A stretch of 64,000 nucleotides of DNA. Origin: Cladocopium goreaui. Its lineage: Eukaryota; Sar; Dinophyceae; Suessiales; Symbiodiniaceae. Below are positions 1 through 64,000 of this stretch, one piece after another. The DNA lies in the NCBI GenBank assembly GCA_947184155.2, contig CAMXCT020000457.1, forward strand, positions 124,001-188,000. The letters are read 5' to 3'. The notes under the pieces were generated by a model, which saw nothing but the letters and a program-made list of their open reading frames with translations, was not told the DNA's origin and did no database searches. The stretch's first letter is position 1, and each line of letters opens with the position of its first letter. A program made the translations under genes and the position numbers.

Positions 1-115
1 ATCCACATACTTCAGAAGAATCATGGAGTCATGAAAAGTTTCACTCAAAAGGTGTCCCATTTGAATTTATGGCTTACAACATCTGTTTCCCCATCAATGA
101 ATGTATATGTATATA

Positions 116-173
116 CCCGCCGACCCCTGCCTAGCATTGGCCTAGGCGGGGCGGCGCCCGGGATCACCGGGCC
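116..173. repeat. GC-rich hairpin of the CCGCCGACCCC family
   Basis: A strong GC-rich palindrome in which CCGCCGACCCCTGCCT pairs with the downstream AGGCGGGGCGGCGCC. Closely related hairpins occur at 43487-43531 and, inverted, at 44784-44820, where they form the two ends of an insertion inside the Copia element. The copy here therefore probably marks one edge of another member of the same mobile family. Confidence 0.6.
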
Positions 174-184
174 AGACCCTCACT

Positions 185-790
185 TGCGCACCCGAAATTT
201 CATTCACTTGCGCACCCTCACTCACTTGCGCGCCCAGTGAGCAAAATGTCACTCACTTGTGCACCCTCATCATCTCTCATTCTGGACATAGTCACTGCGC
301 TTTCATCATTGCTCCCTGTGGGGGTGCGGTGAGGTGGGGCGAGACAATAACGCTCATGTTCCTGTGCACACACAGGCACCGCAACCTCATCATCTTTCCT
401 GCTCCCGTACAGACACAGGCATTGCTCTTTCATTATCAGTTACCGATGGGGTGGGCTGGGGCGGGGTGGGACAATAACGTTCATGTTCCTGTGCGCACAC
501 AGGCACCGCAACCTCATCATCTGTCTTGCTGTCCTGCAGACACAGGCACTGCTCTTTCATGATCAGTTGCCGGTGGGGTGGGGTGGGGCGGGGTGAGATA
601 ATAACGTTCATGTTCCTGTGCACACACAGGCACAGCAACCTCATCATCTTTCTTGCTGTCCTGCAGACACAGGCACTGCTCTTTCATAATCAGATGCCGG
701 TGGGGTGGGGTGGGACAATAACGTTCATGTTCACAGCAACCTCATCATCTTTCTTGCTGTCTTGCAGATACAGGCACTGCTCTTTCATGA
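185..790. repeat. Tandem repeats: CACTTGCGCACCC motifs, then a ~126-bp unit
   Basis: Several copies of CACTTGCGCACCC lie at about 190-275. They are followed by about four copies of a ~126-bp unit that begins near ACAATAACGTTCATG (around 345, 471, 598 and 715) and contains CCTCATCATCT and a G-rich GGTGGGGTGGGG stretch. The open frames that run through on both strands are repeat artefacts and no gene is called. Confidence 0.75.
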
Positions 791-856
791 TCATGATGAT
801 GATGACGATGATGATGATGATGTTAATGATGATGGTAATGATGATGGTGATGATGA

Positions 857-896
<40 letters not shown>

Positions 897-1135
897 CTGA
901 TGCTGATGCTGATGCTGATTGTGCTGCTGTGGATGAGATCATGATGATGATGATGATGATGAAGATGCTGATGCTGATGCTGATGGTGGTGCTGTGGTGC
1001 TGTGGATGAGATCATGATTATGATGCTGATGACGATGATGATGCTGATGATGATGCTGATGCTGATGCTGATTGTCAAGGCGGTGCTGTTTTTGAGATCA
1101 TGATCATGATGATGATGATGATGATGATGATCCCC
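787..1135. repeat. GAT/ATG trinucleotide microsatellite field
   Basis: Imperfect (GAT)n interspersed with GCTGAT units over about 350 bp. It gives Met/Asp runs in plus frames and His/Ser/Ile runs in minus frames, which are not genes. Confidence 0.9.
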
Positions 1136-1154
1136 ATGATCATGGTCATGATTT

Positions 1155-2028
1155 TCATGGGTGTACAAGCGAGGGAAAAAGTTGGTGTACAAGCGAGTGA
1201 AAATCGGGGTGTACAAGCGAGTGGTCGTCCGGATCACCGCAGGTGTGCGACATCTCCAAACATGTTCCATATCCATACTCATTGTTTGTATACGGGATCG
1301 AAACATATCGAAACTGCCATGTAGACGCGATTCGAAACTGCCATGTGGCACGTTTCGGCACCGCTGCAGTGTTAGGCACCGTTGCCCAGGCTGCAGGGCT
1401 ACAACCCAAGCCGCTGAACAACAAGCCCTTCACTGTTTCTATAGCGGTTCAACACTGCCATGTGGCACGTTTCGGCACCCCTTACAGGCCGCAACCGTTC
1501 TGCCACAGCGTTCGTCACTGTCGCCAAGGCTGCAAGGCTGCAACCCAAGCCGCAGGACGCTGCACATTTTCTAAAGGGGTCAGGGCGTCAGCCAATCCGG
1601 CGATGCCTCGCCGTATGGTGGTGGTTGCTAAGCATAGCTTTAGCTACCCGGGGGCGCGCCGGTGCCGCCGACCTTTTCGAAAATCCTTCAGGGTGCTGGG
1701 GTTTTCGCGTTTTTCGGGGTTCGGGGTGGGAAAAAGAGGGTAAAATTCGAAGATGCGTTTTGGAGGTCCTTGTTGGGCGTTTTTCGTCGATTTTTGGTCA
1801 AGTTTTCATAATTTTTTGGTACTATGATTTTTGCTAGCAGAGGTTCAAAACCTCGTAAATACCATGGTTGCGGTTTTGCGTTGGCGCGGAGCCAAAAACA
1901 TCGGTATTTACCGTGTTTTTTTGTTCTGAGAACGTGAAAAATCACGAAAACACCGCCTATTTGACGCTTTTTGGGGGTTTGCAAAAACCGTCAGTTTGAC
2001 GATTTTGGGGGGGTTTGCAAAAAGATAA
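1155..2028. repeat. Short tandem repeats and unassigned sequence
   Basis: Three copies of a ~23-bp unit around GTGTACAAGCGAG lie at 1161-1225. Two copies of a unit with AACTGCCATGTGGCACG lie at about 1330-1500. A weak inverted pair (GTAAATACC at about 1855, GGTATTTAC at about 1903) lies in otherwise unremarkable sequence. No convincing gene was seen. Confidence 0.55.
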
Positions 2029-2335
2029 CAACGACAACGACAAGAGGACCAAGCAGCAACAGCTATAACAACAATAACAACAACAACGACGACGACGCCG
2101 CCGCCGACGACGACGAAGACGACGACAACAACGACAACGACGACAATGACGATTCTTACCTAGTTCAGATGAAATCCCCCTCTCTCTTTCCCTCCCCCGA
2201 CCCCTACAGGCATCGCCGGTGTGCGAAGCTCTACAATTTATATATATATATATATACATATGTATGTGTATATACATGTATGTATATACACATACATATA
2301 TGTTATATATGTATATTATATGTATATGTGTATCA
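2029..2335. repeat. AAC/GAC triplet array and TA/TG microsatellite
   Basis: (AAC/GAC)n at about 2030-2152 and alternating TATA/TATG at 2236-2335. They are separated by about 80 bp of unique sequence. No gene is called. Confidence 0.85.
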
Positions 2336-2898
2336 TCAAGAGATGAACCAGGCCTCCCCATTGAGACAGGATCACCTTCACCTTGGAACGTTCCTGGCAA
2401 ATTAACACTCACCATTCCAGAAGTGTTTCCAGAATTTTCAAGGATATAGTTCTATGATATTTCCTCCATCATTTCCAGGTGTCCAACTTTTCAGTTTGGG
2501 GCTGCTACAAAGGGAAATGCTACAGTACATCATGGAATCGGGAAAAATTGTTATATTCAGGGGTAAGAACCATGGCTTCCTGATTTGTTCCCTTGAATCA
2601 AACGATTACGGCCAGACAGCCAAGATCAAACCATCAAACCGTGTCACTGAATTGGTAGAAAATGGTCGTTCAGCATCAAGTTGCGCTGGAAAACATGGTC
2701 ATAAGCTTTCCTACTAACACCACCTGACTGTGGAGCGGTGGGCGGAAAGCAAACAGCCTTCCGAAAGTAAAACAACCCCCCGGGCCAAACAAAAAAAGAA
2801 GTGGGAAAGGCGGAAGTACACCCAAGGTCTCCTACACTGCAAAGGAGTTCCTCCATGACGAGGTTATATAGTTATAGAATGATATAGAGTTGTAGAAG

Positions 2899-5800
2899 TT
2901 ATTCTACCTTCAGTTTGGCTAGTGATTTCCTTCGAGTCTTGGTTTTCGCCATGGCGGGACGAACAAAGTGCTCAAGTGGCAGAACCTTGATACTGGATTC
3001 TGGACCATACTCGGATGCGGCACAAAATCCCACCTGTTTGTCCCAATAGTCTCTTTGTTCTTTCAGCTTTTTTGTGACCTCTTCTGGCGTCTCAGGTGGC
3101 ACTTTTTTCCTTGGATGAATCACACAGGAGGCATGAGTTGCTGAACTCTCAGGTGTGCAGGAACTGCCAAACACGAATCTACAGTTGTGGCTCAAGATTG
3201 GGTCCAAGCACAACGACCTTTTCAGCCACAGTTGCTCCTCCTTCCCAGCGAATGCGCGACGACCTAACCTCAGAAGCGATGGCGGTTAAAGCGATGTCCC
3301 ATTGCCTGGTTAGATAACCTCTCGGAACGCGCCCTCCATCATTGGGTCTGAAAATGTCTGAAGAATGATGTCTGGTTTAAGCATGCTGAAATCATGGTAA
3401 GTGATGGTTGTACCAATGGCTTTCCAAGTGGAATATGAAATGCCTGGGGCAAAGAAAACAAATATTTTATTTAATTTATATAGACATAGACCAATCCATT
3501 TCTTCACCACTCCACAAGCATGTTGAACTCGTGTCTCTTGAGCAAGCGACGTTGAAGGAGGCACTGACACTCTCTGCGCAACCTTTCAGGGACTGAACAC
3601 CAAGCTAAATCAAAGCATTTGGAATGGCATCAGTAGATCCCATGTTTAAGGGGAAAATGTGGGACTTTCACCTATGAAAGGGGGGACTTTCACCTATTAG
3701 ATTACCAGAGAATAGCAGGATGTTGACGGCGGGGCACCCAGCCACGTGGCAGACCAGGGCCCACAATTCTGGCCATGGCGCTGACGTTGTGAAGAATGGC
3801 CGCCGATGGCCGCTGGCCAGTGCTACAATCAAGTCATGGCTGTGGATTGAAGTCGCATCCAATGGTAGCAATGGATATGGACATGGAGATTATACAGAAA
3901 TATACAGAATGTCTCCTGTACATTCGAGGTACACGCAGACAGTGTGAATGCACTCCAGAATCCAGAATCTTGTACCGTTGAAAAGCTATACAAAGAGTTT
4001 CTGCATCACACAGAGGACGTCACAGGACACTAAATGGTCGCACAGCTACTTCGTGTGTTTCGATATACCATACCGTTGGACCTGAACCAAACTGCTTCAC
4101 AGCCACTGCAGCCCAGGGCTCCCAGCATCCATCATCATAGTGTCTAGAATCTAGAAGAATGGCATGTCAACAGGTTTGTGACTTCACCACAAGCACCAAA
4201 AAGAGCCTGCCAGCACCGCCAGCACCGGTGTTTTTTGCCTTACATCTTCATTTGAGCAAAAGCAGTCACCACACAATGTTTCCTTGGCTCTGCCGCTGCA
4301 TCATGCCATCACAACATATTTTTCAAGAGAATCTCCTCATGCGCCGCATCTTCAACCCCTGCTGATCTTCAGCAGAGGAATCCATAGGGTGAAATCTTCC
4401 AACTGGCATAATCCTCCTGGCTTTCGTGGAAGGGTAAATCACACCGTGTTGAGGGAATCCTTGGAGAACCAGAGTCAAGGCGAATTCATTAGAACTTGGG
4501 CAAGCATTTGGCATATACACATGGCTCCAGATGGGTTTGTCTCAAAATTAAGTACCTCAAATGTTGATAGTTTCTCATCATCTTCCCCATTCAATTTGCC
4601 ATTTTGGGGTATACGGTATACCTGGCATACCTGGTATACCTTAATCTTTAGACGTAGCCAAATAGATTAAATAGATGCATCACATCATGGATCTTTCAGC
4701 TGTCAGAGATGCTCCTCTGCCGCGTGAAATCATACTGTCACACCTGAGGATGGCATGATGCAGATACATGCAGGGTTTCCTTCATGGGTGAAAGGCGAAA
4801 GGTTGAAAACGCCTGAAGGGTCAAGTTCAGGAACCAGAAGCACCATGTTTGGACACCTCAAAAGAGTAGGTAGATATCCCTATAGATTTCTTGTTTCAAT
4901 ACCATTTCTCTGTATATCCCTATGATCTTTTAATTTCAATTTCTGGATATGTCTGGTCAAAGTCAAAGATTTCTTGGTTTCCCACATCTTACCATCGCAG
5001 ATTAATTCCCTCCAGTTGGAGCTGCAAGTTGCGCCGCGCACCTTCCACCGCTAGCAGCTCAGCATTGCTCTCTGCGAAACGTTCAAGGTCTTGAATGCAT
5101 TCCTAGGATGGAGAACTTCCTGGAGAACCCATATAAAATGGTAACTAAAAGAATGGGAAAACGAAGATCAACCATTAACCATGGGATTTTGCGGCCATTT
5201 TTGGGCAAAGCCATGTGGATACGATCTTCTCAAACCTGGATCCACATGGCATCGGTCAAAACTGGAAGCCTACCATCCCACTGCACAATGGACTCCATCA
5301 CCTTTGCGTTCGTTTGGGGTGGAAGAATCTTTACAATGTAGATATACATTGAATACAGGACTACCGGAAGTGTAGTGAGATGGTAATGAAAAAAATCAGG
5401 TGAACTTTGACCAATAAGCACATCACAAAATGATTCCCACTGCCAAAGAGTATAGCTAGGGCAGCTAGGGCTTCTTAAGGTCAAGCCACTTCAGATCGAC
5501 GGGGATCAATCGGTCTGTGGACGAAATCGTTTTGAGCTCCCCACAATGAGAACACGATGCACGGCTTGAGCCCGCTCTGCATCAGAGCATCCTGTGCTCC
5601 ATAGCGGTTCCACGCCAGAAATCACATCGATCTGTTGGGAGATGGAACTCATTCAACTGATTAAACACCGCTACACTGAAGATCACTGAAGTATGAATGA
5701 AAATATATGAAAATGATTGAAAATGCAGCTATACCGGGGCTATACCAACTATTTTGATCTATTTTGATGTTTACCAACGTACCTAGCTTTTGATCCATAG

Positions 5801-8800
5801 CCATTTCGCCACATTTCCTCCAACCAGGTCGCTCCCGTGTCATGGCCTGTGAGGAATGTCCGGTGACCGATCTCAATCCTGGCCAGGCCAGCTAACAACT
5901 TGTGATTCCTTTCAGGGTAGCCACTCAAGCAATTCAGGAACATTTATTGAAGGTTTCCAGCAATGGGAGACCCCCAAATCATCCATTCCAATGGATTTTT
6001 CATCATAAACTGTCCATTTTGGGGTACTCTGTTTAAAATTCATGGAAAACCCCTTACGAACGCTTACCAATCATCAGAGTCGCTTGGGTGTTCCGAGACA
6101 AAACGTGGCGGCTGAGCGTCTCTTCGTCGTCCACAGGAAACTTGCCATCCCGCCTGTGGAGCAACAGCAAAATCGCGCCCCATCGAAGAACGAAACTTCA
6201 ACGCAAAGAAACTAACGTACGGTCATATCAGCATTTGCATGAGAAATACGTTTGCCATGAATGGATATGTGATGCGAATCGTCGATGTACATGGAACTTG
6301 AAACCTCCCTCATTTGAGGAAATATATATATAATCGCTTCCACCGCCTTCTTCGCCCAAGATCCTCATAGACCTGGAATGGCAGGACTGAAGAGGCTGGC
6401 TTTAGGGAATCAGAAGAGCAGCAGCATGTCACTATCAACCTAGTACTGACCAGAGTCTTCAGAGCAACAAGATGAAACGACTTCGTTTGGTGAAAAAACA
6501 CTCGACAATGCGTGGACCAAACTTCCACCAGTCCAGATCCATCAATGCACTTGGCTCGATTGGGCTCCCAAACTCGTCGACGCAGCATTTGGCTCAGCCT
6601 TGTTCTCAACGTGGTTGCAACATACTAAGTTACTAATCATCGAAAATCTCAGGGCAGTCATTTTGGTTTGTCCGGATTTAAGGCCTGATTTTTAGACAAA
6701 GCTGTCAACCAAGGTGATTGTCTCTCAATGTGGTTTCCTCCCCCGGCATTGTGTCTCTGAGAGTCCCGCAACGGTGCGGGTCTTGTGGCAGCAGTGTGGG
6801 ATTTCTCCACCTGCAGACACAATTTGGCAGACTTGTGCGTGTGGTGATGGAAAATGATGGAAATGTGTTCATGAACTGGACTTTCAGTTGAGCTTCCCCA
6901 CAGTGCGGTCCAGCAGATTGAGCTGCTCGTCCCAGACCTCAAAAAAAAAACAACAGACCTGAGCTGCCTCAAAGAGGACCTGTGGACCTTTCGGGTTTCC
7001 CTCAAGAATAAACAACATATGTAAAAATGATTGTATGTCACTTAGTTATGTTGTATTAATATATATATATATGTATGTACGTGTGTATATATATATATGT
7101 ATATTACCATATATATATATTACTAAATATATATATATATTACTATATATGTACATTATTATATATATATTGCTATATATTGTGTATACATACATATATT
7201 ACTATGTTGTGTATAATATATATATATATGAATCATAGTGTATCATATTCATCCAATGCCATATTTTTACACATTGGTTGACCCCAAAAAAAATCCATGG
7301 TTGGTTGATCGTGTCTATCTGTTCGTTGTCCTTAGCTCCTGAGCCATTTGTGCTGCAATTCGCACCTCCATGGGCTGCGTCGCTCCTTTGTAGGGGGCGC
7401 TACCTGGCTCGGGCCACCAACCTCTCATCTAATTCGCCACTGAAAAGTCAGCAATGGTCAAGAGATAATCAGATATATATATATATATATGATCAAATAT
7501 GTATCATCTATTTTCATCGCAATGGACAGTGTCCGTTGTCTTCTTTCAATACCATAGGGTACCTCTCTTGTTGAACTTTGGAGGGCAAGATGCTATAGAT
7601 GTGAGACAGCTTAAGACGAAACTTCAGTGACTTCCGATGTGCAGCTGCAGAGTCTGTGTCCCCTCAAAACACGCATCAGTTTTCAGTTGCTTCGTATTTG
7701 TTTTTTTTATGGTTTTTTCTTGTCTTGCGGCAACTTGCGGCTCTGCAAGAATCCAACGACCTTCGTTTTTGGAGAGGACACCATGTCACTCCAGCCTCGA
7801 TCATCCAGGCAGATCCCATCAAAGGCCCCTTCGCATCGCCCCAGAAGGCGACTCAAACGGTGGGTGGCACCTTGCACCTGCACCAAGTCGATGTATGGTG
7901 AAAGATGTCGATACCACTAGGAACCAGCTTTTTTAGATTCCAGGTTGGCTATTCTGCAGTTTCATAGTAGCGGCTGCCAAATGTTCGTAGAAAAACCATC
8001 GAAGGCTGGTGTTCCATGCACAGTGGCATGGACTCATCCCTTGATTTGAGGTTACTTGAACCTTGACCAACCCGCCAGGATGTCGTACTTCATTGCTGGT
8101 GAATCTGTTTGAGATAAAGTAGAATGGTTCAAGAGTTTACACCAAACATAACCATCAGAACATCATACCGAAAAAAAACACCCAAAAACAGCGGCTTCCA
8201 GGTAGCCATGCCGAAAGCAACAGCTTCTGCAGGTGATGCAAAATGTTGCTGATGGAGGCGTCCTGGTCCGATCAATGGAGGCTTCCATCAATGGATCCCC
8301 AAAAATCTCCAATCGCTGGTTGGTTTATAATGGAAAATCCCATGAAGACGGATGATTTAGGGCTATCCCATGTTGGGAAACCTCCATATAAATTTGACAT
8401 ATTTAGCGATAGACTGTGAGGCTTCAATGATTTTGAGCCATATCCAAAATCACAACCTTAATTACATGTCATTGCTACCTACATCTAAGAGCCACAAACA
8501 CCGCAACTCCGCCAGCCGCAGTTTCTACATGTGGCATGCCTGGCACCACTATCTTCAGATCAGTTGAGTCATGGAAACTGCCACCTTTTCCGCAGTTATA
8601 AGGGTGACTTAACAGTATCGTATCGCCCCTTTTTTGGCAATAATCCCGAATAAACCTTTCAGTACAACACCCTATATTGACCAATCAAAAGTGGTACTCT
8701 TCATGGCTGAATTGTGTCACTCCGCCCCAGCTGCATCAGGCGCTCCCCAAGCTGAGTGCAGGCTGTGGCAACTTCTCGGCAAATCTGAGCTTTCGCATAA

Positions 8801-10010
8801 GCGGAGCATTTTTGTGGTGAAAAAGCACAACAGGAGTTCATCAAACTTTGCTCAAAGGTAAAATCCGGACAGCCTGAGGGTGCCTGAGGCATGGGTCTGT
8901 GGGAAAATGAATGATTTAAATTGATTTAAAGTCACAAATGGTTTTCGTTTGAGATATTTTGTCTGAGAATGGATGTTCAGGCCCTCATTCCTCCATTGCT
9001 GTTGAAATAGTCCGCAAGGGTTGAGGTTCTAGAGTCCATTCAGGCCACAAAATTTTGCCTGCTTATAGGAAATGCAAGTCCAATAATTGTGGGCAGGACC
9101 ATCTGTCATGACTCCCAAGAGAAAGGCTACACACTTTCGAACAAGGGGGTGAAACTGTTCTAGGAAGGATACCACCAATCTCTGAAACCCTGGCGATTGC
9201 AGTACCCACTTTTTTTTCAAGCAACATGGGTCTGAGTCTCATTGAGCAGAACATGCTTCGTAGCGATTGCTCTCTCCTCCAACAAACACACTACATCTGC
9301 AAGTATTCTGTCCTCATCTTGGCACATCAAAAGGAAAGGAATTGTACACCTTGGTATCTAAGAGAAACCCTACTTTCCTTGCAATAAGGATTGTATCTGG
9401 GATAGAGGATTTTGTGGCAAACGGTATGAAGACACACAAACGCTGAGGCCCCAGGGTGAAAAAACAATTTTAAGATTTATCATTTCGATTTCTGCATGAT
9501 TTTTCCCACAATATGTGGCAAGTCACTTTGTGATGTGTGTCCTTTTGGAAAATTGTTGACCCACTGATATCGATATCACCGTTAGTTCCACTCTACATCA
9601 ATCTACCATTACCATCCATTACCGACCCTACTCCCCATCTCCTGCCCGGCTGGCACGCACAGGGACCAGAAGGAGCACACCAACCTACGCAGCAACAGTT
9701 CTCTTCAGATCCCATGGTATGTACTCACTGTAGGCGCAAGCTGCTGGCATGAAAACATCTAGGAATCTTGAATGTTGCTGTCACGGTCTGTCACGCAAAA
9801 CGCTGAAAGTGCAAGGGTCTGAAGATACCAAAAATGTGGACACAGAATCCGAAATTGGTGAAAACAGAGCACCTGCTGGAAAAAAAAATGAAAAAATGTG
9901 GGTCCCTTATGAATCCGACAGCCAAGCCTTTGACGGTCTACTCGGAAATGAGCCACGTCTGGACCCATGCACATGTAGACCTTGTCCTGGAAGTCAGCAA
10001 TGCACCAGGC
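2899..10010 (-). other. Probable multi-exon host gene, function unknown
   Basis: Minus-strand sequence holds many short open blocks with natural-looking composition, several bordered by AG acceptors and GT donors. Approximate exons, in order of transcription: 9990-9900 (DKVYMCMGPDVAHF), 9205-9030 (WVLQSPGFQRLVVSF), 8835-8705 (QICREVATACTQLGERL), 8560-8475 (IVVPGMPHVETAAGG), 7880-7730 (GRCEGAFDGICLDDRGW), 6820-6665, 6595-6485 (DEFGSPIEPSALMDLDW), 5943-5785 (ending GATWLEEMWRNGYGSKA, donor AG|GTACGT), 5640-5515 (IDVISGVEPLWSTG), 5340-5245 (ILPPQTNAKVMESIVQWDG), 5095-4990 (QDLERFAESNAELL), 3352-3183 (SSRIRWEGGATVAEKVV), 3125-3034 (PPETPEEVTKKLKEQRDYW, donor CAG|GTGGGA) and 2985-2905. The last ends in a Lys/Arg-rich tail and a TAA, although that site also resembles a donor (AAG|GTAGAA). 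I do not recognise the family. Exon borders are guesses, and more than one gene is possible. Confidence 0.4.
7056..7232. repeat. TA-rich microsatellite
   Basis: Long alternating TA with GTA/TACTA interruptions, followed by a smaller (TA)n at 7474-7491. It lies within what would be intron of the putative host gene. Confidence 0.85.
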
Positions 10011-10208
10011 TGAGGCAGTGGATTAAAACCAGCTGAAATGGATCTGACTAGCTCCAGTGCCACTGGACTACTTTTTCAAAGAGCACCATCGCTGCTTCAA
10101 ACACTCATTGACCAGAACTGACAGAATTATCAGAGAATAGATAATATATATGATTATTTATTTATATATATATATATGTAGCTGGTATGCTTCCTTTTTC
10201 ACTATGCA

Positions 10209-10404
10209 TCATCCAGGTTTGTTTCTCTCTGTGCAGTGGTTTGCCTTCTGTAGGAACGTTTCTCCCGGGTGGGATATGCCGCAGCTTGAGCAGCGGCGTT
10301 CAGCGTCAACCTCTCAGCTGTGGTCAGCTGCTCTGCCTCATCCAGGTTTGTTTCTCTCTGTGCAATGCTTTGCCTCCTGCACTCCTTCCAGGAACGTTTC
10401 TCCC
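10209..10404 (-). repeat. Split direct repeats B1-A2-B2 of the decayed YR element
   Basis: On the plus strand B2 (10209-10266) and B1 (10338-10404) both begin TCATCCAGGTTTGTTTCTCT and end AGGAACGTTTCTCCC. Between them lies A2 (10282-10326, CAGCTTGAGCAGCGGCGTTC...), which recurs at 17306-17350 as A1. The B1/A2 spacer is 11 bp and the A2/B2 spacer is 15 bp. Confidence 0.75.
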
Positions 10405-11319
10405 ATTTTTCCCATCTGTGTCTTTCTTGGTCAGAACTGCATACCAAAGCTCCGGAGCCACTTTTGACTGCAATAAGGATCCCAGTGACGATAGAAGCGC
10501 AGGCAAGGAATGCGCCAGCTCAAGCGCGCGCTCCTTCACCGTACTGGGCAGTCGTGGAAAGTATACAGTAGCATTCAGCTCTTGTAGATATACATCCATA
10601 GTCCTATGTGCAAGCCAGCGTCCACTACGCATCACAAGTTCTGGGCAGTCGGTCGCCATCGGCAGAAATGTGGCTCCCCCCGCACGGAGAGAGCCTAGGT
10701 CCAGACACTTTTCACCATGAAAAGACGTGGTCGGCAATCCAAGGGCAACAAGAAGTTACCTGAAGCGTGTCCTCAGTAACTGGCTTGAAAAAGGCCACAA
10801 CTTCACTCTCGGTTGCTTCCCTCCAAAAGCCAATGAAACAAACTGAACCAGATCTGCGGCATCCAGTTTTGACATTTGATGTCTAGCTGCTTTGTATCTT
10901 GTCTTTGGCTCTTTGACCTTTAAGACTTTAAGAAAACTGCATCGCTGGTGTACCACACATCTTCAGGTATCACCAGGTTATCCCGGCAGGCTGCAAGCAC
11001 TTCGCCTATGCTGCAAACTGCGCCCCAGGAAAGAGCAAGAGCTCCCGCCACCAGCGGCCATCCCCAGAGAATGCACGTAGAGCACATGGCTAGCAGCACT
11101 TGCAATGGGCATGCTGTGTGATGATGACCCGGTTCTTCACGTTGCCAAGAGAACGCTCACAGTTTCTACATTGTTGTGGTACGGTCTGCCGCCAGCAAAG
11201 AGCTCCCGGCCATACTGCACCAGCTTGTGCACAATGTGCTCCAGCTCCGGATACGCATTTTCGAAAAGATCTTTCCGCGAAAAACCTCTTTGAGATAGCC
11301 AAAGTTCAAAAGCCTCCAA
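10324..11319 (-). pseudogene. Tyrosine recombinase remnant (YR retroelement)
   Basis: Four overlapping minus-strand frames carry one recombinase in order: 11319-11137 (LLNFG/EAFELWLSQRGFSRKDLF and YGRELFAGGRPY), 11105-10920 (ALSWGAVCSIGEVLAACR), 10956-10756 (EPKTRYKAARHQMSKLD) and 10737-10324 (DLGSLRAGGATFL and GRWLAHRTMDVYLQE). This matches, from memory, the recombinase of dinoflagellate YR retroelements, with the box II arginine in SLRAGGAT and the tyrosine in MDVYLQE. The first catalytic Arg, normally in a G-[LM]-L-R-I-G-E-V context, appears as Ser (CSIGEV). At least three frameshifts separate the pieces, so the gene is dead. Confidence 0.7.
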
Positions 11320-11706
11320 CAGTTTTTCCTGTTTGTTTTTGTGAGCCTTTCGACAGGTCTCCCTTCAGCCAGACATTTTCCAGTGCGCCTCGTCGCTCGT
11401 ATCTCATCTTCACGATTCCGCGGGCCATCCCATGGCAAAATCCAAACCCTACTACCAAAATCCAAACTACACCTACGAGGGAAAACCTAGGACCTTCACC
11501 CGGGAAGCCCCACGTAGCATCAAGATCTAGAAGATGCTGATGGAGATTTGAAGGGGGTCGGATGGTTTGTGCCCTGACACACGGAAGAGAGATAGCGCTA
11601 AGTCCAAGGCCATGTTGGGTGGAAAGTCCAAGGAAGAGAGAAATCCAATTGCTAGCCCATCGTTTAAGTTTAAGCCGGGGGAGAGAAGCTGCACGGAAGA
11701 GGGATG

Positions 11707-12382
11707 TTACTCAAGTTTTTCAAACCATGGCTCTCCATCGCTGGCATCTCGGAGAACCGCATCTCTCGTGGGGTCATCTGCAACGTTCAACCGGGTTGGC
11801 AAGAAATGTACAGAGATTGAAATTCCAAAAGCCAGCCCTAAAGCACAAATCTTCCTGAGTAATGGCTGAAGTGCCTTTGCAGATGATCTTCGCTTGGCAA
11901 TCACCCGTGCAGCGACATGAGAGTCCAACAGCAACACTACCCTTCCTCCTCCTGACCTTGCTGCCTTCTTAATGGCTTGGAATGTGCTTTGCAGCTGAAG
12001 GACATTAATACGGGACCTCCCTCGCCAAGACCAAGCTGAGCAAACCTCCCACGCAGATCTTTTGACAATCTCAGTCACAAAAACTGATTCAAGGCCAGCA
12101 GCATCAATCAGCTGAGCAAGAAAGATTTTCTTCCTCGGTTTCAGGTGTTTCTCAAACATCTCTGCAATTGCTTCCACCAAACGAGGGCAGTAGACAGCTG
12201 AACCTTTTGTCAGTTGGCCCTGTATCTCCAGTATAGGGACGGCAATTCCCAGCTGGCTTCATGTTGCAGGTCAGGAAGCGAAGCTCCTTCTGGCAAGGCG
12301 AACCATATGAGCATGAGGCTGCGTAGGTCTCTTCAACGTTGCCAAGCGTTAGCAGAAAAAGCAAAAAACTAAGCCATGCCAT
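11707..12382 (-). pseudogene. RNase H-like part of YR-retroelement polyprotein, frameshifted
   Basis: Frame 12382-12152 ends in a Cys-containing segment (LRFLTCNMKPAGNC). Frame 12180-11707 continues with INVLQLQSTFQAIKKAA, VVLLLDSHVAARVIAKRRSS and FLPTRLNVADDPTRD, the usual arrangement of an RNase H-like module in dinoflagellate YR-element polyproteins (E in an NVLQLQ context, D in LLLDS, D in NVADDPTRD). One frameshift lies near 12165. The recombinase follows in the same direction, as expected for gag-RT/RNase H-YR order. The YxDD core of the RT was not found. Confidence 0.6.
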
Positions 12383-12829
12383 CTATGACCGTCGCGGGGT
12401 TTCCAACCATCCAAAAACTTCAGCCTTGGCCGCAACGTAGAGAACCAGACATGCAAATGCAAGCTTATTCCCAAACCAGACCTTTGGCAGTTTTTGATTC
12501 AAACCTCGTGGCACCTTGTCTGCAAATCTGAGTTCAAGTGTGTTCCACACTCTGTTCTCATCTGGCTGGGAAAATCCTGAAAGAATGGGGTGGATGTATG
12601 CTTTCAAGGCACACCTCCCTATTTGAACCTCTCCCCTGCCACCAGAGATTCCAAATAGGTAAATGGAGCATTTGTCCTCGTACCAGCCCATGTCAAAAGC
12701 AATGGAAGGACTCATGGGCAAGGAAAGGACATGCCCAAATTCCTGTTCCCATTGGTCAAGGGGGACCTTTCTACCAAATTGCCCTACCCAAACCTCCTCC
12801 ACCTCCACCGACTTCAAGGCATGGTCCAC
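12383..12829 (-). pseudogene. Unrecognised ORF upstream of the RNase H-like remnant
   Basis: A 148-codon minus-strand frame with natural composition (VWVGQFGRKVPLDQWEQEF, FLFG-like IYLFGISGGRGEV, then a hydrophobic FACLVLYVAAKAEVFGW). It abuts the RNase H-like remnant in the same orientation and is probably part of the same element's polyprotein or of captured sequence. No family was recognised. Confidence 0.35.
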
Positions 12830-13069
12830 CTGGTCTCCAAGTTCTAGTTCATGCCTGGCAATTTCAGTTTTGGGGGTCCGTGAATTTGACAGTACTTGCC
12901 AACCAAGGCTTGTATTTCCATGCTTGCTAGTCTCTGTTCCTTCTTTTCTGTCTTTTCTGTATTGTTGTTCTTTTCAAGCTGTTCTGCTATTTGTTTCTGT
13001 TTTGTCTTTTACGTTTTCCTTTGGATCCTTTGTCTGATTTTACAGCCACAAGCCACCAAGAAGAAGAAG

Positions 13070-15660
13070 AAAGCAGAAAAGGAGAAGAAAGGAGTTGGTG
13101 CTTAAGGTGAACCACCACTAAGCACTAAGAAGAAGGGAGCAGAAAAGGAGAAGGAAAGAGTTGGTGTTTAAGGTGAAGAGTGCACAAAAGGAAGAAAAGG
13201 GGCAGAAAGGAGTTGGTGTTTGAGGTGAACCACCACCAAGAAGAAGAATGCAAAAAAAGGAGAAGAAAGGAGTTGGTGTTTTAAGGTGAACCACCAAGAA
13301 GAAGAAGAAGAAAGCAGAAAAGGAGAAAGGAGTGGGTGTTTAAGGTGAACCACACCAAGAAGAAGAATGCAGGCAAGGACAAGACAGGAGTTGGTGTTTT
13401 AAGGTGAGCCACCACCAAGAAAAAGAAAGCAGAAAAGGTGAGGAAATGACTTGATGTTTAAGGTGAACCACCACCAAGAAGAAGACAGCAGAAAAGGAGA
13501 AGAAAAGAGTTTGTGCTTAAGGTGAACCACACCAGGAAGAAGGATGCAGAAAAGAAGAGGAAAGGAGTTGGTGTTTTAAGGTGGACCACCACCAAGAAAA
13601 AGAAAGCAAAAAAGAAGTTGGCGTTTAAGGTGAACCACCAGGAAGAAGAAGAAAGCAGAAAAGAAAAAGAAAGGGGCTGGTGTTTAAGGGAGCCCACCAC
13701 CAAGATAGAGAAAGCAGAAAAGGAAAAGAAGGGAGTTGGTGTTTCAGGTGAACCACCACCAAGAAGAAGTTTAAGGTGAACCACCACCAAAACGAAGAAA
13801 GAAGAAAATGGAGTAAAAAGGACTTGGTGTTTAAGGTGAACCGCCACCAAGAAGAAGAAAGCAGATAAGGCTCATAAGGAAAAAGAAGGGCTAAGAAGGG
13901 GGTGGTGTATAAGGTGAGCCACCACACAGAAGAAGACACCAGACGGAGTTGGTGTTTTAATGTGAACCACCACCAAGAAGAAGAGGACAGAAAAGGAGAA
14001 AGGAGCTGGTGTGTAATTTAACCATCACCAAGAAGAAGAAAGCAGAAAAGGAAAAGAAAGGGGTTGGTCCTTAAGGTGAACCACCACCAAGAAGAAGAAA
14101 GCAGAAAAGGAGAAAGGAGTGGGTGTTTAAGGTGAACCACAACCAAACAGAAGAAAGCAGAAAAGAGTTGGTGTTTAAGGTGAGCCACCACCAAGGAGAA
14201 GAAAGCAGAAAAGCAGAAGAAAGGAATTGGTGTTTAAGGTGAACCACCACCAAGAAGAAGAAAGCAGAAAGGTAAAGACAGGAGTTGGTCTTTTAAGGTG
14301 AACCACCACCAAGAAAAAGAAATCAGAAAAGGAGAGGAAATGAGTTGGTGTTTAAGGTGAGCCACCACCAAGACGAAGAAAGCTGAAAAGGAGAAGAAAA
14401 GAGTTGGTGCTTAAGGTGAACCACACCGAGAAGAAGAAAGCAGAAAAGGAGAAGAAAGGAGTTGGTGTTTGCGGTGAACCGCCGCCAAGAAGAAGAATGC
14501 AAAAAAAGAGAAGAAAGGAGTTGGTGTTTTAAGGTGAACCACCACCAAGAAGAAGAAGAAAGCAGAAAAGGAGAAGAAAGGAGTGGGTGTTTAAGGTGAA
14601 CCACACCAAGAAGAAGAATGCAGGCAAGGACAAGACAGGAGTTGGTGTTTTAAGGTGAGCCACCACCAAGAAAAAGAAAGCAGAAAAGGTGAGGAAATGA
14701 CTTGATGTTTAAGGTGAACCACCACCAAGAAGAAGACAGCAGAAAAGGAGAAGAAAAGAGTTTGTGCTTAAGGTGAACCACACCAGGAAGAAGGATGCAG
14801 AAAAGAAGAAGAAAGGAGTTGGTGTTTTAAGGTGGACCACCACCAAGAAAAAGAAAGCAAAAAAGAAGTTGACGTTTAAGGTGAACCACCACGAAGAAGA
14901 AGAAAGCAGAAAAGAAAAAGAAAGGGGTTGGTGTTTAAGGGAGCCCACCACCAAGATAGAGAAAGCAGAAAAGGAAAAGAAGGGAGTTGGTGTTTCAGGT
15001 GAACCACCACCAAGAAGAAGTTTAAGGTGAACCACCACCAAAACGCAGAAAGAAGAAAAAGGAGAAGAAAGGACTTGGTGTTTAAGGTGAACCGCCACCA
15101 AGAAGAAGAAAGCAGATAAGGCCCATAAGGAAAAAGAAGGGCTAAGAAGGGGGTGGTGTATAAGGTGAGCCACCACCCAGAAGAAGACACCAGACGGAGT
15201 TGGTGTTTTAATGTGAAACACCACCAAGAAGAAGAGGACAGAAAAGGAGAAGAAAGGAGTTGGTGTTTAATTTAACCATCACCAAGAAGAAGAAAGCAGA
15301 AAAGGAAAAGAAAGGGGTCGGTCCTTAAGGTGAACCACCACCAAGAAGAAGAAAGCAGAAAAGGAGAAAGGAGTGGGTGTTTAAGGTGAACCACAACCAA
15401 ACAGAAGAAAGCAGAAAAGAGTTGGTGTTTAAGGTGAGCCACCACCAAGGAGAAGAAAGCAGAAAAGCAGAAGAAAGGAGTTGGTGTTTAAGGTGAACCA
15501 CCACCAAGAAGAAGAAAGCAGAAAGGTAAAGACAGGAGTTGGTCTTTTAAGGTGAACCACCACCAAGAAAAAGAAAGCAGAAAAGGAGAGGAAATGAGTT
15601 GGTGTTTAAGGTGAACAACCACCAAGAAGAAAGCAGGCAAGAAGGAGAAAGGAGCTGGTG
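13070..15660. repeat. GAA-rich minisatellite with a ~1.25-kb higher-order duplication
   Basis: About 45 degenerate copies of a 50-60 bp unit, built from GGTGAACCACCACCAAGAAG, AAGCAGAAAAGGAGAAG and GAGTTGGTGTTTAAG. The block from about 13340 recurs about 1251 bp downstream almost unchanged: 13513-13779 corresponds to 14764-15030, and 14071-14253 to 15325-15507. A large part of the array was therefore duplicated as one segment after the small units had diverged. Open frames through it are low-complexity shadows. Confidence 0.9.
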
Positions 15661-15689
15661 TATAAGGTGAACCACCAGCAAGAGGGACG

Positions 15690-17000
15690 AAATGTTCATT
15701 GATGACTTCCCACTCCCAAGGGGCTGAAAAGCTGGAACATCTGTCCGCTGGCTTCCCACCTGCTTCTCCATGGCATCCTGCCTCAACGTCAACTGGGTCA
15801 GTTGTTCGGTGATGACCTGCAATGAATTCGAGACCACATCCAACTGACCTGCCAGGGTAGCAACTGTGGGCTTCTTGTTTGAAGCTTTTGCCCAAGCAGG
15901 AGCTTTTCCTGGCCCTGTAGAACCACTGTCCGAGGCCGTGTTGTCCTTCGCTCGGGTGTGGGAGGTGCGGCCTCCTCCTCTGCAGAGTAGAAGGCAATCC
16001 TTTCCCCAAGCTCAGTGGCTGGCCATGCCTTGATTTGGCCCGAAAGATCTGGGAAAATCCGGATGACCCTGAAAGTCGAAAGCAGCAAAGCCATTGACGA
16101 GGTCTAAATCCACATCGTCTGAAAATGGCTGGTTCATACCTGCAGCTCCTGGCAGGCTCATATCCATGACCAAAACTCCTCCTAGATCTTCTGCCAAAAC
16201 CAAATGTCCTGACTCTCCTGTGAGCCATCCTTGAAAAAGCTTGTAAGGCCCAATCAATGCCTCCTGGCCCTCTACCTCTGTAACCAAATACTGTACCAGC
16301 GCCTCCTCGTCGATGATCCCATCAGATCAGGGATAGCTAGCAAAATGCCGCCGGAGCGCTTCATAATCACATAGCCCTGAACCTGATGTTGCAAACCTTG
16401 ACCTGCCGAAGGCGAAGGATTCGAAAACAAACAACACTTGCTGAAACTCCTCCTCCATCTCTGCGACTGCCTCAGCCTCTACTTCCATTGGTGCTGGGAA
16501 GGTAGGGGCACTCCGGCCCCGGGGGAAATAAGCTTCTGCCTCCGCCACTCCTGGAAAGCCGTGACAAAGGGTGGAATCTTCCAGCTTGCCAGTGATTCTG
16601 AAAAGCTGCGGAGCACTGGATACACGTGCGGGGGCTTGCAGCCCAGGAGCTCGCAAGACAATATACACCGAGGGCCTAAGGTCAATTGGAAGGCTCTCTC
16701 GGGGCTTTGGCACTCTTCCTTTGAGCACCAAAGATGCCCACACTGCGCTCTCCCAAGCTCGTTTTGCACGATACTCTGATGAGTACTGCCCTCCACGCAG
16801 GACAGAGCACCTGCCAATAAGCCGATCAGGACAAGCAGGAAGAACCTCAGCAAAGCTGTGGTAATCCCCAAATGAGATATTCTTGAAGGGATCCTTGGCG
16901 GTATTGGAACTGGAGCCGTGATCTCCCGCAGCCTCTGAAACAACCTCCCACTCTTCTGTGCCACCCTGACGCCCTTATCCAGCTTGAGTAAGCTTGTCAA
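15690..17000 (-). pseudogene. Gag-like/hybrid-binding-like 5' region of decayed YR element
   Basis: Overlapping minus-strand frames carry recognisable pieces in order. 17000-16479 has a hydrophobic stretch (FFLLVLIGLLAGALSC). 16743-16327 has YIVLRAPGLQAPARVSSAP, FRITGKLEDSTLCHGFPG and VAEAEAYF; the spacing resembles a viroplasmin-type RNA/DNA hybrid-binding domain (inference). 16287-16012 has EDLGGVLVMDMSLPGAAG and 15900-15700 a heptad-rich stretch (NSLQVITEQLTQLTLRQDAM). The pieces are broken by frameshifts. They lie between A1 and the satellite, where a gag region is expected. Confidence 0.5.
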
Positions 17001-17305
17001 TGGAACCCTGGCTATTCATGTAAGGCCTGCCTATAACCCACCAGTCGACTCCTGAGAGCCACAGCAGATTGCTGGACAACTGACCAAGTTGATGCAGGAT
17101 TGGATGGCACTGACTGGAAGAGGAGCCAGAAGAGGCAATGACAGAGATGAGAATGCCCGAGAGGATGCCGGAAAGGAAAGTAGCAGCAAGGCTAGGGAAG
17201 GAAGATGGGTGACAGTGAGCAGGGCACCCGAACCCCCAAAAGTTGGTTGTTAGTGCCTCCCGAGCGACTCCCCCGACCTGACCTAGCAATGCCACTAAGT
17301 TCATT

Positions 17306-17350
17306 CAGCTTGAGCAGCGGCGTTCAGCATCAACCTCTCAGCTGTGGTCA
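17306..17350 (-). repeat. Split direct repeat A1 of the decayed YR element
   Basis: A 45-bp copy of the A2 repeat at 10282-10326, with one mismatch. It marks the 5' end of the element in minus orientation. Confidence 0.7.
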
Positions 17351-18000
17351 ATGTATGAAACGGATGGAAGAAGACAATAAGCCGAAGTATATTCTTCAGA
17401 TAGGTGAGATATGCATCAGGAATGGCAACGATTGGAATAAATAGACAGGTGGAGTGGATGAAAATATGATGAAAAGCCAAGAAAACATGCGATAGGTCTA
17501 GATGGACGGGGCCGACAGGCGGACGAAGAGAGAGGAAGACGAGATGATCCTGTGAATTTAGAACACAAAAAGTCACTAAAATTTGGTAAAAATGTCAACA
17601 TGCAGTGGGCAGAAAGATGCTAGAAGATGCTAGAAGTATGAAGATCAGCTGAATGGCTGCATAGATGAAGTCGAGGCTTGCACCTATTTACCCTAATTTA
17701 CATAGTGCATTTCATGTAAAAAGGCCAGTCATGACGGCTCTTGCCGTCATGAGATCCTATGACATATTCAGGGCATACGGCCATCTTGGCAGGTGACAAC
17801 TTCATGACTTAGTCTATCTCAACGTATGTTTGAAGAATTTGCCGAAACAAACACTGCATCGTTTAGTCTGAGCACACTCTGTTCAATCTGTTCAAATGCA
17901 CACAACATGGGCGTGGTCTTAGGGTTTCATCCAAGTACAGAATCTGTCAAAACAAAGATTCGAAGGAGATGTCCACACCACGGAGATTTTTTCAAACTCC
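17351..18000. other. No gene recognised
   Basis: Mixed-composition flank with a TGACGGCTCTTGCCGTCATG palindrome near 17733-17752. No convincing coding signal was seen. Confidence 0.5.
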
Positions 18001-18004
18001 CTCT

Positions 18005-18480
18005 GCCTCACAACAAAGCTCCGGCCTTGACCCAAACATTCTGCGGAAATGTGCGAAAGCCCTTGACGAGGCCCTGCCAACAGTGCCAATGGACTGGAAG
18101 GATTATTTTCAGAGAAATTGATTGTTTTTCAGAGGTTCCAAAGCGGCCAAGTTTTTTTCTAAACATTGGAGTGTTGATGATACAGAGTCCACTCTGATCC
18201 ACTTTGAATATCGATCACGCATGGGGCCAAAAGCAAGTCTCATGGCGGGCAAAACACGTGCTCTCTCTGAACATGGTCTGATGGTTTCACCCAAAATTCA
18301 TCAATTGGAATCCCATGGGCAATGGAAAGGGAATTCTTATCCCAACCACCATGGGAATTCACGTACCCCATCGCCTCGGCCACTGGGAAGACGCCGGAGG
18401 TACCAAAAAGGGCCACCTGGCAATCTACATCGGAGCTTTTGGTGGATAGGTGGTCAAACGACAGCTGGCAAAAGCCAAAT
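18005..18480 (+). other. Possible host exons (plus strand), unassigned
   Basis: Around 18018-18115 the plus strand reads SGLDPNILRKCAKALDEAL then PTVPMDWKDYFQ after an AG. Around 18305-18455 it reads MGNGKGILIPTTMGIHVPH then RLGHWEDAGGTKKGHLAIYI. Both look like natural protein and could be exons of one gene. The opposite strand at 18240-18640 is also open, so the strand is not certain. No family was recognised. Confidence 0.3.
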
Positions 18481-18851
18481 GTCTCAAAATTTGACGAATG
18501 AAAAACACGAGCAGAAGCTGTGGGAAGATCATTGGACAGTGATGAATAACCTACAAAATGAGCTCTAAGTGACCAAAAGGACAATGCAATCCACACGACG
18601 CAATTCTGCCTAGCAAGCAACTTGGCCCATGGCCATGTCACACCTCCACATCTACCTCCGCCTCCTTTCTGTAGGGCCTTGGGAGGTCTCCCCGACTCCA
18701 GAGATCAACCGGAATGAATTGGCTGTAGGGCTAGTCGAACTTGAGGACAGTGTATACAGAGTATATATAAATAGCATGCCCCAGAATGTCCAGAGTCGTC
18801 CAAACATCGGGAGGTTCTTTGTGAGAGTCAGCAATTGGACATTTGGATTCT

Positions 18852-19900
18852 TTAGACTTTCCTCCTGGAATCATCACGTGATTTACTGTACCAAATGAGA
18901 CGCCCCGCAGTTGGTCGAAAAGCCACGAGTGGAAAAGCAGGTTCGCCTCGGCACCAGCTCAGTTCTCTTTCAGCTTTTTCTTTGGGTTCTTGGTGAGGGA
19001 CTGAAATCTTGCAATCACAATAAATCTCGCAATGCTTACATAGAAAGATACATGCTCTTCTGGTCAGGGGATTGTCAGTGGTGATGCACACCCAGCACAG
19101 CGTGGTAAACTTCATCCGCAGGAAAGAATCTACAGTATTTTTCACATTCTGCATGGTTGTGACATGGTAAGCAAGTGTTCGAAACAAAAAATTGCTTTTC
19201 CGAGCGTGTATTGCTGCATACTACTCAAGGAGAACCTTCGATTTTTTAACCTTCGATTTTTCTTGGCATCACGATGCTCAACAGTTGATGAAAATGGAGA
19301 ACAACCACACTGTTGAGGTCTTGAGGTGGCAACAACGTACGGCAGCTCCTTCTTGTACAGCCAATCACGCAGGTCCTTCTGACCGGATAATTGTGAACCA
19401 TCAGAGTCCAAAACCGATTCTGATTGCTTTCAGGAAACGAAAACAAGAGAGTTGACCTTTAGGTGTGCAGGAAAGTAAACTTGTGATGACACACTGACAA
19501 AACAGAAATATTAAAAGAGAAAAGTTACTGTCCCAACCTGCCAAAGAGCTTGGTAGATCGCATAAACCAACCTGGCATCCCTCACACCACAGAGACTCTG
19601 GTCAAGATGTCCTGCATATCATAGAGGGCCAAAACCACCTGACAAGAAGGGTTGCCTTAGGGCCTCGGGGCTGGGGTCTAAACAGTTCCTGACAGCCCAT
19701 TTTCTGCTGCGATTCCCTTGACTTGTTGGTACGTGTTCACACTCCCTTTTGTCTTGCTCAACCCCCCTATTTCTGTGGTTGCTAAATCCCCGTACAGAGC
19801 CAGATCAGAATGGATTGGAATCTTTGGGGCTGATGTTTCAATCCCCCTGCAGAAATATGTTCGTTGGGTTTGATCATCATCCCATTTCTCGGGGAATATC
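18852..19900 (-). other. Possible host exons (minus strand), unassigned
   Basis: Minus-strand open blocks with natural composition lie at 19900-19680 (SAPKIPIHSDLALYGDLA), 19420-19310 (QKDLRDWLYKKELPYVVA) and 19185-18900 (NVKNTVDSFLRMKFTTLCW, then a Cys-rich RACIFLCKHCEIYCDC). They may be exons of one gene. The function is unknown and the borders are not resolved. Confidence 0.3.
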
Positions 19901-19902
19901 AA

Positions 19903-20879
19903 AAATCTTTGAAACCACCCAGCAGGTTCAATTGCTTAATTGTCCCAGTAGATGATGGTTGAACCACGTTACATACCCCTGAATCCTATCATTTCTTGGT
20001 TACCCTCTGGTAATTCAACATAGCTGTTGAAAATTGCCATTTATATTTGACCTATTGAAATATTAAAATTGGTGATTTTCCATAGCTATATATATTTGGG
20101 TAAACCACATGAAATGATCCCTATCATTCTTGGTTTGCAGCAGATATTGGTTGTATCCCAAGTATTTCATGGGTGATATCCCGCAGTTGATTTAAAACTG
20201 TGGGGTTACCTCCTTGAAATGGTAATATAAATTAGTATTTCAGATATGTGACCCTATGAGTAGCAACTGGTGGTCTATTAATGACCGCCATGACATGATT
20301 CGATGTTAATCCCCTATTGTTGGCTTATTAATCCTGGGTTATTAGTTATTAGTTGGTTTCTTGATCCTATGATAGTTCATGATAGCTCTTCTCTAGTAAA
20401 CTATGGTTCATTGATCCAGGGTTAAATAGAAATATTCAGAACTAATATACTTCCTGTAGATGTATTATTCAATATCAGTAGGATTCATAGCTGATTATTA
20501 AATCCCCAATTGCAACTACTAACAATCATCAGTGAATTTAATTCTCAATTATTCCCCAATAATTTTATAACTTTAATAACCCAATAAGAATGTTTGGGTT
20601 TGTCTGAAAATGGAGTACCCCCAAAACCATTGGTAAATAACCATGTTCCTATTTAAATATGTTAAATGGCTATGTGGTCCCCTGACGGTCTGACCTCTAG
20701 GTCCATCACGCGATCTCGCCGCATCAGCAGGTCAAAGCCCTCCGCCGGTAACTTCTCGTGGGGCTCCTGGAGACGGGAGACGAAGGAGACCCTCCGAAGA
20801 AAAGCGGGGAAAAAGCAACAAAACTGGTAATGTTCGCGAGAAAACTAGGGATTTCACCAAGAAATATGGGGAAAATTGA
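19903..20879. other. AT-rich non-coding stretch
   Basis: Short AT-rich sequence with many stops in every frame. No gene, RNA or element was recognised. Confidence 0.6.
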
Positions 20880-20946
20880 TATATATATATATATGTATAA
20901 TATATATATATGTATAATATATGTATGTATAATATATGTATGTATA

Positions 20947-20979
<33 letters not shown>

Positions 20980-21622
20980 TGTATGTATGTATGTATGTAT
21001 GTATGTATGTATGTATGTATGTATGTATGTATGTATGTATGTATGTATGTATGTATGTATGTATGTATGTATGTATGTCTGTATGTCTGTATGTATGTAT
21101 GTAGATGTATGTATGTATGTATGTATGTTGTATGTATGTATGTATGTATGTATGTAATGTAGGTATGTATGTATGTAGGTATGTATGGATGTATGTAGTA
21201 TGTATGTATGTATGTATGTATGTTATGTAGGTATGTATGTATTGTAGTCTATTGGGGGGGTTTGAATGGTATGTATGTATTATGTAGGTATGTATGTATG
21301 TATGTATGTATGTATGTATGTATGTATGTATGTATGTATGTATGTATGTATGTATGTATGTATGTATGTATGTATGTATGTATGTTGTATGTATGTTGTA
21401 TGTATGTATGTATGTATGTATGTATGTATGTATGTATGTATGTATGTATGTATGTATGTATGTATGTATGTATGTATGTATGTATGTATATTATGTATAT
21501 TATCTATATTATATATATTATATATATTATATATATTATATATATATTATATATATTATATATATTATATATATTATATATATTATATATATTATATATA
21601 TTATATATATTATATATATTAC
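20880..21622. repeat. (TATG)n and (TATAT)n microsatellite, ~740 bp
   Basis: Two long (ATGT)n arrays at about 20950-21150 and 21290-21487 are separated by a degenerate island with a GGGGGGG run. They are followed by (ATTATAT)n at about 21488-21620. The Met-Tyr-Val-Cys open frames are artefacts. Confidence 0.95.
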
Positions 21623-22974
21623 TGATCAGAATCGGTTGTGTTTATCCCGTTAAAGTCATGTCAGGTTTGGCATTCAATCACCCGGTGTTGAGGAGGTTGA
21701 TAATCAGGGATGCCCCAAGTTACGGGAAAATGATTACCAAACAAAACTGGCAAGACCACCAACAAGACCATGGATCTAAACAACAGGCGCAATAAAATTG
21801 TGAACCAGAAGTTCGAATGTAAGCAACAACACTCTGAATTCAAACAAACAAACAAAACTTGGAATGTAATCAAGGCAAATAGGCCTCAAGTGCCCAACAA
21901 AAACTAGGGAACTAGGTATTCAAATGTTTTCAAACCACCAAAGAAGGCTGCAGTACATCTACAGGACCCCTATCAGAATGCATGTCGTACAAGATTGTTC
22001 CTTCAGTTTGGACACCAGCTATACCCGTCGTTGCAGCCCTCCCAGCCCAAAGCGGAAAGCTTCCCTATTGAAGCGCACGGCTGAAAGTATTCGTGCCAGC
22101 TTGTAGGTCTGGCAAAGGGCCAGAGTGAGGAAATGGCAACCACTGGGATGCACTCACAACGCACAATATACATATGTATGTATGTATATATTTTCTATTT
22201 TTATATCTATATTATGTCTGTGGTATGTCGGTCGGTAGTTAGTATGTATCTAGGATATTCGTGTATATTCGTGTATATATGTGCATGTGTGTGTGAAAAT
22301 ATTTTTATGCGTGTGTATCTGAGTGTATATATGTGTGTATATCTGTGTATATGTACATATGGATATTTGTACACATATATATATATATGTACATGCTTGA
22401 CGATGGAATTGCAGCAGCATTACCTTGCATTATATATACGGATCAAAGGATGCACGCCAGGAAGATGTTCAGATTATTGGAGACCATGGGGCGTTGTTTG
22501 ATACAATGCTGTGGCGGCAATAGAATAACTATCTATATATAGCATATATATATATATACATGTATATATATACAGCTGGCCAAGGCTGACTAAGATTCAT
22601 TTTGAGATCCATTTTTGATAGCATAATCTCAAGGCGAGGCATCAGCGTGATTTCGTCAAAATAAATGATGCTGTGCCTACTGAGAGGAATCCAGCCCTAA
22701 AGTGTGGCTCACATCAAAGTCATTGAATGTCTTGGACCAAGAAACTTGAAAGTTCATGGCTACAGCCAACAGGATCCCGCACTGTCTGGCCTGGCCATCA
22801 TTAAAGTGACCAATGTGTGGTACGCAAGCCTGCACCGCAGCACTGGCACAATCCCAAGACCCCAACAAACTGAAACTTTGCGACACCAGCAAATATCCAC
22901 AGCGCTTGTTTTTTGTGTGTGTTTCATGTACGAGACCACAAACAAAACCAGGAAGATAAGGTATGATAATAGAT
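21623..22974. other. Low-signal region with small TA/TG microsatellites
   Basis: It contains small TATG/TATA tracts at 22155-22400 and 22530-22575. The interval 22690-22900 is open on both strands (minus: CVPHIGHFNDGQARQCGI). It could be an exon or repeat relic, but no family was recognised. Confidence 0.45.
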
Positions 22975-24010
22975 GTATATGGTACATACATGTATACATG
23001 TATGTATGTATCTATGTATGTATGTATGAATGTATGTATGTATGCATGCATGTAAGTATGTATGTATGTGTGTGTTTGTGTGTATGCATGTCTGTCTGTC
23101 TGTCTGTCTGTCGGTCGGTCGGTCGGTCGGTGGGTCGGTCGGTGGGTCGGTGGGTCGGTGGGTCGGTCGGTCGGTCTGTCGGTGGGTGGGTCGGTCGGTC
23201 AGCGGTCGGTCGGTCGGTCGGTCGGCCGGCCGGTCGGTCGGTCGGGCGGGCGGTCTGTCTGTCTCTGTCTGTCTCTGTCTGTCTCTCTCTCTCTGTCTGT
23301 CTCTGTCTGTCTGTCTCTGTCTGTCTCTGTCTCTCTGTCTGTCTCTGTCTGTCTGTCTCTGTCTGTCTCTGTCTGTCTCTGTCTGGTCTCTCTGTCTCTC
23401 TGTCTCTCTGTCTCTCCGTCTCTCTCTGTCTCTCTGTCTCTCTGTCTCTCCGTCTCTCCGTCTCTCCGTCTCTCCGTCTCTCCGTCTCTCCGTCTCTCCG
23501 TCTCTCCGTCTCTCCGTCTCTCCGTCTCTCCGTCTCTCTGTCTCTCCGTCTCTCTGTCTCTCTGTCTCTCTGTCTCTCTGTCTCTCTGTCTCTCTGTCTC
23601 TCTGTCTCTCTGTCTCTCTGTCTCTATTACATCCGTCTGTCCGTCTGTCCGTCCGTCCGTCCGTCGGTCGGCCGGTCGGTCGGTCTGTCTGTCTGTCTGT
23701 CTGTCTGTCTGCCTCTCTGTCTGCCTCTCTGTCTCTCTTGCCTCTCTTGTCTCTCTTGTCTCTCTTGTCTCTCTTGTCTCTCTTGTCTCTCTTGTCTCTC
23801 TTGTCTCTCTTGTCTCTCTTGTCTCTCTTGTCTCTCTTGCCTTGTCTTGCCGTGCCTTGCCGTGCCTTGCCTTGCCTTGTCTTGTCTTGTCCTGTCTGTC
23901 TTCTCTGTCTTGTCCGTCTGTATTTCCGTATGTCTGTATGTCTGTATGTTTGTATGTCTGTGCGTTTGTATGTCTGTATATATCTATCTATCTATCTGAT
24001 ATCTATCTGA

Positions 24011-24041
<31 letters not shown>

Positions 24042-24595
24042 ATTATCTTATCTTATCTTATCTTATCTATCTATGTATCTATCTCTATCGATTAGCGGCC
24101 GAAGCGAAGCTAAGCGAAGAATAAGAGAATCGAACGAAACAAGTTTTTTTACGCGAAGCGAAAACTCATCTATCTATCTATCTATCTATCTATCTATATT
24201 ATCTTATCTTATCTTATCTTATCTATCTATGTATCTATCTATCTATCTATCTATCGATCGAATCGAATCGAATCGAATCGAATCGAATCGAATCGAGCCG
24301 AATCGAATCGAATCGAGCCGAACCGAATCGAATCGAATCGAATCGAGTCGAATCTAATCTAATCTAATCTAATCTAATCTTTAATCTAATCTAATCTAAT
24401 TTAATCTATCTATCTATCAATCTATCAATCTATCTATCTACCCATCTACCCATCTACCTATCTACCTACTACCTATCTACCTATCTACCTATCTACCCAT
24501 CTATCCATCCATGCATCCATCCATCCATCCATCCATCCATGCATGCACCCATCCATCCATCCATCCATCCAATCTATGTATGCATGCATGCATGC

Positions 24596-24634
<39 letters not shown>

Positions 24635-24645
24635 CAATTATGTAT
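22975..24645. repeat. Compound microsatellite field, ~1.7 kb, with stepwise motif changes
   Basis: Successive blocks on the plus strand: (ATGT)n, (CTGT)n, (CGGT)n with GTGGGT variants, (CTGTCT)n/(CTCTGT)n, (CTCTCCGT)n, (CTCTCTGT)n, (CTCTTGT)n, (CTTGC)n, (CTAT)n, (CTTAT)n, an AAGCG-rich island at 24096-24165, then (CTAT)n, (CTTAT)n, (GAATC)n, (TAATC)n, (CTAC), (CCAT)n and (AAGT)n. Three long plus frames of Ser/Leu/Val/Cys repeats across it are not genes. Confidence 0.95.
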
Positions 24646-26800
24646 ACATGTCTGTATGCAGGCCACTGTTGATATTGATTCCAAGACAGGTGACACCACA
24701 CTGCAGGCATGCCATGGTTCAGGTTCACAAATGAATTTGGCAAAACCCACGAATTGAGAGAGAGAGAGAGAGGAAAAAAAAAAAACTACATATTGCCAGC
24801 ATTATCAAAATATGTGTATATAATCGTATATACATTATATAATTATATATATATATACACATTAATATTACATTGATTTCCCGGTTTCTGAGTTCGCGCG
24901 CCAACTTCAGAGCTGGACAAACCTCGGCATCATTGAAGTCTTACGAAATCAACGTGAAACCAAAAGTTGATCAATCAACATCGCAGCGTGTGTTTATCCA
25001 AGTAAAAATATTAATTCCATTTGGGCTGGGTTATATAATTAATGTGAATTTTGGGAAAATTCATTGATTGTGTTGACATACGAAATGCAACAAATGAATA
25101 CAAAAGATATCAGTTTTTTTTGGTTTCCCATTCTGCAAAAATGTAATTTCATAATATTTCATATGTGGTTTGTCTGAAGAAAATACTTCCAACTCCGGTC
25201 GTCGGCATTTTCCCCATTCACCAAGCCACAGCATCAAGCCCGGGAGCAAACATCGGCGCCGCTGGATTTCAAATGGATTTTCACAGTTTTATGGGAATGT
25301 CTAAAGATTGGGCACCCAAAAATGTGATGGTTTCGATTTCTGTAGTACAAGTTGCTGGTACCTGTGGTACTTACACCATGAATTGTGATCCAAATCCATC
25401 ACATTTGAATTCCAAAATTCCAATGTCAATCTTGGAAGACGGATCAGTTTGTAAGACCATGCATGATATTTGGGCCTGTACTCTTGGTTGTGGTTCCATT
25501 TGTTCGTGCTCAAACTGATGAAATCTGACAAATTTTGCTGCATGCGTGGTATATACAGATTTCAAAGGCCAACCAAAAATAAATAAACCTGTTTTGATTT
25601 TGATGTTTTTTTTTTGGTAAACGATTTTCAAGAAATGGGTTTGGAATCGATGTCACATCTGGGGAATTTGCATGAAGAGTGAGGCATTCAACCAGTTCGT
25701 GCATCAAGACTGGTAGAATATACATGTATGAAAAATATGAAAACATTGGTTTGCATTTCCATGTGAACATCATATCGATGCAGGCACACCAACTAACCAG
25801 AGAACACCAACTATTATTGACAGTCATCTCGACTTTTACACATTTCCATCCATGCATCCATCAAACCATCCATCCAAACAAGCAACCAGCCAACCATCCA
25901 TTGATTCACCTTGCAGCTCTGACCCTCCATGCACTTACCTGGGTGCAACCAGTTTTCCCCGCATTTTTTGGGTTCCGTGGTACGGAAAACAGCCACACGC
26001 ACCCCAAAAGTAAGTCCATGCCGGCAGCCACACTATTGCGTTGACTGGCCGTGTACGGCGTGGGGCTCACAGTTCTCACCCCATCTGATCATCTCAAGCA
26101 CGAAACCCATTCGGTTTGGTGTGAAGCACATGAAAACTCAGGGGCATGTTCGTAAGTGGATTCATCACGGGGCTGAGCACAGTTTGATACCCAACGAACA
26201 CTGCATGTTCCATCTCTTGCACACATGCACCTGGCATTGTGCGCAAGATACCTCATGACTAGCAAACATGCTGGCAACGGTCATGTTTCAGCACATTTTC
26301 CAACGCAGCGGGGAAGTCTTTTGTGAGGGCCCCGGTCTTTGCTGCAGAAATCGGACCCCATTTTGGGGTTCACACGGTGATTTATCTTCGAAGGATGATG
26401 CCAACTCTTGCTTGGAGTTTGTCACATTGCGTCCTAATGCGTTTTTTGGACTAGGAAACCTTTGACAGCCGCGGGCATCGACGCAGGCCACGGCTCTCCA
26501 TCTATGGAGTTTCTGATCTTTGCTGCCTCTTAAAAAAATTGCATTGCACGATGACTACAAGGAAGGCCTTCTCAGGAATTGTTAACAGTCATAATCAACA
26601 AACCTCGGAGACCGGTAGTGTCTGTTCCCAATCTTGGTAGGACCCTAAATCGGTAAATTATAGGACAACATTCCAATAAGAATGATCGTAATTGCGAAAG
26701 TTGCAGCAAAAAAATGATACGCATCGGTGAAAAACAACAGTATTCAGATATCACGTACCAAAGAAGGTTTTGCTGAGGGACGCAAGTCCTTCTACTGTCC
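24646..26800. other. Unassigned region, possible isolated exons
   Basis: It contains (GA)n/(A)n at 24755-24785 and a TA tract near 24840. Moderately open stretches at 25165-25518 and 26270-26490 have reading frames on both strands. None has a clear splice frame or a recognised domain, so no gene is called. Confidence 0.4.
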
Positions 26801-26804
26801 TAGC

Positions 26805-26870
26805 CACCTACAGGACCAACAACCACAGCTACAATTACTACAACAACAACAACAACAACACCACCACCAA

Positions 26871-26903
<33 letters not shown>

Positions 26904-26906
26904 TTA
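26805..26906. repeat. CAA/CAG triplet array
   Basis: (CAA)n, CACCAC and (CAGCAA)n encode a short His/Gln run on the plus strand. It is a microsatellite. Confidence 0.8.
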
Positions 26907-27002
26907 TAGGACCGGATAACCCCACATGTTACCAACTTCTCTAGACTCTAGACTTAGACTGAGCATAGAAAAGCAAGAAGGGAAGAGGAACTATAAGAGT
27001 GA

Positions 27003-27708
27003 TGGAGGGGTGATGGTGGGTGAGTTTGTGTGTGTGTATGTGTATGTATGTGCATGTACAGGTGAGTGAGTGGAGTGGAGTGGAGTGGAGTGGAGTGGAG
27101 TGGAGCGGAGCGGAGCGGGTGAGTGATGTGAGTGATGTGAGTGATGTGAGTGATGTGAGTGATGTGAGTGATGTGAGTGATGTGAGTGATGTGAGTGATG
27201 TGAGTGATGTGAGTGATGTGAGTGATGTGAGTGAGGTGAGTGAGGTGAGTGAGGTGAGTGAGGTGAGTGAGGTGAGTGATGTGAGGTGGTGTGTGTGAGG
27301 GATGTGGTGAAATGGATGTGAACTGCGGGATGTGAGTGAGTGATGTGAGTGTGGTGTGTGTGTGTGTGAGTGAGGGATGAGTGAGTGAGTGAGTGAGTGA
27401 GTGAGTGAGTGAGTGAGTGAGTGAGTGAGTGAGTGAGTGAGTGAGTGAGTGAGTGAGTGAGTGAGTGAGTGAGTGAGTGAGTGAGTGAGTGAGTGAGTGA
27501 GAGAGTGAGTGAGTGAGTGAGTGAGTGAGTCAGGGTCGGGGGGAGGGAGGTAGGGAGGGAGGGAGGGAGTGAGTGAGTGAGAGGGAGCGAGAGGGAGTGA
27601 GTGGGTGAGTGAGTGGGTGAGTGAGTGAGTGAGCGAATGAGCGAATGAGGGAGGGAGGGAGGGAGTGAGTGAGTGAGTGAGTGAGAGAGTGAGAGAGTGA
27701 GAGAGTGA
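27003..27708. repeat. (GGAGT)n, (GTGATGTGA)n and (GAGT)n array abutting the B2 repeat
   Basis: Consecutive blocks of GGAGT (27068-27115), GTGAGTGATGTGA units (27120-27290) and a long (GAGT)n (27370-27530) degenerate into GAGGGAG. The array ends exactly where B2 of the young YR element starts, so the element lies inside or beside a microsatellite. Confidence 0.9.
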
Positions 27709-28075
27709 TTATTCCCTTTACAAAACCACCCAAGTGTGAACCAGGGAACGCAGAACCAGAAGCTGGCAATGTCAAAAGACATATACTCTGACTCCACGTA
27801 AAGTAATATTAAACCAACCCTTCATATCAACATATATATATATATACATATATATAGTACATCATACGCAACGTCGGGAAATGCGCCAATGAAAACCAAC
27901 GTGCAAAAAAATCCGACATGTGAGGTTTCCAAAAAATCCAAGTGCAAAACTGACATGTGAAATTCTGAATCAACTGCAACTCAGTGAATGGTGGCCGCTC
28001 TTTCTTTTTCTGCAAGGGGGTCTATTCAAGCTCCAACCGGAATGATGGGATGCAACATCGAGCACCCGCCATCAC
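27709..28075 (-). repeat. Split direct repeat B2
   Basis: A direct copy of B1 (28757-29119). It starts TTATTCCCTTTACAAAACC on the plus strand and ends CCCGCCATCAC. It is the outer 3' end of the young YR element. Confidence 0.9.
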
Positions 28076-28457
28076 AGGCTAAGGGTTAGGCAGCCACGGA
28101 CGGAAATCCGTCTGGTATCTGAAACAGTTGCAATCAAATGTGAAGGCGTCGTAAGAAAATGTCATAAAGACGATGTTCAAGCCCGCAAATGGCTCGAGTG
28201 CACATTTGTAAAAATCTTTGAAGTTCGGCATGAATCTGGTCCAAAAAGACCACGATGAAATGCCCGTCAAATCCCATGTCTTGCAGAAGGTCCACCGTTT
28301 CTTCAACGTGGCACTGCAACTGTAAGACTGTCATTCGAACTTTCGCAAAGAAAAGCAATTGACTGAGCAAGATTTGCAATCTCAGAACACTGGTGTGTCG
28401 TCTGGCACGTAACATGTAAGGTAGATATGGAAGTTCAAGAGGGTGGTTGTGGGAGGG
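28076..28457 (-). other. Spacer between A2 and B2 of the YR element
   Basis: A 382-bp unique stretch between the A2 and B2 repeats. Two minus-strand frames are open: 28415-28134 (VEETVDLLQDMGFDGHFIV) and 28306-28079 (CALEPFAGLNIVFMTFSYD). It might be a small accessory ORF at the 3' end of the element or only unique spacer. No family was recognised. Confidence 0.45.
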
Positions 28458-28756
28458 TAGAACGCTTGAACCGCAGGACTGACATATACACAGATATTAG
28501 ACCTACCCAGAGGAGTTCAGAACGGAGTTTCAGATTTCTCAGTGATTTGTTTCAACAAGTTTAACAAAACCTTGACAACCTGAGAAATGAAAAACGGAAA
28601 CCACCAACTCTGGAAAAACAGCAGTTGTGGAAAATCAAATTTCGATTTGAAACAGTTGAGTTTTGGTTCACACTTGTTGGGTTTCTTTTGCCTCACAAAA
28701 CAGGCAAAAGATTTTGTTGCAGGGAATAATGTTATCATCCTTGCAGGAGCGCTAAC
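28458..28756 (-). repeat. Split direct repeat A2
   Basis: A 299-bp direct copy of A1 (36332-36630) with about two mismatches. It directly abuts B1 at 28757. Confidence 0.9.
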
Positions 28757-29119
28757 TTATTCCCTTTACAAAACCACCCAAGTGTGAACCAGGGAACGCA
28801 GAACCAGAAGCTGGCAATGTCAAAAGACATATACTCTGACTCCACGTAAAGTAATATTAAACCAACCCTTCATATCAACATATATATATACATATCTATA
28901 GTACATCATACGCAACGTCGGGAAATGCGCCAATGAAAACCAACGTGCAAAAAAATCCGACATGTGAGGTTTCCAAAAAATCCAAGTGCAAAACTGACAT
29001 GTGAAATTCTGAATCAACTGCAACTCAGTGAATGGTGGCCGCTCTTTCTTTTTCTGCAAGGGGGTCTATTCAAGCTCCAACCGGAATGATGGGATGCAAC
29101 ATCGAGCACCCGCCATCAC
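28757..29119 (-). repeat. Split direct repeat B1
   Basis: A 363-bp copy of B2. The stop codon of the pol ORF (29116-29118) lies inside its first bases in element orientation, so coding ends exactly where the repeat begins. Confidence 0.9.
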
Positions 29120-32100
29120 CCCCATCTGAGCCTGTGCTCGACTGCTTCCAGTGAGCATATGACCACGTCCCATGCACACTGGCTGTGCTTAGCCCCACAA
29201 GCTTTCATGTCTTCAACATGTCCGCGGCTAGGGCCATCAGCTATATTTGAGTGGCTGCAAACTCTTCCAAACCACACCTTCCATTGATGTTGGTCTTCTT
29301 CTTGCACGAAGAGTTGGATCACAACGTTTCCAAGAAGGGTGGAGGAGTAGGCTTTGACCAAGGCCATTCGGGAGGCTTCGTTGTCAATGTACATCACTAT
29401 GTACCTGCCAAACGTCTGTCCACCCCAAAGGAAGGCGGCAACATGCACCGCCAACAGCTCTACCAGGTAAATTGGATTTTCCGCCTCTTTCAGGAAAAGT
29501 TCCATCAGCAGGTTAGGGACCCGCTCACTGAAGTAGCTGAGTGCTGTGCCGGTGTGATCCAAGAGGACTCCACCAATTGACCCGATGCCTGTCTCCTCAT
29601 CGAAGGCTCCATCGGTGAAGATAAGAATAGCCTGCTCCGTTGTGGCAGTAAGTTGAAGAGGAGCTCCATGTTCAACCCTGTGTCGGAGGAATTCCAAGGA
29701 GGTTCGTAGTTCTGCATCAAGTTTATGTCCCTGCCTTCCACCTTTAATCAAGGCTCTTTTTCCAAGTCGGTGAATGGCAAGGTTTGCCGTCCGGCCAAAC
29801 AAGAAACTTTCAAACCACTGCACTCTGCCCCTGAATGACTCGGCCTCCTTCGGGGAAAGCTCGTCGGAGTTCAGGATTGCTGTTATTCTCTCCAACAATT
29901 CTGACCTGCGTTCAGGCGTGTGCTTTATAAAGACAACACCTTCGTCAAACCCAGCCAGGTCGAAGATGAGGCCCAGTGCTCTCATCTCGGTACTGAATGG
30001 TTGGTTTTTCTTGCCCTCCTTTGCGTACTGTATCCCAAGCAAGTCGAACAGGAAGCCAACGCACTTATCCGTCTGAGCGGCTTCTGCATCAGCTGCCATC
30101 GTTGGGAAGTCGTCAAAGAAAGCGCTGCACCATACCTTCAAGCCCACGCTCAAGACATAAAAGAGGGCCGAACTGACTCTGAGGAAACCAGCAATGCTAC
30201 CCATAGCCCCGAAGGGGAGGCTATTTAAGCCATATAGCTTTGCCTGGCAAGTGTTAGGATCGCAGATCGCTATCCTGAGGTGCTGGCGATCTGTAGGGTG
30301 AATTGGATACTGTTTATATGCCGCTTTAAGGTCGAATGTCTTACCTTTTAAGGCAACCGGATTCGACTTCTGATTCAAGACCAGCGCTCTGATCAATGAA
30401 GCTGCAATAAAATCCACCCCATGCAAAGTGAATTTCTCAGGCAATCCGCAAGCATCGTTCAAACCGCACTGCTTGAAGTTGTCAATTACTCTCACCTTTT
30501 CATTCTGCCTCAGACCAAACCGATGTGCAATGATTTTGTTGTGAAGGTCACCAGTTGTGTCCTCCCAGATCCATTTTCGCTCACATTCTGCTTGAGTCTC
30601 TTCCCAAGCGGCGAGGTGTAACTCAGCATCCTCTGGTTCTCTGACACGCTTGAGCACGGCTTTTTGCAAACCAAGGGAGGACTTAAGGAGGGCTTCAAAG
30701 GTTAGTTTTGGAGGACGGGGCAAGCTCATAAAAACCTGCGAATCTCTCATCCAACCTGACAATCTAAAGCCCGAAATTATGTCGCTGACGAGGTTTGTGT
30801 CTGGGAACTGCAGGTCCTCCAGCATCTCCTTGAAAACCAACAAACGCTTCCCTTGTAAAACGTGTCTGACATGTTCTCCCAGATCCAGTCTGAGATTTCG
30901 CTCATCCTTTTCTAACTCTTTCGCTCTTTTCACCCATTTCTTGAAAAAGGCTAGTCTCAGATCATCCAACCTGCAAGCATGATGGTTCAGGTTTGTCCGC
31001 AACAAGTCATCAAGCTGTTCCGAACCCGCGTATGGCAAGAATCTCGGATGCCCAACTTGTGCAGCCTTTTTCACAAAATCCCAAGGTTCTCTTGGGATTC
31101 CAAACGTCACAAGCTCAACCTTTGTCTCATTGTTAACATGAAAACCTTCCAAGTACTTCAGAGATTCACCAGTTAAGTCGGAAACCCGCTTGTCACCCCC
31201 AGTAAGAAGTTTCCGGTCGGTTATCCTAGCTCCTTTTGTGAGTTGTGGCAGAATGCGGCTTGCATCCATATCTGGCCTGACAGCAAATTGCACGTAATGA
31301 CCAAACTCGCTGACCAAAGGCTTCAGCTTTTGACCTCTGGGAAGTAGGCCCATAGCTACTGAGTTGATTGCTGTAGTGCGTCGTTGTGCAATCTGCTGTG
31401 TTAAGGTTTGCGGTTGTTCAATGCCTTGCGCCTGCAAATCAGCAATTAAAAGCGCCGCCACTCTCTGACACAGGAGCTTTGGATACTCCGCTTCATCCTT
31501 TGTAGGATAATGGACACCATCAGCTGTCAAAGTCGGTGTCCATGGCTTGTGAGGGTGATCCCCTGAACAAGGTAAATTAAATGAAGAGAAAAATTGGTCA
31601 TTGCACCACCAAGTTGTCTGTTTCTGTCTCTCACCGCCCATCATACAGTTGTGAAAAACATTGCAGTGTCCCGGATGAGCTTGCAAAAGTTCTTGAATAG
31701 GATCCGTTTTCCAAAAGAGGCTATTGGTGGGGTTTTCCATTGAAACTCGTATACCCAGTGAAATCGCCAGTAGGGCTAAATCCCTTGTTGCAAAGTACAG
31801 TTTATTGGCTTGTTCCACTTTATATAAATCAAGACCTGCAATCCCTGGGAGCCCCATTGGAAATTGTTCGGAACGCAACTGCTGTGGCGGAGTTATTCCG
31901 GAGTCTTTCAACTTCGCTTGCACTTCTGAAGGTAACTTCCTTTTTCTGGCGGCTGAACAGGTCCCACAGGGTGGTGCAAAATGAACCAAGCAAAGGTTAA
32001 GGGCCTCCTGCCGAATGAAATCCATCAGGAACTGCAAGTCTTCTGGCATGGTGAGGTCCAAAATTGTGATAGGCCCTTTCGCTCTCTCCGTACCTTTGTC

Positions 32101-32328
32101 AACAGCCACTCCACGCAAGTTTGTTTTGCGCACTTCGATTGTTAATGAAGAAGTTCCAGCGAAGACCTCCAAGAAAAGGATGTTTTCAAACAGAACCTTT
32201 CGAGTTGTGGCACCACTTGGATCTTCAGTGAAACGTTTTTCAGCCGTCTGTTGTTCAGCATCGCTTGAGTCGGTGACACCATCTTCCAACTGAGCGCCTT
32301 CAGGCGTGTTGGGCATCTCTTGCAACAA
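29116..32328 (-). CDS. Pol polyprotein: methyltransferase-like domain, RT and RNase H
   Basis: A 1070-codon uninterrupted ORF. Residues about 50-210 look like an AdoMet-dependent DNA methyltransferase fold of the cytosine-C5 kind: FLEVFAGTSSLT (52-63) resembles motif I, APPCGTCSAAR (118-128) the PC motif IV, and SMENP (196-200) the EN motif. The RT follows with FDLKAAY (catalytic D667) and FFDD (737-740) in place of YxDD. RNase H has D906 (FTDGAF), E957, D982 (YIDNEAS) and D1031 (NIADGPS). It would copy element RNA to DNA; the substrate of the methyltransferase-like part is unknown. It starts 40 bp after the gag stop, in a frame offset from gag, so it may be expressed by reinitiation or as a separate message. 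Methyltransferase domains are known in DIRS-like elements, but usually after RT/RNase H; here the domain is N-terminal. Confidence 0.88.
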   Translation of the reverse strand: MLQEMPNTPEGAQLEDGVTDSSDAEQQTAEKRFTEDPSGATTRKVLFENILFLEVFAGTSSLTIEVRKTNLRGVAVDKGTERAKGPITILDLTMPEDLQFLMDFIRQEALNLCLVHFAPPCGTCSAARKRKLPSEVQAKLKDSGITPPQQLRSEQFPMGLPGIAGLDLYKVEQANKLYFATRDLALLAISLGIRVSMENPTNSLFWKTDPIQELLQAHPGHCNVFHNCMMGGERQKQTTWWCNDQFFSSFNLPCSGDHPHKPWTPTLTADGVHYPTKDEAEYPKLLCQRVAALLIADLQAQGIEQPQTLTQQIAQRRTTAINSVAMGLLPRGQKLKPLVSEFGHYVQFAVRPDMDASRILPQLTKGARITDRKLLTGGDKRVSDLTGESLKYLEGFHVNNETKVELVTFGIPREPWDFVKKAAQVGHPRFLPYAGSEQLDDLLRTNLNHHACRLDDLRLAFFKKWVKRAKELEKDERNLRLDLGEHVRHVLQGKRLLVFKEMLEDLQFPDTNLVSDIISGFRLSGWMRDSQVFMSLPRPPKLTFEALLKSSLGLQKAVLKRVREPEDAELHLAAWEETQAECERKWIWEDTTGDLHNKIIAHRFGLRQNEKVRVIDNFKQCGLNDACGLPEKFTLHGVDFIAASLIRALVLNQKSNPVALKGKTFDLKAAYKQYPIHPTDRQHLRIAICDPNTCQAKLYGLNSLPFGAMGSIAGFLRVSSALFYVLSVGLKVWCSAFFDDFPTMAADAEAAQTDKCVGFLFDLLGIQYAKEGKKNQPFSTEMRALGLIFDLAGFDEGVVFIKHTPERRSELLERITAILNSDELSPKEAESFRGRVQWFESFLFGRTANLAIHRLGKRALIKGGRQGHKLDAELRTSLEFLRHRVEHGAPLQLTATTEQAILIFTDGAFDEETGIGSIGGVLLDHTGTALSYFSERVPNLLMELFLKEAENPIYLVELLAVHVAAFLWGGQTFGRYIVMYIDNEASRMALVKAYSSTLLGNVVIQLFVQEEDQHQWKVWFGRVCSHSNIADGPSRGHVEDMKACGAKHSQCAWDVVICSLEAVEHRLRWG

Positions 32329-32367
32329 ATTGTGATGTGAAACTGTCTCCGATTGATTCGCCTTTTG

Positions 32368-33729
32368 TCAGTGGGGGGGAGACTTCCCCGGAGCCGCTTT
32401 GCACTGCTGAAACGAATGACCTGTCTTGCGACAGAAGGCACAAATGTGAACTCCTCTTCTGCATTTGGGAGGCTGTCCAGATGCCTCAAGGGAGCATCCA
32501 TTCTTCAGATTATACGACCAACAAATCGGCTTGTTGTCCGATGTATGCTGATAGCACCCTTTGAGCTCATCTGGAGGAGTAGGGGCCGTCCTGTTCTTCT
32601 TGCTGGGTCTGGCCTTCTTCTTTGGCTGCACAGTGGTAGGTGTTGTGGCGGCGGTACTGGCTGGCCTCGTCTGCACTGAGGAAGCTGGCCCTTTGTTGGG
32701 AAGGGACAGCATGTACATTGTGATGCGAGGGTCATGCATCAGTTTCAAAATGGCTTCATCCAGCGGTCTCTTTCCCGTATTGTCTGGCTTTACAGTCGAC
32801 AGCTCTCTAGCCAATATTGTCCACATTGCCTTGTCTGCCGACACCAGTTGTTGTAAGCTGATCTTTCCAAACCCCGGCGGAGGGTCTGTTGAGTAAGCTG
32901 CAAACATCGTGGCCAGCCATTTTTGGGATATATCCCAAGACACCATGTTGCACATCTCAAATGCCACGCCTCTGCGCTGAAAACACCATTGTAGTTTAAT
33001 CTCTGATCCATGGTCTGCATCATCCAGCTTAGGTCCATCCGTTCCAACCTTAAGCGTCTGTGACTCAATGCGAAGGATCTGGTGTGAGTCCTTTGGCATT
33101 GCTTGTACTTCTGCATCCCTCTTGGTGCACATTGATGGAGAAACCCAAATGATTGCTCCTGTGTCGTAAATGTTCTGGCACTTGTCCAGCAACGCATGGG
33201 ATGGTTCTGTTTCACCTTGAACCAGGAATCCAGGTATTTTGGTTCTGACCATCTCGTACCTAGCTTGCTTTTCTGCAAACGGCAACTTCTTTGAGCCATC
33301 TAAAGCATCACTGGTCACTGCTGTTTTCAACTGCGACAAAACAAATGTTGCTGCTTCAAAGTGGATTCTTCTCAGCACGCTCTGTTGCCCTGCTGTGAAA
33401 CCACCTCCCAAGACCTGTGTTGAAAAGGTTCTGAACTCATCATCGGTAGGAGCTTTGTTGGGGGCTCCACACGCAAAGGCCAGCTCTGAGAAACATGAAA
33501 TACTTTGAGCTTTCAGCAGTGTATGCAAATCCAATGTGGCGGTTGACAACTCTGCACAACGTTGCTTGAATGCAGCTTCAGAATCAATTAAGGTCATGGC
33601 TGCGCTGCACCACCGTTTCCCTAAAACAATGTTGAAGTCACCGATGACAACTGGAAATGACAAGGCACTGTTGAAATAAACTTGCGACCTTTCGCGTTTC
33701 AAGTCACTGTTAAAAATGGCGTTCAACAA
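32368..33729 (-). CDS. Gag-like protein with zinc knuckle
   Basis: A 453-codon ORF between the YR and pol ORFs. The body resembles the gag of dinoflagellate YR retroelements as I remember it (RRIHFEAATFVLSQLK, GETEPSHALLDKCQNIYDTG, WVSPSMCTKRDAEVQ, LKLMHDPRITMYMLSLP). The C-terminus is Lys/Pro-rich and carries clustered Cys/His: CWSYNLKNGCSLEASG...C...HIC and the zinc knuckle CAFCRKTGHSFQQC (CX2CX4HX4C), consistent with nucleic-acid binding. No stop or frameshift is seen. The first ATG is used because no upstream in-frame Met was noted. Confidence 0.8.
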   Translation of the reverse strand: MLNAIFNSDLKRERSQVYFNSALSFPVVIGDFNIVLGKRWCSAAMTLIDSEAAFKQRCAELSTATLDLHTLLKAQSISCFSELAFACGAPNKAPTDDEFRTFSTQVLGGGFTAGQQSVLRRIHFEAATFVLSQLKTAVTSDALDGSKKLPFAEKQARYEMVRTKIPGFLVQGETEPSHALLDKCQNIYDTGAIIWVSPSMCTKRDAEVQAMPKDSHQILRIESQTLKVGTDGPKLDDADHGSEIKLQWCFQRRGVAFEMCNMVSWDISQKWLATMFAAYSTDPPPGFGKISLQQLVSADKAMWTILARELSTVKPDNTGKRPLDEAILKLMHDPRITMYMLSLPNKGPASSVQTRPASTAATTPTTVQPKKKARPSKKNRTAPTPPDELKGCYQHTSDNKPICWSYNLKNGCSLEASGQPPKCRRGVHICAFCRKTGHSFQQCKAAPGKSPPH

Positions 33730-34281
33730 GTTTATGTGTTTGGCGTTTCCGTTCCATTTTGTGCATGTTTACAAAACAATAGGCTCAACTATCAAATAGT
33801 TGACCCAATTCTTTTGGGTGTATTGACATCTCTGAAGTCTAACTGTCTTGACTGAGACTGGAGCCAAAGACCCACTTGAATGAATTTTCCACCGCAACCC
33901 CACAGGCTCGGATTCAATGGATCTCTGGCAGCACAATGTTGGGTTACCACACATTGCCCATATTTCTCCAAAATGACTCAAGAATTTTACTGACCATGTT
34001 GGGGGGGAACCACCCATGGTCACGTGTGCAACCTTCCTGCCAAACTGGATCACCACGTTTGCAAAAGGTTTCAAACTTAAAAATTTTCGGGTTGAGATCA
34101 ACTGACTCAGCACTGTTGCAACCACCCGTGAATACGCTGGAACAACAAATGACCGGTTGGAAAAATCTCAAACCACCCCGGTCGAAATGTTGACTGGTGA
34201 CATCTATTCAAAAGAGATTTCACACCGACTCAACATGCACCTACATTTTGCTCCATCGTTCGGCAAAAATCTCGTATGCTT
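33730..34281 (-). other. Interval between YR and gag ORFs
   Basis: About 550 bp inside the young YR element. A minus frame (34125-33769) is open but has no recognised motif. It may be an untranslated leader for the gag/pol message. Confidence 0.4.
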
Positions 34282-36296
34282 TTAAGCCATCCTGTGCCTT
34301 CGGCAAACATGGCAAACGGCTGAATCATATCTAAGTTGTGCAGGCTCTGAAAAGTTCTTGTCCAACACCCGGCCACAACAAGTCCCATGTGGATACTTCG
34401 CATCAACAAGGTGAAGAGTCTTGGTCCTCTTATTCTGCATGAAGTGGAAACCTAAAGGTGCCGATGGTGGATAAAACATCCTGACAGGTGCATTGTATTC
34501 CACGCTCTCAGCTTCACTGTCTGAAGAAGAACTTGTAAAATGATCTTCCTCTAATTCTATCTGTCCATCTTCAACTGTTTGCACGGCATTGTCCAGCGCC
34601 TCATCCACTTGGGCGTCCAATGCAGCACTCTCGACATCACTCTCAAGAAATGAGACTGCACCAACATCCAATGAAGGGTCTGGCGCATAGTTCTTGTTGA
34701 ACCTCCCAGCCCTCGTTGTGTCAGGATCAAAATATCCTGCCCTAATTTCCAGCAAAAGTTTATCAATCAAACGGATTGTCCTTGCTTGTGCGTCCCTGGC
34801 ATAGGTGTCAGCCATCCTAAAAGGATGTGCATGGTGCCCCATGGCCAACCTGTCCTCGTGTTTCAACCCCGCTTTGCCGCCATCGAAAGAATGGTTGCTT
34901 TGAGTGAATGTGATGAGATCTGCCGTGTGCTTTCACTACGTTTAACGTTTTCACCCAGCATCAGTCTCAGCCATACACTTGCCTCATTACTCTCCAAGGC
35001 CCGTTGAAGAGTTGTACCATCTTCAGCTGGCGCTGGCATCAAAGTCTTGCCGGGCTCATTCGAAAAAGGATCAACACCAATATTCTTGAGTGCATCTATC
35101 CAACCCCTCACCCAATCATCTCCAAAAATTCCACTGCCAGACGCGACCAAATCCAAAAACTTGAACTTGTTTGCAGTTGCTTGCATGGTCTTATGGATTT
35201 GCACCTCCATGTCCACGTAGGCCACTTTGCCGGAAGATTCCAGCACATCAACTCTGATGCAATTACCGTGAATGAAATCACTCCATCTTGCACGTGCGTA
35301 AATGCAGAAAAGAGCAGCCCCACTGAACACTCTGTCCCAAGCATCCCCATTATCCAAACATGTATGCAAATGCCAAATGTCTGCAACTGTCAAGGGTGAA
35401 GCTTGATTCAACTTGTTTGCAAAATCACTCCCAGTGGCTCCCAAACAACGCTTGCTGACCGTGATCGGGTGGAGGTCGCTGATGTCAAAGGAGTACCTGC
35501 AAAAGGTAACAGCTTCAAGAATGGACTTCAATCGGCTAGTGCGGTTGCCAGTTGAATGCAAGGTCTTAATGATCCTGTACATTTCTGGTTCTTCAAGGGG
35601 CCAAAAGAATCCCAACTGTTGTAGGGTGGTATGCAAAAACACCATACTGTTTGCACGTTTCAACAGGGTTGCCGGCGCTTTCCCTGTCAGGTAGTCTCCA
35701 AGCAAGTTCATTGAATCATTCACTGTCGGACATGCCAAAAGTTCTTGTTTGCATTTCCACTCATCTGGCCAATTTCTGACAATAGTGTCCCATTTCATGA
35801 GAGCTCTTTGCAACTCAGCTTCTCGCTTCTCTGTCCAAACCTGGTCTTTCCTTCTGGAAACTGCCACCATGAACAAAGGCTTTGTGAAATCAGAACTGGA
35901 AACATCTGGTTGTGAAACTAAATTGTCAGAAGGTTTATCGTGAATCAGCTTCGGCACTTTGAGCTTGGGCTCAAACTGAGGTACAAGCGCATCCAAGGAA
36001 TCGTGGTTAGGGTCAAAAATGCAGGCCCACTCATCTGACTCCCATGGCAGTTGTACTGGTGATTCAGCAACGTTACGCATGGCATGTGCAAGCAAAGACT
36101 CAAAATTAAAAGTGCTCGGCTGTCCAGCTTCATGTGAGGGTGCACCAACGGCGACTTCAGGTCCAGACTGTTGAGGCCCAGGCAGCAGTGCTGTGTCTAG
36201 ATCCAAGCCAGTCTCTTCTTCAGCTACTGTCTGTAACGCATCATCTGAACCAATTAAGTTGTTATGATCAGAGTCATCCAAATAAAATGAATCCAT
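34282..36296 (-). CDS. Tyrosine recombinase of the young YR element, one frameshift
   Basis: The first frame (open from 36365; first likely Met at 36296, MDSFYLDDSDHN) runs to a TGA at 34863. It holds the N-terminal domain and catalytic Arg (IYARARWSDF, R360 counted from 36365) and the H-x-x-K motif SSHSLKATILSMAAKRG (H486, K489). The rest of the recombinase continues without a gap in an overlapping frame from 34866: KHEDRLAMGHHAHPFRM with the box II His, then ADTYARDAQARTIRLID with the probable nucleophile Tyr22 of that frame, and a tail ending in paired Cys (CHVCRRHRMA). A one-base shift at CGGGGTTGAAA splits the active site, so it is either a recent inactivating indel or a programmed shift. 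It lies first in the element, upstream of gag, which is unusual. Confidence 0.8.
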
Positions 36297-36331
36297 CTCC
36301 GCACCACGACAACATTGCAACACCCCCCAGC

Positions 36332-36630
36332 TAGAACGCTTGAACCGCAGGACTGACATATACACAGATATTAGACCTACCCAGAGGAGTTCAGAACGGA
36401 GTTTCAGATTTCTCAGTGATTTGTTTCAACAAGTTTAACAAAACCTTGACAACCTGAGAAAGGAAAAACGGAAACCACCAACTCTGGAAAAACAGCAGTT
36501 GTGGGAAATCAAATTTCGATTTGAAACAGTTGAGTTTTGGTTCACACTTGTTGGGTTTCTTTTGCCTCACAAAACAGGCAAAAGATTTTGTTGCAGGGAA
36601 TAATGTTATCATCCTTGCAGGAGCGCTAAC
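36332..36630 (-). repeat. Split direct repeat A1
   Basis: The 5' terminal repeat of the young YR element, identical to A2 except for about two bases. In element orientation it starts GTTAGCGCTCCTGCAAGG. Confidence 0.9.
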
Positions 36631-37245
36631 GAAAAACTTTGTGCAAGCTTTGTCGTACAACGTAGTACTGGGAACTGACTTTGTGCAAGCTTTGTAGTAC
36701 ACAGTAGTACTGGGAAGTAGTTTTGTGCAAACTTTGTGTAAAAGTAAGGCGTGCACAGTGTAAAGTGTTGAGAGGGGAGTGTAGGGTGTGTAAAGCGTAG
36801 ATTGTGGAGTGTTGAGTGTAAACTGTAGAGTGTAAAGTGTAGAGTGTGGAGTGTGGTGTGTAGTGTGTGGAGTGAGGAGTGAGGAGTGTGGAGTGTAAAG
36901 TGTAGAGTGTGGAGTGTGGAGTGTAGAGTGTGGAGTGTGGAGTGTAGTGTGTGGAGTGTGGAGTGAGGAGTGAGGAGTGAGGAGTGTGGAGTGAGGAGTG
37001 TAAAGTGTAAAGCGTGGAGTGTAAAGTGTAGAGAATGGAGTGTGGAGTGTGGAGTGTGGAGTGTAAAGTGTGGAGTGTGGAGTGCGGAGTGTCAAGTAAG
37101 GAGTGTCAAGTAAGGAGTGTGGAGTGTGGAGTGAGGAGTGTGGTGGGTGTAGAGTGTAGAGCGTGGTGGAGTGTGGAGTGTGGAGTGTAGAGTGTACTAC
37201 ACAAACCACACTTCCCACTCCACACTTCACACTCCACACTAACGC
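36631..37245. repeat. 60-bp duplicate and GTGTAGAGTGTGGA minisatellite
   Basis: Two copies of a unit with CTTTGTGCAAGCTTTGT and AGTAGTACTGGGAA lie at 36637-36730. They are followed by about 450 bp of GAGTGTGGAGTGTAGA variants at 36760-37195. This is the flank of the YR element. The Thr/Pro/His/Leu minus frame through it is an artefact. Confidence 0.9.
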
Positions 37246-37552
37246 TTGTGTCTCAGAGAACGCTACTGGGTTCACTGAAACACGTCTCAGCCACGCAAAC
37301 CTGACAGCAATCGTTCTCAAAAGCTGTAAGGAGGTGTCGGCGGTCTTTCGTTCCTTTTGATTCCAGCGGGTTTTTGCGCGGCCACCCAGCAGGTCATCGT
37401 GGCATGTGTTTCTCAGCCACTTTCATAGCGAGTAACAGAAGAGAGTGTAATGATTATGTGATACAATGTCATACGATGCAATGCTCAAACGTTCAACCCG
37501 GCCCCTTCCTACCTAGACCAAGACCTTGCCGTTGAACGATGCTCTATGATGC
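37246..37552. other. No gene recognised
   Basis: Unique flanking sequence between the minisatellite and the duplicated block, with no supported feature. Confidence 0.5.
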
Positions 37553-38113
37553 GATGCTTTGCCTATGCAAAATGGGGCCAGGAAGTGAAGCTCAGGCTGC
37601 ATCGGAACAGCAGCAAGGCATTACTGTAGACATTAGACATGCATTCGAAGTGTTCGCAAGTCATGCGTCTGAAGCGCCCCGCTTTGGGATGCCGGAGAGA
37701 CTTTAGGCATGTCGCGAATTCCGAATTAGGCTTTGGACAAATTTGGCCGGGAAAAATACATGGCTTTGGAAAAGCCTTGTGCTATGCCGGCAGCTTGTCA
37801 CCCGCAAGGCAGATTGTGGCCTGTCAAGCCTGTAGCTCTGTTGGATGTATGTTCTTCCTATGTAGATTTTTGTGGATTTGGGGACGCATCTATTAGAAGG
37901 GCTGATGGATGATGACTCGCAAGAAACTGCCGGCAGGAAGCCATAGGGAAAAGTTGGCAAATCCGCAGCTGGAAAATGTCTAAAATATACCATACCATAC
38001 CTCAAGTAGATCAAATATTCCGCCATTCCGCCATTACCTTCTTATCTCATTCATTGATTCATACCTCACTCATACTGTGAGTCATACTTTGAGCCAAACT
38101 GATTCTAGTGGGT
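37553..38113. repeat. Copy 1 of a ~560-bp duplicated block
   Basis: It starts ATGCTTTGCCTATGCA and ends near TGATTCTAGTG. It aligns along its length with 38641-39217, with indels (copy 2 has an extra TTGACTTTATGTGTTG stretch near 38905). It contains CTATGCCGGCAGCTT, AAACTGCCGGCAGGAAGCC and TTCCGCCATTCCGCCATT. No ORF is conserved between copies, so it is probably a non-coding repeat rather than a gene pair. Confidence 0.8.
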
Positions 38114-38640
38114 CGATGAGGTCTTGGAAGTTTTGGAAGTCTGCATGGGGATGTGAACTCGTCTGCACAGCATCAACGCCACCAAGTTCTGGACGGAAAA
38201 TGACGGCCAGTGTCGCAAGAAGACTGCGCACAAGACATGGCCCATCTCATGACCCACACCAAAGAGCCAGTACCAGAAACCAAACATCACCAGGCTCACC
38301 AAGTCCACCATGACGGTCGCAGCCTCCATTGTTGGTAATAGTGTTGGCTAGCTACAACTATGCCACTATGCAACGATATTCGAGCCACAAAACTATACAA
38401 AACCACTGAAGTCAAACAAAAGAAGGTTTATGCAGAAAACATGATATGTAGATGGAGAAAAGGTGAGAACACATGCGATATGATGCACGAACGTTGCGCA
38501 ACTCATATCTCCATCAATTCATGTCACAAGTTACTGCACTACCTCAAGCTGCTTGACATCGCACGTGTCTTTTCTAAAGCGCACCAAGCCAGATTTAAAT
38601 CAATTAAAGCACTTGTGAGTTAGGCCCATTAGGCCTCCAC
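38114..38640. other. Spacer between duplicated blocks
   Basis: About 530 bp of unique sequence. Small open frames on both strands show no motif. No gene is called. Confidence 0.45.
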
Positions 38641-39217
38641 AATGCTTTGCCTATGCACAATCGGGCCAAAAAGTGCGGCTCAGGCTGCATCGGAACACAA
38701 GCAAGGCATTAGAAAACATGCATTCGCGCCCGCAAGTCATGTGTCTGCAGGGCCTGCTTTGGGATGCTGGAGAGACTTTTGCTCAACTAGGCAGGCCGCG
38801 GAAAAGCCTTATGCTATGCCGGCAGCTTCTCATCCGCAAGCCAGATTGTCGCCTGTCAAGCCTGTAGCTCTGTTGGATATATTTTCTTCCTATGTAGATT
38901 TGTTGACTTTATGTGTTGTTTTATCATCTTTTTGGAGCGTTGGATTTTTGTGGATTTGGGGACGCATCCTATTCGAAGGGTTGATGGATGATGACTCACA
39001 AGAAACTGCCGGCAGGAAGCCATAGGGAAACGTTGGCAAATCCGCAGCTGGAACATGCTGGAACGTGTGTAAGATAGCTATGGCGTACCATACCATAGCT
39101 CAAGTAGACCAAATATTCCGCCATTCCGCCATTTCTTACCTTCCTATCTCATTCACTGATTCATACTGCATTCATGCTGTGAGTCATACTTTGAGTCAAA
39201 CAAACTGGTTCTAGTGT
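38641..39217. repeat. Copy 2 of the ~560-bp duplicated block
   Basis: A direct repeat of 37553-38113 at a distance of about 1088 bp, with scattered substitutions and indels. Confidence 0.8.
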
Positions 39218-39687
39218 CAGTTCAGTCTGGCGGTGTCGCCAAGCTCGCAAGTAAGGCTGCACCAAGGCCTTGAAACATCGAGGTGTTGGAAAAAAACGGC
39301 ACAGGGGCGGAAACCGCAGCTCACAAGTGTTCCAAATGAGAAACGATGAGAAATAGTTAAAAATCTCAAGAAATTAAGATCAAGAAACCAAGATCAAACA
39401 GTTGCCTTGGAAAACAAATGACAGGTTGTTTCAAGCTTCTCCGAGATGAGGCTTTGAAGAACAACAGATGGAAAATCTGAAGGGAAGGCTTTAGTGAAGG
39501 CTTTGGTGAAGGTGTTGGTACCCGCCCTGCCTCAAAGCGAGCGAAATGTTTCTTCAACTGCAGCACCACCATCTTCTCGCGAACATCAGAACCCGAGACG
39601 GGGGAGGCCGTTGTAGCAACCCGCATGATGGAGTGGGTCCTGGAACACCGGCATTGACAAAGTATAATACAGCAATGTATTTTTGCA

Positions 39688-39868
39688 ATTACCAGTAGTA
39701 CCGCACAAGGCGGTGGCGGAAGTTTCAAAAATAGGAAACCTATAGGAGAGGTTGGTTGTTGTGAATCACGGATGGCAGAGCGAAGCCACTGATGGACCGA
39801 AAGGTGGTTGAGGTCTCCTCTCTTTCTCTCTCTTTCTCTGACTATCTACCTACCCATCTACCTATCTA
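39688..39868 (-). repeat. Dispersed repeat, inverted partner of 44040-44283
   Basis: It contains ACCAGTAGTACCGCACAAGG, GGTGGCGGAAGTTTC, GAAACCTATAGGAGAGGTTG and then a CT-rich tract. The reverse complement of this whole stretch, including the CT/GA-rich end, occurs at about 44040-44283 inside the insertion in the Copia element. Confidence 0.75.
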
Positions 39869-40039
39869 ATGCAACCCCTCTCAGGAAATCAACGCCCGGA
39901 CCTCCTAACAGCTCTGATGAACATGTCTCTTGTATTGTGCCTGCCACGGAAAATGCATCTTTCCAGATCCTCTTCAAATGCCCCACGCCTGCCATCGTTT
40001 TTGAAAATGCCACAAGACCCTCACGTTTTGCTCACTTTT

Positions 40040-40375
40040 GACAAGGTCCGCAATCCCTTGCGCCTGCCACGCGAATGCACATCTGAACCTCCAAAAGTGG
40101 TCCGAACCCCTATATAGTGTTTTTAACATTTTGACTTCGAAATGTGCTTCGCGCCACAACGGCGTGCGCTTTTTCGACATCGCAACTTCCAAAAGTGGTA
40201 CGAGCATGGTGTGCTTTGTGCATTTTGACTTCGAAATGTGCTTCGCGCCACAACGGCGCGCACTTTTTCGCCATCAACTTCCAAAAGTGGTCCGAGCATT
40301 GTGTGCTTTGTACATTTTGACTTCGAAATGTGCTCCGCGCCACAACGGCGTGCAATTGTTCATCTCTCATCTGGC
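40040..40375. repeat. Tandem repeat of a ~88-bp unit, three copies
   Basis: Each unit carries ACTTCCAAAAGTGGTNCGAGC, a segment ending CATTTTGACTTCGAAATGTG, and CGCGCCACAACGGCG. Copies start near 40098, 40185 and 40270. Both strands are open across it because the unit lacks stops. Confidence 0.8.
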
Positions 40376-40649
40376 CAGATGGCTCCGCACCCGCCGCTTT
40401 AGCGAGCCTACTTTTCGACCCTCCGGAGCCACAAATCATTGGAAAAACACAGTGTTTCGCGACTTTCCTACCTTTTCGCGCATCTGCATTCTTTCTTCTG
40501 ACTCTTTCTCTTCTATCATCTTCTCTCTTCTGCTCTTCTCTTCTCACTGCCTCTTCCCATCTCTGCTTTTCATCTGTCCATATTGTCGGAAGTTTGACTT
40601 CTAAACTTCCTTCGATAATCAATATAGGTATTATATACAGTTATACAGC

Positions 40650-40654
40650 AATAT
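40650..40654. repeat. Target-site duplication AATAT (left)
   Basis: AATAT immediately precedes the left LTR and recurs immediately after the right LTR at 45789-45793. Five bp is the usual Copia target duplication. Confidence 0.8.
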
Positions 40655-40828
40655 TGCAGGTTCCCAGATTTGCTCAGATGCCATGATCGCATCTTCCGCG
40701 ACCAATTGGCTTAGGAGGAAAAAGAGATTGAGCGTAGACATCCATGTTTTGAGGCGCAGAGGCCCCTCCATTTCGGATTGCGTCGTTCTTGCAACATCTA
40801 AGCCACTAGGGTTCTTTGTCCGCTTGCA
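40655..40828 (+). repeat. Left LTR of the Copia element
   Basis: It starts TGCAGGTTCCCAGATTTGC and ends GTCCGCTTGCA. It differs from the right LTR by a 10-bp indel near 40735 and a few substitutions. Confidence 0.88.
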
Positions 40829-41043
40829 CGGTAGCGGAGATCAGCGAGAGCTGGTCGTGGTGTAGAGTGGCAGTTGTGCTCATCAGGGTCAATCTCAATT
40901 TGTCCAGTCCCCCAACAACTATCAAGGAAATTCCCAACCACAACACTTCAGGTTTCAGCCCGGAAAACACAGCATGGGTTGGCTGTCGGAGCCGTGGGTG
41001 ATGGGACTGGAGAGCCTGTGAACCCCCCAATCACCCCGAAGGG

Positions 41044-41724
41044 TTGAGTAGGGAACAAATCAAGAAGAAACTTTATCTCCTTCATGCGGCGACCGGGCAT
41101 GGATCAAAACATCACATGGTTCAAGCGTTATGTAGGAGAGGGGTTCGCAGTTCTGTTTTGGAAGAGGCTGAAAGGTTTGAGTGTCCTGTTTGTCAAAAAC
41201 CCAAACCAAGACCCCTTGCGAGTTTGGAACCTCGCCCCCCAAAGTGGCCCACTGTGGCTTGTGACATGGGTACTTGGGAACATCTGATGGTCATCGATGA
41301 GGGTTGCCGTTTCAGGGTTGGTAGGATCATGGGAGAGGGGAAGAAGTATCATACTGGGGCCATACAGTTTCTGGAAAGTTTTGGGGAATGTTGGAGTGAA
41401 TGCTTTGGGCACCCCCATACTCTTCGGTTGGATCTTGATGGAACTTTTAGAAGTGACTATTGCGATAGACATGGGATTTATTTGGATATCATCCCCGGAG
41501 AGGCCCGCTGGAAACTTGGGGTTTGTGAGAACGCGATTAAGGGGACTAAGGAATTGATGACTCGGTTGGCCATGGATGATCCTGAAATCACCCCCCAAAT
41601 GGCTTTGTTTGAACCCAATAGAACCTTCAATGAAAAGGATTTTGTCCGAGGGTATAGTCCCATTCAACATGCTTTAGGGTTGCCCAGATGCTTGCGATCA
41701 CATGTTTCCCGCAGCCATTGGTGA
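41044..41724 (+). pseudogene. Copia integrase, N-terminal and catalytic domains
   Basis: An open frame with the HHCC zinc finger (H14 and H19 with C47/C50 in ECPVCQK). It is followed by the D-D-E core: ACDMGTWEH (D74), LRLDLDGTFRSDYC (D130) and GVCENAIKGT (E162). It would insert element cDNA into the host genome. The frame starts without an ATG (TTG at 41044) and has a stop a little upstream, because the gag-protease part has been lost. It ends at 41724 in a frameshift before the C-terminal domain. Confidence 0.85.
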
Positions 41725-41775
41725 TATATAGTCAAATTTACTTGTAGAAAATGCTTCGGGAGAAAGACCCGAAAT

Positions 41776-42342
41776 TTGCGCCGCATGCAGGTGGCCCAAA
41801 AGGCGTTTCTGGACTGGACCAATGACCAAAGAATCCAACGAGCAACCAACTCCAAAGCTCGCACCGTCCAAAAGTTTGAGCGTGGGGATCTGGTCTATGT
41901 GTGGCGATGGCCAAGCAGCCGTAAACCAGCTCGCCTCCTAGCACTTGAGACGACCACGTCTGATGATGGAACAAGAAAGCAAGGGAGCTCTGCCTGGTGC
42001 GTTCGTGGACGCCGACTATGGAAGTGCTGCTTGGGGCAACTTCGTCGTCATGCCTCATCAAAGGAGCTGCTGCTTTCTGAACTTCAAGAAGAGTCTCAGG
42101 ACACCTGGGACTTCCGTCATGCGGTGTCGGCCTTGGGAAAGAATGAGTATCTGGATGTTTCACCAGAAGCCCCAACTGAATCCAAACCATGGCATCCCAC
42201 GCGCCGTCTGCGGGGGAAACGCCCGAGCTCCCGTGGAGTGGTGGAGCCCATGGCACTTGATCCTCCAACTATGTCCAGTTCGCCAAGAGCACCAAGGTCG
42301 AGAAGTCCAGTAGCCCGGACGCCGGTGATGCTCCTGATGTAG
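41776..42342 (+). pseudogene. Copia integrase C-terminal region
   Basis: Continues the integrase after a frameshift. It has AQKAFLDWTNDQRIQRA and FERGDLVYVWRW, the Copia C-terminal domain seen before the RT. After that come Pro/Ser/Arg-rich linker residues. Further disruptions are visible downstream. Confidence 0.7.
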
Positions 42343-42478
42343 CCATGCAAGCTGCAGAGGCATGGTGGTCTATAGCCCAGTCATGCAGCAGAGTTTTAGT
42401 GCCACCTCATGCCCACACGGACAAAATCCATAGCTGCTGTGGAGATCGAAGTCTTCACGCCGGAGACCAGATCATCCA

Positions 42479-43486
42479 GTGAGCAGTGAGAAGGCCGTGT
42501 CTGATTTCCCAGCGTTTTTCTCCAGCAGTCTCAAGCGTAGATCTGCAGTGGAAATGCATGAGAAGCACTTGACCGAAGAAGAAAAAGAACAATTCAGACT
42601 CGCAAAGAGTATCAAGGTCAACAACTTCATCGCCTCACAGGCCTGTGAAGCTCTTCCAGAGATCAAGCGATCCGTATGAGGTGGGTTATGACCTGGAAGT
42701 ATAAGGAAGATGGCAGCAGGAAAGCGAAGGCTAGAGCGGTGTGAGCAGAGGGCCCCAAACTCTCCAACAAGCACTCGCTAGACCCGCCAATTGCAACTTC
42801 AACTGGCAGCCAGTCTGAAATTCAAGCTACGCAAAGGCGATGTGACGGGAGCCTTAGTCAAGGCCTTATCCCGGAGACTTGTACTGTATCCCAACTCCAG
42901 AGATTTGCAAGGCCATGAGTCTGCCACCAGACCCCCTGACAAAGGTCAGGAAAACCATGTTATGGTCGTGGATGCACCGCTAGAGTGGTATCGTTCCGTG
43001 TGCACTTTCTTTCGAGAGCTTGGGTTGAAAAGAACCTGGTTCGATCCATGCTGTTGGACATTCCACCGATCTGGGGTTCTTAAGGGGATCATTACTGCTC
43101 ATGTTGATGATTTCATGTTCTCTGGGGATGAAAACTGTAAAGAATGGAATCAGATTTTGACCTCCATCAAAGATCAATACAGGTGGAGTGACTGGGAATC
43201 CGATCGTTTTGTGCAGTGCGGTGGTTTGATTGAACAACATGCGGATTTCTCCTTTTCCCTTTCTCAAGAAAAGTACGTGTCTGACTTGAAGTATATTTGC
43301 CTGCGGTCTCATAGGAAGAAAGACCGAAAAGAATCAACCGATGACTGGGAAAAGACCCAGTTGAGAGCGCTTTTGGGAGGGGTGTCATGGCACGCCCAAC
43401 AGGTGGCTCCTCACTTTAGTGCGGAGGTAGGACTGATTCTTTGTGAGATCAACAGAAGTACTATTGAGACTGTTTTCAACGCTAAT
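42479..43486 (+). pseudogene. Copia reverse transcriptase, frameshifted
   Basis: Frame 42479-42679 has MHEKHLTEEEKEQFRLAK. A second frame near 42677 reads MRWVMTWKYKEDGSRKAKA and then stops. Frame 42791-43486 carries LRKGDVTGALVKAL (first catalytic Asp), APLEWYRSV and AHVDDFMFSG (the VDD active site). It breaks off after FNAN at 43486, where a foreign insertion begins. Confidence 0.8.
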
Positions 43487-43559
43487 CCGCCGACCCCTGC
43501 CTTCACAAAGGCAGGGGCGGCGCCTGGGACCACCGCAGGCGTGGAACTTGTTTTTGTCG

Positions 43560-44148
43560 GCTTGCCTTCAAACCCCTACAACGCTCCGCGGCAGCTTGCA
43601 CCAGGCACTCCATAGCCATCTGTTGTTATAGGGCGTTTAAGCCTGCCGTTTGCCAGCTTTCAAACCGCTCAACTGCTTCGCGGCAGCTTCGACCAGGCAC
43701 TCAGGCCACAGCCCTCTGTTGTTAAGGGCGTTCAAGCCTGGCTTCAAACCTTTAACACACTCCGCGGCAGCTTCCGCCCCTAAAACTCTCCGCAGCAGCT
43801 TCGACCAGGCACTCAGGCTACGGCCCTCTTGTTACGGGGCGTATAGGCCTCGAACCCGCAAAACCCTCCACGGCAGCTTCCGCCCCTAAAACTCTCCGCG
43901 GCAGCCTCGACCAGGCACGGCCACGGCCCTCTGTTGTTACGGGGCGTTCAAGCCTGCCGTTTGCCAGGCCTCAAACCCGTAAAACCCTCCACGGCAGCTT
44001 CCGCCAGAGAGAGAGAGAGATAGATAGATAGAAAGAAAGAAAGATAGATATATAGGTAGATAGATAGATCGGTAGGTAGGTAGGTAGGTAGGTAGATAAT
44101 CAGAGAAAGAGAGAGAAAGAGAGCAAAAGAGAGAGAAAGAGTGAGAGA
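43560..44148. repeat. Tandem ~100-bp units then GATA/GGTA/GAGA tract
   Basis: About four degenerate units with CTCCGCGGCAGCTTCGACC, AGGCACTCAGGC and CTCTGTTGTTA(A/C)GGGGCGT lie at 43580-44006. They are followed by a simple-sequence tract at 44007-44148. They lie within the Copia insertion. Confidence 0.8.
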
Positions 44149-44395
44149 GATCAATTACCTTTTAGTCCATCAGTGGCTTCGCTCTGCCATCCCTGATTCA
44201 CAACAACCAACCTCTCCTATGTCCTATAGGTTTCCTATTTTTGAAACTTCCGCCACCGCCTTGTGCGGTACTACTGGTACCCATAATCATTCTCATCACA
44301 GGCTTCAGCAGCTTCTGAGTGCAGGGAAACAAAAAACCAACAATCATTACCAGTAGTACCTGCAAGAGGCGGGGCGGAAGTTGCCTTAGGGTAAT
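44040..44395 (+). repeat. Dispersed repeat with internal hairpin
   Basis: 44040-44283 is the inverted copy of 39688-39868. Its arm CTTCCGCCACCGCCTTGTGC with TACTACTGG is partly repeated in reverse at 44350-44385 (CCAGTAGTACCTGCAAGAG, GGGCGGAAGTT), so the transcript could fold back on itself. Confidence 0.6.
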
Positions 44396-44780
44396 ACTAC
44401 TATAAGACCTTTCTCATCTATAGAACTTGCATGCGCCGTGCGCCAGCCAGGCCCGTGCGTGCTTGCTCTGTGCGAACCTGTTGCACGGTTGTTGCCCAAG
44501 AACATGACCTGCGCACGATATCGGCGCAATGCAACGCCAAGTGAACACCTTCTTCACCTTTCACACTGCACTCTTCACACCCGCACTCCACACTTCACAC
44601 TTGCACTTCATCTCAACTCATCTCATCTCATCTCATGTCTTCCCATATGTCAGCTAAGTTCTTCTTGGCTATCTTCATGTCATCTGAGCGCGGCTCAACC
44701 TTTCTCATCTCACCGAAGCTAGTCTCACCTCATCTCAGCTAATCTGCACGTCGGAAAGTTTGAGACACAGATGCATTTAC
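44396..44780. other. Low-complexity flank within the insertion
   Basis: It contains short repeats of CTCATCTCAT and ACTCTTCACAC. No gene was seen. Confidence 0.5.
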
Positions 44781-44835
44781 ACAGGCCGCCCCCAATAAAG
44801 GGGGTCGGCGGCACCCGGGCGCTAGCCCATTCTAT

Positions 44836-45533
44836 AAGTTGCTGGACAGGGTCAAGGGTATGAGTCACCACAAAATGAAGGTTCACAGTATCCCCCAAAG
44901 GAGCTTGCATTGTACGTGTGGGTAGATGCTGGTTCCCAAAATAGACATGACGGCTGGGGCACTCAGAGCATCCTGTTGGGTGCCGCTTCAAATAAACTTT
45001 TAGATGGAGACATAGGCCCTGCTTCTTTCATAGCATGGCACTCGCAGAAAATAGAACGTCAGTGTCGCAGTCCTGGAGCAGCTGAAGCACTGGCTGCAGT
45101 GAATGGAGAGGATGCTCTCTATTATGGCAGGTTTCAACTCTCAGAACTTCTTGGAGTGGAAGCCGGTGAAGGACATTGACTTCACGGTCAATCAAACTGA
45201 TGGATGTCTCATCACTGATTCCCAAAACGTCTTTGACAAGATGGAGACCAAAGCTCTCAACATCGGAGGAGCTGAGCGTCGAACAGACCTTGAGCTTCTA
45301 TCACTTAATTTTTATTTCTTAAAGCTGCCCAGCAGAGAAACTCAGTAGTGATCCGGTGGGTTCACGGAGAAGCTCAGTTAGCTAATGGCCTCACCAAAGG
45401 AAACGAGTTCAAGCAGTGCCAGATGTTCTACAGCATGGGCCATGCATGGCGACTGGTGGAAGATGTGGAAAGGGCGTCCGCTCGACGCCGGGTGAGTGGT
45501 GTTCCGGTGGAAAAGGGAGGACCCAAAGACTAG
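44836..45533 (+). pseudogene. Copia RNase H, frameshifted
   Basis: It resumes the Copia pol after the insertion. It reads KLLDRVKGMSHHKMKVH, YVWVDAGSQNRHDGWGTQS (first catalytic Asp), SPGAAEALAAVNGEDALY (catalytic Glu) and, after a shift near 45170, CLITDSQNVFDKME (third Asp). It then reads IRWVHGEAQLANGLTKGNE with the final acidic/His motif region. A stop at 45346 is followed at once by the last segment. Confidence 0.8.
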
Positions 45534-45624
45534 GTGTTTGTTTTCGTGTGTTTTCTGTGTTCCGATTCTGTCTGAATCACATTCTGGGATCTAGAAGGCT
45601 ATCATTGGCCGGGGGTGGGACCGA

Positions 45625-45788
45625 TGCAGGTTCCCAGATTTGCTCAGATGCCATGATCGCATCTTCCGCGACCAGTTGGCTTAGGAGGAAAAGGAGATTG
45701 AGCATGTTTTGAGGCGCAGAGGCCCCTCCATTTCGGATTGTGTCGTTCTTGCAGCATCCAAGCCACTAGGGTTCCTTGTCCGCTTGCA
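45625..45788 (+). repeat. Right LTR of the Copia element
   Basis: A 164-bp direct copy of the left LTR, TG...CA, followed by AATAT. Confidence 0.88.
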
Positions 45789-45793
45789 AATAT

Positions 45794-46114
45794 TATATAA
45801 TTTTATACAGTTATATATGAACTTCCTATGAAAGTTCACTCGGAGCAGCTACAGCTACAGGATGTAAGGAGATGAATTGCAATTCTACCGCGCTGCATTA
45901 CATTTCTGTTAGTTGGTACCAGAAGGCTGTCAAACTAGCAATTCTTGCAGATTACTTCATAGCATCTGCTTCTCGATTTCAAACAACTCACAGCTTTTTG
46001 AAAATTGTGGTCCGTAAATCATTCCAGCTCTGATTTGCCATGCTATCACTCGCAATCATTGATATTGAGAAAACATGTGCCTGTAGGGGCAGGCATTCAC
46101 AAATGGTTACTCAC
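45794..46114. other. No gene recognised
   Basis: Unique sequence downstream of the Copia element. It may hold intron or 3' sequence of the adjacent minus-strand ORF. Confidence 0.4.
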
Positions 46115-47458
46115 TCAAAAATATTGTGCTTGATGGACAACACACGCAATACATGAATTTGATGTCGTCAAAAAAAGATTGAAGACAAACTTACCCAAGT
46201 CCAAGAATAAGGTTTTCAAGGCTACTTGACAGTAGGACATGCTCCAAGCTTTGATCGAATTCACCACCGTCCTGTCCATGCGATAGCGCAAAAGCCCAAA
46301 ACTCACAGATGGCCAAAAATCGCTGATGCATTTTCCCATTTCGTGGAACATGACGAAGAAAGCCAATGCTCGTTGCAATGAAGCGATTCTGCCCTCATAC
46401 AACAACATCGAAAGGTTCTGAGTCTTGGCGAGCTTGAAAGCTTGCTCTGGTGAGCTCGAATGGCTCAGAAGGTGGTCCCCAAAAATATCTTCTAAAGACT
46501 CAGGAATGGACCAGCACTTTTCGAAACTCTCAGTGGAACCTGTGAGTTTGGCTTTGGCATATGACAACAATGTCACCGAATCAGCTGCATAGATCGATCT
46601 GCATTCTCTTCGAGTCAAAGCTCCATCACAATCGGCATCAAAACGATCAAAGACCGCTTTGAGTTCTTTCCTTGTGAGTGCCAAATCCTTCGGCCCCACC
46701 GAAGCAAAGCCCTTTTCAAATTCTGTGAAAACCACATTTCCATCTTCATTTGCTTTCAAAAGCGGGACCGCGCGGTCAATTTCCAAGCGAGCCTGACGCT
46801 TCTCTTCCTTTGCCTTCTTTTGCTCCATCATGCGGTCCCACAAGTGTTGTGAGTGTTGTGGCTCTTTGCCTGACAACTGGGCAAAACTACCCATCAGCGC
46901 TGCAGCGCTCTTGCCATTTTCCAATTTTTTCTTCTCACCCGTCTCACCCGTCCTTCCCTCTTCTCGATCCAAAAGATGCTCGCAAAGGTATTTTGGTCGG
47001 CTGTCTTTGAGGCATACATGGTGAGCTGTGAGCGGTAGCTTGTAAGGGTTGTGTCCAATGGTCAAGCTTTCACAAGTCTCTCCCATTGACTGGATGGAAC
47101 TTGCCTGATTCACTGCTAGGCACACAGATTGCTCTCCGCTCGTCAAAGCCATCAATCGGCCGTCTGGCCGGCCACAAGCCAGCAGGGTGCCCCTCACAAC
47201 CCGGTGAGTCATTCTGTGTACCAAGTGATCAGCAGGGTTGGCGGAGAAAACGGTGAGGCTGGTTGCTGAATAGGAACAAGCGACCAGCTTTGAAAGGAAG
47301 GCCTCCACACATTGTGCCACCCAGGGAATATCTCCAATGACAACTGTGCGGGCGGTCATCCGGTGAAGCAACGGACGTCGCTGCAGAACTCGGATCAACA
47401 GCATCATCAGCTGCGGCAAAAAAATGAAGACCGCAGCATCGAAAGCTCGTGCCACCAT
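46115..47458 (-). CDS. EF-hand protein exon, host gene
   Basis: A 447-codon minus-strand ORF with natural composition and no sign of element origin. Residues about 205-235 are basic and helical (QKKAKEEKRQARLEIDRAV). They are followed by an EF-hand pair: a degenerate loop KANEDGNVVFTE and a canonical loop DADCDGALTRRE (D-x-D-x-D-G...E), so calcium binding is likely at the second. The N-terminal part has RTVVIGDIPWVAQCVEAF and RLMALTSGEQSVCLAVNQA, which I cannot place; a ligand-gated transport or channel regulatory domain is only a guess. The ends are probably exon borders: the last about 25 residues look intronic. It is one of the few stretches in the window that looks like an expressed host gene. 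Confidence 0.6.
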   Translation of the reverse strand: MVARAFDAAVFIFLPQLMMLLIRVLQRRPLLHRMTARTVVIGDIPWVAQCVEAFLSKLVACSYSATSLTVFSANPADHLVHRMTHRVVRGTLLACGRPDGRLMALTSGEQSVCLAVNQASSIQSMGETCESLTIGHNPYKLPLTAHHVCLKDSRPKYLCEHLLDREEGRTGETGEKKKLENGKSAAALMGSFAQLSGKEPQHSQHLWDRMMEQKKAKEEKRQARLEIDRAVPLLKANEDGNVVFTEFEKGFASVGPKDLALTRKELKAVFDRFDADCDGALTRRECRSIYAADSVTLLSYAKAKLTGSTESFEKCWSIPESLEDIFGDHLLSHSSSPEQAFKLAKTQNLSMLLYEGRIASLQRALAFFVMFHEMGKCISDFWPSVSFGLLRYRMDRTVVNSIKAWSMSYCQVALKTLFLDLGKFVFNLFLTTSNSCIACVVHQAQYF

Positions 47459-47479
47459 CAGCCACTCCTGTCGGGTAAC

Positions 47480-47545
47480 CCATCACTTGCGGCAGTAAGA
47501 TTCAATCACTTGCGGCAGTATTCCAAAAATCACCTGCGGCAGCAA
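47480..47545. repeat. Three copies of an ATCACTTGCGGCAGTA motif
   Basis: A short tandem array just upstream of the EF-hand ORF (in minus orientation). The units differ at one or two positions. Confidence 0.6.
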
Positions 47546-47689
47546 AACCTGATCCAAAATTAAAGGGCCGAATAACCCCACAAGTCAATTTCATCCAATA
47601 ATCAGAAAAAGTGGTTGAAGCAGCACGGAAAAAGCAGAATGGACAATGGAGATGGTGGAGGATCAATCGTTTTAAAAGTTGTATGTGAA

Positions 47690-48163
47690 GGGTTGTGTGA
47701 CAAATTTGTGTGTGAAAGATTGCCCGTGACAAAGTTGTGTGTGAAAGAGTTGTGTGTGACAAAGTTGTGTGTGTGTGTGTGAAAGATTGTATATGACAAA
47801 AAGTTGTATGTGACAAAGTTGTGTGTGTGTGACAAAGTAGTTGTGTGAAAGATTGTCCGTGACAAAGTTGTGTGTGAAAGAGTTGTGTGTGACAAAGTTG
47901 TGTGTGACAAAGTTGTCTGTGACAAAGTTGTGTGTGAAAGAACTGCGCGTGACAAAGTTATGTGTGTGTGACAAAACTGTGTGTGGTAAAGATGTGAGGG
48001 CGAAGTTGCATGTGGGAGAGACGTGTGTGAAAGATTGCGCGTGTTTGTGACAAAGTTGTGGGTGACAAAGTTGTGTGTGATGGAGATGTGTGTGAAAAAG
48101 TTGTGTGCGAAAGAGTTGTGTGTGTGACGAAGTTGTGTGCGATAAAGTTGCATGTGAGAGAGA
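47690..48163. repeat. ~15-bp minisatellite GTGTGTGACAAAGTT (left part)
   Basis: About 25 degenerate units alternate GTGTGACAAAGTT with GTGTGAAAGATTG. The same array resumes at 49726-49790 after an intervening TIR element, so one array has been split. Confidence 0.9.
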
Positions 48164-48165
48164 TA

Positions 48166-49723
48166 CTTTGTGACTCGTTGGTACTTGAGTCCAGCTGAGA
48201 TACTTAATGTTGAACTTATGGAACTTATAACATAAGTTCAATAAGTTCAAAATAGCTAAAATTAGCTAAAAATAGCTAAAATTAGCTGAACATAAGTTCA
48301 AAATGGGATTTTGCAAAATTAATGATTTTAGAAGCTTTTTGCCACAAACTGATTCAATATTAAAAAATCATGAAGCGGCCATTTTGGACGCTCTTTTTGC
48401 TTTTTGATTTTGGGTCTTTTTGGTTGGAAGCGACCTCAACTCCTTTTTTAACGAAAACTAGTTTTCATGAAGCGGCCCAAGGGACGCTCTGAGCTTTCCA
48501 GGTTTCCGCGTCAGTGTTGAAGATGTTTCAACCATAGCTCAAGACATGTTGTAAGACTTACTAGTTCAGATGTTAGTTGATTGCACTCCAACAGGATATT
48601 GATTTGGAATTAATATTTGCAGATGTCATTGTTTATGAATGATCCCACCTATATTTCTTCAGACGATATTGTTCTTTCCATGATTGAATTGTGCTATGCT
48701 AATAAACTATGCATCAATGGTTGATGGCAATTCGGACTATGCACTGAAAATTTCAACTACATTTATCAACCAAACCAGCCACAGAAAACCACCTTTTCAG
48801 CTCAAATCTGAACGTATCGGGATGTATCGGAACGTATCGGGCTTGATTTTTGGCAAGAAAACCTATCCCCGATACATTCCGATACATCCTGATACATTCA
48901 GATACGTCCCGATACATGATAAGCAAACTCCGTGTCCCAAAAAAACTAAAACAACATTTTGGGTTAATTTTTCATCATAATTGTCAACCACCAATTGTCT
49001 TTAGTTTGAATCGCCATTTGTCAACTGTCAAGTCATCACTGCAACATTGTCGTAACTTTTTTGGTTGTTCAACCTTTGTGAGTGTCTTAGCTGGCATCGA
49101 GCAAACATGGCCGATGCTGCACCTCAACTCCTTTTTTGTTTTTTTTTGGATGTGCATAGATCATTGTGAATGAAAATAGTTCCATACGTATATGTGAATG
49201 TTCAGTTTCATGCATGTTGGTGAAACGAATGTGAATACAATGGTACTGCTATCAACCTCAAGACTCCCCACTTACAGTGCGTCCCGAAAGCCGCTGCAAA
49301 GAGCTAAGGTCGCTTCCAACCACCAAAAAAAACGATCTCAATCTACAAAATTTGAAAACTGGTGTGAAAATGTCTTCAAAAACTGTCTTAGAAACCCTCA
49401 AAAAATCACCAAAACTATTGAAAATGATATGAAGAACAGCTAAAAATGAGTTCAAAAATAGCTAAAATTAGCTACAAATAGCTAAAAATAGCTAAACAAT
49501 AGCTAAAAATAAGTTCAAAATAAGTTCCTTAAGTTCACCCAACATAAGTAGCATAAGTTCACAAGTTACTTATCATTATCTCAGCTTGACACAGAGAACT
49601 TGTACAATTTACAAGTTGCTTATGCAACTTAAAGAACTACAAGTTCATGTTCACGAAATACAAGTCCAACTACAGGTGGACTAAAGTATCTGAGCTAGCC
49701 TCAAGTTCGGGCTAGTCACAAAG
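48166..49723. mobile_element. 1.56-kb TIR element with TA target sites, non-coding
   Basis: The left end CTTTGTGACT...ACTTGAG...AGCT-AGATACTT (48166-48206) matches the reverse complement of the right end (49683-49723) over about 41 bp with about ten mismatches. The first ten bases are perfect. Each end is bordered by TA (48164-48165 and 49724-49725), and the flanks on both sides are the same GTGTGACAAAGTT minisatellite. No transposase ORF is present, so it behaves like a MITE or a deleted Tc1/mariner-type element. Subterminal AGCTAAAATTAGCTAAAAATAG arrays lie at both ends. Confidence 0.7.
48811..48918. repeat. Internal hairpin of GTATCGGAACGTATCGGG type
   Basis: CGTATCGGGATGTATCGGAA repeats on the left arm pair with CCGATACATTCCGATACATC repeats on the right arm around a ~35-bp loop. 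This gives an imperfect stem of about 35 bp inside the TIR element. Confidence 0.65.
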
Positions 49724-49725
49724 TA

Positions 49726-50145
49726 TGTGTGAAAGATTATGCGCGACAAAGTTGTGTGTGTGTGTGACAAAGTCGTATTTGAGAGAGATGATTCACTTGC
49801 AGCGTGGATGTCACCAAGTGCCATGCCTGCCACGCAAAGTGACGGTCCACGTTGCCAAGTGCCACGCCTGCCACGCAAAGTGACGGTCCATGTCGCCAAG
49901 TGCCACGCCTGCCCGCTAAGTGCCACGCCTGCCGCGCAAAGTGATGGTCCATGTCGCCAAGTGCCACGCCTGCCACGCAAAGTGACGGTCCATGTCGCCA
50001 AGTGCCACGCCTGCCCGCTAAGTGCCACGTCTGCCGCGCAAAGTGATGGTCCATGTCGCCAAGTGCCACGCGCGCGACGCAAAGCGGAGGCAGATGTCGC
50101 CAAGTGCCACGCCTGCCACGCCAACAGCCGCGGCGCCCACGGCGC
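49726..50145. repeat. End of split minisatellite and ~40-bp GC-rich tandem array
   Basis: The split minisatellite resumes at 49726-49790. From 49797 there are about eight units of AAGTGCCACGCCTGCCACGC and AAAGTGACGGTCCATGTCGCC. The units are 39-63 bp because a 24-bp subunit (GCCCGCTAAGTGCCACG...) is sometimes added. All frames are open on both strands, giving Ala/Trp/His/Arg repeats that I do not call as genes. Confidence 0.85.
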
Positions 50146-51296
50146 CAACCGCGCCACCAGAGCCAGTCCAGTGCCATACCAGGACGGGCTGATCAGCAAC
50201 ATATCTGGCACCGGCATCATAGAGGCTTGGGCCTTGTCATGGAAAATGCTGGTTTGGCACCGGTATGATAATGATGCTGGTGCCATGTCACCACTTGGGC
50301 AGAGACACCGGCAACATAGTGTTGCTGGTGCCAAGTTGTGGTCTTTTGCTAGAATGTCGAAGCAACGATCAAGCTGCTGGGACCCTAAATTTGCAAGTCA
50401 AAATGGCCCACCCGCCCCCGACCGGCAAAGGCCCACCCCTGCGACAGTGAGAAAAAGTGGAAAAGGAAATTTTCAAAAACACAAATGAGTTGAAAGGTAA
50501 AAATTCATTTGTTTGTTTACATAATTTTACATATAGATAGATAGATGTTGATAGAAAGATAGATATAGATAGATAGACAGACAGATAGATAGATAGATAG
50601 ATAGAGATTTATCTATCTATTTAAATAAATATATATATAATATATGACATTCTTTCTGGGAAATACTTTCACCTTCTATCTGACATTCTATCTGGCACCT
50701 AATTTGACATATATACTTGCACATCTTCTCATATTCTTTCTGGCATTCTATCTGGTATATCTTCCGAGATTCTTTGAGGTTGAGGTCCGGCGGGCAAGAC
50801 TCTGATCCTGGGCTTGCTGTTCGGGTCGGCGGGGAACGCTGCGATCTAGCGCTTGCAGTTGAGGTCCGGCAGAGGAGGCGGTGGAGGACGAGGAGGAGGC
50901 GGAGGACCAGCTGACATAAAATCTAACAACCCTCACCTGATAGGTGGGGAAAAACATGACATGAATACAAGATATGTATCATGCGATTATGTAAACAAGA
51001 TATGTGGGTTATGTTGTTTCGATGGTGTAAAATACATGGGGGTAAAAAAACACATTTAACATACATAGCACCATAATTTATATGCATGTATTGCATCGTA
51101 CCCATACACACATAGGTTTCGTTTTTAGGGTTTCGTTTTTGTGCAGAACTCTTGGCAGTCAGGGCTGCCGAATCCAGCTGCGGGTCGAGTGCATGATCCA
51201 ATTCTCTTAAATGCACGCTTTTAAGTGAAAACATGTGAGCCACAAAATTCGGACCCCAGGTTCGATTTGAACACACCAGAGAATGATTGAACAAAC
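50146..51296. other. No supported gene; GATA microsatellite
   Basis: A (GATA)n tract lies at 50520-50612 and CATTCTATCTGGCA-type repeats at 50650-50760. The GAGGAGGCGGAGGA run at 50870-50915 gives Gly/Arg-rich shadows. Confidence 0.5.
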
Positions 51297-52530
51297 ATGT
51301 TTTTTTTGCCGCTTCTGTGGCTCGATCAGGGGGTTTTAGTCATGGATGGGTACCATATAGCTGGTAAAGCCTTATTGGCAAAAGCTGCTTTCATCGCTGA
51401 CAACCTGTATCAGACATGCGTGGCGCCCGATGGCGGGCAGCGATTGCGAGAAACTGGGGCAATCAGCCCAGCAACATCCCTTAAAAATGTTAGGGCTAGA
51501 CGCGCGTTCGAATGGGCTTCCCATGTTTCATACCAAGCAAAATTTTTTACCTTGGCTGCTTGTAGGCTGGGGGTTCAACAACTCTTGCGGTATCAAAATG
51601 TGGATGTGCCTGTGCTTGCCACCACTCCTAAAGATACATGGGTGGAACAGCAAGCCAAACTGGTTATGCTGCTATGTTCCCGTTCTCGTAAGAACTGTGG
51701 CTCTGCTCGCCTGCGAACCCTTTCTTACCGCCAAGCGGGCCTGATGGATTGGGATCAAACCATGCCTATGCAGGCCGGGTTTGCAGCTCCGTCTTGGAGC
51801 TGCAGCTGTTTTGTCACACCTTCCCCAGCCGTGGAAACAGTTTTGATTTACCTACTTTGGGGGACCCATCTACTATGTGAGATCAAGGGGCAACCAATTT
51901 CATAGGAACTGACAACCTTTTTCACTTTCTACAAGGTGCAAGAAACACACACCTGTGGTTGAGAGCATTTCCGGTCAGAATTCATATGAATCTAAAACAC
52001 TTCTTGGTGGACATAGACTCATGAGCCTCTTTTGTCAATATGCTTAACCGTTGGCCCCAGGATGAGGGGCAACATGGTGTCGACGCTGGAGCAAGGCACG
52101 GGTGGGATGGTGATTCCAGTTTGCTTGGATTCGTTCTGGTTTTGCTTCTCGTATTGACAATTTTTCAAGTCAGCTTGAACCAAGCCCAACAACTCCAACC
52201 AAAGCAGTCATCAGTTGTCCCTAGCCGGACTCTGCAGCTTCAACCCATCCAACATCACACGGATCTGGCCCTGGTCAGGCTTGGCGACCAAGATGAAGCA
52301 CCTGTGCGTCTCGGCAATCAAACAGCTTATGGCCCTGTTAGGCAAAAGTGGTCTATCAATTCGTTTTCTTTAAGCTTTTGCGTCGCCAATCTATTTCCAT
52401 CCGGAACCATTTGGTTAAGAAAGATCTGTTGAACCAAATCCAGGCTAGAATTCCAAGATGTTCACAGCTGTGGACCCCATGTGAAACCTGCAAAATACAA
52501 ACCCATGGCATGTTATGGTTTACCCTGTGA
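51297..52530 (+). other. Unrecognised plus-strand ORFs, possibly decayed
   Basis: Frame 51297-51905 (202 codons) has natural composition: DGYHIAGKALLAKAAFIADN, ARRAFEWASHVSYQAKFF and VEQQAKLVMLLCSRSRKN. Frame 52040-52432 has one membrane-like segment (LLGFVLVLLLVLTIFQV) followed by a Gln-rich stretch. Frame 52348-52530 has LRRQSISIRNHLVKKDLL and CSQLWTPCETCKIQTH. They could be fragments of one degraded gene or element, broken by frameshifts. No family is recognised. Confidence 0.35.
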
Positions 52531-52880
52531 AGGAAATATTGGGGCGCCCCTCGGCTGCAATGATTTGTCAGAATGACCTGTCGGTGACATCAATAGACTT
52601 TGGACGTTTTTCCCTGTGGATCTATCATCCGTTCATCTATGTTTCCATTTATGCATCGATCCACATATCGTTTTTTTTTTGCACCGGTCCATGTATCCAC
52701 CTGTGTCTAGTATCGATCCATCTATTTGGTTGATTGTCTACTGGTTGGTACGTACAACGGTCAATCTTTTATCAATCTTTTCTCTTCGCCTTAATTTGCC
52801 TAGCCCTTCTAATCGATCTAGGCTTTCTATCTGATTTATCCAATCAATCAAACATTTCTAATTTCTCTGGTTATGTACCT
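52531..52880. other. No gene recognised
   Basis: Degenerate CTAT-like sequence leading into the microsatellite, with no supported feature. Confidence 0.5.
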
Positions 52881-52975
52881 AACTAATAATTTATCTAACT
52901 ACCTACCTCTCTATCTATCTATCTATCCATCCATCTATCTATCTATCTACCTATCTATCTATCTATCTGTCTATC

Positions 52976-53006
<31 letters not shown>

Positions 53007-53568
53007 CTGTCTATCTATCTATCTATCTCTCTATCTCTCTATCTCTCTATCTCTCTATCTCTCTATCTCTCTATCTCTCTATCTATCTATCTATCTATTT
53101 ATTTATCTATCCATCTATCCATTCATCCTATCTAAACCATTCTTTCTATCTGATCTATCTGTCTATCTCTATATCTACCTCTTCTATCTATCTATCCATC
53201 CATCCATCTATCTATCGACCTGTCTGTCTGTCTGTCTATCTGTCTGTCTGTCTGTCTGTCTGTGTCTGGGTGTGTTTCTGTGTGTGTGTGTGTGCCTATG
53301 TGTGTGCCTATGTGTGTGCCTATGTGTGTGCCTATGTGTGTGCCTATGTGTGTGCCTATGTGTGTGCCTGTGTGTGTGTGCCTGTGTGTGTGTGCCTGTG
53401 TGTGTGTGCCTGTGTGTGTGTGTGTGCCTGTGTGTGTGTGTGTGCCTGTGCCTGTGCCTGTGCCTGTGGGTGTGCCTGTGCCTGTGCCTGTGGGTGTGCC
53501 TGTGCCTGTGCCTGTGCCTGTGGGTGTGCCTGTGCCTGTGCCTGTGCCTGTGGGTGTGTGTGTGTGTT
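52881..53568. repeat. (CTAT)n/(CTGT)n and (GTGTGCCTATGT)n array at the LINE 3' end
   Basis: (CTAT)n with CTCTCTAT and CTGT variants runs from 52890 to 53260. It then shifts to GTGTGTGCCTAT, GTGTGTGTGCCT and GTGCCTGTGCCT units up to 53560. In minus orientation this (ACACAGGC)n field follows the A-tract that ends the non-LTR element, so it may have grown from the element's CA-rich tail. Confidence 0.9.
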
Positions 53569-54563
53569 TTTTTTCCCACGCTTCTTTCTATGTAGAATCC
53601 GCGCGCGCCTGCAGCATAGAAACGGTTGTTCTAGCTGGTTCTCTCAGTGGAGAAGCTTGGTGAGCCTTGTGCAGCTACTGGCGGCATGCAAAAAGTGGCA
53701 AAAATTTGCATGCCCCGATGGTGCTGAGTACTAGCAGCTGCTGCCATATTGGCAGTGTTAGAAATGGTGAAACGACAGGGACTTATGGAGAAACAACAGA
53801 ATGTGTGTTTTTTTTTTTTGGGGTGCCCTGTGCTGGGGTACACTCTGGGGTTGCCAGAGGGCCTGGAAAACAGGGGGATAAACCGGATGGGCACCGGGTG
53901 CACTGCAGCAGGTTGTGGCAATTGAGGATTGGTATCGGATAGTCACATGGCCTCGGCACAAACGTCAGTGGATAGCCAAAATGGCTTGCAAATTGGGAAG
54001 TATCGCCGGCTAGGCTTGGCAAAATGCCTTCTGGGTGAGAGTATCGCCAAAATGGCGTTGCAGCTGGTGTGCCCAGCAATGATTCTGGTGCCACTGGACT
54101 GCTCCCTAAACGAGTCAGCCACTTTGGGCGCATTGTGAAACGGACCTAATTTTTTTTTTTCTGGTCTTCGTGACACCTTGGGCTAAGCCTCTTGGACCAG
54201 TCTTTTTTTTTTTTTGGACTGGGGTCCACCTGAGGGTTTCTCAGGCCTGGGGGATAAGCCTGCCTGGGGGCAGGGTGCCTGAAAAATGCACAGGAACTTC
54301 AAGGGTCCCATGCCATACAAGGTCGAAGGCGCCGGCTAGGCATGGAGCAAAATGCATGGATAGGGTGCACCAAAATGGCATCTGTTTCGAGGTCACCTGC
54401 TAGGCAATGGCAAAGTGCCGGAGTGATACAGGCTTGGCAACCAGGTTGGGTACCTTGTGAGCACACCTCAGCCTGTAGACTTCTTTGTCGCTGACTGGGC
54501 TGACCCTGTATCATAAATCCTAAGCAATCACCATAGCAAAAACCGGTGATGCATCATTTTTTT
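53569..54563 (-). other. 3' region of non-LTR copy 1
   Basis: Non-coding. It contains two related modules, each ending (minus strand) in an A-tract: at about 54204-54216 and about 53809-53820, plus A-tracts at 54151-54160 and directly after the ORF stop (TTTTAAAAAAAAA). The modules share GGGGTACACTCTGGGG-like sequence and GCCAAAATGGC palindromes with the 3' region of copy 2. Confidence 0.6.
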
Positions 54564-57500
54564 TTAAAACGTGGTGCTGGTCAGCAAGTGCAGCAACGTG
54601 TTGTCTGGCGTGGTGGCATTGGGTGGCTGGTGCCAGTCATGCAACTCGATGAGATCCGTGCGGCACAGCCAAACACATGTGACCCCAGCCATGAATCCCT
54701 CTGGGATATACGTGCAGGGCTTGGGCTTCCTGCAGTCATCGCAGTCCAGCCAGTATGCTGTAGCATCAAGGCCAACATGACCTGGCTCAGTGCGCAAGAG
54801 CGCGCGATAGTGGCCAGCATTTGACTCACCATAGTGTGCAAAGGCCGCAACCGCCTGGTAGGCCTCCCATCTGCATTCCAGTGTGTTGCCTTGGAACACT
54901 GGTACCTGAATGTTTCCTGTGAAAATGATGGGGGTCTGCATCTTGTAAAGTGCACCTTTGGATGTTTGCACCATCCTTTCCAAGTGAACACAAAAGACCT
55001 CTGGAGGGCGCAGCAGTCCTGCACTCATGCCAAGCCCCCCGTGCCAGCTCCTCAGCATGTCAGTCAGACGGATCATACCATTGGTGACGTGTGTTGGCTC
55101 AAGTTGCAGAAACAGTGGTTGATGTCTGTCTCCGTGGTCATGAATCAGCACATTTTCACACTGCATCCATCGTCTGTGCCAATAGCTGCAATAAAACGCA
55201 GGTGACACCCATTGAACCAGCATTTGTGTGAACTCGGCAGAGTCCGCCTGACCATGATTGTCATCCCAATGAAGTGTGAGGTCTTCATACCATGTCTGAC
55301 TGTCTATGGAATAGGGTTCAGGCGAACTCAACATTTCACGAAACAAAGAGGCTGGTATTCCCCAATCAGCGTAGCTGAAGTGCGATCGCGACAGACTGGC
55401 CCAAAGAAAGCAAGACACCGCAGCATTGGCATAGCAAAGGTGACTGGAGTTGTCCAGGACAAGATTGGTCAGGGCAGCACGCAGAGCGTTGCGTGCCTGT
55501 CTGCTCAAGTACTCTTCTTCTTGCCCTTCCCCTGGCCCTTGCCTTTCGGGCCCATCAACAATTGCTCCAGCATCTGGGTCGGTCTGCTCGTCGCCTGTGA
55601 GTGCTGTTTGAGTGAGGCTCCGACCAGCGTCCACAGCGTTGACTGCGTCATGCCCATCAGGGTGTTCCACATTTCGGTTTCTCTGAGGCTCACCTCGATC
55701 ATCCAAGGCACCACCGTGGTCTGCGGCTTCAGGCTGTGAAAGCGCATGACCTGCCCCTCCTCCTGCAGCAGCTCCGTGAGCAGCTGAACTTCTTTGAGAG
55801 TCCTGGCCATCCCCATGGGTTTGCGATGAGATCGGATCAGCTTCTTCTCCTTGTGACACCAATGTTGATACGGCCAAGAGCCGTCCGCCAGGATCACTCC
55901 CTCTTGGACGGCCGTGTCCCAAATTGGATTGCCCTGTGAGCTCTGTGAAAGCTTCACCAGTCTCGTCTGCAGCTCCAGGATGACGCTCCTCAACAGGAAG
56001 GTCCTCAGGGTCAATGGATTGGCCTGGTCGGTGCTCTTCTGCGTCTTCCAAGCTAGGGCCTGTTGTGTCAGCACCCCCAGAGCGCTGCCGGGATTGGTTT
56101 GGACGAACAAAACGAAGCAGGTCTGTCTGTGTTGCATCTGGATGGCCTTGTCGTGCTGGATGATGACCTGTGCCATGAGTTTCACCATGCCCAGTAGTGC
56201 TTTCTGCGTTGGGCCCTGATCGTCCTCCTGCTTCACCATGGCAGGTCGGTGTTTTTTGGGATTGGGTTCGTCGTCGTTTGAGCGGTGGTACTGACTGGCC
56301 TGCAGCAGCAGGGGTCCCAGCGCCGCAAACGAGTTCAGCAGCTCCGTATCTGCTTGATCCATCATGGGCTGATCTGCCATTGATCGGTAGGAGCAGAAAG
56401 GCAATTTGGTGAAGCACTGGGCAGCACGCTGTAAAATGTGCTTGGACCATGGCAGTGCGGTCAGCAGTCTCATCCCCAGTGGAGTGTTCAGTATTGAAAA
56501 TCAATGCACAAAACCTACACTGAAAATCATTCGATTGTTCACGGAGAAAGCATTGCACAAGTTGAAATTTGATCTGAGCCGCCCACTGGCTGTCGTCATG
56601 ATGTTGTGCCACCAGGTGCATCGTCAGTGCTGCTGGATGAAATTGTATTCCACAAAGCACGCAACGTTGTCTGAGCAATTGCAACAGCGTGGGAGCATGC
56701 CATAGATGGCTGTAATCTCTGTCCACCAGCACATTGAGCATCATGTCCACATGTGGGTTGGGCAGCAGGTGTCTGTAGGCCATGCGCAGGTCAGCGTCAC
56801 TGAAATGCCAGGGGATCAGGAGGTCTTGCTCACTGGTCAGGAAAATCATGGACAGCTGTCTGATCACATTACAAATGTGGGTGCGGCTCACATCATGGGT
56901 GGAAGGGTTGCAAAGGCAGCCCACATATGGAGTCAACGTCTGCAAGAGGAAGCGGACCATTTCACCTGACTGAGCCCAGAGCTGTGCGTGCGTCTGTTGT
57001 AGATGCGCGCTTAAGTCATTGCTTCTTGAGTACGCCTCCCCGCAGAACTGGCAATGTAGCGTCAACTGAAGCCTCTGTTGTGCTGGCAAGCCGGTGGTCG
57101 AAATGGCGCCCGACTGGAGATTCAGGGCCCATTTGGCTGCTGCATTCAGTGGCGTGTTGGACGCCATCGGCTCAAAGAACGGGCAGCGCCCGTCAGTTAT
57201 GTGACGACGCAGTCCTGCACGTGTGGCATATATTTGGCCACAGTGACTACATCCATTGCTCTCCGGGAGAGAGTCCCTGGCAGCGTTCCAGTCGTGGATT
57301 TGAACTTCATGGTCAGAACTGAGGTGAGCATGTAATTGGGCTGTTGTTTCGAACTCCATGGCACAAATATCACAGCATAACTGGTTGCAGGTGAGGTCCA
57401 GGCAATGCAGAGCCAGAGCCGCCAGTTGAGTGGCCACTTTGCACATGTGCCCTCGCTTGAAGGGTGTCTTGCAAAGCACGCATGGACTAGTGCTTGGCAT

Positions 57501-60500
57501 CAGCTTCGTGATCTGCGCTGACTTGGTAAAAATACCCTGCGTCAGGTCCGGGTGATGAAGTCGGTAGTGGCCATTCATTTCTTGGCAGCGATTGTTCCAA
57601 ATGCCGCACACCATACATGAGTGTGTAAGGTACTGACTTGCATCTGGAAGCTCAGCAACTTCCTGCCACGCCTGTCGCTGGATCTTGTCCTTGAGCTCCG
57701 TCCAGAACGGCTGTATGGTGACATGGTAGTTGGATGACTCAGCCTGTGAGCTACCACTGGCCTGGTTGGTCGACCGGGGCTGTGTCAATCTCGTCGGTTG
57801 GGGTGCCTGACAACAATTGCGTTCGACATGAATTTGAAATCGTCTCCATGTGGTGAAATGTTTATGACAATGAATACATTGTGGACGTCCATTCAGGGAC
57901 ATGTCCAAGATGGTGTGATTGTATGTGCGATGTTGAGATGTACCGTGAACAGTTGTACTGTGTCTTCGCAAGTTGGGAATTGAGTGAGTGACAAAGGTGC
58001 ATTGCTGGCATTTGTAGCGTACCTGCATCTGCTGGCAATCATCGTCCCCAGCGCCAATGGGCACCTCCGGAAAGCTGGTTGCAATGGTTTGTATCAAATG
58101 CAGTGTATCTTGCAAATGGGACCAATCAACACAATGGAGAAAATCATCGGGTGCCAACCATTGCTGCCTCTGTTGAAGCCGATGCCATAGGCTCTGAGCT
58201 AGCTGAAAGAGGATGTCCATTGGCTGGGCATGATCATATGTGAGAAGGACCTGCTGATGACTGTGACCTGTCACGTATGCATGATCACCAATGATTTTGC
58301 GCAACATTTGATAAACTGTGAGCTGATAGGCCTGCAAAGTCTGTAAAGTAAATGAAGTTGCAAACAATCCATAAGTCAGTATGGTGTTGATGCATGTTCT
58401 CCACAAATACAGTCTGTGTTGTAACCGAAATTGTCGGTGTCGAAGCCATTGAGCCAGTCTAGCAAAAGCACTCCATGCAGCTCTTCGACGGTGGTTCCAT
58501 GTCTGCAGTTCAATGGCGTGGTATGACATCACGGTGCCAAGGTAAACCCCATGACTGCGCAAGGGTAGTTCTGTTTTGCTGCCATCGCGCCGTGGAAACA
58601 AGGCAAAGGTCTCGCGGTTGGTTCGCTTGAAACGGCTTTTCATAGCCCCGCGTTGGTTGCTCCCTGTTGTGGCCAAAATGACATAGGATTTCTGGTAAGA
58701 GAGCTGAAGTTGTAAGTCTTCAATACAATCCAGCAAATGTCCAATATTGGTCATGTGTCGATCCAACTGCCCTGGGGTGTGGAAGCAGCAACCAACATGC
58801 AGATCGTCCGCATACAATGTCAGACAATTTCGAATCCAGTCTTCCCCAGTCAGGGGTACCAAAAGATCAAGCAGCCGGTGCATAAATACCACCCACAATA
58901 TGGGAGCAATTTTGCAGCCTTGTCGAAGGCCAATGCCTGCTGATATGTGAGTAGTGTCATTTTGAAACATTAAATTGTATTGTGTGTTTTCATGCCAATG
59001 GGTGATGATAGTAAGTAGGTCAGATGGGATTTGTAATTTGTGGAGATGTTCAATTAACGTGGCTCTGTGGACTCGGTCAAAAGCTTTTGTCAGGTCCAGA
59101 AACAGCTGTAGGCCGCCCATGAGGGTGGCAGTAGGAGGAGATCTCATTTGGGCTGCAACTGTCCTCCGATGGTTTTTCACCAGCTCCCTGATCAAAGCGC
59201 AATGCCTGGAGACCCTACAGATCGCATCTGTTGCGGCTCGCATTGGCAGGAAGCCAAAATGGGGACCCTGACACAGGGTCCGTGTCAAATGCCGCTTCAG
59301 GCAGTCTGTGACCAGACCCATCACTAGTTTTCCGAGGGTTTCCATGAGAGAAATTGGTCTCAATTGTTCTGGTCGATTACAGGCCTTACCAGGTTTGGGG
59401 ATGAAGTATACCCACGAGTCTTTCCATTCTTGCGGGATGATTGGGGGATAAACATTCCACCAGTGGGTTAATAGTTGATGCAAATAAGTGGCCACCAACT
59501 GAGGGTTTCCCTTCCACACAATAGCGGGCAAGAAAGGCATGGCAACTGACTTGTTTGGATGCAGTCTGGTAACAGCTCTGGCAATGTCATCTACCGTGAA
59601 CGGTACCCCAGGGGGGTGTTCAGAAAAATGTGGCAGTGTGCAAGGGCCTTGCCAGGTGCTGCGAACATAATCAGCCAGCAGTGCATGGGTTTCAAACTGG
59701 TCAGCAATGTTGCCATCCTTTGTACGGAGTCTGAGTTTCATCATAGGTTTGCGAGGCGAGAACTTATTAATGATGGAAAACATCTGTTGTGCATCATGTT
59801 TGTCTGCAGCCCTACTGACCTGATCGCAGAGCTCGGCAAATCGGCGTGATCTGGCCAGGCGGGCACGCTTCTGTTGCGTCCGTCGCAATAATGAAAATCT
59901 GCTCCAATGCTGCCACACTTGCCAAATGCATTTGAGCGTGATGTGTGTGGTTTGACAGGCGTGCCTCAGAAATTGATGATGTCTCCACTTTTCCTGTATC
60001 GCAGTGTGAAAGTCCGTATAGTCAACTTTGGGTAATTGATTTCTGGATCCATGAAAAAGTTCTTGAAATTTGGGAATAAGTTGTTGATGAATGAGTTTGA
60101 TGTCAGTATGGTCATGTGTGGTGTCCTGCTGTCTGACGGTGATCACCTCGCGTAGGTGCTCTTGGAGTTGATGCCAATGGCTGGTATCCTGCAATTGTGC
60201 TTGTCGGCATTGGATCCTTTGTGCAAAATTGCAGGCTCTGACAGTACGGTCTTGATGATACGCCATGTGGATCTTTCGGATTGTACCTAAAATTGGGACA
60301 TGGTGTGTCTGGTTTAAGGGTACAAAAGGAGCATGATATAGGTGTTGGACATGTTTGGATTGGCCATCGCATGCATTCAAACGGGTAATCAGGAAATCAA
60401 TGCGAGATGCATACATGCCATGCTGATAGGTGTATCCTGCATCGTGCCATGTATTCAGTGCAACCAGTCCTTGAGATTTCAAGAGGTCCTTGAACATGTG

Positions 60501-61568
60501 CATATCCTGGTGTTGGGCTCCACGATCTTGTTGGGCACGCCATTTGAAAGTGTCTGGTCCACACCACGGTTCAGCTCGCGGCAAGGAACAATTAAAATCA
60601 CCTCCACAGATGAGTTGATTGCGATTTGGCAAACGGCTGATGTGTTCTGTCAATTGACTCCAAATCTGTCGTCGATGCCTAGCTGAGTCTGGGGTGCGGT
60701 AGTCAGTGAACTGATATACCGCCATCACATCTGTGGCCCGTTTTGCAAAATGCAAGCGAATGTGTAAAATCCGTCCAGGGTGCACCATGGTGTAGCCTAT
60801 GTTGTCGGAGGCACACCACCGTTGGGCTATCATAACCAGAAGCCCTCCTGACTTGGTTTGTTCTGAAGGGCTGTGCACGTACGACCAGTCCTTATCATTC
60901 CAACAGGCCTCAAAACCCCAGCGTGTCTCTGAGATGATCACCAAATCAACTGGTTGGCGGTGCAGCCAATGCTTGAGCTCCTGAAAGGTGCTTTGGCTCA
61001 TGCCACCCGGGTTCCAATGGAGTATCCGAATTCTTGGCTTTGGCTTGTTGGAGTGCAGCATCATATTGGGGATAGGTCGGTGCCCCTCTGTCTGCTGTAC
61101 TGATTGCACCAGTCCGGAAGGAAAATCTGAAGGTCGCATGCATTGTCCTTTGTACCATGTTTGTCCTGTCAGAACAGCTCGACGGCAAGCTCGTTTGTAG
61201 CTGCGTTTCTGTACTGCAGTATATTGCTGCTTAAAAGGCTGCTGATTCGGGCCGTGGCCCACTGTTGGCGGTGTTCCACTGTTTTTCGCCCATTGTTGAA
61301 AGAATTTTGTCCAATCTGGCGCTCTCGCCATGTCCGTGGCAACATGGCAACCCTCACCCTCATGATCACCGTGTCGTCTGAAAAAGCTGGTGATTGTAGA
61401 CTGTATGGGTTGACTACAGTTGATGTCCTTCTCGGTGATCATGCCCGGCATTGGGACCGGGTTGCAGATAGCGATAACCAGAATTCCGTAGAGAGATCTC
61501 CAAATAAATGGCAGAGACATATGCGAAAACTGGTTGTAAAAACACACAGCAGGACACTGGTACCACAC
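54564..61568 (-). CDS. Non-LTR polyprotein: endonuclease, RT, zinc fingers, USP protease
   Basis: 2334 codons; the likely start is Met43 at 61442 (MITEKDINCSQP). AP-like endonuclease at about 180-430: HWNPGG (N186), SETRWG (E214), GGDFN (D324), RIDFLI (D391), HHVP (H423). RT at about 720-1000: FIPKPGK, LDLTKAFD (D825), GLRQGCKIAP, LYADD (919-922). About seven C2H2-type fingers at about 1186-1730 (for example YKCQQCTF...H, QCIHCHKHF...H, LHCQFCGEAY...H). Residues 2035-2300 are a USP-type deubiquitinase: NSSHLCYANA (Cys2045), HGQADSAEF (2071-2079), NAGHYRALL (His2253), WLDCDD (Asp2275/2277). Residues about 1730-2022 are low-complexity and overlap a better-looking frame, so this stretch may not be the translated one. 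Predicted role: target-primed reverse transcription by EN/RT, nucleic-acid binding by the fingers, and removal of ubiquitin-like tags by the C-terminus. I know of no standard LINE family with this domain set. Confidence 0.85.
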   Translation of the reverse strand: MWYQCPAVCFYNQFSHMSLPFIWRSLYGILVIAICNPVPMPGMITEKDINCSQPIQSTITSFFRRHGDHEGEGCHVATDMARAPDWTKFFQQWAKNSGTPPTVGHGPNQQPFKQQYTAVQKRSYKRACRRAVLTGQTWYKGQCMRPSDFPSGLVQSVQQTEGHRPIPNMMLHSNKPKPRIRILHWNPGGMSQSTFQELKHWLHRQPVDLVIISETRWGFEACWNDKDWSYVHSPSEQTKSGGLLVMIAQRWCASDNIGYTMVHPGRILHIRLHFAKRATDVMAVYQFTDYRTPDSARHRRQIWSQLTEHISRLPNRNQLICGGDFNCSLPRAEPWCGPDTFKWRAQQDRGAQHQDMHMFKDLLKSQGLVALNTWHDAGYTYQHGMYASRIDFLITRLNACDGQSKHVQHLYHAPFVPLNQTHHVPILGTIRKIHMAYHQDRTVRACNFAQRIQCRQAQLQDTSHWHQLQEHLREVITVRQQDTTHDHTDIKLIHQQLIPKFQELFHGSRNQLPKVDYTDFHTAIQEKWRHHQFLRHACQTTHITLKCIWQVWQHWSRFSLLRRTQQKRARLARSRRFAELCDQVSRAADKHDAQQMFSIINKFSPRKPMMKLRLRTKDGNIADQFETHALLADYVRSTWQGPCTLPHFSEHPPGVPFTVDDIARAVTRLHPNKSVAMPFLPAIVWKGNPQLVATYLHQLLTHWWNVYPPIIPQEWKDSWVYFIPKPGKACNRPEQLRPISLMETLGKLVMGLVTDCLKRHLTRTLCQGPHFGFLPMRAATDAICRVSRHCALIRELVKNHRRTVAAQMRSPPTATLMGGLQLFLDLTKAFDRVHRATLIEHLHKLQIPSDLLTIITHWHENTQYNLMFQNDTTHISAGIGLRQGCKIAPILWVVFMHRLLDLLVPLTGEDWIRNCLTLYADDLHVGCCFHTPGQLDRHMTNIGHLLDCIEDLQLQLSYQKSYVILATTGSNQRGAMKSRFKRTNRETFALFPRRDGSKTELPLRSHGVYLGTVMSYHAIELQTWNHRRRAAWSAFARLAQWLRHRQFRLQHRLYLWRTCINTILTYGLFATSFTLQTLQAYQLTVYQMLRKIIGDHAYVTGHSHQQVLLTYDHAQPMDILFQLAQSLWHRLQQRQQWLAPDDFLHCVDWSHLQDTLHLIQTIATSFPEVPIGAGDDDCQQMQVRYKCQQCTFVTHSIPNLRRHSTTVHGTSQHRTYNHTILDMSLNGRPQCIHCHKHFTTWRRFQIHVERNCCQAPQPTRLTQPRSTNQASGSSQAESSNYHVTIQPFWTELKDKIQRQAWQEVAELPDASQYLTHSCMVCGIWNNRCQEMNGHYRLHHPDLTQGIFTKSAQITKLMPSTSPCVLCKTPFKRGHMCKVATQLAALALHCLDLTCNQLCCDICAMEFETTAQLHAHLSSDHEVQIHDWNAARDSLPESNGCSHCGQIYATRAGLRRHITDGRCPFFEPMASNTPLNAAAKWALNLQSGAISTTGLPAQQRLQLTLHCQFCGEAYSRSNDLSAHLQQTHAQLWAQSGEMVRFLLQTLTPYVGCLCNPSTHDVSRTHICNVIRQLSMIFLTSEQDLLIPWHFSDADLRMAYRHLLPNPHVDMMLNVLVDRDYSHLWHAPTLLQLLRQRCVLCGIQFHPAALTMHLVAQHHDDSQWAAQIKFQLVQCFLREQSNDFQCRFCALIFNTEHSTGDETADRTAMVQAHFTACCPVLHQIAFLLLPINGRSAHDGSSRYGAAELVCGAGTPAAAGQSVPPLKRRRTQSQKTPTCHGEAGGRSGPNAESTTGHGETHGTGHHPARQGHPDATQTDLLRFVRPNQSRQRSGGADTTGPSLEDAEEHRPGQSIDPEDLPVEERHPGAADETGEAFTELTGQSNLGHGRPRGSDPGGRLLAVSTLVSQGEEADPISSQTHGDGQDSQRSSAAHGAAAGGGAGHALSQPEAADHGGALDDRGEPQRNRNVEHPDGHDAVNAVDAGRSLTQTALTGDEQTDPDAGAIVDGPERQGPGEGQEEEYLSRQARNALRAALTNLVLDNSSHLCYANAAVSCFLWASLSRSHFSYADWGIPASLFREMLSSPEPYSIDSQTWYEDLTLHWDDNHGQADSAEFTQMLVQWVSPAFYCSYWHRRWMQCENVLIHDHGDRHQPLFLQLEPTHVTNGMIRLTDMLRSWHGGLGMSAGLLRPPEVFCVHLERMVQTSKGALYKMQTPIIFTGNIQVPVFQGNTLECRWEAYQAVAAFAHYGESNAGHYRALLRTEPGHVGLDATAYWLDCDDCRKPKPCTYIPEGFMAGVTCVWLCRTDLIELHDWHQPPNATTPDNTLLHLLTSTTF
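55505..56380 (-). CDS. Nested overlapping ORF, basic KGKGKKK tail
   Basis: A 291-codon frame (ATG at 56380, MADQPMMDQADTELLNSF) lies entirely inside the large ORF, one base downstream in phase (+1). It reads as a normal protein: QKALLGMVKLMAQVIIQHD, FVLFVQTNPGSALGVLTQQ, LRTFLLRSVILELQTRLVK, DGSWPYQHWCHKEKKLI and QVMRFHSLKPQTTVVPWM. It ends MGPKGKGQGKGKKKST. I associate this fold-like segment with proteins repeated in dinoflagellate genomes. The large frame here is Gly/His/Gln/Asp-rich and looks like the shadow. The USP begins in the large frame just past this stop, so joining the two needs a -1 shift. It may be a gag-like nucleic-acid-binding protein (inference). Confidence 0.6.
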   Translation of the reverse strand: MADQPMMDQADTELLNSFAALGPLLLQASQYHRSNDDEPNPKKHRPAMVKQEDDQGPTQKALLGMVKLMAQVIIQHDKAIQMQHRQTCFVLFVQTNPGSALGVLTQQALAWKTQKSTDQANPLTLRTFLLRSVILELQTRLVKLSQSSQGNPIWDTAVQEGVILADGSWPYQHWCHKEKKLIRSHRKPMGMARTLKEVQLLTELLQEEGQVMRFHSLKPQTTVVPWMIEVSLRETEMWNTLMGMTQSTLWTLVGASLKQHSQATSRPTQMLEQLLMGPKGKGQGKGKKKST

Positions 61569-61915
61569 AAGGGATTGCTTTGTCCAGCAGGTGGGTACAG
61601 CAGTGTCAGGGTTGTCAGTTTAAGCCCAAATAAAGAAAAATCTGGTCGCTCAAGTGTCAATTGTACCGTGCAGCTGTTGAAATGGGACAGTCAGCTTGGA
61701 TGCCCAGTCCAATGGCAATATCAGGCCAGGGAAGATCACGGGGGCCCACCCCGGCGTGAAAATTGAACACTCGTCTGGACCAGTTAGCAAAGGCTGGATG
61801 TCCAATCCAATGGCAATGTCCGGAAAACCCTAAGTGCGGCCGGGCAATGGCTGCAGTATTCCGCTGTGGTTCCTCACCACTTGAGGCGGGTATCGCACCC
61901 GCAAAGGGCTTGTGT
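61569..61915 (-). other. 5' region of non-LTR copy 1
   Basis: It lies between the copy 2 3' end and the copy 1 ORF. It contains two partial tandem copies of a segment with GGATG(C/T)CCA(G/A)TCCAATGGCAAT (61697-61720 and about 61796-61820), perhaps a duplicated promoter or UTR module. No RNA gene was recognised. Confidence 0.45.
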
Positions 61916-61920
61916 GTGTG

Positions 61921-62907
61921 TGTTTTTTCTCTCCGCTCCTTTTCTGATTAGAATCTGGCGCTCACTTCAGCGATGGTGTATTGACCATGCTGGTTCTCTC
62001 ATTGGAGAAACTACAGGCGAGGATCCTTCCGCATCTCAGCTGACTGACATCAGTGGGGAAAAAATGTCAGCCCAGCCAGCTCCAACGGTGTTGTTCGGTT
62101 GGATCAAGTCGGCAGCATAGAGTTCAATCAGCCGCAGTCAGGGCAAGGAAAAATTGTCTGTAGTTTGGTGCAGGTGCACCGAAAAGGCTAGGCTCAGGAT
62201 GCAGGCAGCATCGGGCTTGAGGACATATGGTGGCACAGCTACTATTGATGGCATGTGAAACGTATGGGGGCATTATGGATTCGACCCCCTTTTTTTTTTC
62301 TTCGGAAGCAACAGAATGATGAATGTTTTTTTTTTTTTTGGACATCTTCTCGGGTCCTTCTGACTGGGGGTACACTCCGGGGTACGGAGGGCATGAAAAG
62401 GGTGACAACGGGGGTCAGGGGCATGGGTGGCACATATGCAGTTATGGTCGAAGCCAAGGAACTGAAAAAGAGATCACCAAGCGGAGTTACATTCAGAAGC
62501 GCCGACTAGGCAAGTGTCAGTGGCAAAATGCCAGCATGCATCTATCGAATAAGCAAAATGCCTCATGAATTCCAGTGGCCAAAATGGCCTGTCGAGTGCG
62601 GAGTCCCTCGATTTGAATCGCCGGCTAGGCATAGTGGAGAGGGCAAAATGCCCATGCAATGCCATACACGCAAGTGGATGGCAATGGCAAAATGTGTAAT
62701 ATTTTGGAAGTCTCTGCACTGCAACCTGTTATGAACGACCCTTTGATTGTGAAACGACAGTGAAACGGATCTATTCCGTTTTTTTTTGGACATCTTCTGG
62801 GGTCCTTTCCAACAGGGGTACGCTCTGGGCTGCAGAGGGCATGTAAAGGGTCATCCTGACCTGGGGGTCAGGGACATGGGTGCTTCCGGCAGGAAGCATG
62901 GCTTGGT
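61921..62907 (-). other. 3' region of non-LTR copy 2
   Basis: Non-coding. It has two modules, each ending in an A-tract on the minus strand (about 62322-62334 and 62779-62787). Each module contains a TTTTGGACATCTTCT(C/G)GGG block and GGGGTAC(A/G)CTC(C/T)GGG. Several CAAAATGGC or CAAAATGCC motifs are shared with the copy 1 3' region. Confidence 0.6.
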
Positions 62908-63993
62908 TTAGGTCGGCAAGCTATTGAGCATGGTCAGCATCGCATGGTGGTCGGATGCAATTGTGCCCAGTGTCGCGCCTGTCTCATGACTGGTGTCCTC
63001 CCGCATGTCGTGTAAGTCCAATGAATCACACTTGCATAACCAGAAACATGTGACGCCGGCAGCAAACTCTGGGGGCAGATACCAGCATGGTTGTGGTGGC
63101 CTGTTGTCATCGCAGTGAAGCCAAAGGGCTGGTTCCTGGTTTGCTCGTGCCTCATGTCTTGTTTTGAGAATGCACTGATAATGGCCAGCATCAGAAGATC
63201 CCAGATGGGCAGTGGCCGCTACAACCTGAAAACCTTCCCAACTGCATTCTGTGCTATCAGGACCATGAGCAAGAACAGGAAAAGGGATCCCCCAGTGAAA
63301 TCCAATGGGCGTGGATGATTTGGTCACTTGTCCTGTAGGCAACCTGAGAAAGCGGTCAACATGAATGCAAATGAGGTCAGCAGCGTCCATGAGGCCTGCA
63401 CTCATTCCAAGCTCATTGTGCCAGTTCCTGATCAGGTCAACAAGGCGTATGGTGCCATTGTCAGTGAGTTCAGGATCCAATGCGATGGTGATGGGCATGA
63501 ATTGGTCTCCCATGTCATGCACGGCAACTCTTTGTTCCTGAAATACCCTGCGTTCCCAGCGATTGGAGATGCTGGGGGATGCAACCCCTTTCAAAAGAAT
63601 GTTGGAAAACTCGGTGCTGTCTGCTTGGCCATGGCGTTCAGGCCAGGATTCAATGAGATTGTGAAACCATTGAAATTGCTCAAGCACAAGTGGTGTATCC
63701 TTTGGTTGTGATAGCATTTCTTGAAACAGCTCCGAGAATTCTCCCCAATCTGTCAGTTGGAATGTGGTCCTTGACAGAGTGGCCCACAAAAAGGCTAAAA
63801 CTGCACTATTGGCATAGCACCAATTTCCGCTATTTTCCATGGTGATGTCTCGGATGGCCTGTCGCAAAGCTTGTCGGACAGCTGCAGGATCTAGTGGTTC
63901 TTGTGCTTGCCCTGAGCTTTCCCCTTCCCCTTGCCCTTGGCTTGGTTGGGCTGCTGTTGAAGGCATTGCTGCAAGAGCTGGGCCTGCTTGCAT
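62908..63993 (-). CDS. USP-type deubiquitinase domain, copy 2 (partial ORF)
   Basis: A 361-codon frame open from the window edge. It has a canonical USP Cys box NSGNWCYANS (Cys59), HGQADSTEF (121-129) matching the Q-x-D-x-x-E-F motif, His box DAGHYQCIL (His271) and WLHCDD (Asp295/296). It aligns end to end with residues 2035-2334 of the copy 1 ORF (ADWG versus TDWG, GLGMSAGLL versus ELGMSAGLM, GVTCVWLC versus GVTCFWLC). Overall divergence is high but the catalytic residues are kept. The overlapping frame at the right edge ends in KGKGKGKAQGKHKNH, the counterpart of the KGKGQGKGKKKST tail in copy 1 and again -1 to the USP frame. The true N-terminus lies outside the window. Confidence 0.82.
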   Translation of the reverse strand: MQAGPALAAMPSTAAQPSQGQGEGESSGQAQEPLDPAAVRQALRQAIRDITMENSGNWCYANSAVLAFLWATLSRTTFQLTDWGEFSELFQEMLSQPKDTPLVLEQFQWFHNLIESWPERHGQADSTEFSNILLKGVASPSISNRWERRVFQEQRVAVHDMGDQFMPITIALDPELTDNGTIRLVDLIRNWHNELGMSAGLMDAADLICIHVDRFLRLPTGQVTKSSTPIGFHWGIPFPVLAHGPDSTECSWEGFQVVAATAHLGSSDAGHYQCILKTRHEARANQEPALWLHCDDNRPPQPCWYLPPEFAAGVTCFWLCKCDSLDLHDMREDTSHETGATLGTIASDHHAMLTMLNSLPT

Positions 63994-64000
63994 TGCCCCT

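What the first reader, a model, noticed from the sequence alone, without database searches (positions are those of the whole stretch)
54564..61568. Non-LTR retrotransposon ORF fused to a ubiquitin-specific protease
The sequence shows endonuclease, RT (LYADD), a zinc-finger array and a C-terminal domain with all USP hallmarks (N..LCYANA, GQADSAEF, GHY, WLDCDD) in one 2334-codon frame. Cysteine proteases of OTU or Ulp1 type are known in some retroelements. A USP-type domain with an intact Cys/His/Asp set on a LINE-like element is not a standard architecture I can name. It could protect element proteins from degradation or act on ubiquitinated chromatin.
Basis: partly seen in the sequence, partly recalled or inferred. 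Interest (0 to 1): 0.88.

Follow-up and report, generated by a model that had tools for sequence, protein, structure and literature searches.

The report
Deubiquitinase-bearing retrotransposon with a nested gene
A dinoflagellate genome carries a large family of jumping genes whose main protein ends in a ubiquitin-removing enzyme, and inside the same stretch of DNA a second conserved protein appears to be written in a shifted reading frame.

Summary
ORF 54564-61568(-) encodes an APE-type endonuclease, reverse transcriptase, about ten C2H2-type fingers and a C-terminal ubiquitin-specific protease (USP, PF00443) in one frame. It belongs to a multicopy family: of 81 scored genome hits of its RT, 69 have a listed USP hit 1.5-4.5 kb downstream. 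In 20 long copies PF00443 matches all, and the catalytic Cys, His and one Asp are invariant. The genome is dinoflagellate (172 exact spliced-leader motifs, 0 in the control). Copies sit between (CA)n plus a 5' hairpin and a 3' A-tract plus (CA)n, often head to tail, suggesting insertion at AC microsatellites.

Between fingers and USP, all 20 long copies carry a roughly 300-codon ORF (B) in the +1 frame, with an invariant ATG. Substitutions show that B is the amino-acid-selected frame there, yet the main frame has no stop across B in 30 of 30 copies with B in one frame (at most 6 of 1000 permutations). The main frame is therefore probably read through into the USP, so the fusion is real. B's expression and the USP's activity and substrate are inferred. 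Repbase and other dinoflagellates could not be checked.

The parts
53567..61910 (-). Whole element (copy 1): 5' AGCCCTTTGC-hairpin end after (CA)n, to the 3' A-tract before (CA)n
   Evidence: Boundary motifs shared with other copies; 3' end ...GCGTGGGAAAAAAAA(CA)n resembles that of 13 other copies
54564..61568 (-). Main ORF, EN-RT-C2H2-linker-USP (first ATG at 61520)
60381..60983 (-). APE-type endonuclease domain (residues 196-396)
   Evidence: PF03372 E 1.2e-4 here (below cut-off), matched in 16 of 20 copies; PDB profile match to LINE-1 ORF2p spans EN and RT
58674..59402 (-). Reverse transcriptase (residues 723-965, LYADD at 918)
   Evidence: PF00078 E 1.7e-21; 19 of 20 copies
56409..58010 (-). 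Array of about ten C2H2-type zinc-finger patterns (residues 1187-1720)
   Evidence: pattern scan; many Cys/His columns invariant or nearly so in 20 copies; Pfam matches weak
55505..56380 (-). Nested ORF B, 291 codons plus stop, +1 frame relative to the main ORF; ATG in context ATCAATGG, Lys/Gly-rich tail
54633..55493 (-). USP (C19-type) domain
   Evidence: PF00443; PDB USP matches
55434..55436 (-). Catalytic Cys codon (C2045)
   Evidence: invariant in 20 copies
54810..54812 (-). Catalytic His codon (H2253)
   Evidence: invariant in 20 copies
54735..54740 (-). Acidic pair D2277-D2278 of the third catalytic position; D2278 is invariant, position 2277 is D, N, Q or E
61886..61902 (-). 5'-end hairpin GCGGG-TGCGATA-CCCGC
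   Evidence: 5-bp stem in 16 of 17 leaders with compensatory changes
61911..61922 (-). (CA)n junction between the 3' end of copy 2 and the 5' end of copy 1
61923..63999 (-). 3' part of a second, diverged element (copy 2), with USP ORF 62908-63999 running off the window
   Evidence: L009: end of ZF, B and USP matched, EN/RT not matched

Best explanation
This is one copy of a family of APE-type non-LTR retrotransposons in a dinoflagellate genome that inserts at AC microsatellites. One long ORF is translated as a fusion protein: endonuclease to nick the target, reverse transcriptase for target-primed reverse transcription, a C2H2 array to bind target DNA or element RNA, and a USP that removes ubiquitin (or a ubiquitin-like modifier) from the element's own protein/RNP or from proteins at the insertion site. 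Inside the linker before the USP lies a second gene, B, in the +1 frame: a conserved protein of about 300 residues, basic, with its own ATG and a Lys/Gly tail, most likely a nucleic-acid-binding partner doing the job of the missing ORF1 protein, made from its own (probably spliced-leader trans-spliced) mRNA. Shown here: the architecture, copy number, conserved catalytic residues, selection on B, a main frame kept stop-free across B, and shared element ends. Inferred: insertion mechanism and mobility, USP activity and substrate, role and expression of B.
For: Domains: (PF00443 in 20 of 20, RVT_1 in 19 of 20, Exo_endo_phos in 16 of 20 long copies). Genome-wide linkage: 69 of 81 RT hits with a listed USP hit downstream, 38 in one unbroken ORF; the USP lies in a frame of at least 1000 aa in 83 of 128 scored hits and at least 2000 aa in 49. 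Invariant C2045, Q2107, D2109, E2112, H2253, D2278 in 20 copies. B: Met start in 20 of 20 rows, K/G tail in 19 of 20. Of 128 USP hits, 95 have a listed B hit just upstream; 85 of the 95 have offset +1, and in 83 of those 85 the USP frame is at least 600 aa. Zero main-frame stops across B in 30 of 30 copies with B in a single frame, against means of 4.7-9.7 with B's amino acids kept; in five stretches of the window copy before B, the -1 frame has 9-14 stops per 290 codons. Substitutions in the overlap fall at B codon position 3, e.g. 16/11/73. Element ends. L011 and L014 are 96% identical over 9.2 kb but have different upstream neighbours. Dinoflagellate.
Against: No transcript, protein or activity data. 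Structure predictions failed. The window USP has no CxxC pair between its QQD-like and His boxes (one search lists only CDDC at 2276 and CVWLC at 2298), and the first residue of its acidic pair varies between copies. No target-site duplications were defined, because the flanks are microsatellite. In 10 of 95 pairs the B/USP offset is not +1; 4 of those 10 were fetched and are frameshifted in B or USP, 6 were not looked at. 6 of 16 regions have a frameshifted B and were left out of the 30; in those the USP frame holds 7, 0, 2, 0, 0 and 4 stops over the B span. 12 of 81 RT hits had no listed USP hit (not examined; the lists are truncated). Six of the 20 long copies show no 3' A-(CA)n tract within the 355-467 bases of flank fetched. 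L011 has upstream of it a 470-nt stretch identical to its own 3' end, which looks like tandem duplication rather than insertion.
Confidence: 0.75

Rival explanations
1. The USP is a neighbouring host gene or an assembly join, not part of the element.
For: This genome has tandem USP genes elsewhere (e.g. contigs C3806 and C3549; eight such loci, L001-L008, do not match any part of the element by tblastn).
Against: A USP hit sits downstream of 69 of 81 RT hits, inside shared element ends, in copies whose main ORFs are as little as 26% identical to the window's. The main frame is stop-free through B.
Confidence: 0.03
2. The frame switch in the linker is decay: two compensating indels in this copy.
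For: The codon-preference switch at both edges of the linker looked like that at first.
Against: The same layout is in all 20 long copies and in 85 of 95 genome-wide pairs; the ATG and tail of B are conserved.
Confidence: 0.02
3. B is reached by programmed +1 frameshifting from the main ORF (EN-RT-ZF-B), or the USP is also reached by -1 frameshifting or stop-restart from B, instead of B having its own mRNA.
For: B's stop lies just before the USP and in some copies overlaps a main-frame ATG or a GTG followed by ATG (read).
Against: Met start in all 20 rows, with a B-frame stop within about 2-7 codons upstream in several copies; no shared slippery site was seen by eye in the two window copies. 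If the USP were reached only from B, the main frame need not stay open over 300 codons.
Confidence: 0.25
4. The copies are a domesticated, tandemly duplicated host gene family rather than a mobile element.
For: Copies often lie head to tail (18 same-strand USP neighbours within 15 kb among 128 hits). The 470 nt upstream of L011 are identical to its own 3' end, as after a tandem duplication.
Against: In the other six tandem pairs compared, the neighbouring USPs are only 24-44% identical (L010 31%, L014 42%, L019 25%, L024 24%, L027 33% over 73 residues; window copies 44%). Near-identical copies lie on different contigs, and L011 and L014 have different upstream neighbours. That fits repeated insertion into the same microsatellite better than gene duplication. 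Odds raised by 0.02.
Confidence: 0.14
5. The USP acts in cis as the polyprotein's processing protease.
For: The fusion is long, and proteases elsewhere can process polyproteins (general knowledge).
Against: USPs are known to act on folded ubiquitin-like substrates (general knowledge); none of the ten Pfam families matched in the 20 copies is ubiquitin-like. No cleavage site was sought.
Confidence: 0.15

Closest known systems
LINE-1-type / APE non-LTR retrotransposons
   Same: EN then RT order; the profile of the 20 copies matches human LINE-1 ORF2p over EN and RT (E 4e-28)
   Different: About ten C2H2-type fingers, a C-terminal USP and a nested +1 ORF; in 14 of 16 leaders read, no ATG ORF of 80 codons or more other than the main one was found
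NeSL and Utopia non-LTR elements (Ulp1-like protease)
   Same: Non-LTR element with a cysteine protease of a deconjugase family (passages of PMC4640811)
   Different: There the protease is N-terminal and Ulp1-like, with a C-terminal restriction-like endonuclease; here it is C-terminal, USP type, with an APE endonuclease
Helinoto, a Helitron2 with deubiquitinase-like domains
   Same: Mobile element carrying deubiquitinase-like domains (title seen in the reference list of PMC7599744)
   Different: DNA transposon; the domain type was not read here
Microsatellite-targeted non-LTR elements
   Same: Insertion in microsatellites is known for non-LTR elements (abstract of PMC4640811, seen; names such as Mino and Waldo are recalled, not from a call)
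   Different: The abstract speaks of elements with restriction-like endonucleases; the APE examples I recall are animal R1-clade elements. No clade test was run here
Host USPs (USP30, USP21, USP28, USP2)
   Same: Cys, QQD-like and His boxes, acidic third residue
   Different: No CxxC pair between the QQD-like and His boxes of the window copy; fused to RT

Membership tests
USP / peptidase C19 | Profile match over the curated cut-off | tested here: met
   30.6 bits vs 23.9 in the window copy; UCH in 20 of 20 long copies at E<=0.01
USP / peptidase C19 | Cys box with oxyanion Asn at Cys-5, QQD-like box, His box, acidic residue | tested here: met
   C2045, Q2107, D2109, H2253, D2278 invariant; N2040 in at least 90% of 20 copies
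USP / peptidase C19 | USP fold | tested here: inconclusive
   two models with mean pLDDT 32.5 and 34.4
USP / peptidase C19 | Ubiquitin cleavage | not testable with these tools
   needs a biochemical assay
APE-type non-LTR retrotransposon | EN and RT domains in one ORF | tested here: met
   EN match of the window copy alone is below Pfam's cut-off
APE-type non-LTR retrotransposon | No long terminal repeats | tested here: met
   no long non-simple direct repeat found over 53000-64000 (largest such pair 73 nt, both copies outside the element). A pair of about 105 nt at 74.5% (53555-53657 and 61911-62012) does flank copy 1; I read it as the 3' ends of copies 1 and 2
APE-type non-LTR retrotransposon | Dispersed copies with shared 3' end and A-rich or repeat tail | tested here: met
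   A-tract plus (CA)n 131-218 nt after the stop in 13 of 20 long copies and at 992 nt in the window copy; not seen in 6 with short flanks
APE-type non-LTR retrotransposon | Target-site duplications | tested here: inconclusive
   flanks are (AC)n-rich, so duplications could not be told apart
NeSL / Utopia | Ulp1-like protease | tested here: not met
   no such Pfam family among the ten matched in 20 copies
NeSL / Utopia | C-terminal restriction-like endonuclease | not tested
   no specific search made; the C-terminus is a USP
Overlapping (overprinted) gene pair | Both frames open beyond chance in many copies | tested here: met
   main frame stop-free in 30 of 30 copies with B in one frame; B itself has an internal stop in one of them, L034
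Overlapping (overprinted) gene pair | Amino-acid selection in both frames | tested here: inconclusive
   clear for B; main frame shown only to be kept stop-free
Overlapping (overprinted) gene pair | Both products expressed | not testable with these tools
   no transcript or protein data held

The most novel reading that the evidence does not exclude
A eukaryotic retrotransposon lineage in which a whole essential second protein, replacing ORF1p, is overprinted inside the RT polyprotein gene and expressed by spliced-leader trans-splicing, while a true deubiquitinase fused to the RT shields the retrotransposition complex from host ubiquitination. This would be a direct ubiquitin arms race between a LINE and its host.
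Probability: 0.3. Interest if true: 0.9.

Novelty: new variant of a known kind. Interest (0 to 1): 0.78.

Why it matters
If the USP is active, it points to ubiquitination as a host restriction of retrotransposition in dinoflagellates, important enough that a LINE carries its own eraser. The nested B ORF is a roughly 300-codon overlap kept open in both frames across copies whose B proteins are only 21-63% identical to the window's, a kind of dual coding known mainly from viruses (recalled) and unusual in a LINE. It gives a concrete test of how SL trans-splicing might be used to express internal ORFs. Gene annotation in dinoflagellates could also be affected, since such ORFs may be called as host USP or RT genes.

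Tried and rejected
Structure prediction of the USP: two jobs, one with a single sequence and one with two sequences, both unusable. I spent both before the genome search worked, so no deeper alignment could be folded, and no fold search was run. Searches with the USP in GTDB genomes, IMG/VR and phage records, and with B in IMG/VR, found no relative. Rfam on the 5' end: nothing credible (one match, E 8.5). B against Pfam and PDB: nothing credible. A spliced-leader copy with up to 3 mismatches in the window: none. First idea, two compensating frameshifts in one copy: rejected by the other copies. dN/dS of the two window copies: dS saturated. Literature: seven answered searches; the papers listed (2 of 2, 2 of 2, 12 of 19, 20 of 25, 0, 10 of 63, 8 of 11) show by title and start of abstract none on a USP in a non-LTR element or on a nested ORF of this kind. 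That library is open-licence PMC only, and Repbase/Dfam could not be searched. Of papers I saw only search listings and passages found by term (PMC4640811, PMC6338049, PMC7599744, PMC12014239), no whole text.

Full report
OBSERVATION. The stated ORF exists: 2334 stop-free codons at 54564-61568 on the minus strand. Pfam finds RVT_1 (E 1.7e-21), UCH/USP (E 3.3e-7, above cut-off) and a sub-threshold Exo_endo_phos; C2H2-type patterns fill residues 1187-1720. At the window edge a second USP ORF (62908-63999) is 44% identical.

A FRAME PROBLEM. Codon preference follows the main frame up to about residue 1700, the +1 frame in the 80-codon windows starting at residues 1700 to 1900, and the main frame again after that. 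In the +1 frame an ORF (55505-56473, conserved from the ATG at 56380) reads like an ordinary protein, while the main frame reads as Gly/Arg/His/Pro-rich filler. I first took this for two compensating indels.

THE FAMILY. The genome holding the window (1.17 Gb, 6202 contigs) became searchable. PF00443 gave 134 matches (149 of 301 candidates scored), many in open frames of 1000-3020 aa; some belong to other USP genes. I fetched 20 regions of about 10 kb, 19 chosen for long open frames and one as the window's neighbour. 19 of the 20 carry the element; L026 does not. In all 20 long copies (window plus 19) the fingers are in frame f, B in f+1 and the USP back in f, with EN-RT upstream in frame f where present (L009 has no EN/RT match, L028 no EN match, L022 and L027 are interrupted upstream). 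Pfam over the 20 at E<=0.01: UCH 20, RVT_1 19, Exo_endo_phos 16. The profile of the 20 matches LINE-1 ORF2p (E 4e-28) and solved USPs (best USP30, E 1.6e-10).

To offset the bias of choosing long frames, I fetched 16 further 2.6-kb regions whose USP frames were 242-1458 aa. 16 of 16 have B and USP. In 10 of 16 B is in a single frame; in 6 it is frameshifted. Genome-wide hit coordinates for B (134 scored of 348 candidates) and USP (128 of 358) give 95 USP hits with a listed B hit just upstream; the other 33 USP hits have none listed. 85 of the 95 have offset +1, and in 83 of those the USP frame is at least 600 aa, long enough to run through B. Of the 10 exceptions, 4 were among the fetched regions and are frameshifted in B or USP; 6 were not looked at. 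Of 81 scored RT hits (of 777 candidates), 69 have a USP hit 1.5-4.5 kb downstream among the 128 plus one; 51 are in the same frame and 38 in the same unbroken ORF. Copy numbers are lower bounds, because only the best candidates are scored.

DUAL CODING. The start of B is the one alignment column that is Met in all 20 rows; the Lys/Gly tail is in 19 of 20 (not L019). With B's amino acids and codons kept but synonymous codons permuted, the main frame would hold 4.7-9.7 stops on average; the real copies hold 0 in 30 of 30 (20 long plus the 10 with B in one frame, of which L034 has an internal stop in B), and 0-6 of 1000 permutations per copy reach zero. The 6 frameshifted copies were left out; in them the USP frame holds 7, 0, 2, 0, 0 and 4 stops over the B span. 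The 30 are not independent: some are 95-99% identical. The third frame holds 10-26 stops. As a control, the -1 frame of five stretches of the window copy lying before B has 9-14 stops per 290 codons. In 14 pairs of copies compared, differences in the overlap concentrate at B's third codon position (L010/L035: 16, 11, 73; aa identity 0.92 for B, 0.72 for the main frame), except L011/L014 (6, 0, 6), which has few differences. In the USP they concentrate at the main frame's third position, except L032/L035 (1, 3, 2); for some pairs only 6-129 USP codons could be compared. So B is selected for its amino acids and the main frame for being open. The simplest reason to keep the main frame open is that the USP is translated as part of the RT fusion.

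USP. Across 20 copies Cys2045, Gln2107, Asp2109, Glu2112, His2253 and Asp2278 are invariant and Asn2040 is in at least 90%. The residue before Asp2278 is D, N, Q or E in different copies, so the second acid may be the working one. This recalls published work on USPs in which either acid can be critical (recalled, not from a call). The window copy has no CxxC pair between the QQD-like and His boxes. Catalysis is likely but untested.

ELEMENT ENDS. Copies begin after (CA)n with AGCCC(C) and a hairpin: 19 motif hits on the element strand and 0 on the other in the copies held. 16 of 17 leaders long enough to test form a 5-bp stem, with three pair types at each of positions 3 to 5; shuffled leaders form such a stem in 450 of 3400 trials, so the evidence is the covariation and the repeat of the position rather than the stem itself. 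Copies end in an A-tract plus (CA)n, 131-218 nt after the stop in 13 of 20 and 992 nt after it in the window copy; in six the flank fetched (355-467 nt) showed none. Several copies abut at (CA)n head to tail. In six tandem pairs the neighbouring USPs are only 24-44% identical, which suggests repeated insertion into AC microsatellites, including the tails of older copies. Against this, the 470 nt upstream of L011 are identical to its own 3' end, which looks like a tandem duplication. L011 and L014, 96% identical over 9.2 kb, have different upstream neighbours (L014's resembles L023 at 86%) and differ after their 3' (CA)n, though both continuations are simple repeats. L009 (copy 2) lacks a match to EN/RT, which may be 5' truncation.

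HOST. The recalled dinoflagellate spliced-leader sequence occurs 172 times exactly, its reversal 0 times, so this is a dinoflagellate genome.

MECHANISM. EN nicks, RT primes and the fingers bind: all by family analogy. USP: most likely protects the element's RNP or clears ubiquitin at the target (inference). B: net charge +7 to +12 with a basic tail; in 14 of 16 leaders read, no ATG ORF of 80 codons or more other than the main one was found (the exceptions L022 and L027 are the copies with an interrupted main ORF), so an ORF1p-like role is plausible. SL trans-splicing is the likeliest route to B's own mRNA, since dinoflagellate mRNAs receive a leader (passages of PMC12014239). Upstream CAG sites are visible in several copies but could be main-frame coding.

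KNOWN OR NEW. Protease-bearing non-LTR elements exist (Ulp1 in NeSL and Utopia, passages of PMC4640811), and a Helitron with deubiquitinase-like domains is cited. A paper on accessory retrotransposon domains has no occurrence of 'ubiquitin' in its text (term search in PMC6338049). I saw no report of a USP on a LINE or of a nested ORF like B in the listings, some of which were cut, and Repbase, Dfam and subscription papers were not searchable.

Noticed in passing
window 29116-37320 (-): Four long minus-strand frames (1070, 453, 500, 309 aa) in a row with no Pfam family except a sub-threshold RNase-H-like match (RVT_3, E 0.076); perhaps one large broken gene or another retroelement.
   Followed up: partly
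window 46115-47458 (-): 447-aa ORF with weak EF-hand matches.
   Followed up: no
window 53000-53590: Long simple-repeat tract (TCTA-, TCTG- and TG-type) directly beyond the 3' end of the element.
   Followed up: partly
window 53743-54379 and 62578: GCCATTTTGGC, part of the dinoflagellate spliced leader, occurs 11 times with up to one mismatch in the window (2.1 expected), four of them in the 3' UTR of copy 1; possibly spliced-leader relics or a shared UTR motif.
   Followed up: no
L001-L008 (contigs C1226, C3806, C2877, C3549, C4163): USP genes in 605-662 aa frames, several in tandem on one contig and with near-equal scores (E about 1e-31), without tblastn match to any part of the element.
   Followed up: no
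17 leaders in L010-L027 and the window, first 30 nt after (CA)n: Conserved 5' hairpin of the element with compensatory changes; function unknown, no credible Rfam match for the window copy.
   Followed up: partly
L011-L028, end of ORF B: B's TGA stop overlaps a main-frame NTG codon, in some copies ATG or GTG followed by ATG, just before the USP (read); could allow stop-restart translation of the USP.
   Followed up: partly
L011 1-470 (G000 contig C519): 470 nt upstream of this copy are identical to its own 3' end, as after a recent tandem duplication of about 9.3 kb.
   Followed up: no
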